This document shows, in pieces, positions 1 through 64,000 of a stretch of 64,000 nucleotides of DNA. The notes under the pieces are model-generated. The model was not told where the DNA came from and did not search any database. It saw only the letters and a program-made list of their open reading frames with translations. The position numbers were made by a program, and so were the translations under genes. Each line of letters begins with the position of its first letter. Positions within the stretch are counted from its first letter, which is position 1. The stretch comes from Neofusicoccum parvum. Taxonomy: Eukaryota > Ascomycota > Dothideomycetes > Botryosphaeriales > Botryosphaeriaceae. The stretch covers positions 372,001-436,000 of the forward strand of contig CP087212.1 in the NCBI GenBank assembly GCA_020912385.1, given 5' to 3'.

Positions 1-456
1 AAAGAGAAAATCCAAGCTTTGTTAGACCTTGTCCTTTACCCAAACGTTTTGAAGCACTTCTTCGAATTAATCTGGAACTATACCAATCCGGAAATGATCT
101 GCATGCTATTGGAGCGAGGTGCGAGTCCGAACAAGCCGGTAGCATGGGGCCATGGAGAATCTGGATGGTGTCTTTTCTTGACTTTTTTCCATGAACAGTT
201 CTCCAGTAAATATATCAAGGAGGACCGAAAGATACTGTTCAAACAAGCCATCCGTCTCCTCCTCGACCATGGAGCTGACACCGAAGTCACGACCGTCGAC
301 AGAAGACAGGATAGCGGCGCGCGGTTTATAGGAGCTACCAAATTGACGGTTGATCAGATCCTGGAAGCTCACTTCCCACCTGGAGATCCCATCTTCCAGT
401 TGCTCAAGGACAAGCGCAAGAAGAGGAATAAGATGAAGCGGATTTTTAAGCACTGA
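1..456 (+). CDS. C-terminal end of an ankyrin-repeat-type protein (5' partial)
   Basis: The frame is open from the first base of the window to a TGA at 454-456, so only the C-terminus (about 150 residues) is present. Two segments look like ankyrin repeats: MLLERGASPNKP near residue 35 and RLLLDHGADTEV near residue 85, both with the LLxxGAxxN/E pattern. The last 15 residues are lysine/arginine-rich (KDKRKKRNKMKR) before the stop. In fungi this kind of tail often belongs to large NACHT/ankyrin or similar signalling proteins, but the upstream domains lie outside the window, so the family is not certain. No intron is needed in the visible part. Confidence 0.55.
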   Translation, partial: KEKIQALLDLVLYPNVLKHFFELIWNYTNPEMICMLLERGASPNKPVAWGHGESGWCLFLTFFHEQFSSKYIKEDRKILFKQAIRLLLDHGADTEVTTVDRRQDSGARFIGATKLTVDQILEAHFPPGDPIFQLLKDKRKKRNKMKRIFKH

Positions 457-1090
457 TGAGTTCTCTGGCGCTAAGGTCGTTGTCTCGAAGGGACGTATAA
501 GAGATACGCATGGTGCTCACCTGAGATGACGCATAGGCTGACACGGAGGATGCCGATATCCTGATTTCCATTCTGCGGTGAGCTTTGCGGAGATGCTTCG
601 GGGGACTGGATCTACACTCATTTCGCAGAACGGGGTTTTTCTTTTATTCTCATTAATGCAGCACCTATATGCCGATCAGCAGTAAGAATGAAGATCCATT
701 ATCTGTAAGATTAAAAAGTGTTTCTCGCGTTCAACCCAGACAAAAGAAAGCGGCGTATAGCACAGAGGGGGACACACAAATGAAAAGCGATAGGCAGGGC
801 AGGGTAGGGGCAAACACAGCGACAACGATGATGATGACGGACCAAGCACAAGGAAAATTCAATGCGTTTTGCAGTAGGGAATGTTTCTCTCAATCAATCC
901 AAAACACTACTTCTTCCACTTCAGGTACTTACACTCCAAGTACTACTTTGCCACTTCAAATCCTTCAAAAAGCCACCTCCTCGCTCTGTCTGCCTCAAGG
1001 TATATATGTACAATCCGAAACAAAAAACCACGCGTCAAAGCTGAGAAACTCAAGAAAATCCGTCAAAAAATTGTATTCCATCTCTCTCCC
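457..1090. other. Intergenic, no gene seen
   Basis: This holds the 3' flanks of two converging genes. The short open frames here have no recognisable domain or start context, and no RNA gene was recognised. Confidence 0.5.
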
Positions 1091-3406
1091 TTACAACAGC
1101 GCCAGAGCGGCGGCGGCGAACATCAGACCGCCAGCCATCTCGACACGGCCGGCCGCGCCGGTCCACTGGGTGGGGGGCGCGGAGGTGGTGCCGGTGGCGG
1201 GGGTAGAGCCGGCCGGGGGCGCGGAGGTAGCGGGGGTGACACCGGGGGTCTGGGCGACGACGGGGACCGAGGGGACCGAGTAGGTCACGGTGCCGTTGTT
1301 AGGGCGCGGGGGGATGCCGGCCGAGGGGGCGACCGGGGGAACGACGACGGAGCCGGAGAACTTGGGCGAGGTCGGGGGAACGGACTCGGCGGAGACAGGC
1401 TTGCCGGGGGTCTCAGTCGCGGGGGTAGGCTTGGCGGGAGTGCCGGAGATGGGGACGGCGGGAGTGCCAGAGACGACGGGAACGGAGCTCGAGCTGCCGG
1501 GGCAGTTGTTGACCTCAGGGCCGCACGAGGTGATGGTCAGGACCTGGGTGGTCATGATGGTGGTGGCACCAGCGGGAGGAGCAGAGACGGAGGCGGGAGC
1601 AGACGGGGCAGGCGAGGTGGCGCCCTCAACGCCGCTCGAGACGGGAGGGTTCGAGGCAGCGGAGACCGGGGCAGAGGGGACACCAGCGGAAGCCGGGGCG
1701 GAGGGGACACCAGCGGAAGCCGGGGCGGAGGGGACACCAGCGGAAGCCGGGGCGGAGGGGACACCAGCGGAAGCCGGGGCGGAGGGCACACCAGCGGAAG
1801 CCGGGGCGGAGGGGACACCAGCGGAAGCGGGAGCCGAGGGGACACCAGCCGAAGCAGGGGCAGAGGGAACGCCAGCAGAAGCAGGGGCAGAGGGAACGCC
1901 AGCAGAAGCGGGAGCCGAGGGGACACCGGCCGAAGCGGGAGCCGAAGGAACACCAGCGGAAGCCGGGGCAGAGGGAACACCACCAGCCGGGACCGAGGTG
2001 GAGCGAGCAGGGCAGTCGGTCACGTCATCAGCGCACTGGGTGATGGTGTGGATCTCAGTGGTGAAGCGGGTGGACGAGATGTGGGTGGTGATCGGCTCAG
2101 CGGGCTCAGTGGTGGCCGGGGCAGAGGGAGCCGGGGAAGTGGCACCCTCAACACCGCTGGAGACGGGCGGGTTGGACGCAGCGGAGACCGGGGCAGAGGG
2201 AACGCCAGCAGAGGCAGGGGCCGACGGGACACCAGCGGAAGCCGGGGCCGAGGGAGCAGAGGCGGGAGCCGAAGGGACACCAGCAGAGGCGGGGGCCGAC
2301 GGGACACCAGCGGAAGCAGGCGCCGAAGGAACACCAGCGGAAGCCGGGGCAGACGGGACGCCAGCGGAAGCCGGAGCGGAGGGAACGCCAGCAGAGGCCG
2401 GGGCAGAGGGAACGCCCGAGGCCGGGGCAGAGGGCTGCGAGCCACCAGTCTGAGTAGCGGTAACGGGGCAGATGGTGGTGCTGATGGCGACGGTCTCAGT
2501 GACGACGTGCTCGTGGGTCTTCTCGGAGGCCGGGCAGTCGGTGACGGTCGGGGCGCACGAGGTGATGGTGTTGACCTTGGTGGCGTAGACAGTCGAGGTG
2601 GTCATGGGGGCCGACGGGTCGACAGCCTCCTGGGAGATCGGCACATCGACGGCGGTCGAAGGGGAGGGGACCTGCGAGAGAGGGGTTCCAACGGCGACCG
2701 AGGGGACCTGCGAGAGAGGGGTGCCAACGGCAACAGAGGGGACCTGCGAGAGAGGAGTGCCAACGGCAACCGAGGGGACCTGCGAAAGAGGAGTTCCAAC
2801 GGCGACCGAAGGAGTCTCGGACGGGTAGAAGCTCAACGGGGTGCCAACGGCGACCGAGGGGGTCTGCGAGAGAGGGACTCCGACGGTGGAGGAGGGGGTG
2901 GCGGTGGCGGCGGTGGAGGCGACGTCAACGTTGGTGCCAGTGCTGGCGCAGTTGCCAGACTTCTGGGCGCTCTCGATGCAGGCGCACGACTCGTCCCAGG
3001 TGCTGCTGAAGAGGGTGAGGTCAACGTCAACGCAGACGTTGAGCGGGACGAGATCGACGCAGGCGTCGACCTTGGCCTTCAGGAAGACGGAGTTCTGGCA
3101 GCGGCACTCGGGGGTGTCGTTGATGCAGACCTCGGCCAGGGCCTTGAGGAAGCACTGGTCGCGGCAGCCGCCGGGAGAGGCGGGGGCCTTGCAGGTGGCG
3201 CCGCAGGTGGTGATGGTGGCGGGGGCGCTGGTGGTGGACGAGGCGCCGCCAAGGGTGACGCCGACGTTGGCACCAAGGCTGTTGACAACAGCCCCGACAC
3301 CGGCGTTGAGGCCGAGGACGTCGGCGTCAACGTTGGCGTTGAGGAGGGGCGAGGCCGCCGAGCTCGCAACGAGCATGGCGGCGGCGAAGGCACCGCGGTA
3401 GGCCAT
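1091..3406 (-). CDS. GPI-anchored, CFEM-like cell-wall protein with long Pro/Ala/Ser repeats
   Basis: A single-exon gene of 771 residues. Residues 1-19 form a signal peptide ending SSAAS. Residues 68-153 are a cysteine-rich module with 12 Cys, including [12 protein letters not shown], which resembles but does not exactly match the CFEM pattern. Next come five imperfect 12-residue units of the [12 protein letters not shown] type, then two long arrays of PSAPASAGV. Each array ends in [19 protein letters not shown] and is followed by a Thr-rich module with ITxCxxxVxxCPA. The C-terminus is a GPI-attachment signal: a small-residue site, a short spacer, then [19 protein letters not shown]-type proteins act in the fungal wall in haem/iron capture or adhesion; the role here is inferred. 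The antisense strand is also open because of the GC-rich repeats, but only this strand gives a signal peptide, ordered cysteines and a GPI tail. Confidence 0.85.
1660..1995 (-). repeat. 27-nt coding tandem repeat (PSAPASAGV), copy block 2
   Basis: About 11 near-identical 27-nt units inside the cell-wall protein gene, each coding for PSAPASAGV. Units differ mostly at synonymous positions. Confidence 0.85.
2180..2440 (-). repeat. 27-nt coding tandem repeat (PSAPASAGV), copy block 1
   Basis: About nine units of the same repeat, some shortened to PSAPASA. It is followed by the same spacer module as the other block, so the whole array-plus-spacer appears to have been duplicated inside the gene. 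Confidence 0.8.
2665..2895 (-). repeat. 36-nt coding repeat ([12 protein letters not shown])
   Basis: Five to six units of a 12-residue repeat between the cysteine-rich head and the Ala/Pro arrays of the cell-wall protein. One unit is altered (LSFYPSET). Confidence 0.75.
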
Positions 3407-5543
3407 TATGGATTAGAGCGTGTATTAGAAATATTAAGGAGTGTAGTGTAGCGTGAACAAAAGCGCAAACCCAATTCGTGAAACGAGTGACGAGGTTGGG
3501 AAAGAAAAGGGAATGCTGCGTTTGCAGTGAGAGGGGTGAGGAGAAGGACAGCAGGCAAGCGAGAGACGGCTCCTAGATATACGCTCGCAGAGGGGCAGAC
3601 GATCCTCACTTGGGGAGCATTTGGACAGCGGCGAGAGCAGGCGCCCGAGCCTGGCCAAGCATCGCGATGGCGCGGCGGGCGGTAGCCCTACAGGGCGGCG
3701 TTGCTGCATCGGGCAAGGGCGTGCGGGCGAGCGGCCTTGGCTTGCCTGTTCCTGGCGCTAGAGAGGATGTGATTGCGACCGTTGCCGCGTCAGAGCTTGT
3801 CGCCGCAAGAGGGAAGCGCTGGGCCGGTTCGGGCGGTGCGATCTGCGCAGACTGCCGGAGGGGGCATGGAGGCGGCAGGCGGGCCGAATTACGAGCCGGC
3901 GGCGGCGGCTGATTGGGCGGCGTGTCTCAGGGGATACGATGATCGTGGCGCGCGGCGGGCAGCGGGTGGCCGAGGGGTGATTGAGGTGGGGGAGAAGGTG
4001 GAGGAGGAGAGGCACAACCGCCGCGCCGAAATTCGCCCTCGCACAATTCCACACGTGCCCTCCCCACCGGCCAAATGAGCCGCTCCGCTTCCGGCCTAAA
4101 CCAATATCTGCCCCTTTGCCTGCGCGCCCACCGGCTCTCCGCGCCCTCAGCGCGCCAGCACAAGTCGCTCCAGCCTCTGCTCGACCAGACACCGCGCGGC
4201 AGAACGCGCTGGGGCCGCGCGACAGAGCCTCCGCCACAGCCGAGTGGCCCCGCCGCCGTTGCGCATCCCCCTTTCGCGACTCGTGCCACCGCTCTCGTAT
4301 CTTCTAATGATCCTGCGGCTCCCTCCCAGCGCCCGCCGCTGGAGAGGCTGCTCGCTCCCGCCGCGCGATCAGCCGCCGGTCAGCCCAGCGCGCCATCTGC
4401 GCCATCTGCGCCATCACCGCTCCCGTCTGCCAGGCACATCGAGACCTCAGTCGAACCCTCGTGGCCACGGCGCACCGCCCGCTCGACTGCCGCCGTGGCT
4501 GCCGGCCATTCGCCGCTGACTTCCTGTTCCGAGCTCTTCTGGCTTGCCAATGTCTTGCAGTCTGCGGTGGCGTCCGCACTCATTTCCTGACAGACGTTTT
4601 CTGCTTGTCTCACCTGATTGCTGATTCGGAGGCCAGAGAAGGTTCAACGGTCTGGAAGTGACACGGCCAAAACATGTCTTGCCTTACTCAGCGCCCACAC
4701 GTCCTGCCCGCTCGCTGCGGATGCTGCGGCCAGACGACGCTGGGCGGGCTTCCGTTCTTTCCGCCGCTGCGCCGTAGACCACTTTTATCCTCAGCGCTCT
4801 TGTCGGCAGCCCCGGGTGCCCACCTGCCCAACTCTCCCTCGTGCCGACCCGTTCTCGTGTCCTCCATCCACGTGCCACACAATCCCATCTCGCAGCCGCT
4901 TGCAGTGTCCTTGGCGTGTGGCTGAGGTGCCTTGGGCTGGTGAATACGACCTCTCGGATCCACTCCGCTCGCCAAATCCATGCCTTTTCCAGTCGGCACG
5001 GCCGCCGGTGCGCCTATTCGGGCAACTCTGAGCCCGCCGACTGAATTACACTCTCTCGTTTCGACTCTTCCCTGCCTCTGATGTCACGCTTCACGGCATC
5101 GGATCCAGGCATCCCCGTCTACACGAGGCCTATCATTGCCATCTGCACCCTCACAATGCCGTCACATCCTCAGCCCTGCCGTTTCACACCGCTGCTGTGG
5201 ACCGCCTGAAGGACGTTATAGCGGGCAGTGCGCCCTCGTAGGCCCAGAATGCGCTCCTTGCCGTGTGAAATCTCAGCCCTACGCGCCCCAACCCTCACCT
5301 CGCAGCGTTTCAGCCCTACTGCCGACCTATTTTTGTGATGTGGCTGTGGCTGTGACTGAGGCGCTCGCTATAGATGTAAGGCTCAGCAGCCACATTGGAA
5401 GCGAAATACTGACCATCAGACCTCTCTGAAGACCCTCGCTGTGGCTTGAACCTGCCTGTGGCTGTCGCCAACCTCCCGACCTCTGTCCTTCCTTCCAACC
5501 ACCACTGTCCTTCCTTTCCAGCCTCGACTAGACGTCCACCACC
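3407..5543. other. Long intergenic region, GC-rich, no gene recognised
   Basis: This contains the promoter of the cell-wall gene on the left and a long CT-rich leader on the right, leading to the ATG at 5544. Several overlapping open frames of 80-170 codons exist on both strands (for example 4075-4590). They have biased composition, no domain and no clear start context, so they are not called. Confidence 0.4.
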
Positions 5544-6023
5544 ATGCCTTCCATTGGCACTCTCGCTCTCAGGAGATCCAACTCTCCGTCTCCCCCCATT
5601 GCCGTCCCGTCTCCCATCACCGTCCCGAAGAGGGTGTGGCCGAAGCCCACCGCCACAACTGCTTTCGCTTATGAGCCTCGACCATCTACCAGCTCCACAA
5701 CCTCCTCCTTTAGCTCTTCGAGCTCGTCTTTCTTTTCTACGCCGTCCTCCATTGGCACAAAGACTTTGAAGAAGCAGTCGTCATGGACTTCGAGGCCTTC
5801 TACAAGCCACACCACGAGAAATGGCATCCGAACAACCGTTCTTGACGTTTCCGACTCAATGCCAAAGCGCAGTGTGGACAGCGAGCGTGCGTCATCTCCC
5901 GGAGGCTACGACAAATCGGGCGGGTTCAGCTTTGACTGTGCCCACACTTCCCCGAAGGGTTTCTACGTGCGCTCCATCGAGGAGTTCCTTGGCGACAGTG
6001 TGCCCGCTCGCCGTCAGCGCTGA
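5544..6023 (+). CDS. Small serine-rich hypothetical protein
   Basis: A 159-residue single-exon frame. The start is supported by the context CCACCACCATGCC after a pyrimidine-rich leader. Residues 1-50 are Pro/Ser-rich, with SPSPP and the repeated IAVPSP/ITVP segments. Residues 55-75 are a Ser/Phe tract (SSFSSSSSSFFSTPSS). The C-terminal third is less biased and contains GGFSFDCAHTSPKGFYVRS. No domain, signal peptide or membrane segment is visible. It resembles small disordered fungal proteins with a short conserved C-terminal end; function unknown. Composition and start context favour a real gene, but no homology can be claimed. Confidence 0.5.
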   Translation: MPSIGTLALRRSNSPSPPIAVPSPITVPKRVWPKPTATTAFAYEPRPSTSSTTSSFSSSSSSFFSTPSSIGTKTLKKQSSWTSRPSTSHTTRNGIRTTVLDVSDSMPKRSVDSERASSPGGYDKSGGFSFDCAHTSPKGFYVRSIEEFLGDSVPARRQR

Positions 6024-9000
6024 AGAAATTGAGGAAATAACGATAAGCTATTCCCGCGTAAGGTCTGAGACCTTGCCGACTTCAAGAATAAGCTCCTAGC
6101 TGCTTGAGGAAGGCTCTGTTTGGCTTTCTGGCTCCTCGCTCTCCAGTTTGACCAACAACTGAAGGACTCCGGCAGTCCTCAGTCAGAGCCGGGGATTGGA
6201 GGAGGCCGGTTCTCTCGATGCGAAGCTGGCAACACTATCAATAAGCAGCACCAACCGTCGACGATGATAGCCGGGTTATATGAAGTCCACGATGCACGAG
6301 CATCGACACAGGCCACCAACACAACCTCCCTCCGACGTTCGGTCATTGAGGATGTGAACACCCCAGCTCAAACGCATTGGCAGACGATCGCTCCGCACCG
6401 CTCCTACCATTGCATAAAAAACTCCATTTGCTTGTTTCATTTGCTTTTCTTTGCGCGGTTAGGAAGCGACGTTACAACAAGGCGTGCAACACTCCAACGT
6501 TGCGCCGCAGATCCCACTTAAAGGAAAGGGGGATGGCCTTCGCTTGCTCACCGCAACCCCGCGCAGCGCGCGCCGCAATGCCTCCATCGAGGCCATTTCT
6601 TCTTCGCATGGTTCCCTCTTTTGTCTACTCTACCATCTTTAATCACCGATTTTGCTTTTACCCCAATAAGTACTGGGATTGTAATACTGTCGACACGGCT
6701 ACCTTTTCCCTTTCTCCTGCAAGAAATCACGAGAGCTACGAAGCTCTCACTCAGTATTTCTTTTGTCACATACCAGTCATCATAACCTTCCTATGATCCT
6801 CTACGTTTCTTATCGTTTGCATTTGAGTACAAAAGTAGCCATGAGCATACAAAATTCAACTGTTTCACAATAGTGCTTGGCTTCTTTCTTTTTCTCTCCT
6901 TCGCCAGCTCCAAGCCACCCACAACTCCGCATAGCCCCCAAAGCATCGCCACCGACCATCGAGACAGCCCCCTGGCGCCACACAATGCTCGGAGGATTAT
7001 CAGTTCGCGTCAGCTTTGATCTATCGCATACGATCGACACGTGCACAGCTCCCCCCACCGACCCAGCACAGCATCCAGGCCAATAAGCTGCATGACCCTT
7101 CGCTAATCCATCTTCCTCCCGGACTTCCGCCGCAGGTTATCAAAAAGTCTAATTCTCAGCCGCCACAATCGGACATTTATAGCAATAGCACTACGTCCGA
7201 GCACGATTCCTTCTTCGCGGATGGCAGAGACCCTTTTCCCGGCTCAACAATCCCCCGCCCACTCAGCGGCGTCAGGCTACGCATCCTTCGCTTCCGTACG
7301 AACAACACGCTATCGTCGCCGAAGGCGCGTGTGGCTGCAACGGATCCTACCCCGCTACGTGCCGCGGGAAATAATAGAGTGAATATTACGCTCATAAAGG
7401 AGGATGCCACAGCTGAAGGCTACCGCGAGGAGCATGGACCCTTTCAATAGGACGAGTCGAGCCCGACGAGTGCCAAGCCGTGGGAAGTTGAAGCAGTCGT
7501 CCTGATGCAGAGGTCGCTCACTGCATGTGACAAAGCTATCGGGGCGAAAGCTCCCAACTCCCTACACAGTGCTCGATGTTGGAAGTGGCCATCGGCTGCG
7601 ACAATGCTCCGTATGTCCCTGAGCTCGGCTCTCCCACACATGCTCCAAACTTAGCAACCTCCTATCTTCATCACGGAGTTTCGCGTCCGAGGGGGCGTCA
7701 ACAACCCCCATCGGCAAGGCTAGACCAATGGCACGCATAGGATAGCTGGGGCGGCTACCGCGGATGGGAAGCCAGAGCGCGCTCCACGACTCCCACATCT
7801 GAATCCAGCGGCGTTGAGCACACTACTACACAGCAGCACACACGTTCTCCCAACACGCAAACCTGCTTTCCCGCCAACGCAACCTCGCAGCCCCATTCTT
7901 CTGCAACGCCAAACACCGGCGCGCGGACACATGTCGTGTGCTGCTACCCAGCTCGCCCGCGCGCCAGCCTCACCACATGCAAGCCTCTTGCCGCGCCGCG
8001 TCAACCTCGCAAGCCTTCAGCTGGAGTCGGACCGTCGCAGCCGCAGGGCGACGACCCCAGACGAGAGAGGCAGGAGGCAAGCCATACAAACTCGCAGCAG
8101 AAAGGCAAGGGCATCAGCCAGGTGTTTGGGCGAACGCAGACGAAGCGACCCTCGAGACGCTGATAGGGCAGCTCAGGACAGCACGGCCGGGCCGAAGGCG
8201 TCCCGAGGAGGCCTCCGCCGCGTCACCCACCCCTCAGCCGCCACCTGACGGGGCGAGGGACCCGGCGAAAGTGCGTCCCGTGTTGCCTGCCGTCCTTCCA
8301 CGCGCCTTCCATGCGCTAGTCGGAGGCCAGGGCCAAGCCACGTTTTCCGCGCGCCGTGCATGCGGGTTGCGGACGACGCCCGCCTTGATCCCCGCTGCGC
8401 GCAACACTGTCGTCGACGACGACGACGACGACGACGAGGCGGCCGCGGTGAGGCTGGACCGCTCAACATGACACCACGAAAAAGCAAAGCACTCGCCCTG
8501 CGGGCGCCCGTCGGTCTGCCGAGATGACGCGGGGGTGACGTCCAAAACAGCCCACCCTCCACAGCCACCACGAACCGAAGGCGCCTCCTCCTGCACCTCC
8601 TCCCATCCCCGGAGCGCTAGAACGGGGCTAGACGACACGCGCCGACGACCAGAAACGAAATCCGAAAGGAAAAACATGACGCCGCGCAAAGGAGGCTGGC
8701 AGCTCGCCCACCCGCGCCCTCGTTGGCCGCCCGCCTCGCCGTCGCCGCCCGTCACGGCAGTGGCGGCGACGGGGCGAATCTGCAGCGGAATCGAGGGAGC
8801 GAGGAAGGGATGGGAGGACGCCCCACATCCCGAGCGCGAGCGCGTTTTGGTAGCTGGGTGGGTTAGTTGGTGGTGGACGGCACGGCAGCATCTGCGGTGG
8901 TTGTGCGGCGCGCCATGGCGCCTGGTCGCTGCCCTGCCGCTGCGCCGGCGCGGACGCCCTGCCATGTGGGCTAAGGGCCGGGTGGTGGGTGCGATGGACC

Positions 9001-10547
9001 GGAGGGCGAGGGACGGGAGGCTACGGGTGGTCGAGCGGGCAACGGGTGGTCGAGCGGGCAACGGGCGGCGAGGGAGGTGCGAGCGGCGAAAGGCAGAGCG
9101 GCGTGGTACTTACAGTGCTCGGGCGGCGGGCGGAAGGGCCGGGCGGGGCGTTTGGCCGGGCGGCGGCGGGCTCGCGGCTGTCTGTGAGGAAAAAACTGAC
9201 ACTAAAAAAAAGGGTCCTCGGCGGGCGACGGCTGCTGGGCGGAGATTCTTCCGGGGCGGAGGGGAGGAGGAGATCGAGGTCGCTCAGCTGAAGGGCGCTG
9301 CGCGGTCTGATTGGAGCGGCGGCGAGGGTGGGCGAGAGGGAGATGATGGGAGGGGACGAAGGATCGGCGTTTTCATCACCACCTATATGCAGGGGAGGGG
9401 AGAGTTGCTGGGCGGGGGGCTTGCGGAACGCTCGCCTATTCGCTCGCGTGTGCGCAGCCGGCGAGGGCAGCAGGGGAGCTGGGGAGCTGCGACGGCAGCA
9501 CGATTGCGGTTCCGCCACTTGCGTTGGGTCGCGGCGCAGTTGGTTGTGCCGACCTCGAGCCCGCCGAGCCCGTCGCGTCACTCGTGCTGTGGCGGGATCG
9601 CGATCCTAGGCGCCGATGCGCGAGATTGTGTGATCAGGCACTTCCGAGGCACGATTGGGGTGATGGGCGGGCGTGTGCGTGGAGTGCAGGCGTGCTGGAG
9701 AGATAAGTACGCAGTGTGTGCAGCGTGTGCCTCGTTGACACCCAATCCCCCGCTCTAAGATGTGCGGCGGTCTGGACGGCGCCTGGAGCCACCGGCGAGC
9801 AGCGAATCCTTCCCCGCTCCACAGACGAGACGTCGGGCAGAAGCAACGCAAAAAACTTCGCCGCTATGCAGCGACCCCGGCGCGCGACGTCGATCCGTGC
9901 TTGGCGGGCACGCGGGTGGAAGGCCGGATGATCGCCAGGCACTGCCCCATGCGGCGTGGACGCGGCTCGATGCGGCAACGCGCCGGTGGCAGGTCGCTGG
10001 ACGGGCGTGTGCGAAGGCCCGACTCCATGGCTTCGTGCCCAAGAGACGAACGCCGCCGGTCCTTGCCCTTCGCAGCCCGTGTGCCGGCCGCGACGGTTAC
10101 AGGATCCAGGTGCCTCGCCCAGCCCGCCTGTAGCGTCGCCGTCAGGCCGTCGCCCCGTCTGCCGTGCGGCACGCCATCCACGCGGTTGACGCCCAATGTG
10201 AGAAAGAGCTGACGACCCTGCCCCATGTGGCTTGTTGGCTATAGGCCTCCGCTCGGGACCACCGCAGCCTCTGTTGTTATTTCTACCCGCCGTGCTCCCG
10301 TCCAAGTCAGGGTCTCCGCCGCAGTCCTCGACGCTCGTCCCCCTCTTCCTTCCCAGCACGCCGGAACCCGCCTGTCTGTTTGCTGAGATACACCCGTGTC
10401 TCGCTGCTTTCCTTCCGCCTGGAGTCGACGCTGTAGAGACCCGGTCTGCACCCACCGCTGCCTTCATGGCCCGCTTCCTCTCGAAGCTCTCGTCGCGCGT
10501 GACGACCATCCGCTACTGGTTGCGAGCCGCCGGTGGCCACAGCGACG
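6024..10547. other. 4.5-kb stretch without a recognisable gene
   Basis: The left part (6.0-7.7 kb) is of mixed composition with short open frames; one at 7016-7450 lacks any in-frame ATG. The right part (7.7-10.3 kb) is very GC-rich, has long open frames on both strands (8234-9061 minus, 8535-9758 plus, 9634-10509 minus) with low-complexity Arg/Ala/Pro-rich translations, and carries a GAC triplet run near 8415-8440. None shows a domain, splice pattern or start context that supports a gene. Confidence 0.4.
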
Positions 10548-12018
10548 ATGCTTCCTCCACCTGGTCCGGAGACTATTCGACTCGCGACATGGATTTTTTC
10601 GACATTGGCCTTGGCCACGGTGACGCTCCGGATGCACACCCGCACGTTCATTGTAAGGAGCCTCGGGTGGGATGATCTCACCGTTGTCCTGGCCATGTTT
10701 TCGTCCCTCGGACTGTCTTTACTTTGGTCTTTTCGTAAGCAAAAACAACACGTTCTCTAGTATTCACCCGCCTGTCTATGAGCCGCAAGACTGACTTTGC
10801 TCTTCCCTGCAGAAATCTCCTACGGGTTGGGGCAGCACCTTGCCTCCATACCGCCTGAATACTGGAATGTCAATGTCCGGATGACCTGGGCAGCGCTATT
10901 CCCCTACTACGCCTCTCTTTGCCTTGTCAAAGTCTCGGCCCTGCTGCAGATGCTCCGCATCTTCAAGATTCCGCGCGTGCGGACCTCCATTCTCTGCCTC
11001 CTGGCCTTCGTCGCCGTCTTCGGGATTTGGACCTTCGTCAGCGCGCTCCTTACCTGCCACCCACTGGCGTACATGTGGGACCAGACCATCCCGGGCGGCC
11101 ATTGCATCAACCAGCTTCCTTTCCTTTATGCCAACGCGGCCATCAATATCGCCTTGGACATCCTTGTAACCCTACTTCCGCTGCCGGTCCTCCGGCGCCT
11201 TCGCCTCACCCCCCGTCAGAAGCGTGGACTTATGGCTGTCTTCGCTCTCGGATTACTGTGAGTACTACCAATTTCGGATATTTGGATCGTTTGGATACAC
11301 GGACATATGCCGCCCGATGCATATGTCCTTCTCTTTCTTCTGTGTAAATGAACATATACCATCTGAGGTATATGTCAAACGTGTGCGCCGACCATATACC
11401 GCACGCGGTATATGCCATCCCTCCCCTCCACACCAACCAAAGTACCACGCGCGATCCTAACCGTGCTTTTTTCTCCCCCACAGCGCCACCACCACCTCGA
11501 TCATCCGCCTCCGCGCGTTGACCGACCTGCACAACGCCTCCTCCGACTTCACCCACGCCATCACCCCCCTCTGCATCTGGAGCGCCATCGAGCTCAACAC
11601 CAGCATCGCGTGCGCCTGCGCCCCCGCGCTCGGCCCGCTCTTCACCCGGCTGGCCAGCACGCTGCACCTGTTCCGCACCGCGCGGCGCTCTGACCTCAGC
11701 GTCGCGCTTTCGGCCGCGTCGACGTGCGCGTGCCCCTCTCTCCGCGCGGAGCTGTCGCTCTCGTTCGCGTGGCGCAAGAGCGCGCACGTCTCCATCGCTC
11801 GCCCCCGCGACTCGGTCGACACCGACCTGACCGACCTGGCCGAGTTCGCCGGCTTCACCGGCCTGACCGGCGACCCCGACCTGGACGGGTTCCTGCTGGC
11901 GCGCCAGGCGAGCAGGAACGACGCCGCGGCCAGGCGGTGGGCGAGGCCGGATACGGGGAGCACGACGGTGGATGAGGGCGAGGTGGACAGGGCGTCGAGC
12001 ACGGTTGGGATTGTTTGA
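10548..12018 (+). CDS. Rhodopsin-like (SAT4/PTH11-type) integral membrane protein
   Basis: Three exons, 10548-10734, 10813-11257 and 11484-12018, give 388 residues. Introns use GTAAGC/GCAG and GTGAGT/ACAG with matching phases. The protein has about seven hydrophobic helices and features of the fungal rhodopsin-domain family: GWDDLTVVLAM near residue 40, YGLGQH near residue 65, KVSALLQMLRIF, and a CHPLAYMWD segment after helix 4. The chain ends in a polar tail of about 100 residues. Family members sit in the plasma membrane and some act as receptors (Pth11), but most have no assigned ligand. The start is the first in-frame ATG (MLPPPGPETIRLATW). Intron 2 is long (226 nt) and holds three palindromes. 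The gene converges on a methyltransferase gene 180 bp away. Confidence 0.85.
11301..11414 (+). repeat. Three short palindromes inside intron 2 of the rhodopsin-like gene
   Basis: Perfect inverted repeats: GGACATATGC (11301-11310) with GCATATGTCC (11319-11328); ACATATACC (11352-11360) with GGTATATGT (11367-11375); CATATACCG (11393-11401) with CGGTATATG (11406-11414). The arms share a CATAT core and the loops are 4-8 nt. They would fold into three hairpins in the pre-mRNA. Confidence 0.8.
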
Positions 12019-12198
12019 TTTGTTTGTAGACTTGTGTGACGGCAACGTCGGTTTTGCATGGACTGGGAGGTTTTGTTTGTTAGCGTATCGTATAGCGGTG
12101 TTGGGTTCTGACACAAAAGCAATGCTTCTTCTTTGTCTTCAGGCTTTGAGTACACGTATTGTCTATCCGTAGTGAGTTGGCCCGGCCTGCCCTGGCTG

Positions 12199-13440
12199 TC
12201 AGGTTGCCTCGGGCTTCTGGGCGTAGATCACGTGCAGCGTCTGGTACGCGTGGATGGACGAGTCCATCAGGTGCTTCCTGACGCCCGCCAGGAACACCTC
12301 GACCTCCTCCGGCATCCAACCCAGGCCCTTGCAGATCGGCCGCAGCGCGATGGCCTGCAGCCCGTCCATCGCGATCGCCTGGTAGTACCGCCCCACCTTC
12401 TTCAGGAGCCTGTCCTTGGGCCACGGGCCGAGCGGCACCTTGAACACGCGCTCCTGGACGTCGACGAAGCCGGCTTCCTCCAGCTGGGCCTTGATGCTGT
12501 GCACGCCGTTGAGGTTGATCGACATGGCCGCCAGCCCCTGCCCGACGAGCTCCAGCATCCGGGCGAACTGGTAGTCGGCCGGCATGGACCCGTCGTCGCA
12601 GCGCGGCACGTAGTTCATCTCGTGCAGCTCGACCCAGCCGCTGGGACGGATGTGCCTGGCACGCGTTCGTCAGCGACCAGCAAAGCGAGCGAGCGACTCG
12701 GAGGGCTTGCCTGTGGGCTTGTTTGAGCACGCCCAGGTAGTCCCGGAACGCCTGGACGGTGTGCCGGGCGTGCACGAGGTCGAAGTGGTCCTTGGGGTAC
12801 ACCCACGGCGCCTCGGCGTCGTCGACCACGAACTTGACGTTCGGCGGCACCCAGGACGGCTGGATGGGACTCAGGTCAACGCCCTGCACGATGGCGCTCG
12901 GGTACTGCTCTCCCACTGGCGGCCATCGTCAGACAAGGTTTCTTTTTCCCCAGCAGCTCGGGAAGGCGAGGGGGAACTGACTCTCGACAACCCAAATCCC
13001 CGTGCCGGTACCGAGATCCAGGATGTTCTCCGGCCGGTCTCGGATCGGGGCGTAGTGCAGGCGATCCCCCATGGCGGTGACGATGGCCGCATGCTTCATG
13101 TCCTCTCTGGCGCACCACGCACACGAATCAGCCCCCGACTCCACGACGTGCGATTCAACCTCGGCGTCCCCCACAGCACCCACCTCTCCTGCTCCGGCTC
13201 GTCGTTCGGGAACGCGTATTTGCCGTCCTGGTACCGGTGGTAGCGCCGCCCGAACTCGAACGCGTGATCCCGCACGCTCGAGCTCAGCGACGCCGAGTCG
13301 CGCGAGGACGCGTCCGAGGCGTAGCCCGCGGCGGCGTCGTCGTCATCGACCTCGATGACCGTGGACGCCTGGTGGGCGGCGTTGTCGGCGGGTGACGGGT
13401 CGGCGGCGCCTGGGGGGCTCGGAGCGGCGGGTGACGACAT
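12199..13440 (-). CDS. SAM-dependent methyltransferase, LaeA/UMTA-like
   Basis: Four exons on the minus strand (13440-13184, 13106-12982, 12915-12711, 12655-12199) give 347 residues. The first 65 residues are acidic and disordered. The spliced core reads DEPEQEREDMKHAAIV, then the SAM-binding motif LDLGTGTGIWVVEM, then VDLSPIQPSWVPPNV and DDAEAPW, and later RPSGWVELHEMN. This is the order seen in LaeA-like and UMTA fungal methyltransferases. These enzymes include global regulators of secondary metabolism, but most are uncharacterised and this one cannot be called LaeA itself. The third intron (12656-12710) starts with GC (CACAG/GCAAGC) and restores the conserved HRHIRPSGW join. It is a convergent neighbour of the rhodopsin-like gene. 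Confidence 0.88.
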
Positions 13441-14076
13441 GCTGGCGGAGGAGATGCGGTGATTTGCTTTTTTCCCGGTCAGGATTTCCGCATGATTATT
13501 TTGTTATTTTGTCGGATTTAAAAGGATCAGTTGACAGGCCTGGCCTCCGCGGATGAGCTGTCCCGGTGCGGCGGTGCGCTGTCCGTGCCGCGTGCGAAAA
13601 GAAGCCATTGCGCCGTGAATGGCCGGAGTGGCCCGGTCGCTGAGTCGAAAGATAGATTGCCAAGCGCAAGACAGCGAATCGCAGGAAGAAGGCACGGCAA
13701 TAGTGGGAGCTTTGCCCTGACGCCTATCGAGTGTGCTGCAGCCTAGACTTTCTCCTCCGTAGACACCATCTGGAGTTTGCCGTGTGTTCACCTGACCACC
13801 TAAGTCCAAGAGCCAGCTAAAGAGCCAGGTCTGCGTACATGAAGAATTTCCTGTCATCCTGCTAGTGTGCTATGTGGTGCCTTAAAGAGCTCGAGTGGGC
13901 CAAATATGAACTGTGGCTTACAATGGCTAACCCGGCGAATCGCGCACGGTTTACACGGCTTCTCTTCTTCCCTTTGCGACTCCGGTTATCTATCCTGACA
14001 GAAAATAAGATTTCTATGACCTCACTTGAAAAGCTAGTCTGCCATACAAGGTATTATGCCAATCCAACATCTTTGG

Positions 14077-15050
14077 TCATCCTACAGTCCTACTTGCCAC
14101 ATACCCCTGCCAAGTCTGTTCGTGAAGAAGTCCCAAAGCAAGGCTCTCCGCACGGTGTCTTCCAGGGTCCCGAAGAATAAGTAGAAAATTGACGATTGTC
14201 CACTTGACTGAGCTTGTTTGGAATTCTGCAGGGTCAAAGACTTCGATTGTCCTTTTATCACTGACCTGTATACAGTACACCTGACTCCTCAAATTGTGGC
14301 GCAAGCATAGAGATCTCGACAAGGTGACATCAAGCCAAGGAATCCGTATAAGATCCTCGCCCTTCAGTCGAGTCTTCAAGAAATTTTAGAAAGAAAAAGG
14401 GAATTATCCTATGGAACTTTCCGTCTCAATCGAACGTCTACTTGTGGTTGTGTGACTGCAGGAACCCGAAGCTTTTTTCAGGCACAGATAATGTACTACG
14501 AAAATGCAGGCGATCCGTGTTCTGCTGACCCAGAATCAATGCGGCTTGACGAGGATCGCCGCCATGTAGAAACTCATCGGCTGAGGAATCATTTAGTCTG
14601 ACGGAGAACTGGGCGTTGACCGAAAACGTCATCGTGTCCCTGACTCTAGAGCTGTATCTGGGGTCTTCAGAAAGATACCGCATTCCGCCCTGCCAGTCAG
14701 TCCAAGGCCAGGTTGGAAAGTACGACGCGCGAAATCTATAGAGTCAGGAGACTAAGCAATGCTTCGTGGAAAGAAATAGCAATAGAATACCGCAAGTAGA
14801 TTTTGTAGCCCAGTTGTGTTTGAGAACTGCGCTGAGTTCTGAAAAGGCGTCCAACATGTCATCTGTGCTGAGTATCTGCCGTCGGGAGTGTTGCTCTACC
14901 AAGGACGCATATTGGAGGAAACGGTCCTTATTGAAAGACGACTCTCAGAGCGCAAATAGTGTTTTATAGGCCACTCTGTATTCTTTCTGGAAGAGCAACT
15001 CTTGGAAAGTTCACGTGCGTTTCTCATGTGGCAAAACTTCCGTTTAGATG
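14077..15050 (-). pseudogene. Remnant of a HET-domain (heterokaryon incompatibility) gene
   Basis: Minus-strand translation gives ordered pieces of a HET protein interrupted by stops. TFQELLFQKEYRV (about 15010-14975) is the conserved (R-x-W)-TFQE motif, but its Trp codon is TGA (15011-15013). Next come FLQYASLVEQHSRRQ and DMLDAFSELSAVLKHNW (about 14920-14810), matching the usual YxxLVExYxxR and DxLNAFxGxxxAL block. Then come YFPTWPWTDWQGGMRY (about 14735-14680), matching the PSWSWAGW motif, and an end piece with LALGLLHEQTW (about 14130). At least three in-frame stops separate the pieces. The N-terminal HET block (SYxWG, WIDxLCI) was not found upstream up to 16 kb. HET proteins trigger cell death on fusion of unlike strains, and dead copies are common. 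Confidence 0.65.
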
Positions 15051-16180
15051 TTGGGACCCGGAGGTTCTGTCATCAAATGTGATCGTGATATATGCACCTC
15101 GTTAACCTCCGAAAAGTCTGTACCGCAATCTCGATCGTCAAGATGGATGTCCAATCCATCAACCGTCTCACATGTTCTTGGTGGCCCACGAGATTTATTC
15201 TTAGGAAATACCAGAAAGACTGCGAGTGGCATTCATTTGCATGATCTGCTCAGCTTTTAGTTCCTGTCCTACACGATGCAAAGGGGATCAGTGAAGAGGA
15301 AAATTTGACTAATTTCTCGCGTAGAGGTCATGGCATTTTTGACAATTCGGGGCATTTACGAGAGTATCTCCTCAAGCAGTATATGTGGTTTCTTCCGTAT
15401 CCACATACTCTCCAATCTTGTTTCAAGCATGTCTCTCGCAGATGGACAGTCCAGTCTAAAGCTCGTGACACCTGCCTCTGTAATGGAACTTGTTTGCCAC
15501 ATTCGTAATGTTCGTGCCATGTCCTCATGCCCACACGCGCGTCCGTATCTCCCTCCCTGTACATCAAGATCAGCTTTCGGCTTCAAAAATAGTGTGCATA
15601 TGCTGTTGTGACCTCCAGGTGCTACTGCTTGTAGGGCGGTGCCAAAGAGTCCGCCAATAGCATGAGCATCAGACCGTATTCATAGGCTTCTCTGTTGTGG
15701 AGGTAATGTCCCGCCAGCACCAAAAAAGGCAGAAACACGCCAAAATTGCGTGAACAAACACTGCGATGGTCTAGAGGATGATTTTCAGCCATGCAACGGC
15801 TGTATAGATTTGAGGGCAAGGATGGAGAACGGAAGAAATGTGGTTGGTGGAAATGCTGGCGGCCACATTCTTTTGAAGAAGAAAGGCAGCGGGCCTCGCG
15901 TTGGGTTTTGTTAGTGCAGCTTGGTAGAACCCAACAATGGGCATGCAAGCAAGACTGGCATGCGGTGCAGCTGTAGATCGCAAAGGCTAAGAGTGTGCGA
16001 TGATCACGTAGCGGAGTAGACGTCGTGGAGACGCAAAAAGAAGTGGCCGGGTCCGGGCTCGCTTGGCTCCGTCTTATCGCCGTCGGTGGCATCATAGGTG
16101 CGCCGGGGCGCTCGCCTTCCGTTGTCGCGCTCCCCAACTTTCACAGCAACCACAGTCCCGCTCACGCCACACCCTTCGCC
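15051..16180. other. Intergenic; possible further decayed coding sequence
   Basis: Minus-strand open pieces at 15044-15232 and 15356-15586 could be older parts of the HET remnant, but they show no recognisable motif. The right end is the promoter of the F-box-like/TPR gene. Confidence 0.35.
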
Positions 16181-17383
16181 ATGTCTGTGCAGGACGCAGA
16201 TCCCGGCGCGTCTCCCTTGTTCCGCCTCCCGCGCGAACTGCGCGACGAGATATACGCCCACCTCCTCGCCCCGCACGTCTTCCGCGTCGAACGTCCCGAC
16301 GACTACGTCGACTACAAGTACGACCTGCGACTGCTGCGCGTCAATCGCCAGATCCACCACGAAGCCCGCGACGTCTTCCGTCGCCTCAACACCTTTGCCC
16401 GCATCGAGACTCCATGGCCTGAAGCGAAGCAGCACATCTCCGACGAGGGCCGCGTGCCCATCATCGCCTCCGGCCCCCATGCTGCCGCCTTCAACAAGGT
16501 GCACCTGCGCGTCTACATCGAGGCATACCAATACGTCTTTGGCGAGGGTGACACACACCACATGGTCATTTTGGTAGAGCACCTGCAGGACTTCTGCAGG
16601 ATGTGGTACTACTCAGACCTGAGCCACCCCGGGCTCAATTCCCATCTGCGCCTCACGCTGACCCTGCAAGATCCGTTCCCGGCGGACGGCGTCGAGAAGT
16701 CCTTACCGGTCTCCCTGAAGCGGAAGATATTAGAACCTTTCGGCGAGATCAAAAAACTCCACGAGTTGCGCATAGAGGGCCAAGGTGACAAGTCCATAGA
16801 GGAGTCCCTGCGCGACGCCCAAGCCGTGCCGTACAAAACACCCGATGAGTGCTTGGCCGAGGCAACACGGCTAAAGGATGAAGGAAATGTCGCCCTTCAG
16901 AAGAATCGATTCGGCGAAGCTCTCCGCCTGTACGAGGAGGCCTTCTTGGCTATGCACATTGTAGTAGCGGGCAAGCGTCGGTCAATCTGGGGGAACGCTT
17001 TCTTCGAAACCCACCTTCATTCTGAGCAGTTCGAGTCGCAGTACGGCCAACTCGTGCGCCTGGTTTTGCGGGTTAAGCTGGTCGCAAACACGACGTTGAC
17101 CTATCTGAAGATGGAGAATTACCAGATGGCAAAGTTCTGGGGTATGCGCAGCATCCAGCTTATGCGCGAGGGCATGGGTATCGAAAACGACGACGACGAC
17201 GAGCCCATGCTGGGCTTTGCTGCGGCGAACGAGATGGGAAAGATATACTATCGGACCGGTCTAGCCTGCAAAGCCATGGACGAGATAGAGCAGGCAAGGA
17301 AGCTCTTCCGGATTGCAGCTCAATATTTACCGCGGGACCCTCACATCCAAGTAGCACTGGCTTCCGTGGCTCTTCGGATATAG
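16181..17383 (+). CDS. F-box-like (2EXR-type) protein with a TPR-like C-terminal half
   Basis: A single-exon frame. The ATG at 16181 (TTCGCCATGTCTG) is preferred over earlier in-frame codons because the recognised domain starts just after it, giving 400 residues. Residues 8-25 read SPLFRLPRELRDEIYAHLL, the LPxELRxxIYxxLL opening of fungal F-box-like/2EXR proteins, followed by LLRVNRQIHHEAR. The second half (from about residue 225) reads ATRLKDEGNVALQKNRFGEAL and later KIYYRTGLACKAMDEIEQA, typical of TPR helices. Such proteins are thought to be adaptors, possibly for ubiquitin ligases; no substrate can be inferred. An acidic run (NDDDDEP) separates two helical segments near residue 340. Confidence 0.72.
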   Translation: MSVQDADPGASPLFRLPRELRDEIYAHLLAPHVFRVERPDDYVDYKYDLRLLRVNRQIHHEARDVFRRLNTFARIETPWPEAKQHISDEGRVPIIASGPHAAAFNKVHLRVYIEAYQYVFGEGDTHHMVILVEHLQDFCRMWYYSDLSHPGLNSHLRLTLTLQDPFPADGVEKSLPVSLKRKILEPFGEIKKLHELRIEGQGDKSIEESLRDAQAVPYKTPDECLAEATRLKDEGNVALQKNRFGEALRLYEEAFLAMHIVVAGKRRSIWGNAFFETHLHSEQFESQYGQLVRLVLRVKLVANTTLTYLKMENYQMAKFWGMRSIQLMREGMGIENDDDDEPMLGFAAANEMGKIYYRTGLACKAMDEIEQARKLFRIAAQYLPRDPHIQVALASVALRI

Positions 17384-18665
17384 CAATTCGACTTCTCGCC
17401 TGTCGACCGGACGGAACAGCAGTTGCGTAAGCTCGCGCGCTCCTCGAAGTACCTTGCCTGTGCGTCCCTGAAACGCCTGGATGATATGCCGCGGTGTCCT
17501 GCCAGAATTCCAGGTGACGTTTCGGAAACCCTCGTTATGGACCAGGAAGCGCCAGAGAGCCTTTCGCGTACTTAGCGAAGATGTTAGAGGTCAACCATAC
17601 GTCCATGTGCCTTCATCGGCCCTTTCCCCGATGTCACAATGCCCCCTTTCAGTAACTTTTGCCCGCCTCGGGACTTTCTCTGCCTCTAAAAACCCCGTCT
17701 TTCACTTGCGGTAGCCAATGTCTTCCTGGAGTTTCGGAGAAATGACCAACGTGTTCTGGCCTATTGGTCCTTCGGACCGGGTGTCGGCAAATCCGAGCAC
17801 GATCTGCGATCCGATGTCCTCATTGAGCATAAGGCGACGCGTAACAGCAGTGTTGTATACAGCAGGTCGCAAGGCAAGCATTGACGAGCCAAGCAAAAGG
17901 TCCGAGCCTCACTGAGGCCCTGTTTCACAGTTTTGTGTCCCTCTCGTTTTCTCGTCTCCGACCGCTTCCCTTTCAGAAAAGAGAGAAGAAAGACTAGATC
18001 TTTTTTTCATTTCGACTACATTCAGCAGTCACCAGAAAGCGTGTCTTTCAATGTATAATGTTCTCATCTTCGATGCTGCTCTCATCCAATGTCATCGCCA
18101 CCCAGCGTGCGCGTCGCTAGCCGCCTCAACACCAAGCTCCGCCCTCTCGGGCCGTGAACCAGCTAATTGTCTTGGCCTTTTCTTGGCTGCATCCCGCAAG
18201 AACAGCATGCAAGCAATGCGCAAGCAATGCAAAGTCGAAAGAAGGAAACATTCGTAAGCCCCAGTGGGTCTCGGGCCGGCATCGGTAGTTACGTGCGAAT
18301 CACAGCCTCTAGATCTACGACAGCGGTAAGCATAATCGTTGCCGTCGATCAAAAACAACATTATAGGTGATATGAGCCATGTTTGAGCTCGCCTTAGGCA
18401 GAATCAGGAAAGATATTCGGCGGCCGTACCTGAACAACGCGTGGACGATTGTGATTACGTCCTCGCTGATTGGTTTCCAAGCACTGGGGACGAGAAGGGT
18501 GTCGCGTCGGCATGAGGCTGGGGGAAGAAGGCGTACCCCACGGTGCTGCCCCTATAAAGAGCTGTGACGGGTACGGCCCCGAAGATCCTTCTGTACCGCT
18601 TGCGCCCTCTCAGCACTCCAGTCTTTCTTTCTCAAGCCGCTCGTTTGGCCAGTCTATCCGCAAAC
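17384..18665. other. Intergenic region; possible retropepsin-like relic and dioxygenase promoter
   Basis: A minus-strand open piece (17702-17896) includes LGFADTRSEGPIGQNTLV and ISPKLQEDIGY. This loosely recalls the DTGSExNxISxxLxxxLG layout of retropepsin-like fungal proteins with the catalytic G changed to R; the match is weak. The rest shows no gene. The right end carries the TATA box of the next gene. Confidence 0.35.
18553..18558 (+). promoter_or_regulatory. TATA box of the intradiol dioxygenase gene
   Basis: TATAAA within CCCCTATAAAGAGC, 108 bp upstream of the ATG and followed by a CT-rich leader (TTTCTTTCTC). This is a typical focused fungal promoter. Confidence 0.55.
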
Positions 18666-19768
18666 ATGCAACCCACGCTTCTCCTTGCCCTTGGGGCGTC
18701 CCTGATCTCGGGAGTTATCGCCCACCCCCACCACGATCTTTCCTATGCCGAGCTTACCCGTCGCTCGCACCTGTCGAAGCGCTGCGAGGGCGCCGCCGCC
18801 TCCATGAACCGCAAGCGCTGGGCCAAGCGCAACGCGAAGCGTGATCTGGCTGCCCGTGCTGCCAACACCACCTACACCATCACGAGCGAGGCGCCCTACT
18901 ACGATGTCCTCCAGAACAACACTTGCATTTTAACCGAGGAGGTTACCACCGGCCCGTACATCTGGCCCCGCAGCCAGACTCTCCGTCAGGACATGACCGA
19001 GGGCGAGCCCGGTGTGCCGCTGTACCTGGACATCGGCGTTATGGATGTCAACTCCTGCGAGCCGCTGCCCGATGTGCTGGTTGATGTCTGGTATGAAACC
19101 CGGAGACATGGCTTGCCACTAGCACAGCGCTAACAACGACCACAGGCACTGCAACTCCACTGGCAGCTACTCCAGCTTCACGGGCTTGAGCCCAGACACC
19201 CCCTTCTCAGAGCTGCTCGAGCAGCTCAACGTCACCATCGGCCAGGGTGAACTCGACCTGCACACCGACGACACCACCTTCCTGCGCGGCATGGTACGCC
19301 ACCCCGAAACCCCCAAACCCTCCACACCCCCCCTAGCTAACCACATTCTCCCTCCCACAGTGGCCCACCGATGAGAACGGTATCACCGAGATCAAGACCA
19401 TCTTCCCGGGCTACTACGTCGAGCGCACCGTGCACATCCACGTGCAGGTGCACGACAACTGGGTCGTCCGCGCGAACGGCACCGTCGCATCGTCCGACAC
19501 CATCAGCACGGGGCAGATCTTCGCGGCCGAGGACCTGACGCAGCAGATCGTCGCGCTCGAGCCGTACGCCAGCCACACCACCATCAACCGCACCACCAAC
19601 GCCGTCGACTCCATCTACTCCGAGGAGACCAAGAACGGCTTCGACCCCGTGCTCGACATCGTGCCGCTCGACGGCTCCGACCCCACCAAGGGCATGGTCG
19701 GCTACATCACCATCGGTGTGGATAAGGAGGCGCAGGGCGCGCTGAGGAGGAAGTTGAGGAAGTTGTAA
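18666..19768 (+). CDS. Secreted intradiol ring-cleavage dioxygenase
   Basis: Three exons (18666-19090, 19146-19293, 19361-19768) give 326 residues. The N-terminus is a signal peptide (LLLALGASLISGVIA), followed by a basic stretch with KR pairs (NRKRWAKRNAKR) that looks like a propeptide. Family marks are TGPYIW, LPDVLVDVWHCNSTGSYSSF across intron 1, and PGYYVERTVHIHVQVHDN. The Tyr residues and the HIH pair match the Fe(III) ligands (two Tyr, two His) of the catechol/protocatechuate dioxygenase fold. Secreted fungal members oxidise catechol-type aromatics released from lignin or tannin; the substrate is inferred. Splicing at intron 1 (CTG/GTATGA...ACAG/G) restores DVWHCN. A TATA box lies 108 bp upstream. 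Confidence 0.92.
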
Positions 19769-20119
19769 GCGCGGGGTCGAGGTTGGAGGTTTGCGCGTTG
19801 CGCGATTGTGATGCGGTTTGGGATTTTAGACATGTATATAACATTGGACATGAAGATATAGACGGGATTTCATTGTAAGATTTTTTTCTGGTCGTCAGTT
19901 TTGTCCGTTCGATGTCTCTGTGGGTGTCAGGCTGTGCATATGACGGGGCTTGGAGAAGCCCTCTACGGTTTTAGCATAGTGAGGGTCACTACAGTTTTTC
20001 TTTCAGCGCTTGGAATATTATCAAAGGACTACCCACGTCAATACACTGTCACTGCCATAGCTCTTGGTCATTTATAGATGCCTCATCCCTTCACACGTGG
20101 TTGAACTAAGCAGACCCCT

Positions 20120-20554
20120 TCAATACCGAGTTGGAGCCCGCCGCCTCTCCCGCATGTCGTACGCCCCGCCGCGATACGAGCTTCTGTTCTTAGGCCTATC
20201 TGGTGTCGTGGCTATGATGTACCAGGCATCTGAAGGGCGTAGTCAGAGAATGGGGTGTTCGTTCTGAAATGCTCCGAAAGAGTGGGAGACACAATTCGGG
20301 GACTTTTGCGGAGGAATGCTCACGGAAGATGCCTGGGATCCAACCCATGATGTCGAGGAAGATGTTCATGAGGACCTGGCCGCCGCAGCCTCGCTTGGCG
20401 ACGACGGCTACGGGAGGGAGGAACACGGCAATGATGTAGAGAATGATGTCGCGGCTCTGCCGATGGATGGGTCAGGCGGTAGCCACTTGTGAGGAAAATG
20501 CAGGAGGGTTCGGTGGATTCGGTGGATTCGGTGGAGACTTACGCTGGTCGGCAT
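20120..20554 (-). CDS. PMP3: PMP3/UPF0057 small plasma-membrane stress protein
   Basis: Found by splicing three short exons: 20554-20543 (only four codons, MPTS), 20456-20324 and 20229-20120, giving 84 residues. The product reads SSRDIILYIIAVFLPPVAVVAKRGCGGQV, then LMNIFLDIMGWIPGIF, then HAWYIIATTPDR. It has the two hydrophobic helices and the PPxxVxxxxGCGxxxxxN...GxIPGxxHAxYII pattern of the family. Pmp3 proteins sit in the plasma membrane and maintain membrane potential and salt tolerance. Intron 1 (GTAAGT...GCAG) contains a three-fold GATTCGGTG repeat. Intron 2 (GTGAGC...TTCAG) restores the conserved H. After the second helix there is an extra basic tail of about 25 residues (RSSYRGGAY...RRRAPTRY) that the shortest family members lack. 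Confidence 0.88.
20510..20535. repeat. Three direct copies of GGATTCGGT in PMP3 intron 1
   Basis: The sequence CGGTGGATTCGGTGGATTCGGTGGA is a short tandem repeat just downstream of the 5' splice site of the PMP3 gene, which lies on the minus strand. Confidence 0.7.
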
Positions 20555-21138
20555 GATGATGTCGTAAATAAAGCGAGTATGCTATAGATCTCTACTGCGT
20601 TCTGCGTTGTCTACCTCCCTGCGTTTGCTATCAATAGGTGATGGGGTTCGGGAGATATCAAGGGTTTGCGGGGTCCGATGAAGTCATATTTTTAAACTTT
20701 CGGAAACTCTTCCGCTGCCTGACAGGCATACCATGACTTTAAGCATCGGCAGCATAATTAGGTTTATTCGGCTGGTGTCGGGAGGTGTATGAGACATTTC
20801 ATGGACTGAATCTCGACTTCTGTTAGCGCTCTTATGGCCACGAGCGACGCTCTGAATTGAGCCACGATTGATTGGTAGCTCGTCTTATCAACGAAAATGA
20901 GACTTTAGTAAGCTCAAGATGGATGTTCGTAGATACAAATGGTCACAGTCACCTATTGGCATAATCATGTGGGAACTCAACCTTAAAGAAAGGTTTGCTC
21001 CTCCGGCCGTATTACGAGTAAAACAAGAAACCTTTATACGTAAGAAGAGAATTGTTATTTGGAGTAGGATTTACATATTTCTGCGTAGTTGTTACATTAT
21101 CTCATGAACGATTGTATATAGAAGCATGTTTTTCTCTC
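20555..21138. other. Intergenic, no gene seen
   Basis: AT-richer spacer between the PMP3 start and the carboxylesterase stop. No open frame with a recognisable domain. Confidence 0.5.
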
Positions 21139-22943
21139 TCAATAGTACAACCCGAGCTGCCACCACTTGCATCGTGCGTTCGCGGCGGGATCAATCGCTT
21201 CGCTTATGCTACTCGAGTTCAGGCTCACGACCTCAGCGTCCTCTCCGTAAATGGGGAATCCAGGCAGTCCATCCACAGGGCTGTCAGGAATCCCCGAGAC
21301 TGCAAAGCTGGTGATGTAGTCCTGCAACGCAAATGCCACCGTCTGGTTCGCGGCAGTACCTGTGTAACTGCTGATAGACGGTGCGTCGGGATTGTAGTAC
21401 GTGTAAGGGACGTCTTGGCCGTGCAGGCCGGGGAACACGCCAAACAGGTAGGCGTAAGTCTCGTTGTTGTAGGCGCGGTCGAGAGCAAAAGCGTTGCACG
21501 TGAAAGAGCTCTCGGCCAGAACCACGGATGCGCGGCCAACCACATCCTTGTACCCATAAGAGCCGTCGTAGACAGCAGGGTACAGTGTGTCGGTGATGTA
21601 GTTGATAACGGCCGGCTTTGCGCTCGTGTAGCTTGCCTGGATGTACGCAACGAAATCGGAGTCATTGTAAAGAGGCGGAGTGAAAAGCAGACCCTCATTG
21701 GTGTTATGGCCGACAAGAATCTTTACAGATTTGTCAAATTGGCCATGGTTGAGCAGATACTTCGGATCCTGCGTCACAATGTTGCCGTCCACAGATGGAC
21801 CGAAGGTAAAGGAGCCATACGCAGAGGCGGCAACATAACGAGCATTGGCAGCAATCAGTTCGTCAGAGGACTTACTCCGAGCTTCGTCCAGAGTGCTTAC
21901 GTTCAACTCCTGCAGGAAACCGGAGAAAATCTGCTCCTGATCATACGGCGAGGAGTACTGCTGCCAACCAGGGGATTGAGGAATGGCCTGTTGGAAGAGC
22001 GACGGAGCAGATCCACCAAAAGCCGTGATCTGATGCATGATGGATCCACCTCCAGCGGATTCACCGAACACAGTAACACGGTTCTTGTCACCACCGAACA
22101 GGTGAATGTTGTTCTGAACCCATTCGAGAGCTAAGCGCTGGTCGTAAAGGCCGAGATTTGATGTGCCATCCTCCTGGTAAGTGGGCCCGGCGAGCCATCC
22201 AAACGCTCCAAGACGGTAGTTCAGAGCAACGTAAACAACGCCGTCAGAGGAGTTTGTCCGACTGCGCTCAATCAAGCCAGCAGGGTCTCCTGAGCTAATC
22301 TTTGAACCGGCAGTGTAGCCGCCGCCTTCAGGTCGAGTCAGCGAACACGATGGGTCATCGGCATACTGTGGGCACAACCACTAACTCACCATAAATCCAA
22401 ACAAGGACCGGAGCTCCGTAGCCCTTGCCTGCGCGCTCGTAGATTTTCTGAGGCACAATCACATCCAAAAACAAGCAGTCTTCATTTTCCGACGGCCCCG
22501 TGGTCACGTTTACCTCGCCGGTGGCGTCGAGTGAGATGTTCGGTGCCTTGCCGGTAAGGAGATACTGCGGAATCCACTGGGCCGCAACATCGGTCCAGAC
22601 AGGATTACCCTGGGGGCAGATTTTTGGACCGTCCGACCCATCTTGCACGGTCGACCGGTCAGATGCCGGCGGAACGGGCGGACGAAAGCGTAAGGCATCT
22701 ACCGGAGAAGCGGCGAAGCGGATATTGGAGAAGTTGTAGTAAGCTCCGGTTTCCTGGTGGCACGTGAGCGGGTGGGTCTTAAGTCCGGATGTGGGCGCAT
22801 ACGTTGAACTCGATGGCCCGGTGCAGCTCGTAACCCAAATCGACGACGGGCAACGGCTCGGAGCTATTCTGGGCGGAAGCAACGGCCGGGCAGAGCAGCA
22901 GCAGGGACGCCGCGGCGCTGAAGGACTTGCCAGTGAAGCGCAT
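21139..22943 (-). CDS. Secreted type-B carboxylesterase/lipase
   Basis: Three exons (22943-22803, 22753-22390, 22325-21139) give 563 residues. The start MRFTGKSFSAAASLLLLCPAVASA is a signal peptide. Core motifs are NIRFAASPVDALRFRPP, EDCLFLDVIVP, the oxyanion segment WIYGGGYTAGS (restored by splicing intron 2) and VTVFGESAGGGSIMHQ with the nucleophile Ser near residue 258. LFGVFPGLHGQDVPYTYY near the C-terminus supplies the catalytic His. The protein belongs to the alpha/beta-hydrolase carboxylesterase/cholinesterase family. Likely roles are extracellular ester, lipid or feruloyl-type hydrolysis; the substrate is not determinable. Introns are 49 and 64 nt. It is divergent from the nitrate-reductase-type gene, with a 1-kb shared promoter region. 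Confidence 0.92.
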
Positions 22944-23955
22944 GCTCGCGGGCAGGAATGGAGGGCGGGCGAGGAATGGGCGCGAGCAGGCGGGCAGAGA
23001 GGCGGGCGAGAGGCCTGGGAGATTGAAGACAATATAGTCATTATATCAGGACTCCACGCCGCCGTCAGTGCCCGCTAAGTTCGTTTACCCGGCGGCATCG
23101 TGGCGGGCCTCGGACTTTACTGCATGCCGTCACCGCCGCTGCCTGATTGAGCAACGTATGCGATATGCGGCTGATGGCGCGCGGCGGCACGGAGCACGAT
23201 TGCGGGGATGGCCCAATTGCAAGCGATGGTGGCGGCTGTGGTCGGCGGAGACGAGCGGAGATGGCGGCTGTCACTATGAGCGGGGAAGAAGCCAGGCCAT
23301 CCATGCAGACTCGCTCTCTCCGGTTCTCGTCCGGCTGCTGCGCGCGTGCCGGCGAGCGAGCTAAGATCTGGGAGCTGGCTGTGCAGATACGAGCCGTCTC
23401 GTCCGGCGAGTCGTGTGGATTGCGAGGGGAGTTTGACGGTGCCGTTTCGGATGTGGGCGGTTCGTGCCTGAGGCGCCGGCGTCACTGCCTGGCGAGGGAA
23501 CGGGAGATCGGCGCTGCGCAACTCAACACCATCAACACCCGACTTCGCCATCGTCGCGGACACCCCCGCATCCGGGCATGCGTGCGCTGCGTAGCGACGC
23601 AATCCGGCATGCTGCGCCAAGCGGAGGGATGCGACGGCGGCGATGGCGCATCACTGCTCGACAGTCGCCCGCCTGGTCTCCAGCACGATCCGCCTGTTGA
23701 CGGCTTCCTCGTCGCCCCATCCATTATTGGTTGCCATGGGCCCGTCCGGATGGGCGAGCGCTGCTTCTGTTTAGCTTCAACCACAGAGCCTCTGTTTCTA
23801 GCGCGCTCATCGGCTGACGTCATGGAGAATCCGGACTCCCAAAACAAAGGGAGCCTCTCCTTCGAACCCCTCGAGCCTGCCATCTTCATCGATTTCTTCG
23901 AAGTTCCTATCTCCATCGAACCAATTCATCTGTCGCCTCGCCGTCTCCGTTCACA
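22944..23955. promoter_or_regulatory. Divergent promoter region, carboxylesterase / nitrate-reductase-type gene
   Basis: About 1 kb between two divergently read genes. Overlapping open frames cross it (23147-24250 plus) but have no domain and run into the start of the right-hand gene. One GATA-type element (CTATCT at 23907-23912, AGATAG on the minus strand) lies about 45 bp before the right-hand ATG. I saw no cluster of GATA sites as expected for a strongly nitrogen-repressed nitrate reductase. Confidence 0.4.
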
Positions 23956-26900
23956 ATGCCTCCAGTTGCCTGGTCCGTCGAGGTGCGGGATCACCCCGGA
24001 TCCTCCGCCGACGACATTGCCAAGGAGCCTGACTGGGATGCCCTCCGTAAACATCGCATTGGCTTCAGGGACGATCAAGACAGGGCTCCTGGAATCACCC
24101 ATCAGCACGATGAAGAAATTGAGCGAAGCGTTCGGGAGCCGAAGGACGCAAGGAGCGGCGCTCCAACCAACTTTCGGGACGTTGTGCAGAATCATAAGGT
24201 ACGAGAAACCAATGCCTGGGGACACAATGGGGCCTCTAGGCGAACAATGACTTAAGTCCGATTTCTGTTGTTCTGTCTCGGACCCCTAGCCGAGCTCCGG
24301 GTGGAAGCAAGGGGCTGATCCGTGGTAGGATTTCTACTTTCGCGCATCTGCACCTGCGAACCGCTCAACTGGGTGGCGCGACGTTCTTGACACCACCGAA
24401 GACCAGATCAAGAACTTGAAAGACTTCCCTGGAGATGTCCAAATGTGGCAGAATGGAGAACAGGAGAAAGACGTGGAAAAGCAAAGAGACAGCCAGCAAG
24501 AGCATCAGTGGAAGAGGCTACAGGGTGAGACCAAGCACCACGGTGCCTATGCAAAATTGGAAGACTCGGGCTACGATTCCGGGGTCGAACAGAGCGGACC
24601 GACCGACAAAGAAGAAACGGATCAGGAAAAGCTCCACCAGAAGTATACGCCGCAGGAGATTGCCCTCCTCAGGAATCTACAGGAAGAGCAGGAGTACATG
24701 TCTCTGCTCAGAGTCAACGATGGAAAAGGAAGCTCGCCACAGCATCATAAAAGCACACCACTATTCATCGATGAGCGAGACCAATTCACTCCGGATAACT
24801 GGCTTCCGCGATCCTCGGATCTCGTGCGTCTGACAGGCAAGCATCCCCTGAATGCCGAGGCTCATCTTTCACACCTCTTTGATGCAGGGCTCATCACACC
24901 CAACGAACTTCACTACGTCCGCAACCACGGCGCTGTCCCGCGCCTGGATTGGGAGTTTCACAAGCTGGATATCGGGGACGGGGCGCTGACCTTGTCGATG
25001 GATGAGCTGAAGAGCAAATACAGCTCCATCAACATCCCAGTGGCACTCGCATGTGCCGGTAACAGGCGCAAGGAGCTCAACATGATCAAGAAGAGCAAAG
25101 GCTTCAACTGGGGTGCTGGCGCGGTAGGCTGTGCCTATTGGAAGGGGCCGCTGCTCCGGGATGTCCTGTTCTCAGCCGGTTTCCCGCAGTCCTTAACACA
25201 GCGTGGCGGATGGCCGCGCTTCTGGGTCAACTTTGAGGGCGCGGACGAACCAAGTCAAGGGAAGTATGCGACATGTCTCCCTTACGAGTATGCCATGGAC
25301 CCAACAAACGACGTGATTCTGGCGTATGAGATGAACGATGTGCCTCTCCCTCCAGACCATGGCTACCCAGTGCGCTTGATAGTCCCTGGGCACATTGGCG
25401 GACGGTCCATCAAATGGCTCAAAAGAATATGGATCAGCAAGGAGGAAAACGATTCACATTACCACGTCTGGGATAATAGAGTTGTCCCTAGCTTCGTGAC
25501 GGAGAAGGACGGCGAATTCGCCGAGGCTCTGTTCCACCACCCGGACACCGCCTGCAACGAGCAGACTCTCAACTCTGTCATCGTCAAGCCCGCACAAGGA
25601 GAGAAAATTGCACTCACAAAGGCCCGAAGTGGCCAAAGCTATCGCATCGCGGGCTACGCGTACGATGGCGGCGGCCACGAAGTCCAGCGCGTCGAAGTGT
25701 CGCTCGACGGTGGGGAGACGTGGCTCTGCTGTATCCGCCAGTTCCCCGACTATCCCATCCGACATGGTAACAAGTTCTGGACGTGGCTCCACTGGCACGT
25801 CGACGTTGAGCTGTCGCACCTGCTCTGTGCAAAGAGCATCACGGTGCGCTGCTTCAACGTGTTCAAGTACACGCAGCCCGAAAAGCCCAGCTGGAACGTG
25901 TTGGGCATGATGAACAATAGTTGGTATGTCGTCCATCCTAGCATTGTGGACGGCGAGGATTCGGACGCGCCATCGATTTCGTTCAAGCACCCGGTTGAGC
26001 CTGGCACTGGAAAGGGTGGCTGGATGAAGTCGAGTGTGGACAACCAGCTCGAAAAAGCCAAACAGGAAGCCGGTACGCCGCAGAAGCAGTTCACAAGGCA
26101 GGAGATCGAGAAGCATGACAGGGAAGACGACTGCTGGATTGTCGTTGATGGGAAAGTGTACGATGTCACGAGTGTTCTTTCCTGGCACCCAGGCGGCAAA
26201 GCAGCAGTGCTGGGCCATGGTGGCAAAGTTCACCAGGAGACAAGCGATGAATTTGAAAGCATCCACGATGCATTCGCTTACCGGAAGCTGAGAGGTAAGC
26301 CAGGTAACAACACATTAGAACCCCATCTCACACAGACCACAGAATGCATTCTCGGAGTCGTGACCCCAAAGGCCGCCAACTTCATCAAGCAAACCGCCAC
26401 CACCACCGCCTTAGCCCAGACCTCCCCGTCCGCCTCCCCGGACCAACTCACCCTGCACCCCCACCACTGGGTCCCGGTCCGCCTTCTCGCGCGGCACGAA
26501 ACCTCCCCGGACACGCACACCTACACCTTCAGCCTGCCGGCCGGCCAGCCCGTCCTCGGCCTCGCTACCTGCCAGCACCTGCAGCTGGGTCTGCACCTAC
26601 GCGACCGCATGCTGATCCGCAGCTACACGCCGACGCGGCCGCTCCTGCCCGCGCCCAAGCACCACCACACCTCCCACCCCGCCCCCCGCCGCGACAGCCT
26701 GACGCCCTACCCGCGCGACGGCGACGGCACCTTCGACCTCACGGTGCGCACGGCCCGCGCCGGCGCGCTGACGCCACTGCTGGCCGCGCTGCCGGTCGGC
26801 GCGACGGTCGACGTGCGCGGGCCGCGCGGCGCGCTCGCGTACCACGGGTGCGGCCAGTTCGGCATCGACGGGACGCGGCGGCACTTCTCGCGCGTGTCGC

Positions 26901-27288
26901 TGGTGCTGGGCGGGGCGGCGGGCGCGGCGGCAGGGTTCGCGCTGGTGGCGCGCGTGCTGCTGGCCGCGGACCCGACGGAGCTGGCGGCGGTGCTGGTGGA
27001 GGGCGGGGAGGTGATGCTGGGGGAGGAGTGGGCGGCGTTCGAGCGCGAGGGGTGCGGGCAGCTGCGGGTGAGGCGGGCGGAGGGGGGTGGGGCGGAGGTG
27101 CTGCGGGAGGGCTTGTTCGCGCCGGCGGAGGGGAGCGTGGTGCTGCTGTGCGGGCCGGAGCGGATGGTGATGCGCGAGGCGGTGCCGGCGCTGAGGGGTG
27201 AGTTGGTCCTGCTGCTGGGCGAGGTTGTTGCTGACGCGTGCGCGCAGAGTGGGGGTACGTCGAGGGGGAGAATATGTTTGGGCTCTGA
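23956..27288 (+). CDS. Nitrate-reductase-type molybdo-haem-flavoprotein with a degenerate nucleotide-binding end
   Basis: Four exons (23956-24198, 24329-26294, 26343-27197, 27248-27288) give 1034 residues. Domains in order: a long polar N-terminus ending WRDVLDTTEDQIKN; a molybdopterin domain with LACAGNRRKE (Mo-ligand Cys near residue 323) and GGRSIKWLKR; a dimerisation domain ending SWNVLGMMNNSWY; a cytochrome b5 domain with SWHPGG (near residue 700) and FESIHD; an FAD domain with RSYTPTRP (near residue 827); and an NAD(P)H domain ending VLLCGPERM and WGYVEGENMFGL. The 48-nt intron 2 is a multiple of three and easily missed; removing it joins YRKLR to ECILGVV. The usual GGxGxTP loop is replaced by GGAAGAAAG and the following Asp/Asn-rich segment is lost. 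The last 900 nt are far more GC-rich than the rest. No nitrate transporter or nitrite reductase is adjacent. The enzyme class is clear; full nitrate reductase activity is uncertain. Confidence 0.85.
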
Positions 27289-29543
27289 GGGGGGAGGGGG
27301 AGGGGGAGGTGCGGTGCGCGAATCTGGTCGGTGTTTTGGGAGAGGTGTGGCGGCTGGCGCGGTGCTTGAGCTGGCCGCATTTGGATCAGCAGCAGTGAGC
27401 CCCCGATTAATTTGCAAGTCTATTACATCTAGATGCACGGGATCCCCAAAGAGGTGGGCGGGCGAGGATTGTGTTGGCAGCTTATATTTGATCCCAATTA
27501 CAGGGCGCTGGCGGATGTTCAGTGTGAAGCAACGTGTCTCGCGCCTTGCTCTTTCCTTTTGCTCAGCGTTGATGGCTGTGACCGGGCTACTGGGCCCGAG
27601 CGACACTCCAGGCACTCCAACAGTCAACAAGTCCGGCGAGTCAAGACTCGAGATGTTTCACAAGCAGGCCGAAAAACAAGACTTCCAACGGTGATGCAGA
27701 CTTGCTTTGTTCAGGCCTCCACCTCCACAGATCACGGCCGTCAGATCGGGCGATGGGAAAAGCAGCAGCACATGCAGACTGAGGTGAGCATGCACAGTGA
27801 CCTCGACGGGCCGTGAGACTCCCAGGGACAGCAGGGCGTCTTATAGTGGTTGACATGCTCTCCCCGTCCTCGAGCTTCGTATCCCACGCACCCGCCACCG
27901 GCAGTGGTCTGATCACTGCGTTTTGCCCAAACCGCGCCGACCCAAGCACCTGTGTAGTGCGACAAAGCACTGGGCGCGTGAAGCCACTATATGCGACACC
28001 CATTGCACTCGGCACTTGCGCAGGCGATGGAAACCGAGATGCAGTGCGCGTTCGCGTTCGCGTCACCACCGAACGGCCTTCTCGAAGGCTCTTCGGATCT
28101 GGCAGCGCGCGTAGATCACGCATTAGCCGCATTGCTCGACTCCGTTGTCGTGCAGCGCGCCCTTTAGCCGTCCTCAGCCGGGCACCCGAGAGAGACGGCG
28201 CGGGTCTGGTGAGGACGTTAGCGGCAGCGCGTGGAATCTCTGGAGGTGCAGAGGGCGGACGGCCATTGGTGGAGGGGCGCGGCACCGTCGACGCGGGTTG
28301 GTGGTCGGGGCCTCCGGGCGAGCGCCACGAGCATCTGGGGGCCGCCCGGCGATCCTCCCCCCACCGCATCTGCCGCGGCGACGGCGACGACGACGACGAC
28401 CACCACGCCGGGTTCCTTGAATTCTCGACCGCGACACTCTCCTCGATGACGAGTGCCGCCCTCCTCGCGGCCTGGAAGCTCCCGCTCCGTGCCGCCCATG
28501 GCTTCGCCCGAGGCTCTGAGCCCTGGCAGGCTCTCGGCACTGGCGTCGACTCCGCAAGCCCCTCCTCTCTGCCCTGTGGCCCAGCCAGCGCGGCGCAAAG
28601 TGCCTAGGCAAGCGGAGAGCAGACGACAGGACCGCAGAGCGTGACGGTGCGCCCGCCGCATGGCACCTGCTGTTCACGGCAAAGTGCCGGCCGTGGTGGC
28701 TGGCGGACGACGAGCAGCTGGCCGTCAGCCCTGCCCGTTAGCGAAGGGAAGCTGGATTGCGCCACCGGCACAGCCTATCTCGCTGATCGCGCTGCCTTGT
28801 GGGTCTTCAGCGCACCACGCGGCAAACACAAGTGGGCTGAACCGGTTCGGCGGAAAAAGGGGCTGTGATGCGAGACAGGTACCATCTCTGCCGCAATTCG
28901 CTCATGCGCTGCGCATGTGGGCTCGGCCTTTACCCGCCAGGCCGGGTGGACGACGTGAGGTCAGACGGGACAAGCCGGGGCGCGCGCCTGGGACGCAGAG
29001 CAAAAGCAAAACACGCGTACCTGACTGGGAGGCCGCTGGCGCGAGCTTAAATAACGAACTCCGAAACGAGTAGCCCTCCTCCGTGCCGCCTGAAACCCAT
29101 GGGATCGACCGTCCAGCCCCGCCGCCTGCACAGGCAAAGAAGACATCCGTTCGCTTACTCCTTCAAGGATCGTTGCCCTTGCCCGAAAAGGACAGTGCAC
29201 CTCTTTCGCGCCCGTCTTGGACACGAGCGCGAGACGTGCTACTGTTAAGTCCGCCGGCGATGGAGGGGGCAAGGTGGTCGCTCACCTTCGTCGCGCCACC
29301 ACCACGATAGTTTTAACAAGGGAGTCCGCCGTCCCACCACTCCCGCCTGGCCTCCCGCCGGTCTTGTCTCCACTGTTCTTTCGTTTCCAGTGTCCGCTCT
29401 TTGCTTTACATGCTAGTCTTTCCCTTCGGAATCCGGTAGCTCTCAACTCAACCCGTGGAGCCGGAGCCGTCGCGCGTGATCCTCATGAGTCCCATCAGAC
29501 CGTAGGAATCGTGCTTCTACTGGGACTCCGGGACAACGAAAAG
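27289..29543. other. Intergenic region, partly GC-rich, no gene recognised
   Basis: Open frames on both strands (for example 27641-28540 minus, 27813-28607 plus) are low-complexity and overlap one another. No domain, signal peptide or splice pattern supports a gene. A GAC/ACC triplet run lies near 28385-28410. Confidence 0.4.
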
Positions 29544-31347
29544 ATGCCGGGCGGCCTTCACCCGCCGCTGGAACTCGTTCTGGCCTGGCAGACAGACGCC
29601 TTCCCTCATGGAATCCGCAGAGGACCCACGCTGGCCGTAGTGGTTGCTGTCATGTTCTTCCTGACCTTGTTCATCGTCTGCGGGAGGCTGTATGCACGAG
29701 TGTTCGTTCAGCGCAATGCTGGATTGGACGATCTGCTTATCGCCCTTGCTATGGTACGGCTTGCTCTTCGAGGGTGGCGCGAATTTATGTGCTGACTCGC
29801 GCAGATTCCGACGACAGGGCTAGCAGTATCAATAGGACTGGGTAAGCGGTTTCTTCCTTCATATTCCCAAGCTTGGCAGCAGTTAACACCGTGCAAAGCG
29901 GACAGGATATACGGGTTCGACCGGTAAGCACCAACACTTCATCACGACCTCTCAGCTACCCTTCTGACACAAGGATAGACACATCTGGGACACAACAGCA
30001 GAGTTAGGAGTCAAAGGCCGAGAGGTACATCCAGACCAAGAACACCCCGCCAAACACCACCACCCTGACAGCTCCTCATAGATCACTTTCGCCATCTCCG
30101 GCTTCTACATCATCAGCACCGGCCTGACCAAAATTTCCATTCTCTGCTTCTACCGCCGCATGGCCACCAACACAATTGAGCGATGGTTCCTCTGGACTGT
30201 CTGGGCCAGCATCGCCTTCGTCGTCGGCTACATGATCACCTTCATCTTGACGCTCTGCCTGGGTTGCAAGCCCATCGACTCCTTCTGGATGCAGGTCGAC
30301 CCTATCTGGGCCGAGACGCACGAGTGGCACTGCTTCGATGAGGGCGCCAACATCCTGGCCGCCAGCATCATCAGCGTGGTGCAAGATTTCATGGCATGCG
30401 GGCTACCGCTACTGCTATTCCGGAAGCTCCAGATCCCGCGGCGGCAGAAGATCGTCCTGGGCGGCGTATTTGGCGTCGGCTTGTTGTAAGTGTTTCGACC
30501 CAAAAGCCTAAAAAAAAACCGCGCCGGCACCGCACCAACAAAAACACAAATATCCCCGACCCCTTCTTCCCCGCCCTCTCCCCACAAACCAAAATCTTAC
30601 ACCCTCCACCACCGGGGCTTTTCCCTCTCTCACCACCACCACTACCACCTCAGACAAAGACTGACCGCGCGGCGCACAACGCACAGCCTCTGCGTCACCG
30701 GCATCCTCCGCATCATCTACATCCACGCGCTCTTCTACACCACCTACGACGTGCCCTGGGCAGCCGGCCCGGTGTGGACGTGGACGGCGGTGGAGGCGCA
30801 CATGGCCATCATCTGCGCGTCGGCGCCGGGGCTGAAGCTCTTCTTCCGCAAGATGCTGGCCGCGACGGGCTACGCGACGGGGTCGCGGGGCACGTACCGA
30901 AAAGGCACGCGCGGCAGGGGGAAAGGGGGACTCGCGGGCAACACGAGCTTCGCGTGCGCGGGCGAGCAGGCCAGCCTCAGCCGCCAGCGCGAGTACGAGC
31001 TGGAGAGCTGGCGCGGCGCGCGCGTGTATAGGGAGGCGCAGCGGCAGAGGGAGGGCGGGGCGGGCGTCGAGCGGATGGGGAGCTTGAGGGGGACGAGCGA
31101 GGCGCGGGTCGAGAGGGGGTCGTGGTTCGGGGAGGAGGGGAGGAGGGGGCGGGACGGCGTGGGCGGGGTGGAGGGCGCGTGGGATCTGGAGGGGGGGATC
31201 AAGGTTGCGCGGAGGGTGGACGTCACGGTCACGGATGTGAGGGATGAGGCGGAGTTCTCGGGGCTGGAGGATGAGGGGAAGGAGGGGTCGGCGAGGAGCT
31301 CGTCTGAGACGAAGCTGGTGAAGGGGGGTGGGAGGATGTGGTCGTGA
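29544..31347 (+). CDS. Rhodopsin-like (SAT4/PTH11-type) integral membrane protein, second copy
   Basis: Six exons (29544-29753, 29805-29841, 29899-29923, 29979-30024, 30082-30485, 30687-31347) give 460 residues. The spliced protein reads LVVAVMFFLTLFIVCGRLYAR (helix 1), AGLDDLLIALAM, GLADRIYGFDRHIWD across three small exons, ITFAISGFYIISTGLTKIS, CKPIDSFWMQ, and VTGILRIIYIHALFY before the last helix. This is the seven-helix fungal rhodopsin domain with the characteristic DDLLI and HIWD motifs. The C-terminal 170 residues are cytoplasmic-looking, Arg/Gly/Glu-rich and probably disordered. The 25-nt exon 3 is the least certain part of the model; it was chosen because it restores YGFDRHIWD in frame. 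Role: probably a receptor or sensor, ligand unknown. Confidence 0.82.
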
Positions 31348-32828
31348 TGGCTTTTTAAGTTTTGACTTGGTGTTGCGAGGCGAGGCGGGTGGTTGTGCGG
31401 CACATAATTGGCGTTGGCGGGGTGTTTGGGGTTCTCTTTGGAATCGGGATTGGACGCTGGTCTGATGGAATGGCATGGGAACGGTCGGGGCTATGTCAGG
31501 GGCGCTCTATACCAAAGTCTTGTATTGTTATCTTTTCGCATACGTTCCGGGAGGCAAGCGTCTAGAATGAGCATCAACAACGGTAACCTTGTCAACTTAA
31601 TCCGGCACTTCATTCAGCCATCTTTCCCGCATGTGCCACGAGCCGCAGCAGCCGCTCCCATTTCCCCAACCACACCACCCTCTTTCCCCCAACGTCCCTG
31701 CACCTTCGACCCTGCCGCAAAACCTGCGATCGCTCCACCTCACCCGCAGAACCGAGCCACAGCAGCCCCGCAACGGGCAAGCAGAAGTCGACGGTGGCGG
31801 CCGCTCCCCCTGCACCCGAGACAGCGCGCGTCGGACGCCAGCACCGCACCGCGTCGAACACCGCCCGACGCGGCACTCCGCCCGCCCCCCCTTCCTCCGC
31901 GAATGAAGGGCGATCCCGCGGCGGGAGCATAAAACGCATAAATCCAACGTCCGCCCTTCAATGCCGTTCATGCGGCCTCCTCGCCTTCGAGGCGTCGGCT
32001 GCAGCCCAGCCCTTTCCTCGCACAACGCAACGCGTCGACCGCGATCGCAACACCGTTGCCCCGACGTGAGGCGTGGTCCGGCGCGGGAGTGCGGGCGTGT
32101 GGTTGGGGGTGGACGTCCGCCCGGGTGGTAGCTTTGCGGCGGAGCGGGACGGGTGGGTCGGCGGCTCGGGGGTTGGGGAAAGTTAAAAGGGCGGAAGGTT
32201 GGGCCGGCGGTTGCGTGATCTACTACGTGGGTAGGTGTGGACTGTTCGTCGCTGATGCGTCGGCTCAGCTGATTGATGGTGTGGTGGGCAGTGGATTGCA
32301 GTAAAATCCTCGTCCAGTGCATGTAGGAGCGATGGACGGATCGCGTTGGAAGATGGGTTCTGATGTGATTTGCAGGTTTACTATTCGGTCGGACGGCTCT
32401 TATGCTCAGATATCGCATCCGGTCATACGAAGTACATTGAACCTAAGATATGCTACAGCGTGGAGCCCTAAGGCTTGTCAGTTGTTGTACTTCTTGAGAA
32501 GTCTCGGCCCCAAATATTATACGCGTTACCACTTTTCGCAGCCAGCGTCGAGAATCCAACAGCCGAGAAAATATAGCCATTGGACACAGCTTATCTAGCC
32601 TCGAAGGACGCGGACCTGCAGCATGTTCGGGATAACAACGGGCAGCAGCATTCCGCCAAAGGGCATGGGTTGCCATCGCATGTCACATGTCTTATGGCCC
32701 TTCGGGTGCTACTTCCGGGTTCATTATGCCAGGAACTCACGCCAATACTCTGGAAGAGAATAGACCTATCTACTAATTCCCCGTTATACGCAAGAAATGA
32801 CCGTCCGGACCATCTGGAGAAATAATGG

Positions 32829-32864
32829 TCGGAATGCGACACCGATGTCGGTGCGCCCTGCCGA
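32829..32864. promoter_or_regulatory. Two adjacent TCGG-N9-CCGA palindromes upstream of the aldolase gene
   Basis: TCGG at 32829-32832 pairs with CCGA at 32842-32845, and TCGG at 32848-32851 pairs with CCGA at 32861-32864, each with nine bases between CGG and CCG. They are candidate binding sites for a Zn2Cys6 dimer, with spacing one base longer than the other cluster sites. Confidence 0.4.
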
Positions 32865-32900
32865 TGCTGTCTGCCCAATAGGGTACCGTTCCGATCATCT

Positions 32901-32914
32901 CGGGCATGCTCCCG
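32901..32914. promoter_or_regulatory. CGG-N8-CCG site upstream of the aldolase gene
   Basis: CGGGCATGCTCCCG, flanked by T and A so that it reads TCGG-N8-CCGA. It lies 293 bp before the aldolase ATG. Confidence 0.5.
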
Positions 32915-33206
32915 ACCCCCAACCACCCGAACTGTCAACACCGGCCATGAATTGGAGAAATACCAATCAAATGCATTCATTTTTGTCTTCACAACGCCCA
33001 CGGCACCCGATCCGTGGGAAGTACCTCCCATTGGCACTGCACGCACGTCCGGGCAGCGTTGGCAGATAGATAGATCTATTGCATAAGTAAAGTCATGGAG
33101 GTTAAGGCGGTGTTTGACTTCCTATCCAGCCTTCATTCATCAGTTCCTTCCACTGGAACAGCACACCACCTACAACATCAGAAAACCAGATAGCAGCCTA
33201 TCCACA

Positions 33207-34211
33207 ATGGGATCGCCGCGTCCCCGTCAACCCCACGTCCCGCCGTCAGGCATCTGGTGCCCAGCCGTCACCTTCTTCGACCACGCCACCGACTCGCTCG
33301 ACCTGGCCGCGCAATCCCAATACTTCTCCTACCTCTCCAAATCCGGGCTGACCGGCATCGTGGCGCTGGGCACGAACTCAGAAGCCATGCTGCTCACGCG
33401 CGACGAGCGGCGGCAGACGATCGCAGCCGCGCGCGCCGCCGTCGGGCCCAGCTACCCCATCATGGCGGGCGTGGGCGCGCACTCGACCAAGCAGGCGCTC
33501 GAGCTCGCGCGCGACGCGGCCGCCGCCGGCGCCGACTACCTGCTGGTGCTGCCGCCGGCGTACTTCGGCAAAGCCACGAGCATGGCGGTGGTGCGGCGCT
33601 TCTTCGTCGAGGTGGCCGCGCGCTCGCCCGTGCCGGTCGTCATCTACAACTTCCCGGGCGTGTGCAACGGCGTGGACATCGACTCGGACACCATGGTCGC
33701 CATCGTGCGCGAGTCGGCCGGCGCCACCGGCCGCTCGAACGTCGTCGGCGTGAAGCTGACGTGCGCGTCCGTCGGCAAGATCACCCGGCTGGCCGCGACG
33801 TTCGCGCCCGCCGAGTTCGCCGTGTTCGGCGGCCAGGCCGACTTCCTGGTCGGCGGGCTGGCGGCTGGCAGCGCGGGCTGCATCGGCGCGTTCGCGAACG
33901 CCTTCCCCAAGACCACGGCTACCATCTACGAGCTGTACGCGCAGGGCCGCGTCGAGGAGGCCATGCGGCTGCACAGGAAGGCCGCGCTGGCGGAGAGCCC
34001 GATCAAGAACGGCATCGCCCCGACTAAGTACGCCGCAGCGGTCCACTCGGCGAGGTGGGCGGGCATCGAGGGCGCGGAGGAGAAGTTGAGGCCCAGGCAT
34101 CCGTACGGCGGTCTGGATGAGGCTGCTAAGAAGGTTGTTAGGGAGACGATGGCGGAGGTGGCGGAGATTGAGCTGGCGTTGTACGGAAAGGCGAGCAATG
34201 CCCGCTTGTAG
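33207..34211 (+). CDS. DapA-family aldolase, 4-hydroxy-2-oxoglutarate aldolase-like
   Basis: A single exon of 334 residues; start CACAATGGGATCG. TIM-barrel marks of the dihydrodipicolinate synthase/N-acetylneuraminate lyase family are GIVALGTNSEAMLLTRDER, VLPPAYFGK, VIYNFPGVCNG (with the active-site Tyr) and VVGVKLTCAS (with the Schiff-base Lys). In fungi this family includes L-threo-3-deoxyhexulosonate aldolase of galacturonate breakdown and proteins like animal HOGA1, which splits 4-hydroxy-2-oxoglutarate into pyruvate and glyoxylate. The neighbours (proline dehydrogenase, P5C dehydrogenase, aminotransferase) favour the HOGA1 reading, and no galacturonate gene is nearby; this is inference. 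No mitochondrial presequence is visible. Three TCGG...CCGA elements lie upstream. Confidence 0.88.
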   Translation: MGSPRPRQPHVPPSGIWCPAVTFFDHATDSLDLAAQSQYFSYLSKSGLTGIVALGTNSEAMLLTRDERRQTIAAARAAVGPSYPIMAGVGAHSTKQALELARDAAAAGADYLLVLPPAYFGKATSMAVVRRFFVEVAARSPVPVVIYNFPGVCNGVDIDSDTMVAIVRESAGATGRSNVVGVKLTCASVGKITRLAATFAPAEFAVFGGQADFLVGGLAAGSAGCIGAFANAFPKTTATIYELYAQGRVEEAMRLHRKAALAESPIKNGIAPTKYAAAVHSARWAGIEGAEEKLRPRHPYGGLDEAAKKVVRETMAEVAEIELALYGKASNARL

Positions 34212-35419
34212 AGATACACGGTAGATATGTATAGATCACGCAAGAGCTGGGTGTTTTCATGTTCCTCACATCTCACTACAGACCTTTCCACAAAGTATGA
34301 TGTGAGTGACCATGATGATCCAAGTTGGAAATCATGAAGTACTGGATAAAGACTGATTATTCAGGGAAATTGGCCTACCTGCTTAAGTGATGCAGTGATT
34401 GTCTGGTATCAGCCACTTGTGATTAAAATTCGCCAGGTAGGTTCGCATTCATCACCTGAATTCTGATCGGTGAGGGCTGCACTTCTCACTGCTATGGACA
34501 TGAGGGTCCGCTGTGTACGTGTGTCGTTCCGTCTGTCTATATGAGTTTTGTTGCGAGGACCATAGAGGCCCGAGGACTCTGGGCTTAATCACCATGATGC
34601 TGGTCGACACCAGTGAAGCTACTGCCTCCGATTTTGGGTTCCAAGGAAACTGTCTGGGGAACAAGAGAAGTCTGTAATATCCAAGTCTATTGTTTTTTGA
34701 GGAAGTCGTTCCTGACAGAGATTTAGTATGATGTGGATGGTTGTTGGAACTTGTCAGCCTTGTTGGCATTTGAACCTTTGAATCAGCCATTCTGTTTTCT
34801 CGCAATAGTGTCAGTAGCTCTCCGTCGACCCTTTTATAGTCGGATATCAAGAAAACACAGCCGGGGACGACAAGTGTTATAATTTGCAGAGGTTAAGGCA
34901 CAACGAATTTGAGAGTTACAGCTCAAGAATCTTTGTCAGGACCCAGGAGAACGTCCTGAGTTTTGGAGGGGTTCGAGATGGAGGCATATGAGTAACGATA
35001 GCGCTTGCGGAACGGAACGGAAGCCGGCGGAGACTTTCTTATCCACATCCGGTTTTAGGTACATCGCTCCAGATAGAACTGCTGGATTGTGACGCTGATC
35101 ACACCGACGTTCAATTCCACCCAAGAACCTGGAGCCTCGTAAACGAAGGAAAATGGACAGGCATACGGCGTTTGGGTTCCGGTTGACACATTTCGCAGGA
35201 TGGCAGAGCTATCTGGGCAGATATATATTTAGCGTGGCTGAAGGGGCGATAGGGCCTGCTGCCGTCATGCCGCCGGCGCACAGGCGCCTTTACCCCGCAT
35301 TTCGGCCTCTAGACCCACTGCATAAGATAAGAGCAATCCGTAGAGGCATAACAAAACGTCGTCGGCAGAGCGCCCGTATCGCTCAATCATCCCATCCCGC
35401 CAGCGCTGAACGAATTCTC
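34212..35419. other. Intergenic region between aldolase and regulator
   Basis: 1.2 kb with no recognisable gene. It contains a CGG-N8-CCG site 407 bp before the regulator ATG. A longer in-frame upstream reading (from about 35153) exists but has no better start. Confidence 0.45.
35013..35026. promoter_or_regulatory. CGG-N8-CCG site upstream of the Zn2Cys6 regulator
   Basis: CGGAACGGAAGCCG, in a CGGAACGGAACGGAAG run. It is the only cluster site without a flanking CCGA. It would allow self-regulation. Confidence 0.35.
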
Positions 35420-38075
35420 ATGCCTCCTCATTCCCAGCAGTCACGGAGACAGAGTGGGCAGACCGCATCGGGAAACGGACGAGGCCGGGTGGCCAAGCGG
35501 TCTTGTAACGCGTACGTGGTTGTGGCAGCAGCAGAACTTGCAGTCTTGGCCCGGTTCTAATCTCCACGGTTCAGCTGCGCACGATGTCGCAGGCAGAAGA
35601 TCAAATGCTCCGGGTCTCAGCCCTGCGAAGCCTGCAGCAAACGCAAATTATCCTGCGAATTTGACGAGCGCGACCAAAAGATCCTAGTAACCCGAGGGTA
35701 ATCCAGCCACTCCCGTGCGACGGCTGGAAGCTAACCGGTGGTGACAAGGTATATCATTGACCTAGAGCGGAAACTTGCATACTGGGAACGAAGCGAGGGT
35801 GCCGACGCCAGCACGCCCGGCTCGGTTTATGCCATCCAGGACAATGACAGAGCCGCAGAGGACGGTGTGTAGCTGGCTTTACCGCATCGGGTTACTACCG
35901 GAAGTGCTCACAGTCTCACAGCTGATTCCGACGCCGGCTCGGGAGGAGGAGAGGAATCCGGATTAGGCTCCGGGTCTGCCGCATGGGGGGCGGATAACCA
36001 GACTTCTCAACCCATGGCACGTCTGGATCCCGTGACGTCGACTCTGACAAACCCATTGTCTACCGGTCCCTCGCAATTCATAAGAGCAAGCGATGGGAGG
36101 CCGTGTGAGTTCATCGCCTCTTCCGAGTTTTGCAACCACGAAACCCTAACCAGCCTACAGACTATCTTGGAACTTCATCGAACTGGTCATTTACTCGGCG
36201 GGTTCTAAGCATGACGCACGAATACATCTATCGGGCACCAGTCCCTACCACCACTATGCTATTTGACGGGTTTGCGTACGACCTGAAGTGGGACGGCTAT
36301 CGGACCGCGCCAGGTCTGGATACTCCAGCTTTGCCAACACTCGACTACGCCATCTTTCTAATTAACGCTGTCAAGTTTCATTGCAGCCAAACCTTCCATT
36401 TATTCGATGAGGAGTCCTTCATGAGATGCCTCTACGATTTCTATTCAGATCCGACCCCCAGGATAGCAGCGGCAGACCTGTGGTATATTCATTTTCTGGC
36501 CATTCTTGCTTTTGGAAAGGCATTCACCACAAGGAAAGCAAATGGAAACACGCCTCCGGGTGCCGACTTCTTTCTCAAGGCCATCCAGCTGCTGCCAGAG
36601 ATGAATGCACTTGTCAGACAGCCGTTAATATCAGCAGAGATCCTATGCTGTATCGCTCTGTATTTTCAGTGCCTGGACTACCGGCATGCAGCGCACAACT
36701 ATGTGAGTCTATCAAAAACAGCACTTCCAGCAAATCTGACTGATGATGTAGATTGGGATAGCCATGAGGCTGGCGATGTTCGAGGGCATGCACACCGATA
36801 TGCCAATCCAGCATTTGGGCGAGGCTCAGGTTGAGAGATGTCGTAGAACCTGGTGGACGATATATGTTCTGGATCGGGAAATGACGTCCTTGATGGGTCT
36901 TCCCCAATCAATACACGACGACGATGTGCACCCAGACCTACCGAATTTCTCGGGCTCAGTGCAACGAGCCGCGGCTCTCAACATGCAGATCAAGTTGTCT
37001 CGAGTCATTGCCAAAATCAATAGGGGTAAGTCAACAACTTCTCTACGTTTTGTGTTTTCTGCAACTGATTTGTTTCTCACCAGGGGTTTACGGGGCCAAC
37101 GGGCGACTGAACAGCAAATTCTTGCTTAGCACGAAAGAAGTGCTTGCAGGCATTGCAGGCCTAGCTGATGAACTTCGAAACTCGTTTCCTCTGCACTTGG
37201 ACAATACCATCAGCGGCATCTCGAGAACGTCGGCACATCTGCACTTGCTCTATCATCAGGTAGGAAATACCTTGGCGCTGTTCCATCTTACTCTTCATGA
37301 GCAAAGAGATAACTTTGACTCCCCAGTGCATTGTCCTCGCAACACGGCCTTTATTATTCTGTTTTCTGAAAATACGGTTCGAGTCCCAGGGCACTAACCT
37401 CGACCCGCTGAACTCTTCCCAAACTGCCTGGAATCTGATCAAAATGTGCATTGATTCCTCTCAACAAATGATCAATATTCTCAATTGTCTACAAGCGCAG
37501 GGTCTTCTTGGTAAGCCAATGCATTGGTTACTTCCTGCTCGAGCCGGTGGACTTGGCTGATTCTCTTGTTTTCTCATTCAGAGACCTTCCTCCCTTTCGA
37601 TCTCCAATCTATCTCCGTGTCAACGGTGAATCTCCTGCTTGCTCCAGCGGTTGATCCTCAGCTACTGGAAAGCCGCAGTCCGTGGCTCGAAAGGGCATAC
37701 GCAATACTCGACGACATGGCAGCCAGTGGAAATGTGGTGGCTAACTTTCAACGGGATGAATTGCGGCAACTGGATGATATGCTTGGCCGTGTCTCTCGGC
37801 ATCAGTCAAGACGTTCATCCGCCCCATTAGATCCTCCGCAGGATGTCCTACATGATCATCCGTCGACCGAAGTACCGCCAACAGCCTCCTTGGCACCTGC
37901 AACAACTCAACCCATGGGTAATGACCTCTTGCCATCCCCCATCTCTGGAATTCTGGACGAGCTCACCTTCAACAATGGATTGACGGCTGCGCAAATCATG
38001 GACACGGCAAACTCGATCGAAAGTTGTGATACCGAATGGATGTCCCAAGCAATCTTGGAACATAGCATCTGGTAG
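35420..38075 (+). CDS. Zn(II)2Cys6 transcription factor, probable pathway regulator
   Basis: Nine exons (35420-35511, 35575-35697, 35749-35864, 35922-36104, 36161-36702, 36752-37025, 37084-37259, 37327-37510, 37582-38075) give 727 residues. Residues 31-57 form the zinc cluster, spacing C-x2-C-x6-C-x5-C-x2-C-x6-C, beginning CARCRRQKIKC. After it come DERDQKILVTRGYI and DLERKLAYWE, a linker and short coiled coil as in dimeric factors. The middle holds the fungal-specific domain with GTSSNWSFTRRVL and, near residue 380, RRTWWTIYVLDREM. The last 150 residues are polar and probably activating. Position inside the catabolic cluster, and a CGG-N8-CCG site in every cluster promoter, suggest it controls these genes much as Put3/PrnA control proline use. 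Start: the first ATG giving a short basic N-terminus; an earlier in-frame ATG at about 35267 cannot be excluded. Confidence 0.88.
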
Positions 38076-38323
38076 ATCAGACCATCTTTCAGTGGCTACC
38101 GCCGGGTTTTAGCCTCACCATTTGGACTGGTTACCAACAGCTAGGACAAGAGATTCTCATGTCAGAACAGCCTCAGACGAGGAAGGCATGCATTTTGAGT
38201 AATATTTGCTGGGCCGATTCACCTGGCCAAACTGAACCGCACGCTGCCATTGAAGTAGGTTTAATGCACATATCCAGACTACCAACACTTCCATCCAATC
38301 ACAACACATAAGCACAGTGCCCC

Positions 38324-39726
38324 TCAAATCTTTGACTTCGGTGACGGTCGAATCTCCTCGAACTCCTTGGACTCCCCAAGGCGCCAGCTAACATCACCAC
38401 CCCAATTCGCCCCCTTCTCCTCCGGCTCAGGATCCTTCCAGCGCCACCTGGCCACCGGCTGCCTGCCATCGGGCGCCTGGAGCAGATCCCTCACCCACTC
38501 GCCCACGATGGGGAACATCTTGAATCCGTGGCCAGAATCGCCCGACAACAGCACCACCGACGAGCCCGTCCCCGGCACGTAATCAACGATGAAGTCCGAG
38601 TCGCTCGTGTCCGCGAACCAGCACAAGCTCTTCCGCACCAGCGGCCGGTCCTTCAGCGCCGGCAGCGTCTGCGCCAGCAGCCGCCGCACCTGCGCCTCGT
38701 CTTGCGGCGGCATGAACGCGCTCTCCGCCAACCCGGGCGGCAGCGACACGCCGGTGCGCGGGTCGGTGTTGACGAACCCGCCGCCCATGGGGCACAGCTT
38801 GAGCAGGTTGGTCTTCGGATCCGGCTCGAAGAAGAAGCCCAGGTCGCGGGCGTAGGTGACGGGCAGGCCGCGCAGCGCGCTGGTCTCGTCGTCGGACAGG
38901 CGGACGTGCGCGACGGACCAGCTCTTCGCGACGACGCGCGCGCCCGCCTGCGGCACGAGGCGCGCGGCCGCGGCGCCGGCCGCCACGATGACGAGCGCTG
39001 CGCTGTGGAAGCGGCCGTCCGCCGTCGTGACGCCCGTGGCCTGCCCGTGCGCGATGGCGGCCACGCCGCCGGCGGCCGGCCCCAGGAAGAAGCGCACGCC
39101 GCGCGCCCGCGTCGCGCGGTACACGGCCTGCAGCGCGGCGCCCGAGTGCGCGTAGCCGTCGAGGCGGTTGAGGTAGCCGCGCCAGCCTGGCAGCGGCGCG
39201 TCTTTGTACTGCCACACCAGCCGCCGGATGTCGGCGTCGCTGTCGATGGGGACCACGTGCGGCGCGATGGCCGGGTGGCGCTGGGCTGAGGCGTGGAAGC
39301 GGTCGAGCGTGCCGATGGCTTTGTCTGGGGCGGCCGACGAGACGCAGTGCAGGAAGCCGGTCTGGTGGAAGTGCGGCGCGAAGAGGGGGGTTTGCCAGGC
39401 TGAGATGGCTTTCTGGGTGGTGCGGCGGGCGCGGGTTAGCAGGGGCTCTTGCAGAGGAGTGACGTCGGGCTGTATCAGAGCGGAGGGGGGGAGATGGGTG
39501 CGGGTTGGCGTACGATGGTCAGGTCTGTGTAGAATGGATCCTCATATTCAGCCCGTACAATCTTGTTGATGTCATTGGCGGCTGATTGGCGGGGAGGAAT
39601 TTGGCTGTCCTGTTCGAAGACTGAGATGTTGGTGTAGCCGGCCTGGGACAGGTGCAGCACTGTCGACAGACCAAAGGCACCAGCCCCAACTACGATGATT
39701 GGATCGTCGGTTTTGAGAACACCCAT
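38324..39726 (-). CDS. DAO-family FAD amine oxidase (pipecolate/sarcosine oxidase-like)
   Basis: Two exons (39726-39514, 39412-38324) give 433 residues. The N-terminus is the dinucleotide fold IIVVGAGAFGLSTVLHL, followed by EYEDPFYTDL. Intron 1 has a perfect TGCTAAC branch site and restores TDLTIKAISAWQTPLF. Later marks are GFFFEPDPKTNLLKLCPMGGG and GDSGHGFKMFPIVGEW, as in fungal L-pipecolate/saccharopine and fructosyl-amine oxidases; a CWFADTSDSDFIVD segment lies between them. The C-terminus is PSPKSKI; -SKI is an acceptable type-1 peroxisome signal, so a peroxisomal oxidase making H2O2 is likely. Substrate: probably a cyclic or N-alkyl imino acid (inference from family and cluster). It converges with the regulator gene. 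Confidence 0.88.
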
Positions 39727-40494
39727 GGTGGAGATTACGTGATGAAGTTGTCTACCCAGACCACCTTAGCTCAGCCGGATGAGCATGGATATATATGTGC
39801 ACTGCTCGCTGCTGTTGTCGCTGCAAATAAAGCACGTCAGGGCGATCTCGCTGCATTGTCTGGTCTGGTGAGGTGGAAATGGGAACCCTTTCCGGGAAGG
39901 TGGGGCACACGTCAGATGGCCCGGAAGGCCTGCCGATGAGACCAACTCAGTCCACTGCGGGGTTGCATACTCGAGCCGATCTTTCTTATCGCTCACGCCA
40001 GAGGCAAAACAGTTATCGGTACCCTCTCCGGGAGACTACCCCGCCGATGGATAGACGAACGGCGGAGGTGTCGCGGTTATTGACGGCAGATGTGCATTGT
40101 TTCTTTCGGTAATACCAGCTTCAACGCTTCTTGAGGCTTCGAGACAAACATCTTCAATTGCTACGTCTTCACTAGAGGTGTGCCGGCGGAAGACCCCAAA
40201 AGCTGAAGCTAAATGCAAGGACCGATCCTACTGTGTAATGTGGGTTCACGTGTGTGGATCTGGGGACGTCGATCTTCCTACACGGACCCTCAGTCTCATC
40301 ATCTGGACTATGTTTTCCGAGGTCAACATTGAGAGGAAACTGCTGAGAACTAACACTTGCACGAAATGAAGCAGCAACGTAGAGGCATGAAAATCATATT
40401 CAATTCCTTCGGGATAATCCTTTTCTACCAGATACCAATACACATTCTTCCTTTTGTTGACCGCTCCATATCAACTGCTCGCTCTCTCGCAACC
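39727..40494. promoter_or_regulatory. Promoter region of the FAD oxidase gene
   Basis: No gene seen. It contains a CGG-N8-CCG site at 39922-39935 and the 3' flank of the P5C dehydrogenase gene. Confidence 0.45.
39922..39935. promoter_or_regulatory. CGG-N8-CCG site upstream of the FAD oxidase gene
   Basis: CGGAAGGCCTGCCG followed by A (CCGA), 196 bp before the ATG at 39726. Confidence 0.5.
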
Positions 40495-42420
40495 TCAATG
40501 ATTGCTTGGGTATTTGAAAGTAGTCACCGGGAAGAATTCCTCCTTGATCAACCTAGGGCTCGTGAAGCGGCGTAGGACGTCCGAGCTGCCAGCCTTGTCA
40601 TTGGTACCACTGGCGCGGGCACCGCCGAAGGATTGCTGGCCGATCAGGGCCGCAGTGGTCTTGCAGTCTAAAGGCACACACATGTTAGATTTTGAAAGGA
40701 ATTTGGTGGTGCTTCGTAACTTACTGATGTAGAAATTGCCCGCAGAGTAGCGGAGAGCGTCTTCAGCCTCGCGGATGACGGCGCGGTTCTCGGCAAACAC
40801 GGCGCCAGTCAAAGCGAGCCCGCCACCGTTCTGGTCGACACTCTTCAGAAGGGAGCTCCATTCCGAATCGGGGTAGACGTAGACAGCCAGCACGGGCCCG
40901 AAGATCTCTTCATTGAAGAGCTTGTGGTCCGGCGAATCAACCTGGTAGACAGTCGGGTTCACGTAGTAGCCGACGGAGCCATCGTAAGTGCCACCAGCCA
41001 GCAGCTTCACTGACGAATCGTTGTTGCTCTCGTCGATGATGGATTTGATCTTATCGAATGACCGGCCGTGGATCACAGGACCCATGAAAGCTTCAAGGTC
41101 CTTATCCGGGCTTCCGATGGTGATCTCGTTGACGCCGCTCTTCAAGCCGTCAAGGAACTCCTTCGCTCGAGACTGAGGAACGTATGCTCGAGAAGTAGCC
41201 GAGCACTTCTGGCCTTGGTACTCAAAAGCGCCGCGAATCGTGTGGTTGACAGCGCTCGGGATGTCGGCAGATGAATGGATGAGGTGGAAGTTCTTGCCGC
41301 TCGTCTCGCCAACCACACGGGGGAACTCGCGGTAGGTCTTCTTTCCAATACCCTCACCAATCTTGGCGTAGATGGAGCGGAACACATCCGATGATCCAAT
41401 GAAGTTCAGGCCAGCAAAGTCACGGTTGGCGAGAACAACGTCCGTGATCTCTTCGGCGTCGCCGGGAACGAACTGGATGACATCCGGGGGAAGACCAGCC
41501 TCCAGCAGAATCTTGTAGACGATTGCACTGGCGTAGATGTTGTACTGGGAGGGCTTCCAAAGGACCACGTTGCCCATTAATGCCGGGCCAGACACCAAAC
41601 TACCACCAAGTGCAGTGAAGTTGAATGGGGAGATAGCGTAGACAAATCCTTCCAAGGGTCGGTAATCCATCCGGCTGTGAGCGTAATCAGCTGCCCGTCC
41701 TCTTCTATATTTAAAGTAGTCACTGTATCACGTACCTCCACATGCCATTGCTTCCACGAGTTGGTTGTCTTTCCAGCAATTCGGCTGCATAGTTGCAGTT
41801 CAGACGGAAGAAGTCCGCCAATTCGGCCGCGGCATCAATTTCGCCCTGCCAGATGTTCTTGCCCTGGCCCAGCATGGTAGCTGCGATGAGCTCATACCGG
41901 TACTTGGTCGTCACCAGCTCGGCTGCCTTCTGGAAGATAGCGGCTCTGTCCACGAACGGTGTGTCCTCCCAGCTCTTTTTCGCCTTCAGCGCGGACTCGA
42001 TTGCGGTCGATACCTGCTCCTTGGAGGCAAGCGGGTAGTTGGTGAAGGTAGTCTTGTGTTCCGAAGGCAGGACCTGGTCCAATGACTTGGATGTGGTGTG
42101 TGCTTTGCCGTTGTAGAAAATCTCGCTCTTAACAGGTAGCTGTGATCGAAGCTTTGTCAAGGCCTTCTCCAGCTGGAATCGCTCGGGGGACCCCCTCTCG
42201 TAGGTAGGCTGAAATTCAAGAACTGTTAGCTTGTTGGTTTTTTCTCTGAAAGCATTGGGATGCTCACGTTTGGCTCATTCCGGGGATCAGGGAGTCTGAA
42301 CGGGGCAGTGGCCTTTGTCCGTCGCTGGTAGCAAAGTCCAGTAGGAACAGGACGCAGGGTTTGCGCGGTGGGCCGCACAGGGCGCATCAAGTTCGACGCG
42401 AGTGTTCTTGTTACAGCCAT
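40495..42420 (-). CDS. Delta-1-pyrroline-5-carboxylate dehydrogenase, mitochondrial (PUT2/ALDH4A1 type)
   Basis: Four exons (42420-42268, 42208-41736, 41674-40725, 40667-40495) give 582 residues. The first 40 residues are basic and hydroxylated (MAVTRTLASNLMRPVRP, YQRRTK), a mitochondrial presequence. The body matches ALDH4: ERFQLEKAL, PFVDRAAIFQKAAEL, ISPFNFTALGG, the catalytic Glu in VGETSGKN, the catalytic Cys in YQGQKCSATSR, EEIFGPVLAVYVY, and GQQSFGGARASGTNDKAG after the last intron. It oxidises P5C to glutamate; the same enzyme class converts 3-hydroxy-P5C to 4-hydroxyglutamate in hydroxyproline breakdown. Both splice joins that fall in conserved sequence are restored (WSRMDYRPLEGF, NFYINCKTTAA). 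It shares a divergent promoter with the membrane-protein gene. Confidence 0.95.
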
Positions 42421-42580
42421 ATTATCTGTTGAATGTGGGGGATTGGAGAAGGACAACAGTCAGGGAAAGAGACGACATCTTGAATTGCGAAGACAGCCAG
42501 CTTTTTTATTGGACACATGCAGCTACCCGGCGAAATGTTTAGCGTGGAAGATGCCTATCACCAGCACGTCAGAGATGCGC

Positions 42581-42594
42581 CGGGACCGCTGCCG
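42581..42594. promoter_or_regulatory. CGG-N8-CCG site, P5C dehydrogenase side
   Basis: CGGGACCGCTGCCG followed by A, 161 bp before the P5C dehydrogenase ATG. Confidence 0.5.
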
Positions 42595-42694
42595 AGACAG
42601 CAGCTGTGGGCCCGGCAGTACCCCGCAACGCCGCGCCGACCTGTGCAGTATCCACGTCGGTTTCGACAAAGGTGGGAGGAACGCGGCGCTGTGT

Positions 42695-42708
42695 CGGGAG
42701 CGTAGCCG
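42695..42708. promoter_or_regulatory. CGG-N8-CCG site in the divergent promoter
   Basis: CGGGAGCGTAGCCG flanked by T and A (TCGG-N8-CCGA). It lies 275 bp from the P5C dehydrogenase ATG and 439 bp from the membrane-protein ATG. Confidence 0.5.
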
Positions 42709-43146
42709 ACCGCCCTGATAATTGTCTGCCACGATGTTGATCACGGAGTCTGTCATGCTCGCGCTGTCGGGTCACACCCGTGTTGAAAGGGTAGAATTTC
42801 CGTTTCGAGAAGTGCACTTGATTGCCGGCTTGAGCTTTTCCCCGCCATCTCTCTCGAGAATGCTCTATTTCCATGTTTTCCAAGCAGATGGAAGGGACTT
42901 TAGATGAGTGGAAGACAATCCCGAGAGGAACGATAAGTCTTGCTCTGGATCTCAACCTCACGGGCAAGCCAGCTAAAACTTGAACAAGTCTGAGAAAATC
43001 AAGCACGGTCTTTCAGGCCCAGGATAGGCGTCGTTTGTTAGTAGTGGATCAGAGATTCTGCGCTTGGCAAAGAATAGATAAATGCGCCTAAACAGTTTGC
43101 AGGCTGACAGGACGACAAATCTAAGGGCACCCACACGCCGCAGGAA

Positions 43147-44074
43147 ATGAGTGCTGGCTTCATGGCACAACAAGAAGCACAGAAGCTCCTCAACAGCCGG
43201 AGCGATCCCAACAATCGAAGCCATGTGTGGAGGCAGCTCGCCGGGGACTTCTCTGCCGCCGCGATATCAGCAACATTGGTTGCTCCCGCGGTGACCGTAA
43301 TCGACAGGTAAGAAGTTGGCGGATGACTGGGCAGACATGGAGACTGAAGCGCTGACTATATCCAGGGCCGTTGTCGAAAAAGCATCTTTGAACAAGCTCC
43401 TCAACCGCAGCCTACGCACTCATACCCTTTCGGCTTTGATGCGACCAGGGAGGTTCGTGTTCTCCAGACCATTTGCCATTGTCTGGACCCTATACGCAGC
43501 TACATACACCGTGGCTAATGGAGCGGAGACCCTTGCCAAAGAGTTCCACACAGCCGCCACTGGCACCATCACATTTCTCTCCACAATGGTGATCAACGTG
43601 CCATTGGGTGTCTGGAAGGATCTCCGCTTTGCCCAGTTCTACGGCACCGGCAGTGTTGCCGACAAAGCCCGGACGGTGGTGGCCAGCAAGGGCCGAGTCG
43701 CAGTCCCAAAACCCGCCACTGCGGCTTTTCTGGTCCGTGATGGGTTGACTATATTCGGTTCCTTTACTCTGGCTCCCTGGTTGGCGGGCGCCATCCCCGA
43801 CAGCATGGCCGATCCACACGGCAAAGCGACCATTACGCAGTTGACAGTGCCCGTTCTGTCACAGCTGGTAGCCACTCCCGTGCACCTGCTCGGACTCGAT
43901 CTGTATGATAGGCAAACAGGGATAGCTTTCACGGACAGAGTTGCACGAATCCGACGAGGTCTGGCGTCAGCGACTGTAGTGCGGTGTGTTCGAATCATCC
44001 CGGCTTTTGGATTTGGGTGTCTTACAAACATTGAGGCGAGATCGTTCTTCCACAAGGCATTTATGGGTGCATGA
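43147..44074 (+). CDS. Six-helix membrane protein with a threefold repeat, possibly a divergent mitochondrial carrier
   Basis: Two exons (43147-43307, 43366-44074) give 289 residues. Splicing joins APAVTVIDR to AVVEKASLNK. About six hydrophobic segments are visible (roughly residues 36-50, 85-107, 121-137, 178-197, 211-228, 258-275). Three segments look alike: AAAISATLVAPAVTVIDR, ITFLSTMVINVPLGVWKD and VPVLSQLVATPVHLLGLD. Each has a helix with L/I-S and a kink proline, at residues 47, 133 and 225. Length, six helices and a roughly 90-residue period with a proline are what SLC25 carriers show, but the Px[DE]xx[KR] motif is degenerate, so the assignment is inference. It could move a pathway intermediate across the mitochondrial membrane. 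A second ATG at 43162 is an alternative start. Confidence 0.75.
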
Positions 44075-44266
44075 TTAGACTTTGGGCGCTTCAAGTCAAC
44101 ATAAACAACACTTTTACTTCAGAATTCGAAATTTAAGCCGTTTCCGTTGAACGACTTGATCGCCCATGCTTGGTCAATGTATTGAAACTTCATCACTTCT
44201 CGACATCTCAAATTTCGAACTCTGCTTTATGATTAATGCAACTCAAAAAGCTACATTGCGTGTTTT

Positions 44267-45241
44267 CTACTGTCTTGTATCGTTTACATGCGGGACGTTC
44301 TCCATGAGCCGAGCAACCGTAACAGCTTCCCTCAGCGCACGCCCGATGTGGCCTCGAACGCCAGCTTCTTCCATAACCATCAGACCACCAATCGTGCACC
44401 CTTCCGGCGACGTGCCCTGATCCTTAAGGAGCGCTGGATGGACGCCGCTCTGGAGCATCGTAGCCGTGCCTTGCATGGCCTGAAAGATCATGGTGTGCGC
44501 CATGTCTCTGGGGACCCCAACCGCCACGCCAGCATCAATCAACGCATCCACGATCACCGCGAAGAAGGCCGGCGTCGATCCCGCGAGGGCGGTGGTAGCG
44601 TTCATCAGCTTCGGGGCGATGTGAACGGTGCGGCCGATTCGTTGGAAAATCGAGTCCGTGAGATGCAGGTGCCGGTCCGGCAGGGCAGGCTCCGAGACCT
44701 CGATGGCCGTGAGGGACTGCGAGACAAGCGCCGCGATGTTGGGAAGCGTGCGCACAACCCAAGCCCGGCCTTCCTGGTTGCCGGCGGTGGTCTCGCTCCC
44801 GTACACGGTGCTCTCGAGCTTTTGGCGCGTCCAGCCGGCGACGACGCTGATCAGCAGCTTGTTCGTCAAAGCGTCGCGAATGCCGGGCTGCGTCAACACC
44901 TTCTCGATGTCGGCCGGATCTGCGCCCAGGATGACAACGTCCGAATCTTGCACAGCCTTGATGTTGTCTCCCCTTGAGATCACCAAGTTTTGCGAACTCT
45001 GGGAGAATCGATCTTTCAGTGCCTGTTCCGATCTCTCGCTTCGTACACAGGCTATGAATTTGGTGAATGGCAAGGTCTCGGTTCCACCCGAAGGGACATT
45101 AACCAGATTGGTGAGAATGGCAGTGCCCAGGTTGCCTGTCCGTTATCCGTCAGCATGTCATACAACGACGCTCTAGAGGTCGTAGCAGGCCAGCATACCG
45201 CAGCCCAACACGCAGAGAGTGGCATTTTTCAACTCAGCCAT
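44267..45241 (-). CDS. Pyrroline-5-carboxylate reductase family protein
   Basis: Two exons (45241-45199, 45135-44267) give 303 residues. The first exon ends inside the NADP-binding loop, and splicing gives CVLGCGNLGTAILTNL. Further marks are DVVILGADPADIEKVL, VVRTLPNIAALV, STPAFFAVIVDALIDAGVAVG and the C-terminal signature GTSPEGCTIGGLMVMEEAG, close to the family consensus tPgGtTiaGL. It reduces P5C to proline with NAD(P)H. In a breakdown cluster its role is unclear: it may recycle P5C, or act on hydroxylated or C2-unsaturated pyrrolines. A CGG-N8-CCG site lies 215 bp upstream. Confidence 0.9.
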
Positions 45242-45455
45242 GATGTGATTGAGTCAGGGAAATCTTTCTTCGCAATGCAAACGCTCGCCGAAGCTTCTGA
45301 CAAGATTAAGCCATGGTCCAGAAGGAAGCGGTCTTAAGCCTGGCGGGTCTGATAGACTCCGATGACATCAATGGAGACATGTCCGGCCAATGTCCCATGA
45401 CTATGGCAGTTCGTTAGAGAAGCCGACTGTGGGGATGTCCGCGCGTTGTGGGGAA

Positions 45456-45469
45456 CGGGAGGGCATCCG
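45456..45469. promoter_or_regulatory. CGG-N8-CCG site upstream of the P5C reductase gene
   Basis: CGGGAGGGCATCCG followed by A (CCGA), 215 bp before the ATG at 45241, in the short gap after the proline dehydrogenase gene. Confidence 0.5.
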
Positions 45470-45667
45470 AGCTGATAAGAGGTCGAATTTACCTAATCGG
45501 TACGCTAGCTCCTGCGTGAAATGCGGGGCTCTAGACGTTCCTTGAGCGTGAGGAAACCATGGCTATCTTGTCTTCCGCCTCTATGCGATGCTTTCACATG
45601 GCTGGTGCACTAAGAGAATGAGTAAGGGAAAGATTCGCTTTACGCCTTGGAGCTACCTGGAGACCTG

Positions 45668-47169
45668 CTACCTCATACCGAACCAAAGAGAGGGAGAGAA
45701 CAGCACCTTGAGCCGCCTCCCCATTTCTGCTTTCAATGCCGCGTGCTCATCTGCCGTTCTCGATGCGGCGTCGCGATTCTCTGCTGCCCTCCGCATCAGG
45801 TATGCCAGACACTCGCCCATGCTGCCCCAAGTCGAGCACTTGTAGACCTCCGGCGCCGCGTCGGGGCCCTTCTTCAATGCCAGCAACCCAAAGCTGAGCT
45901 CATCCGACATGCCATGGAGCTGCGCGAAAGTGACCGGCACCGTCGGCAGACCCACGCTCACCCGCTGCTGGTGCAACTCGTGAGCAGCCAGCACGCTGGC
46001 CTTGTTGTGGCCAGCCACGAGCAGATTCACAGCCGGGAAAGGCCGGCCGCCCTTGGCTCCGAACTCGCCGATCTCCTGCCTGAGCGCTCCCTGGGCGATG
46101 CTGTCGTAGGCGTCATCGGTCTGCCGCTTTGTGTCATGGATCAAGGACCGCTCGTCCGAGGCCAGGTAGGCCCCTCTCACCACCTTGAGGCCGAGCGTGA
46201 ACCCCTCGTCGACGGCGGCGGCCAGGTGCCGGGCCAGCGCGGCCGGCGTGCCCTTGAGGTAGGCCTGGTAGGTGTTGTAGACCAGCGCGTACCCGTCCTT
46301 GTTGTACCGCCGCATGAGCTCGAGCCCCACGCGCGCGATGCCGCGCTGGAAGTGCTGCGACTCGGCGTCGATCACGACGCGGGCCTTGCGGTCTCTGCAC
46401 TGCACGCAGATCTCGTCCAACGCGTCCATCATCTGCTGCCTCGGCAGGGATCCGGCGGTAAAGGCCTCGCACACCGATGGGCCAGCTCCGGTCAGCCTGG
46501 TGTACAGTCAATGCTCCGTTTGGGGAAGGGAAGGGGGTAAGAGCAGACGTACTTCACGGCCAGCTGATCACCTTCTCCCAGTAGATCAACGGTCTTTAGT
46601 GTTCCTTCTCGCCAGGCCTCGATGTTGTCACACAACTCTTTCGCTCCATCTTCTCGGTCCGCGACGCCCAACCCATGTTGTGTGTTCGTGCGATGGTCAA
46701 ACACGGTCTCCTTTGCGTAGGTGAGAATGGTGCCGCGGAATCCCATTTCTCTCAACTTTCGAGTTGTGGCTCGGGTCTCGTCTCCAGTTTCCCCGGCGCA
46801 GAACTGTTTGTAGAAGGTTCTCTTCAAGATCCAGTGGAGGAACGGATTACGGTCGACGCTTAATATGAAGCCCCTGCCGGGTTTGCAGAGTGCCGAGAGA
46901 ATGGACAGAGCCGGAGTGAGCAGATAGGGTTTTGATGATATGGTGTTGATGAAGGCTGATCTGAGCAGCATGCCAGTCGGCAGAGCCGAAAGCGGCGAGG
47001 GGGTGACATCTGCTGTGCTCTGCCTCTCGGCTTCCTTCGAACTCGAGTCAAATCGCTCGTTGTTCAGGCTGCTGCTTCTCAGGGTCGGCGCGATGGATGC
47101 CCTGCATCGTGAATTCCGGATCCTCAATGCCTTTGTGGTGGTTCTTCTTGCAAGGGATGAGTTGGCCAT
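45668..47169 (-). CDS. Proline (or hydroxyproline) dehydrogenase, mitochondrial, FAD-dependent
   Basis: Two exons (47169-46553, 46496-45668) give 481 residues. The N-terminus is a basic, Ser/Arg-rich presequence (SSLARRTTTKALRIRNSRCR). The catalytic domain shows GFRGTILTYAKE, VVIDAESQHFQRGI, ALVYNTYQAYLKGTP, LGLKVVRGAYLASDE and HELHQQR, as in eukaryotic PRODH. Splicing at GTACGT...CCAG joins LAVK to LTGAG. It oxidises proline to P5C at the inner mitochondrial membrane; the animal paralogue PRODH2 acts on trans-4-hydroxyproline. Sequence reading alone cannot separate the two, but the neighbouring aldolase and aminotransferase point to hydroxyproline. A TCGG-N8-CCGA element lies 145 bp upstream. 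Confidence 0.93.
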
Positions 47170-48391
47170 AGCTCAGTAGGACGCGGGGGGTACGGCGTGT
47201 CGTTAACTGCGGAGATGACGGCTTGTAGTAGCAATCGAGACACTAATTTATGAATGGACTCTTTTGAGTCTTATCGTGGTTCTTTGGGTAATTCATGTCA
47301 TGTGGTCGTACATCGGCTGGCTTTCCGACGCTGATTGCATCAAGACTGGATGATATGTGGGATGTCAACCCCTCACGGGGCTGATAGTCGACGGCAAATG
47401 GAGCCCCGCTCAGAAGAGGGGCCAATAAGATGTTTGCCTATGGCCCCATAGCTTTGCAGACATATTTTGGTAACTGAATGAACTTACCGATAATGGATCA
47501 ACTTTCCGCGGGCCATCTATGGAATTGCTATCCAGATCGGATGTAAGATTTTCGGTTCCGTTACACGGGGCTGAATCCGGCAAGAATCGTACGACCAGCC
47601 AATAAGCTGTAGGAGGAGATAGGACAAGGCGCAGTGTCGGCGCTGTCCCGACAGCATACCGGATCTGGTCCCCGCCACAGCATTCAAGTGACGATGTTTT
47701 CTTGGCTCAAGGAGGGGCACACTATTATTGAGTTGCACGTGGATTTGGGTTCCATTTTTGATCACATTGACAAAGTCCGACACCACAGTATGTTGCTGAA
47801 GCTTACAGCGAGCACAAACTTTACACCAATGCGTGAGAGATGAGATATTCGTCTGAATAGTGCGGATATGAATTACCATGAATTTGTGAACCGAGTGAAT
47901 GCTTCAGCACCCTATGGCCAGAAGTGATTTAAGTAAGATCAGTCTTGTCGGATGACTCACTAGTCCCTGCGGAAATTGTCGGTGGTGGCACCAGGCATGC
48001 CGCAGTTATCGAGATCACAGAGTCAAGACACGCTATGACATGTGTTACAACTGAAGAAGACATCTGACAAGACAAGGTAGTTCGGTGCGGGCATATCGAT
48101 GCTGCTCCTAAGCTGATCATTCTGTGCACTTTGATATCCTACCGACCACCGCTATCTTCAATAAGCCACTGAAACTTGGGAAATAGTGGGGGGACAGTAT
48201 TAAAATCACCATTTGTTCTCAAATATGAAAGAAAATTATCTAGTCAAAAGACGAGTAGAGCCTAAGGGACAAGGCCCAGCCCTGAAAAACAGTATTGGAG
48301 AGATCAACTTTGTACAAGACAATAAGACTTGACTGGCCTGATCAATTTTGTTTGCAATTGTCTAAGATGAGACTGGTATTTTGTCTGACTA
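47170..48391. other. Intergenic region, proline dehydrogenase promoter
   Basis: 1.2 kb with no recognisable gene; short open frames only. It holds one TCGG-N8-CCGA element near the dehydrogenase start and the AT-rich 3' flank of the aminotransferase gene. Confidence 0.5.
47314..47327. promoter_or_regulatory. CGG-N8-CCG site upstream of the proline dehydrogenase gene
   Basis: CGGCTGGCTTTCCG flanked by T and A (TCGG-N8-CCGA), 145 bp before the ATG. Confidence 0.55.
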
Positions 48392-49711
48392 CTAAACTGT
48401 ACGGACGACATTATCCAGTGCTTTGGCAACGTACGTCACATTTCCATCATTGAGTCCTGCGATAGAGATCCTCGAAGTGTCGGCCATGTAGATGTGATGC
48501 TTTTCTGCAAAATAAGTCAGCAATAGCACTATCGATTTAAAGAACCGCTGCTAACCTTCAAGCTGCGCGACTTGAGAGCGACTGATTCCTGTGTACCCGA
48601 ACATGCCGCTCTGCTTGATGATATGAGTCCAGTCACCCGGGGTCTCCAGTTTTACCAATTCGTCATAGAGCTTCTTTCGCATGGACTGAATTCGGCCTGA
48701 CATGGTGATCAGATCCTGAGCCCACTGCTTTGCGATTGCAGGTTTCTCGAGAACGGTGGCTGCGATCCGAGCGCCATACGCGGGAGGGTTTGACACTGTC
48801 GAGCGCTGCACATTCTCCAGGATGGAATGCATGGTTCGGGCTATCTCTGCAGATGCCGTCACGAAAAGAACGAGACCAACTCTTTCGCCGTAGAGGCCCA
48901 TGTTCTTCGCAAAGGACATGCAGACAGCGGCCTCGAGAGCCAGATCTTCCAAAAAGTAGCGGATGGCCCATGCGTCTTCATCCACCGAGCCCGAGTTGAA
49001 GCCCAGGTATGCTGAATCAAAGATGGGAAAGATGCGTTTCTCCTTGATTACCGTTGCAATCTGCTTCCACTGGTCGCGTGAAGGATCGCAGCCCGTCGGG
49101 TTGTGGGCGCAAGCGTGCAAGACGACGGCGGAGTGGTCATCTGCTGACCGGAGGGCATTGATGTAGCCCTCGAAATCGAAGGATCTGTCCTTGTAGTACG
49201 GCAACTTTTTCACGTGGTAACCCAAAGAGCTGAACAACAAGTCATGGTTCGACCATGTCGGGTCGGTAATGTAGACAGTCTCGACGCCTGTCTTGGCTTT
49301 CTTGAGAGCAAGGCCAGCGAGAAGAAGTGACCCGGTCCCTGAAAGCGCCTGGCAGGTAGCCACCTTTTGAGATTATTAGAATGCGTTTTGGGTATCATGC
49401 ATTTCAGCACTTACTCGCTGCTCTTTCAATGCGTCTGATCCGCGCAGAACCAGCTTTGTGGCTTGCTCCCTGAAGGCAGCCAACCCAGCGATTGGAAGGT
49501 ACTCATGCCCACAATCGCCAATCTCTTCCTTCGCTGCCTTGACGGATGGTAACACCCATGGCTGCCCGCGCTCGTCCCGATACGTCCCTTGGCCAAGATT
49601 AACTTTGTTCGGATTCTGATCTGCAAGGTATCGTTTCGTCACTTCGAAGATGGCGTCCGGCGGTATGTACTCCGCAGAGTCGAATGCCGACGTTTGTTGA
49701 ACAGACCCCAT
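48392..49711 (-). CDS. Aspartate aminotransferase (cytosolic type)
   Basis: Three exons (49711-49415, 49363-48556, 48504-48392) give 405 residues. Family marks are VNLGQGTYRDERGQPWVLP, YLPIAGLAAFREQATKLV, CQALSGTGSLLLAG, HACAHNPTGCDP, DSAYLGFNSG, and the PLP-binding SFAKNMGLYGERVG with Lys near residue 252. The C-terminal exon gives HHIYMADTSRISIAGLN, restored by the GTTAGC...TGCAG intron. No mitochondrial presequence is visible. It moves amino groups between aspartate/oxaloacetate and glutamate/2-oxoglutarate. In animals this enzyme also transaminates 4-hydroxyglutamate to 4-hydroxy-2-oxoglutarate, which fits its place at the end of this cluster. Two TCGG...CCGA elements lie within 190 bp upstream. 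Confidence 0.93.
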
Positions 49712-50369
49712 TGCAACTGAGTGACGATGTGTGAAGACGAGTGTGATTATAAAATGAGAAAAATACTGCGGCGGGCTTCAATATATTCGGGCTTCTACTG
49801 GGTCGCGGGCTTGCATATGTTGTCCAAGAAGAGTCCAAAGTGCCTCTCGGCCAGATCGGGTAGACAGCCGAAGTAGCCGCTTCGGCTACTGTTCCCGATG
49901 TGGAGCTCCATCACCTACGTATTCCGCATATGCGCCAAGAATTGGATCAGATGCCGTCTTGTATAGTAAGTAAACCGGTTTTCTGGCAGAGAACGGGAAA
50001 CAGAACAGCAATCAGGGCCAGTAATTTCAATACGATCCCGGGCGGATGGTAGCTTGTGGCAGGCAAACAAGCAAACATGGCAATTGCAAAGCCAGAGCCA
50101 GACTCCACGACCCTCTTTGACGGTTAAACCCAGCCTTGTCGGTAATAGTCAGCCTTCTCGGTAACTCTGGGGGTATCCAGATAAGGAAAGACCCAAATGT
50201 ACTGCAACAAAAAAAACCTCTGGTTTACCGGAACACCGATCCCCAAGATGACCGTTCTCCGACCGTCATGTAATGCCAACGCTGATGCTTGTGCAATTAT
50301 TTCCCTGTCCATGTAGCCCGAACTCATTCAAGAGAGCTCCTGGTTGTGTGCTCCCAGTCAAATATCCCT
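49712..50369. promoter_or_regulatory. Aminotransferase promoter and MED21 3' flank
   Basis: 658 bp with no gene. Near 49857-49898 it packs a TCGG-N8-CCGA site, a CCGAAG/CTTCGG inverted repeat and a TCGG-N9-CCGA site. Confidence 0.45.
49857..49870. promoter_or_regulatory. CGG-N8-CCG site upstream of the aminotransferase gene
   Basis: CGGGTAGACAGCCG flanked by T and A (TCGG-N8-CCGA), 146 bp before the ATG. A TCGG-N9-CCGA follows at 49882-49898. Confidence 0.55.
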
Positions 50370-50906
50370 TCAAGGCCTGCGTGTCTTCATAATGCGCTCG
50401 TCTAGCAGACCAAGCAGCCTATCCTTTTCCTGCTTAGCCTCCTGCAGCTTCTGCCCCTCCTCGCGCAGCTCGCGATCCAGCTCCTCCAGGCGCGCCATCT
50501 GCTGCTGCTCGCTGAACCCAATACCGGGCAACCTGTCCGCCAGCGCATTGATGCGCGCCATGTTCATGATGATGTCCGACGCGATCTCGTGCTGGGTGAC
50601 GGCAAAGTCGGGGTCTGGGGGCGGAGAGCGCGGGCGATCGCCGTTGCCGTTGTTGGCACCGCCTGGCTGGCTGTCGTTCGCGGGGCCGTTCTCACCGGCG
50701 CCTCCGGGCTGGTTCTGGTCGCGATCGGCGTCGTGGGGCTGGCCGGGGATGTCGGCGTAGGGATGGCGGGTGTTGGTGTACATGACGCCGGCGTACATCT
50801 GCTGCACGAGCTGCTGAAGTTAACATCTTTCTGTAGGGATGTGTGGAAGGGCCTTGCGCCTCACGGTGTCGAGCGCCTGCTGGAGCTGCGTGAGGATGTC
50901 CGCCAT
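50370..50906 (-). CDS. MED21: Mediator complex subunit 21 (Srb7)
   Basis: Two exons (50906-50865, 50813-50370) give 161 residues. The start MADILTQLQQALDT followed by QLVQQMYAGVMYT is the conserved N-terminal helix of Med21. A Pro/Gly/Asn-rich loop follows (residues 35-75), then DFAVTQHEIASDIIMNMARINALADRLPG and a coiled coil rich in Glu/Arg (QQMARLEELDRELREEGQ) that pairs with Med7. The 51-nt intron (GTGAGG...TTCAG) separates the 14-codon first exon. It acts in the middle module of Mediator for RNA polymerase II. It is divergent from RRG7 with a 326-bp shared promoter. Confidence 0.9.
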
Positions 50907-51232
50907 GGTTGCGGGGACCGGCGACGGTCGGCGGAGGAGATGGAGTGAGGACCGCGTCAAAACGGAGGGTCGCCGGCGGGCAATCGCGGTCGAGATGGAG
51001 GAGCAAGATGTGGAAGAGGCCACGGCTGGAAGCTCAAGCTCGAGCTCGGAAGATCGGCGTTTCGGTCCCTGCACGCAGCTGCAGGCACTTTTCTGCCACC
51101 ATCTGCGTCATCAACCATTCCCGAAGCCATTGAGGATGCCAGATTGCTCAACACGCTGAGTCTGGCCTATGCCATGAGAGCTATGGGTCTCTATTCTGAT
51201 TCGACGTCGTCAATACACCCCCCGTCTCTACG
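50907..51232. promoter_or_regulatory. Shared promoter of MED21 and RRG7
   Basis: 326 bp between the two divergent start codons. GC-rich near MED21; no TATA box seen. Confidence 0.5.
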
Positions 51233-52114
51233 ATGACCTCAATGCTTCGCCGCTGCTTCAGGCCGTCGCTCCTCCGGCTTTCGCTCCCCCCCATACGCGC
51301 CTCCTCCAGCAAGCCTCCCCGCTCAATCGACCCCATAATAGCTCCCGGCTCTGAGAATCACCACGATCTCCCCTCCTTCCTCGCCTACGCCTCGCGCGTT
51401 AGTCTCGCGCCCGACCGCACCGTCTACATCGGCACGCACTACGAGTACACCGTCGCCGCGACACTCAAGCGTCTAGGCTTCCAACTCACCCGCACCGGGC
51501 GCGCCTCCGACTTCGGCATCGACCTGCTTGGGTCATGGGCGCTCCCGGTCCCTGCCGACGCGTCGCCGCGACCGCTTCCGTTGCGCGTTCTGATACAATG
51601 CAAAGCTAGCAATAAGATACTGAGCCCGAAGCATGTGAGGGAGCTGGAAGGCGCGTTTACCGGTGCGCCGGCGCAGTGGAGGGAGGAGGATTTCCTGGGG
51701 CTGCTAGCGACGACGAACAAGGCGACAAAGGGCGTTATGGACGCGCTGGGGAGGAGTCGCTGGCCGATGGGCTTCTTGAAGGTGGATCCGGATGGGCGGG
51801 TGGAACAATTTCTCTGGAACGCGAGTGCTAGGGCAAGAGGGTTAGAGGGTCTGGGAGTTACATTGAGGTATATGCCGGCAGAGAAAGATGCGGGAGGGGA
51901 GGTTAAGTCGGATATAGCGTTGACATGGCAAGGGAAGCCTCTACCATGTGTCGAGCTCAAGGACGAAGCTGCCGCCCTGCCGGCACTGCATATGGAAGCT
52001 GCGGATACCATAGAACAGCCCTCGCCTGAACCTGTGGTGGAGGAAGAGAAACCGCAGAAGAAGAAGCGCGGTAGACCAAGAAAGAAGAAGGAAAATGGCG
52101 AGGATGCAGCCTGA
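51233..52114 (+). CDS. RRG7: RRG7-like mitochondrial protein with a PD-(D/E)XK nuclease-type fold
   Basis: A single exon of 293 residues. The N-terminus (MTSMLRRCFRPSLLRLSL) is an arginine-rich mitochondrial presequence. The core reads GTHYEYTVAATLKRLGFQL, then SDFGIDLLGSW, then RVLIQCKAS. The spacing of E, D and QxK is that of restriction-endonuclease-like (Mrr-type) folds, as in the Required-for-Respiratory-Growth 7 family. PAQWREEDFLGLLAT and RWPMGFLKV follow. The last 20 residues contain KKKRGRPRKKK, a typical AT-hook, which may bind AT-rich mitochondrial DNA (inference). The molecular activity of yeast Rrg7 is not known. Confidence 0.85.
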   Translation: MTSMLRRCFRPSLLRLSLPPIRASSSKPPRSIDPIIAPGSENHHDLPSFLAYASRVSLAPDRTVYIGTHYEYTVAATLKRLGFQLTRTGRASDFGIDLLGSWALPVPADASPRPLPLRVLIQCKASNKILSPKHVRELEGAFTGAPAQWREEDFLGLLATTNKATKGVMDALGRSRWPMGFLKVDPDGRVEQFLWNASARARGLEGLGVTLRYMPAEKDAGGEVKSDIALTWQGKPLPCVELKDEAAALPALHMEAADTIEQPSPEPVVEEEKPQKKKRGRPRKKKENGEDAA

Positions 52115-52350
52115 GTTGAGTGCTCGAGTTCCTTGATTTACATTGCTTAGAGATGATTTTGATGCGTATATACCCCACTCGAATATATCTGCCATCAAAA
52201 AGCAGTCACAAACTAGGTGTGGTACGGAAAGAAAGAAAGTGAGTGCCTGAGGCAGGAGCGCGAGCGGCAACAATTAAACGCCAGCCGTAGCCGTCGCATC
52301 GTCGCGTCTTCCGCGAACGCGGCTCGCGCCCACAACCACAATAAGCTAAA

Positions 52351-55300
52351 ATGGCGACCATCAAGGCTATCGAGGGCCGCTCTGTGGGTTCCACGCGTCG
52401 CATTCCTTCGTACACCCATCTGCTAACACTCGGAACCCCAGGTACATCAAATTCAATCTGGGCAAGTCATCGTTGACCTCTGCTCTGTCGTTAAAGAGCT
52501 GGTCGAGAACAGCTTGGATGCCGGCGCTACCTCGATAGGCAGGTCACGAGCATGCATGGGCTTTACATTTGCGTACTAATGCGCCAGTCCAGATGTGAGA
52601 TTCAAGAACTATGGCCTCGACTCGATCGAGGTGCAGGACAATGGCCACGGAATCGCGCCCGACGACTACGAGACCATCGGTGCGCAACTCCCCGAGGAAC
52701 CGTAGACGTGCTGCGCTAATGCGTCTTCGCAGCATTGAAACACTACACTTCGAAGCTCTCAACCTACAATGACTTGTCTTCCTTGCAGACCTTCGGCTTT
52801 CGCGGCGAAGCCCTGTCCTCGCTTTGCGCCCTCTCCCACTTCCACATCCTCACTGCCCGCGCCAGCGATGGGCCGAAGGGCACGCGCCTGGATTTCGAAC
52901 CATCGGGTAAGCTTAAAGGGACCTCCGTCGTGGCGAGCCAGAAAGGTACAACGGTGGCGGTGGAGAATCTATTCTACAATCTACCGGTTAGAAGGCGTGA
53001 GCTGGATAAGAATATCAAGAGAGAGTACGGCAAAGTGCTGGGTCTGCTCCACGCGTACGCCTGTATCAGTGTCGGTGTAAGGTTCGCTGTAAGCAGCCAG
53101 ACTGCTCAAGGGTACGGATCTCATAAAATGCCTGTAAGGCCAGATGCTAACTGCCCGTCAGGAAGAAGACCACTGTCTTCTCGACTAAGCCCAACCCCAC
53201 CACGCGAGAGAACATTGCCAATGTGTACGGCGCGAAGACGCTACTCGCCCTAATCCCACTCGATCTTACCCTCGAGATGACACCAACCACTGTAGGAACA
53301 CAGAACGCAAAGAACTGGAGCACCCAGGATGATGCGAGTTCTCGAGAAGTTCGCATCCAAGGTCACATATCCCGCCCGGTTTTCGGCGAGGGAAGGCAGA
53401 CTCCAGATCGCCAGATGTTTTTCGTCAACTCAAGACCCTGCGCTCTGCCTCAAGTTTCGAAGGCTGTTAACGAAGTGTACAAGTCCTACAACGTGACGCA
53501 ATCCCCGTTCATTTTTGCGAACCTGGTTATGGACACCGGTGCATATGATGTCAATGTCTCGCCTGACAAGCGGACTATTCTGTTACACGACCAGACGGCC
53601 CTATTGGAGGCCCTCAAAGGAGCGTTGATCCAGCTGTTCGAGGAGCATGACCAGACCGTTCCACAAGCACAGCTGGGTGCGAAGAAGCTCTCTCAGTTCA
53701 AGCCTTTGAGCTTTATGAAGAAATCATCCACAGCATCCCCTACTCGAGACTCGGATAGTGCAGGCGACGCCCCTGACGCAAGAAGCGACGATGAAGAGTC
53801 AAACGCAATATCGAGTTCTTCCAATACACAGGACAGAGGTGGTCAGTCCACCAGCCTGATACAGCAATTTGTTGGCAGAGATTCAACGAGTCGAAGTCAG
53901 CTGCCAGCGCAAGCTCCAGCCCGGCAGAAGAGCGACGAGGTCTCAAAAGAGAAGCAAAAGCTTGCCAGATTTCTGGCGAAGGGTGATAAAGAGGATGGTG
54001 GACAGCGCACTTCTGAGGAATCAGGCGATACGAAAGGAGACCTGTGGTCTACTCCGCAGATTCCCGCCATTCCCCGTGCAGTGCAAGATTTCAACGACCG
54101 CATCGCAAGTCAGGAAGCCAAGACAGCGCATAAAAGACTCCAGGAACCTTCTTCACAAACATCAGAAGGGGACGAACAAGAGCCGAGTATTTCAATCATC
54201 AAGACTTCGTCACAGAAGAATTCTCCAGGCCCGATCCAGAACGCCTTTGATCGTATGCGACCAAAACGAGCCCCCACGGAAACAGCTACGATTACCATTG
54301 GCGACAAAACTACCACTATGACCATCGGCACCCCTGAGGCGAAACGCCGCAGGATTCACACCCCGAAGTATGACCTAAAGGGTGGGTTGTTACCGTCGCC
54401 GGGGAAAAATTCTGGATTCGTGAGCAGCCTGCGGCTGTTCACTGCCCCGGGTATGGACATGACTGGAACAGAGAATGACGGAATAGAAGATGATGAGGCC
54501 GAATCTGAGGTCGAGAGCCAAGATGAACGGAACGCAGCTGAAGGTGTGGAGGAGCCCGACTCTTCTGCGCCGGACCAAACTAAGGAGGGATCGAGTGATG
54601 TTGAGATGGCTGAGTCTGGCGATGATGCCTCTGACAGAGACGCCGAGGAGGCTTTAGCCTCAGCCGAAGAGAAGGATTCAGATGAAGCTGTGCCTGAGGA
54701 AGATGAAGCTGGTGCTGGTGATGGCGAAAATGCTGAGCAGCTTCCTCGCGAGGACTCACCTTTATTCGTGCAGCAAGATGAAGATTCCGATGAGGAATAT
54801 CTAGATGAAGATGAGAAGAAAGCACGGGAGGAAACCCGTGTCGCGGAGATTATTGCGAAGGCAGAAGAGACGGCAACCCGACCTACACAGGACAATCTGA
54901 AACGTGCTACTAATATCCTGAAGGGAAATGCAAAGAGGGCATCGACTTTGCAATTGGTCCAGTACCTGGAGACATCAGTCTTGAAGATTGAGCGCACTCT
55001 AACACAACTCGGCGAGCGGCTTCAAGCTTACCCAAGGGAGGCCGAGGAAGACGGAGAGTTTTCGAGCAGCAAGACTGACCAGACACCTGAGGAACGGCTA
55101 TCCTTGACCGTTTCAAAGTCTGACTTTGGCAGGATGCGCATCATCGGCCAATTCAATCTCGGTTTCATTCTCGCAGTCCGTCCTGCTTCCTCCACTCTTT
55201 CAACAACTCAGAGGCCTACACAAGCGCCTACACCACCGGCCGCCATCTCCCATGCAGATGAGCTCTTTATTATCGACCAGCATGCCTCAGACGAGAAGAT

Positions 55301-55889
55301 CAACTTCGAGCGCCTCACCAACACCACCATTCTCGCACCCCAACGCCTCGTTCATCCCCATACCCTCGATCTCACAGCCATTGAAGAAGAGATCATCCTC
55401 TCCCACCCCTCCGCTTTCGCCGCCAATGGCTTCCAGCTCACTACCGACACCAGCGGCGATGCCCCTGTCGGAAAGCGCTGCAGCCTTCTCGGCCTGCCCG
55501 TCAGCAAGGAAACCACCTTCACCGTCTCGGACCTTGAAGAGCTGGTCGCCCTGCTTAGCGAGTCTTCGTTCTCCCCTGAGAAGGAATCGAGCATCCCGCG
55601 CCCAGGCAAAGTGCGGAAAATGCTAGCGATGCGGGCGTGCAGGAGCAGCATTATGATCGGGAAGACGCTGACCAAGCGTCAGATGGAGAAGGTAGTGCGG
55701 GAGATGGGTGACATCGACAAACCGTGGAACTGTCCGCATGGGCGCCCGACAATGCGGCATTTGGCGACGTTGGGGGATTGGGAGGGGTGGAAAGAGGGTG
55801 ATGGAATTGTCGGTTTAGAAGAGGAGAGGAGGGAGGCTAAGGCGGATTGGGCCGCCTTTATGAAGGGGGATAGAAGTGGGACGAAGTGA
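52351..55889 (+). CDS. PMS1: DNA mismatch-repair protein PMS1 (MutL homologue, PMS2 type)
   Basis: Five exons (52351-52383, 52442-52538, 52593-52679, 52733-53111, 53162-55889) give 1107 residues. N-terminal GHKL ATPase marks are [35 protein letters not shown] and RRRELDKN. About 350 residues of Ser/Glu-rich linker follow, very acidic near 54480-54850. The C-terminal dimerisation/endonuclease domain carries [12 protein letters not shown] (metal-binding DQHAx2Ex4E), ACRSSIMIG and CPHGRP, so nuclease activity should be intact. It forms MutL-alpha with Mlh1. Intron 2 is best read as GC-AG (ATAG/GCAGGT ... CCAG/ATGTG), giving [10 protein letters not shown]; a GT donor five bases on would insert three extra residues. 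Confidence 0.95.
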
Positions 55890-56096
55890 GAAACTGATGT
55901 GAGTACGCTTTCGCGAGGTATGAGAGAAAACACGCTTTGAGTGGTCTTATACTTTCGGAAAAGAGTAAGAGGACGGGAGTAAAATTCTTTGTGAAGGTTT
56001 AATACCACCATAATAACTAAAGAAACAGCGTCGATTATTACACACTTGCGAGATACCACACAACTTGTACTGTAGATGAAATAAAAAACTTCCTCG

Positions 56097-57104
56097 CTAG
56101 CCCCTCCCTCTTCCCGCACCCCTACCCCGGCCTCTCCACCTTCCCCTTCCTCTACCTCCCCTCCCATCCCTCCATGTCTGCGCCTCACGTTTAACCCTCT
56201 TTTCCCTACCCTCTCCCTCACCCCCACCAGGCCGCTTCCCTTTCCCACCCTGGAATGGCCTCGACACTCCATCCCGCGACACCGTTGTCACCGCAACCGC
56301 TGGACCCTTTCGCTCGATAGAGATGTACTCAACAACACGCGCCGGGCTCGTCGGGCTGTACTTTGTGCTCGTGGGGCTGCGCGAAGTAGCAACAGCAGCC
56401 GCCGCTTGCGCAGACGGAGAGCCGGTCAGGCGGCTGGACGAGGGAGCCTCTGGCGGAGGCGAGGAGGTCCTCGGCCGGATCGGACGGGCGCTGCTCGGCG
56501 TGTTTTGCTGGGGGCTCCTCCAAGGCTCGTGCGGAGGGCTGTTCGGCGTGGTGTCGTGCCGTGGGGGACTGGCCGGGGCGAAGGAAACGGTGGTCGGGCT
56601 CGAGCGGGAGGCCACGCGCTGCGATCGCCTGCGCGGGGTCGCGGTGTGCTGCGGGTTCGTGGGGTTGTAGTCGGGGTCGGTTGGGTGGGGACCTGGGTGG
56701 GTGAAGTAGGGCATGGTTGGGTGGGTCGGGTCGTAGTTGAGTGGTTCGGTTGAGACAAGCGGGACTGTTATCCAGCTTTGACGGATGGTGTGGCTGCTAT
56801 TTATACTGGGCGAAGTGCGGCGAAGAGCCGTTAGGCTCGTGGCAGTGTTCTTACGGGGGGTGGATGGGCTTTTGTGGGTGAGATCGATCGGGTTTAGCCG
56901 GCTGTCGACAATGGCTTCGGTCGTAAAAGGTCCTTGGGGAAGCTCTGGAGAGGTCGGGATAGGGACATCGTCGTCACTGGTACCGGTGGTCGTTTTGGCT
57001 TTCTGGGCTGGTTTCTCGGGTGGTTTCGGAGTACACGGAGGGGAACTGTCGCTGCTAGTAGCAGTCTTTTTGGCTTTCCTAGACGGGTTTCTTCGGGGTG
57101 GCAT
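56097..57104 (-). CDS. Basic, disordered hypothetical protein with an RGG-rich tail
   Basis: A single exon of 335 residues. The N-terminus is MPPRRNPSRKAKKT. The middle is Ser/Pro/Thr-rich with many SP and TP dipeptides (SPPPEAPSSSRL, SPTSTKYSPTSPAR), typical of phosphorylated linkers. Residues 265-335 are Arg/Gly-rich and end in GRGGRGRGRWRGRGRGAGRG, an RGG box likely to bind RNA or be arginine-methylated. No folded domain is visible apart from a possible short conserved piece ARVVEYISIERKGPAVAV. Probably nuclear. It converges on PMS1 with 207 bp between the stops. The antisense strand is also open over part of it. Confidence 0.6.
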   Translation of the reverse strand: MPPRRNPSRKAKKTATSSDSSPPCTPKPPEKPAQKAKTTTGTSDDDVPIPTSPELPQGPFTTEAIVDSRLNPIDLTHKSPSTPRKNTATSLTALRRTSPSINSSHTIRQSWITVPLVSTEPLNYDPTHPTMPYFTHPGPHPTDPDYNPTNPQHTATPRRRSQRVASRSSPTTVSFAPASPPRHDTTPNSPPHEPWRSPQQNTPSSARPIRPRTSSPPPEAPSSSRLTGSPSAQAAAAVATSRSPTSTKYSPTSPARVVEYISIERKGPAVAVTTVSRDGVSRPFQGGKGKRPGGGEGEGREKRVKREAQTWRDGRGGRGRGRWRGRGRGAGRGRG

Positions 57105-58013
57105 TGTGGAGGCACGTTTTCAATTTGGCAGAAATGATGGTCAGGGCCGATGTTGCTAAGTGGTCATGGTTTTGAACTTGCTGAGGAATCCGACACAAAG
57201 GTGGCATGGTGCTTTGTCGTGGTTGCGAGATAATGGACTATTACTGGAGTAGCTCCGGAAACGGAAATTATCATGGGGTGTGAGTAAAATGATGTTGTTG
57301 GTCTTTGTATTAAGCCCGAACTGAAGGACCTGAGGCCAGCCGCAGCTGAATGCAGCCATTACAGCGCGAAAGAATTGAAACACAGTGGAAGAAATTATGT
57401 TCTACATCAGAGTCTTGGCAAATATATCTTTAGGAAATTCTGAGCGAATGCTAAGTGAATGTGACATCATATACATTAACCGCATCTTGGTGCATCGGAG
57501 TGCTGCAGCCGATGGATGGATTGTGCACTTTCGGCGAATATGACGAATGGGAAGATGAAGCGTTGTTCAGGGCAAGCTCGCGTACTGATTCAAAGTTTCT
57601 TCATTTGCCTTTTTGTCTTTTCTAAAAGTAAAGCGGTCCTATTCTTGTAAATATTCGATGGTGTTGAGCCGGCTTATGTACAGGGATCTAATCCCTCGCC
57701 GCGTAGCCGTTTGGCCCCGCTGCGGAGACGGCCTCGTGGCACCAATCAGCAACAGGAGTAGTATAAGCACCGCCACAAAGGATGCATCCTGTGGTTGCTT
57801 AATTTAACTCCCTCGTTCGTGGTTGATTCCGAGTTTCTAGTACAACCTACAGCCAAATGACACTGATGGGCTGCAGCAGCCTTGGCATTTCCAAGGATTC
57901 TATGTGTCGAGCTATCACTTCTGATTCATTTTCCAACGCTCTCACCGTACCCTACGAATAGTCCTCTAACCTCTTCTACAGCTGCAAAATTTTGCCACAA
58001 TAAAACGTACCCT
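57105..58013. other. Intergenic region, no gene seen
   Basis: 0.9 kb of promoter sequence for the two flanking genes. AT-richer in 57380-57660. No RNA gene recognised. Confidence 0.5.
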
Positions 58014-60134
58014 ATGCTGGAGTCTTATCTCTACGAGCCGTTAAGCGCGGGATGGATCCGGGTCCTGGTTTTACACCCGGGAGACTTCCACGACCCGATT
58101 AGTATCTCTCTGGCCATCGAACAGCTGGATAACTACAAGCCCGGTCCTTACGAAGCAGTATCCTACGCCTGGGGAAACACGAACCTGAGCAAAACAATCC
58201 GTTGGGGACGCCACGACTTTGGAGTGACGGAGAATTTGGACGAACTATTACGCTGGCTTCGGCAAAAGGACAAACGTAGGCGGCTCTGGATCGACGCGTT
58301 GTGTATCAACCAGTCAGACATTTCGGAGCGGAACAGTCAAGTAAACCTGATGAGACTGATTTATTCCAACGCCACAAAAGTATTAATATGGACAGGCTTG
58401 CATGAATGGCTTGCCCGGGACGTAATCGAATGGTTCAAAAGTTGGCAGCCGGAGCAGCTCAAGGAAAGCTACGGAAAGGGCAGGATTCCAGGGCACGCAG
58501 CGGTCACGACGTTCCTCGAGCGTGCTTGGTTTCACCGGGCGTGGACCTTTCAAGAAGCATGCCTTGCGGCGGACGCCGAAGTTGTGTGTGGATCGCTGAG
58601 TTTCCCTTGGGTGTACATCACCAATACCGCTCTTGCTCTTGAAGCAAACAATCTCGCACAGAGCATTCTGGGTTCTGCTGCTGATAGTATCCTCGCCCTG
58701 GCCCGCTTTGCGAGCACGACCATCGAAGCTGAGAAAAAACAGCCGGAACTTTTGGCTCTTCTACGACTTACCCGAGGCCTTCATGCTACGGACCCGAGGG
58801 ACAAGGTCTACGCACTCCTGGGAATGCTCACGGATGCTACGAATCCCGGCATACAACCTGACTACTCCGATAATGTGACAGTCGCAGACGTGTACACCAA
58901 GTGCGCACGGCTCTGGATCACGCGCGAGCGAGGCCTCTCCATCCTCTCCAGCAGCCTCGGGCCCATCCAAGGCCGCGACCTACCTTCCTGGGTCCCCGAC
59001 TGGCGTCTCCCGCGGCGCACCGCCATCCTCCGCAGCTTCGAGTGGCCATCCGACGACACCCCCTACTACGACATCAACCGCGGCTGCTCGGTCTCCCACC
59101 CGGCCCCGGAGATCGACGCCACAAGCCTCTCCGTCCACGGCGCCCGCCTCGCCACCGTCACCTCAACCCACTCCGCCCGCACCTTCCTCGCCGCCCTCTC
59201 CGTCGCCCTCATGCACTCGGACCGCATCCGGCGCTGGAACGCCTTCTCCCCGACCTTCCGCGCGCTCTTCTCCTCGCTCGGCTACACCGCCTCCTCCGCC
59301 TACCCCCAGACCGGCGAGTCCGCGCTGATGGCCTTCTTCCGCACGCTCTTCGCCGACCGCCTGCCCGAGCCGGCGGCGATGCGGGAGTTTGTCGCGGCCA
59401 CGCTGGCCAAGCTGCGGACGGTGCCCAACTGCAAGACCGACGCACCGATCTGCGGAGACGCGCGGCCTGAGGAAGCGAAGGAGGTGGTGGATGAGGAAGA
59501 GGAGAGGTCGCGGTACAGCAAGCACAGGGCACAGGAGATCAAGATCGGGCCGCCGCTGCCGGCGAGGTGGATCGAAGGGGCGCCGGTGCTGGAGATGAAC
59601 GCAGAGAAGGAGGGTTATGGAGGCGGCGGTCAGGGCGACAGGGCGGCTGCTACGCGTGAGGAGCGAGAGATGCAGGCGTTCCTGTACGTCTGTGATATGG
59701 CGCTTAATATCCTGGATTACCCGCTGTACTACAGCCGCGGGGGTGGCTCGGCAGTGGCGATTGTGCCAGCGCGGCAGACGCCGTTTGTGCACTCCGAGGC
59801 TAGAAGCGTGACGGATAAGATTGGCTCCGCAATCTTGACCTTCATGGAAGGCAGAGTTCTCTTCAAGACCGAGGAGGGCCTGATTGGGATCGGACCAGGA
59901 TACATGGAAGAGGGAGACGAGGTTTGGGACTTATTTGGCGGACATGTACCGTACTTGTTGAGGCCGATGTTGCCAGATGATGAGGCAAGAGGCGGTTGGG
60001 ACTATTCTCTGGTGGGTGAGTGTTACGTGCATGGGGTCATGAAAGGGGAGCTCTGGAACGATCCGGGCTACTTGCGGGGTTCTGGGATGTCGAAAGGAGA
60101 GAGCTTGAGCTTTGAGAATATCAGAATGGTTTGA
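58014..60134 (+). CDS. HET-domain (heterokaryon incompatibility) protein, intact
   Basis: A single exon of 706 residues; the first in-frame ATG gives MLESYLYEPLSAGWIRVL, a normal HET start. The HET core is complete: YEAVSYAWGNTN, LDELLRWLR, RRLWIDALCINQSDISERN, VNLMRLIYSNATKVLIWTG and, after a gap, WFHRAWTFQEACLA. Later comes the ARxxxATDPRDKVYALLGM segment typical of this subclass. The C-terminal third has YGLIGIGPG-like VLFKTEEGLIGIGPGYMEEGDEV and LLRPML, and ends with a VGECYVHGVMKGE segment. HET proteins cause programmed death after fusion of incompatible hyphae; the partner allele is unknown. No NACHT or other effector domain is present. Confidence 0.9.
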   Translation: MLESYLYEPLSAGWIRVLVLHPGDFHDPISISLAIEQLDNYKPGPYEAVSYAWGNTNLSKTIRWGRHDFGVTENLDELLRWLRQKDKRRRLWIDALCINQSDISERNSQVNLMRLIYSNATKVLIWTGLHEWLARDVIEWFKSWQPEQLKESYGKGRIPGHAAVTTFLERAWFHRAWTFQEACLAADAEVVCGSLSFPWVYITNTALALEANNLAQSILGSAADSILALARFASTTIEAEKKQPELLALLRLTRGLHATDPRDKVYALLGMLTDATNPGIQPDYSDNVTVADVYTKCARLWITRERGLSILSSSLGPIQGRDLPSWVPDWRLPRRTAILRSFEWPSDDTPYYDINRGCSVSHPAPEIDATSLSVHGARLATVTSTHSARTFLAALSVALMHSDRIRRWNAFSPTFRALFSSLGYTASSAYPQTGESALMAFFRTLFADRLPEPAAMREFVAATLAKLRTVPNCKTDAPICGDARPEEAKEVVDEEEERSRYSKHRAQEIKIGPPLPARWIEGAPVLEMNAEKEGYGGGGQGDRAAATREEREMQAFLYVCDMALNILDYPLYYSRGGGSAVAIVPARQTPFVHSEARSVTDKIGSAILTFMEGRVLFKTEEGLIGIGPGYMEEGDEVWDLFGGHVPYLLRPMLPDDEARGGWDYSLVGECYVHGVMKGELWNDPGYLRGSGMSKGESLSFENIRMV

Positions 60135-62183
60135 AAGTACAGTTCGTTCAGTAGACGCGAGTCCAGGCAATATTATCCCAGCCAGCGCATGGTTTGCAGC
60201 ACCTTTAGCACTGTCCGTCTGAACGCACGATTCTGCTACGAAAACCATTCGTTGAAGGAACGTACGTCATTGAGGGCCGAGTGCACTACCTGGAATGGCA
60301 TAAACAAAGGTCGATTTAGCGCCCTTGGGAAGTCAGAGCGGCATGGGGTCCGTGGAGACGGGAGAGCTTTACTCAAACTTCCACAACATTCCACGACACG
60401 ATGCGCACAGGTGGGGCCAAGGACCCTGATCGACGGTGATCCTCGCCATCGACCAGCTATCTACAACCAGAATTAGTAGCGCACAAATCAGTGTGCTTCC
60501 CAAGGCTTATGTGAGCCGTTGTGCTGCCTGCCGTCAGCAGAAGGCGGGATTGCGCAGCGACCTCTCGGCGCCACCGACTACGGATTAGTACAAGCGCGCG
60601 GCTGAGAGCCTTATCTTTGACAATGTGGAGAAAATCCGGGGTATCGATATCAAACAGTACGACGAAAGTCGCGCGCTGTTGCTGCTGTCGCTCCAAACAC
60701 CACGGCGCGGACAGGGTTTGCAGCATGCGGCTGAGGCACAGGGATCGGCGATCACAAATAGACAAAAGTCAGCCGAATTCAGTCGACAATGGGCAAAGGG
60801 CCCGGTCCAGAGCGGCCGAGGAATGCCGCATGAATGTTGCTGGCGTGGAAACAAACCGCGGCACCGGGCTTTCCGTTCCGGGGAAGAAGCGTGCGGTGAG
60901 CGGTCGGCCACACAGCCCGGCGATCAGGGTTTGCGGAAAAAAAGTTTGTGGCCAGCCCTGCGCTCCCGGAGTGGCTAAGCCGCAGCAACCGCGCAGAAAT
61001 TGCAGGGTGCTGGAAGAAGCCCGAAAGTCATGTCTGGAGAAGCTTCAGGAACGGGAAGGTGGATGGCAGCGGCGGCCACGGCGGCTGCCCTTCTCGGCTG
61101 GCAGGTTGCAGCCTGCAAAGTGCGCGCAGGAGACGGAGCTGAGGGCGGTGGCCGGTCTGGCAGGTGTCGCGGGCCCGTCGCCCCGGACATGTTCTCGAAG
61201 GCTTCGATGCGTCTGCCGCTAACGGGAAGAGTCGGTGTGACGATAAGCGCAGCGACACGGTTGGCTGGCTCAGTTTAGGGGATAGCCGGGTGGTCGCGGC
61301 CAGGCAGATTCGTTGGGCGTGCCTAAGCCGTTCCGGCAGTGCTGCTGGCGACTGGCACGGCGAGGGACCTCGGGGTACGCGCCGACGCCGTCGACGACGA
61401 GACGAGACGAGACCTGGGGCCGCGGGCTTGTGCTGCCTGTGGGGGATAAGGGATAAGACACACAGCCGTGCTGCGCTCCGTGTGGGCTGCATGGGCGGCC
61501 ACAGCGCAGCACAGAAGAACACGTACACGGATGGCAGCGTGGCAAAAATAGACTGCTGAAACGCAGGCGCAGGCGGCCAGGGTGGGCGGCGGCAGCGGGC
61601 GTGAGAGTGCGGTCAGCGCAGGCGCGGCGGCTGAGCCAGCCCTGGCGGGCGCTGGCCGGCACTGCGAGCCTCTGGTGCTGGGGGCCGGGGAAGCTGCGCG
61701 CGGCGAGCGAGCGACGGCCGAGGCGAGCATTTGCAATCGGCGGGCCTGCGTCGGGCGGCGGAGGCGAGTGCCTGGGTGCTTGGTTGAGGCCCCTCGGTCG
61801 GCGGGTGCCCTGCTGGGCGGCGGGCGGTGCGTGCACCGCCGCTAGTGCCGCCAATCCCTGCGCTTACATACATGCACAGGAAAGGTTTTTTTGTGCTGAT
61901 AGTACAAAAAGCGTCGCCCCCCTCTACCGCCCGCCCTCCTCCTGCAACTCTCGCCTCTCCCTCCGCCCACACCCTTTTCTCTTTTTGCTTCATAGACTGG
62001 GTCTCCGACTGCGCGCCGCAGTTTGCAGACTCTCCGCGCTTGCGTCTCGATCGCACTGTCGCGTCGCCACTTGATACCCGACCGCTAGATTTCGACTTTT
62101 TCACGGCCCCACCAGGCCTTAATATTAAAGCGTCGACGCCCCCAGTCTTCCCTCTCTAGACACCTTCGCAACTCCTCGACACA
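60135..62183. promoter_or_regulatory. Long GC-rich upstream region of the elongation factor 3 gene
   Basis: 2 kb without a recognisable gene; overlapping low-complexity frames occur on both strands. The last 300 bp are strongly pyrimidine-rich on the plus strand (for example 61916-61990), as usual before highly expressed fungal translation genes. Confidence 0.5.
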
Positions 62184-64000
62184 ATGGCCCCCGCTGCCGA
62201 CGCCGCACACCCCACCGCCGGACAGGTCAAGTCCGAGAACGCCAAGAGCGTCAAGGTCCTGGAGGAGCTTCTTGCGAAGCTCACCGTCTCCAAGGCCCAG
62301 GATGAGATCAACGCCACCTCGCTGGACCTCGCCACCTTCATCAACGGCGATATCGAGGAGGGCGATGCCCCCACCCAGTAAGTTTGCTCCGCCGCTCGCC
62401 CGCCGGCCAGTCTGCAGCGCTGCTGTTTCAGCGCCTCGGTCGCACGTTTGGTCCTCAGCCGCTGACAGCGTTTGCGCAGGGCCGTCGCACTGCTGAAGAA
62501 GCAGCTCGGCAACAAGAAGGATGCCCTCGCCAGGGAACGCGCCCTCGACGCCATCAAGGCGATCGCCTCGCACTCGACCGTCTCCCCGGCCGTCGAGCCC
62601 TACCTCGTCGCCCTCCTGCCCGCCACTCTGACCGCCGTCGGTGACAAGATGACCCCGGTCAAGAACGCTGCCCAGGCTGCGGCCCAGGCCATCGTTGAGG
62701 CCACCAACGCCAACGCCGTCAAGGCTGTCATCCCCGCCATCATTGGCTCGCTCCGCTCCGCTCAGAAGTGGCCCGAAAAGATGACCGACCTCACTTGCAT
62801 TGAGACCCTCGCCGAGAGGTCCCGCGCTCAGATGGGTTACCGCGTCCCCGACCTCATCCCCGTCGTCTCCGAGGCTATGTGGGACACCAAGGCTGAGGTC
62901 AAGAAGGCTGCTTACGGCACCATGGAGAAGCTCTGCGAGCTCATCTCCAACAAGGATATCGAGCGCTTCATTCCGGAGCTGATCAAGTGTGTTGCCAAGC
63001 CCGAGAACGTCCCCGAGACTGTTCACTTGCTCGGTGCCACCACTTTCGTCTCCGACGTGCACGAGCCTACCCTCGCCATCATGGTTCCCCTGCTTGAGCG
63101 TGGTCTTGTTGAGCGTGAGACCGCCATCAAGCGTAAGTCGGCTGTCATTATCGACAACATGTGCAAGCTGGTCGAGGACCCCAACATTGTTGCCTCTTTC
63201 TTGCCCCGCCTGTACCCCGCCCTTAAGAAGAACTACGACACTCTCGCCGACCCTGAGGCCCGTGAGAAGACCAAGCAGGCCATTGACACCCTGTGCCGTG
63301 TTGGCAACATTGTCGATGACAAGCTTCCCGAGGCTTCCCGCGCTGGTGATGTTGTCACCATCGAGCCCGTCCTCAAGAGCGTCCTGGGCGCTAAGGCCAA
63401 CAACGCCAAGTTCGAGCCCATCTTCGGCTACATCTCCGCCATCGCTGGCCAGCTCATCGACGAGAAGGAGACCGAGTCCTCCGTCTGGGCTGCTAACGCT
63501 ACCCCTTACGTCACTGCCGTCGTTGGCGAGGCTGACGCCAAGAACGTCGTTGAGTCCCTCCGCAAGAAGACTCTCCCTGGCTTCGAGGAGGCCAACGAGG
63601 TTCCCTCCGATGAGGAGGAGGGTGAGGATCTCTGCAACTGCACCTTCTCCCTGGCGTACGGTGCCAAGATCCTGCTCAACCAGACCCACCTGCGTCTGAA
63701 GCGTGGCCAGCGCTACGGTCTGCTCGGCCCCAACGGTTCCGGCAAGACCACCCTCATGCGCGCCATCAACAACGAGCAGCTTGAGGGTTTCCCCAAGCAG
63801 TCCGAGGTCAAGACTGTCTACGTCGAGCACGACCTGGATTCTGCCGACACTGAGCAGACTGTCATTGGCTGGACCATGAAGAAGCTCGAGACTGCCGGTG
63901 TCACCAAGTCCCAGAGTGAGGTCGAAAACACTCTTGAGGAGTTCGGTTTCGTCCGTGAGCAGTTGAACGCTCCTATCACCTCCCTCTCCGGTGGCTGGAA
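62184..64000 (+). CDS. TEF3: Translation elongation factor 3 (3' partial)
   Basis: Two exons are visible (62184-62377, 62480-64000 and beyond); the frame is open to the window edge, giving the first 571 or so residues of a protein normally near 1050. After a short N-terminus come HEAT repeats (for example [50 protein letters not shown]). Then comes the first ABC domain: [13 protein letters not shown] (Walker A) and [12 protein letters not shown] (signature start) at the edge. EF-3 is a fungus-specific ribosomal ATPase that helps release the E-site tRNA. Codon use is strongly biased (GCC, AAG, ACC), as in highly expressed genes, and this leaves a long meaningless open frame on the other strand. 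The intron (GTAAGT...GCGCAG) sits after codon 64. Confidence 0.95.

Follow-up and report, generated by a model that had tools for sequence, protein, structure and literature searches.

Plant extensins and animal collagen are rich in hydroxyproline as one of their major amino acids, and glyoxylate, to which an animal-type route would lead, is a precursor of the oxalate secreted by many plant-associated fungi. In animals, the pathway comprises PRODH2 (HYPDH), ALDH4A1, aspartate aminotransferase (AAT), and HOGA1. Bacterial Lhp clusters combine members of the DapA, FAD-oxidase, and ALDH superfamilies. The bacterial hydroxyproline pathway is outlined in the accessible part of PMC5144071. For fungi, the accessible part of PMC5983819 describes the Aspergillus nidulans prn cluster (prnA, prnX, prnD, prnB, and prnC), which brings together a Zn2Cys6 regulator, a proline dehydrogenase (PRODH), and a P5C dehydrogenase (P5CDH), and gives the PrnA elements as CCGG-N-CCGG or CCGG-6/7N-CCGG. 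Slow growth of A. fumigatus with hydroxyproline as nitrogen source has been reported, and hydroxyproline-induced clusters form part of the same study (PMC2526178, accessible part). Among the titles and abstracts listed in searches of the openly accessible literature on fungal hydroxyproline use and genes, none described a fungal hydroxyproline cluster, in agreement with an earlier sequence-only reading of this locus, nor did the papers searched report genes of the animal-type route from a fungus.

We analyzed a stretch of 64,000 nucleotides from Neofusicoccum parvum (contig CP087212.1, positions 372,001 to 436,000; hereafter, the window), in which positions 33207-49711 carry eight adjacent genes (Table 1). 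All eight were confirmed as complete spliced proteins with GT-AG introns, and their Pfam and NCBIfam matches bore out the families that the sequence-only reading had named: DHDPS for the aldolase (E 4.4e-36), DAO for the FAD oxidase (E 1.8e-33), Aldedh for P5CDH (E 3.4e-95), P5CR_dimer for the P5C reductase (P5CR; E 2.1e-33), Pro_dh for PRODH (E 2.7e-49), Aminotran_1_2 for AAT (E 7e-73), and both Zn_clus (PF00172, E 7.5e-8) and Fungal_trans (PF04082, E 1.7e-15) for the regulator. More specifically, P5CDH exceeded the NCBIfam cut-off of TIGR01236, L-glutamate gamma-semialdehyde (P5C) dehydrogenase (702.3 versus 613.6 bits), and P5CR that of proC TIGR00112 (220.1 versus 196.75 bits).

Table 1. 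Genes of the N. parvum cluster and CGG-N8-CCG sites in its promoters (positions in the window)
Feature	Position	Strand	Details
DapA-family aldolase, proposed 4-hydroxy-2-oxoglutarate aldolase	33207..34211	+	334 aa, one exon
Zn2Cys6 transcription factor, proposed cluster activator	35420..38075	+	727 aa, nine exons
FAD oxidase near fructosyl-amine / sarcosine oxidases	38324..39726	-	452 aa, two exons
P5C dehydrogenase, ALDH4 type	40495..42420	-	582 aa, four exons
Six-helix membrane protein, Pfam-dark, SLC25 fold predicted	43147..44074	+	289 aa, two exons
P5C reductase family protein	44267..45241	-	303 aa, two exons
Proline dehydrogenase family protein, proposed hydroxyproline dehydrogenase	45668..47169	-	481 aa, two exons
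Aspartate aminotransferase (AAT)	48392..49711	-	405 aa, three exons
CGG-N8-CCG	32901..32914		aldolase promoter
CGG-N8-CCG	33001..33014		aldolase promoter
CGG-N8-CCG	35013..35026		regulator promoter
CGG-N8-CCG	35363..35376		regulator promoter
CGG-N8-CCG	39922..39935		FAD oxidase promoter
CGG-N8-CCG	40017..40030		FAD oxidase promoter
CGG-N8-CCG	42581..42594		divergent P5CDH / membrane protein promoter
CGG-N8-CCG	42695..42708		divergent P5CDH / membrane protein promoter
CGG-N8-CCG	45456..45469		P5CR promoter
CGG-N8-CCG	47314..47327		PRODH promoter
CGG-N8-CCG	47566..47579		PRODH promoter
CGG-N8-CCG	49857..49870		AAT promoter

A PRODH-family enzyme, an ALDH4-type dehydrogenase, an AAT, and a DapA-family aldolase are encoded together here, so that the enzyme classes of the animal route lie side by side, one of each, as had been claimed. 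In contrast to the animal pathway, the fungal genes are clustered and apparently co-regulated, genes for P5CR, an FAD oxidase, and a carrier-fold protein are added, and AAT and the aldolase are devoid of mitochondrial-type N-termini, while mitochondria were the source from which the animal aldolase was purified (PMC3188589, accessible part). Like the prn cluster, the locus joins a Zn2Cys6 regulator, PRODH, and P5CDH; unlike it, the locus contains AAT, aldolase, FAD-oxidase, and carrier-fold genes and the repeat CGG-N8-CCG instead of PrnA elements, and no permease, of the PrnB proline type or any other, was found among the eight modelled genes (the remaining open reading frames of the window being judged by eye). 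DapA, FAD-oxidase, and ALDH superfamilies are united in one cluster as in bacterial Lhp clusters, with which we propose a common end use, but the window cluster has no epimerase-family gene, its ALDH is of the P5CDH type, and PRODH and AAT are present. Altogether, the eight genes probably constitute one trans-4-hydroxyproline regulon encoding an animal-type route.

The repeat CGG-N8-CCG, an inverted repeat, occurs 12 times in the 6336 intergenic bases of the cluster (shuffle mean 1.16, maximum 5, 300 shuffles), and in none of 1000 shuffles did the best of 60 patterns reach 12. It occupies all seven promoter regions and neither of the two 3'-3' gaps. Under a strict no-ORF filter, 3 sites remained in 2930 cluster bases versus 3 in 14247 elsewhere, both small counts. 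Elsewhere in the window (33 sites in 45949 bases, against 13-36 for other spacers) and at 12 further loci (60 sites in 117000 bases, against 32-70 for other spacers), sequences that are mostly coding, the repeat is unremarkable. As a shared code, CGG-N9-CCG was set aside, its six sites equalling the shuffle maximum of 6. PrnA-type elements were likewise rejected, being absent from the cluster promoters; between 32300 and 50350, one CCGG-N-CCGG (44672) and one CCGG-N6-CCGG (46033) were found, both within gene bodies. Because neither CCGG-N-CCGG nor CCGG-6/7N-CCGG occurs in 20 kb around a proline-type group on another contig (C10, see below), this test may not carry over to N. parvum. Since the CGG-N8-CCG repeat ties the aldolase and AAT to the proline-type genes, all of them belong in a single putative regulon.

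Gene co-conservation, predicted by the sequence-only reading, held for part of the cluster: a core of membrane protein, P5CR, PRODH, and AAT recurs in other fungi, whereas the best aldolase match lies apart from it in 8 of 8 Penicillium and Aspergillus assemblies comparable by positional tags. PRODH relatives adjoin membrane-protein relatives in nine of the ten assemblies comparable by positional locus tags, and for 34 of 120 listed PRODH relatives the contig size matches that of a listed membrane-protein relative (19 of these 34 contigs being under 1 Mb). Fused gene models preserve the window's order, namely AAT-PRODH in one Fusarium (F. oxysporum, with a cluster-type PRODH and an AAT of 71% identity) and PRODH-P5CR, again with cluster-type PRODH, in five Colletotrichum and one Zopfia. 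Of the informative cases, only Diplodia seriata and a single 19-kb contig showed linkage between the aldolase and the membrane protein. Given the promoter repeat held in common and the neighbors that recur in other fungi, the grouping of the eight genes exceeds chance.

The same genome contains a proline-type group at C10:992-1001 kb (P5CR-like, regulator-like, PRODH, and P5CDH genes), where genome searches found no counterpart of the aldolase, the membrane protein, or AAT; this supports the earlier statement that proline clusters need neither an aldolase nor an aminotransferase. The gene at C10:995087, a neighbor of the proline-type PRODH, resembles the cluster regulator, with 36% in the best segment; the regulator's closest paralogue is C9:1623966 (41%), within ~10 kb of which no proline-related gene was recognized by eye. 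Altogether, four PRODH copies exist in the genome. A second aldolase (60%) and AAT (46%) form a pair at C2:963-966 kb. This pair adjoins a long NRPS gene.

These loci bear on the reading of the window cluster as a second proline cluster, in which PRODH, P5CDH, and P5CR would serve proline oxidation or a proline-P5C cycle, AAT would move the glutamate amino group, and the aldolase would be an unrelated late joiner of the regulon. The recurrence of the core with the best aldolase match elsewhere in Penicillium and Aspergillus is in line with such an arrangement, as are the P5CR gene adjoining PRODH, which suits a cycle, and a cysteine that PRODH has in common with its proline-type paralogue (see below). 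However, a proline-type group already exists in the genome, as do four copies of PRODH, two of the 12 shared sites lie in the aldolase promoter, and an aldolase adjoins an AAT again at C2. We therefore regard a second proline cluster as unlikely. Since the aldolase substrate in the hydroxyproline route would be the transamination product, an aldolase-AAT neighborhood is what that route leads one to expect.

Active-site residues were compared for single enzymes. The nearest PDB entry to the aldolase is 3qfe, with human HOGA1 (3s5o) ranking third (E 4e-26). Its Schiff-base Lys183, Tyr147, and Asn57, conserved in 120 of 120 relatives among the matches listed, are identical to their HOGA equivalents Lys196, Tyr168, and Asn78, so that the catalytic lysine and tyrosine and the substrate-binding asparagine of the animal enzyme are kept; Thr56 and Thr185 stand at HOGA Ser77 and Ser198. 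The roles of HOGA Lys196, Tyr168, and Asn78, and the lowered activity of human HOGA upon a Ser77-to-Thr change, are described in the accessible part of PMC3188589. The HOGA-type asparagine and the threonine for Ser198 are not peculiar to this aldolase, as further DapA-family paralogues in the genome have them too, and we rejected the active-site residues as proof of hydroxyproline use for this similarity of pattern. A peroxisomal aldolase was also rejected, because PTS1-like tripeptides terminate only 2 of 120 listed relatives; the window copy ends in ARL.

For PRODH, a sequence search of the PDB gave no match at 0.001, and a profile search led to PutA, from which the column match was taken. 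Cys426 falls at the position of E. coli PutA Tyr540, a residue reported to favor proline over hydroxyproline (PMC3718742, accessible part). Of 112 listed relatives (120, with 8 dropped for length), 110 have Cys in this column and 2 have Ser; within the genome, Cys is found in the C10 (proline-type) and C5 paralogues and Tyr only in that on C4. Being common to the C10 and C5 paralogues, Cys at 540 cannot separate proline from hydroxyproline use, and Cys426 was rejected as proof of the latter. Among the matches listed, no PRODH or membrane-protein relative has hydroxyproline in its name. Both PRODH and P5CDH begin with basic N-termini of mitochondrial type, and P5CDH has Cys366 and Glu332 at catalytic positions. 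AAT carries Lys252 at its PLP site, and among PDB entries aspartate aminotransferase 1yaa resembles it most. Fructosyl-amine and monomeric sarcosine-type oxidases are the nearest families to the FAD oxidase, with scores below the NCBIfam cut-offs; the C-terminus of the window enzyme reads SKI.

The membrane protein (43147-44074) is predicted to adopt the six-helix fold of mitochondrial carriers (SLC25). It had no Pfam match at 0.001, and 41 aligned relatives revealed no carrier or other plausible Pfam family up to E 1. In SLC25 proteins, PX[DE]XX[KR] is present in each of three sequence repeats; by eye, a similar motif is present in only the middle repeat (PLGVWKDLR) of the window protein.

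In the proposed hydroxyproline route, the Zn2Cys6 factor, a relative of the proline-type group's regulator, would bind CGG-N8-CCG in all seven promoters, as the enrichment of the repeat suggests, and induce the genes. Within the mitochondrion, to which their N-termini point, the PRODH-family enzyme would convert hydroxyproline to 3-hydroxy-P5C and P5CDH would yield 4-hydroxyglutamate, the carrier-fold protein importing the former substrate or exporting the latter product. Outside the mitochondrion, AAT, which has no presequence, would form 4-hydroxy-2-oxoglutarate, and the DapA-family aldolase may cleave it into pyruvate and glyoxylate, the oxalate precursor. P5CR and the FAD oxidase could have accessory roles, possibly in the recycling of imine intermediates and the oxidation of N-modified or other ring-amino-acid forms. 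The broader proposal, that of a dedicated eukaryotic hydroxyproline regulon with a CGG-N8-CCG code, a route divided over mitochondrion and cytosol, a Pfam-dark transporter of its own with a carrier fold and hydroxyproline or 4-hydroxyglutamate as cargo, and a core widespread in Pezizomycotina, is plausible but tentative. With these genes, a plant-associated fungus could degrade hydroxyproline from plant cell-wall protein or animal collagen. A defined gene set, a predicted regulator site, and an orphan protein of carrier fold open the question to direct tests in laboratory moulds.

The same aminotransferase-aldolase logic could apply to another 4-substituted proline or glutamate (e.g., 4-methyl- or 4-hydroxy-4-methyl-), or to N-modified hydroxyproline through the FAD oxidase. 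Fructosyl-amine and sarcosine-type oxidases, its nearest relatives, act on N-substituted amino acids, the gene lies within the regulon with two CGG-N8-CCG sites, and the second aldolase-AAT pair sits beside the long NRPS gene. Yet hydroxyproline is far commoner than such 4-methyl-type or N-modified analogues, and no sequence feature points to any of them, which makes this a rather improbable reading.

Very improbable is a bacterial-type route, with the DapA-family protein as pyrroline-4-hydroxy-2-carboxylate deaminase, the FAD oxidase acting on D-hydroxyproline, and the ALDH on 2-oxoglutarate semialdehyde. The same superfamilies serve the bacterial pathway, but neither PRODH nor AAT is required there, and a hydroxyproline epimerase (PF05544) is absent from the window, its two genome matches lying on other contigs (C3:2992626 and C4:1653323). 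Moreover, the ALDH, which clears the glutamate-semialdehyde dehydrogenase cut-off given above, scored 172.9 with a 2-oxoglutarate semialdehyde model whose cut-off is 770.

The fungal galacturonate route uses a DapA-family aldolase, GaaC, and some relatives of the window aldolase bear the JGI label 2-keto-3-deoxy-L-rhamnonate aldolase. An accidental grouping around a sugar-acid aldolase of the galacturonate or L-rhamnose route is nonetheless hardly credible, since none of the eight genes is sugar-acid related, the promoter sites are common to the aldolase and the proline-type genes, and deleting three PF00701-type candidates, which may or may not include the orthologue of the window aldolase, left growth of A. 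niger on L-rhamnose unaffected (PMC5674754, accessible part). The window aldolase is 99% identical to its N. ribis counterpart.

All eight genes proposed for the cluster by the sequence-only reading, namely those for an aldolase, a Zn2Cys6 regulator, an FAD oxidase, P5CDH, a membrane protein, P5CR, PRODH and aspartate aminotransferase (AAT), were present and gave full-length proteins once GT-AG introns were removed (families assigned by Pfam, NCBIfam and PDB sequence matches; source genome of 44 Mb in 18 contigs). At 99% identity, the aldolase matches a protein of Neofusicoccum ribis (best 120 of 1745 matches), which places the source in Neofusicoccum or very close to it, and the nearest relatives of the FAD oxidase are fructosyl-amine and sarcosine-type oxidases (PDB sequence matches, NCBIfam). 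To the left of the cluster, at ~5.5 kb, lies a nitrate-reductase-like gene with molybdopterin, cytochrome b5 and FAD domains; RRG7/Mrr-type nuclease-like and HET-domain genes lie to its right.

Coordinates of features in the window (window positions) and elsewhere in the source genome, G000 (contig positions)
Feature	Location	Position	Strand
Window	C7	372001-436000	
Nitrate-reductase-like gene	window	24329-27691	+
Eight-gene cluster	window	33207-49711	
P5CDH	window	40495-42420	
Membrane protein	window	43147-44074	
RRG7/Mrr-type nuclease-like gene	window	51200-52114	+
HET-domain gene	window	57867-60131	+
P5CR-like, regulator-like, PRODH, P5CDH group	C10	992-1001 kb	
CGG-N8-CCG matches (992.7-1000.9 kb)	C10	993171, 995164, 997719, 998245	
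PRODH paralogue	C10	997103	
PRODH paralogue	C5	895444	
PRODH paralogue	C4	1867893-1869143	
Aldolase-AAT paralogue pair (963-966 kb)	C2	963463-966494	
Long NRPS	C2	from 967212	
Proline racemase family gene	C3	2992626-2993612	
Proline racemase family gene	C4	1653323-1654381	

Computed site enrichment in the promoters marks the eight genes as one putative regulon. More specifically, among 60 half-site arrangements scanned across the intergenic DNA of the cluster (6336 bases), CGG-N8-CCG occurred 12 times, whereas 300 dinucleotide shuffles averaged 1.16 and peaked at 5. The seven promoter regions, for which we chose the first and last outer limits (32300 and 50350), were then shuffled another 1000 times; none of the 60 patterns reached 12, and any pattern present in all seven promoters arose in 1/1000; in the real sequence, the N8 repeat is found in 7/7. 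It was absent from the two 3'-3' gaps of the cluster, and no special enrichment was detected in the rest of the window or at 12 other genome loci. Since its count in the cluster gene bodies (10 in 11715 bases) was comparable to those of other spacers there (3-15), the promoter signal consists of spacing together with promoter placement. Aspergillus nidulans PrnA has been reported to bind CCGG-N-CCGG and CCGG-6/7N-CCGG (PMC5983819); in contrast, the window promoters carry CGG-N8-CCG and no PrnA-type elements, which were likewise absent from 20 kb of C10.

Contig C10 holds a separate group of P5CR-like, regulator-like, PRODH and P5CDH genes. Pfam supports three of the four, the regulator exon by itself having no Pfam match, and the regulator-like gene reaches 36% to the window regulator in its best segment. 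Genome searches found no match at this group for the aldolase, membrane protein, AAT or FAD oxidase, and from its gene content we infer a proline-type group. All four N8 matches there fall within open frames, so that its promoters lack the repeat. A nearby transporter-like gene is of the OPT family rather than the PrnB type (Pfam). The genome carries four PRODH copies (window, C10, C5 and C4; best segments against the window copy, 44, 44 and 39%), three close copies of P5CDH (57% on C1 and 53% on C10 versus the window) and three of P5CR (42% on C14, 34% on C10), and the membrane protein has one paralogue elsewhere (37%). The catalytic Glu of the window P5CDH is surrounded by GETSGKNFH, the Ser being Gly in the C1 and C10 paralogues and in the two PDB matches shown.

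Breakdown of proline itself stops at glutamate, with no call for an aldolase, and the genome has a further proline-type group besides. The interpretation that accounts for the most observations, and that we consider fairly probable, is a trans-4-hydroxyproline regulon split between the mitochondrion and its outside by way of the carrier-fold protein. PRODH and then P5CDH would oxidise trans-4-hydroxyproline in the mitochondrion, hydroxyproline or 4-hydroxyglutamate would cross via the membrane protein, and transamination followed by aldol cleavage outside would yield pyruvate and glyoxylate. Within the N-terminal 35 residues, basic and acidic residues number 8 and 0 in PRODH, 6 and 0 in P5CDH, 2 and 5 in AAT, and 2 and 3 in the aldolase; judged from these charge counts, PRODH and P5CDH are predicted to be mitochondrial, and AAT and the aldolase are not. 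The membrane-protein family (relatives P0121-P0240) is fungal, lacks a Pfam model (41 members scanned) and has a predicted mitochondrial-carrier fold, yet its carrier signature is degenerate. As E. coli ProC reportedly oxidises both 4-hydroxy-L-prolines, with an efficiency 150- to 300-fold below that for proline (PMC12899673), a hydroxylated substrate is possible for the cluster P5CR.

Two sets of active-site residues were rejected as proof of hydroxyproline use. In E. coli PutA, selection of proline against hydroxyproline is reported to be imposed by Tyr540, a finding credited to Ostrander et al. 2009 (PMC3718742). The window PRODH has Cys426 at this position, a register in which PutA 4nm9 aligns Cys with Tyr gap-free and the E. 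coli alignment has a two-column HMMER gap. Cys occurs in 110/112 relatives and Ser in 2/112 (best 120 of 482, leaving out 8 of at least 520 aa), but Cys is also found in the C10 and C5 paralogues, with Tyr only in the C4 copy. Likewise, the equivalents of human HOGA Lys196, Tyr168 and Asn78 are identical in the window aldolase and invariant in 120 relatives (best 120 of 1745), and the Ser77 and Ser198 positions are Thr; this HOGA-type pattern, however, is largely common to other DapA-family paralogues of the genome.

Co-conserved gene order, looked for in other fungi, was borne out in part: the membrane protein, PRODH, P5CR and, in one gene model, AAT recur together, but the best aldolase match lay apart in 8/8 comparable Penicillium/Aspergillus assemblies. 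Protein searches covered the best 120 of 1745 (aldolase), 307 (membrane protein) and 482 (PRODH) matches. In ten assemblies, picked by eye, the membrane protein as well as PRODH carried positional locus tags; JGI model numbers were omitted as presumably non-positional. Among the matches listed, these tags were one or two steps apart in nine (Cosmosporella, P. macrosclerotiorum, P. canariense, P. argentinense, P. fimorum, P. paradoxum, A. hancockii, A. nanangensis and Fusarium NRRL 66182) and widely separated in P. angulare N7478; the two proteins fell on same-size contigs in 34/120 cases, 19 of them <1 Mb. Fused gene models keep the window's order and strand, with an AAT orthologue (71%) directly before PRODH in F. 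oxysporum (n=1) and a P5CR orthologue (67-78%) directly after it in five Colletotrichum models and in Zopfia. Aldolase and membrane protein shared a contig size in two informative cases, one of 19,228 bases and one of 211,800 bases in Diplodia seriata, and in a further, uninformative one of 8.9 Mb; aldolase and PRODH did so in none (matches listed, best 120 each). The best aldolase match was distant from the listed core gene in all eight tag-comparable assemblies (P. cinerascens, P. macrosclerotiorum, P. canariense, P. cosmopolitanum, P. odoratum, P. taxi, P. herquei and A. nanangensis), a count resting on the best 120 of 1745 matches and compatible with a less similar second aldolase in those clusters. 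On this evidence, entry of the aldolase into the cluster, or its retention there, was probably confined to some lineages.

The sequence-only reading knew of no described fungal cluster of this kind, and among the listed results of searches of the open PMC literature we likewise found no fungal hydroxyproline gene cluster; prior description in subscription journals, outside this scope, is possible. What appears to be new is a putative fungal regulon for a known animal pathway, made of proline-cluster-type genes. In A. fumigatus, hydroxyproline is reported to be usable as a nitrogen source with slowed growth, and the proline oxidase Afu3g02300 to be more abundant during infection (PMC2526178).

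Adjacency of aldolase and aminotransferase would be expected if transamination supplies what the aldolase cleaves, and it was seen twice: in the window and on C2, where an aldolase paralogue (60%) directly adjoins an AAT paralogue (46%). This pair is adjoined by a long NRPS with condensation, carrier and adenylation domains, for which it might provide an unusual 4-substituted glutamate as a building block. Two proline racemase family (PF05544) genes, unlinked to the cluster, are possible candidates for 3-hydroxyproline enzymes.
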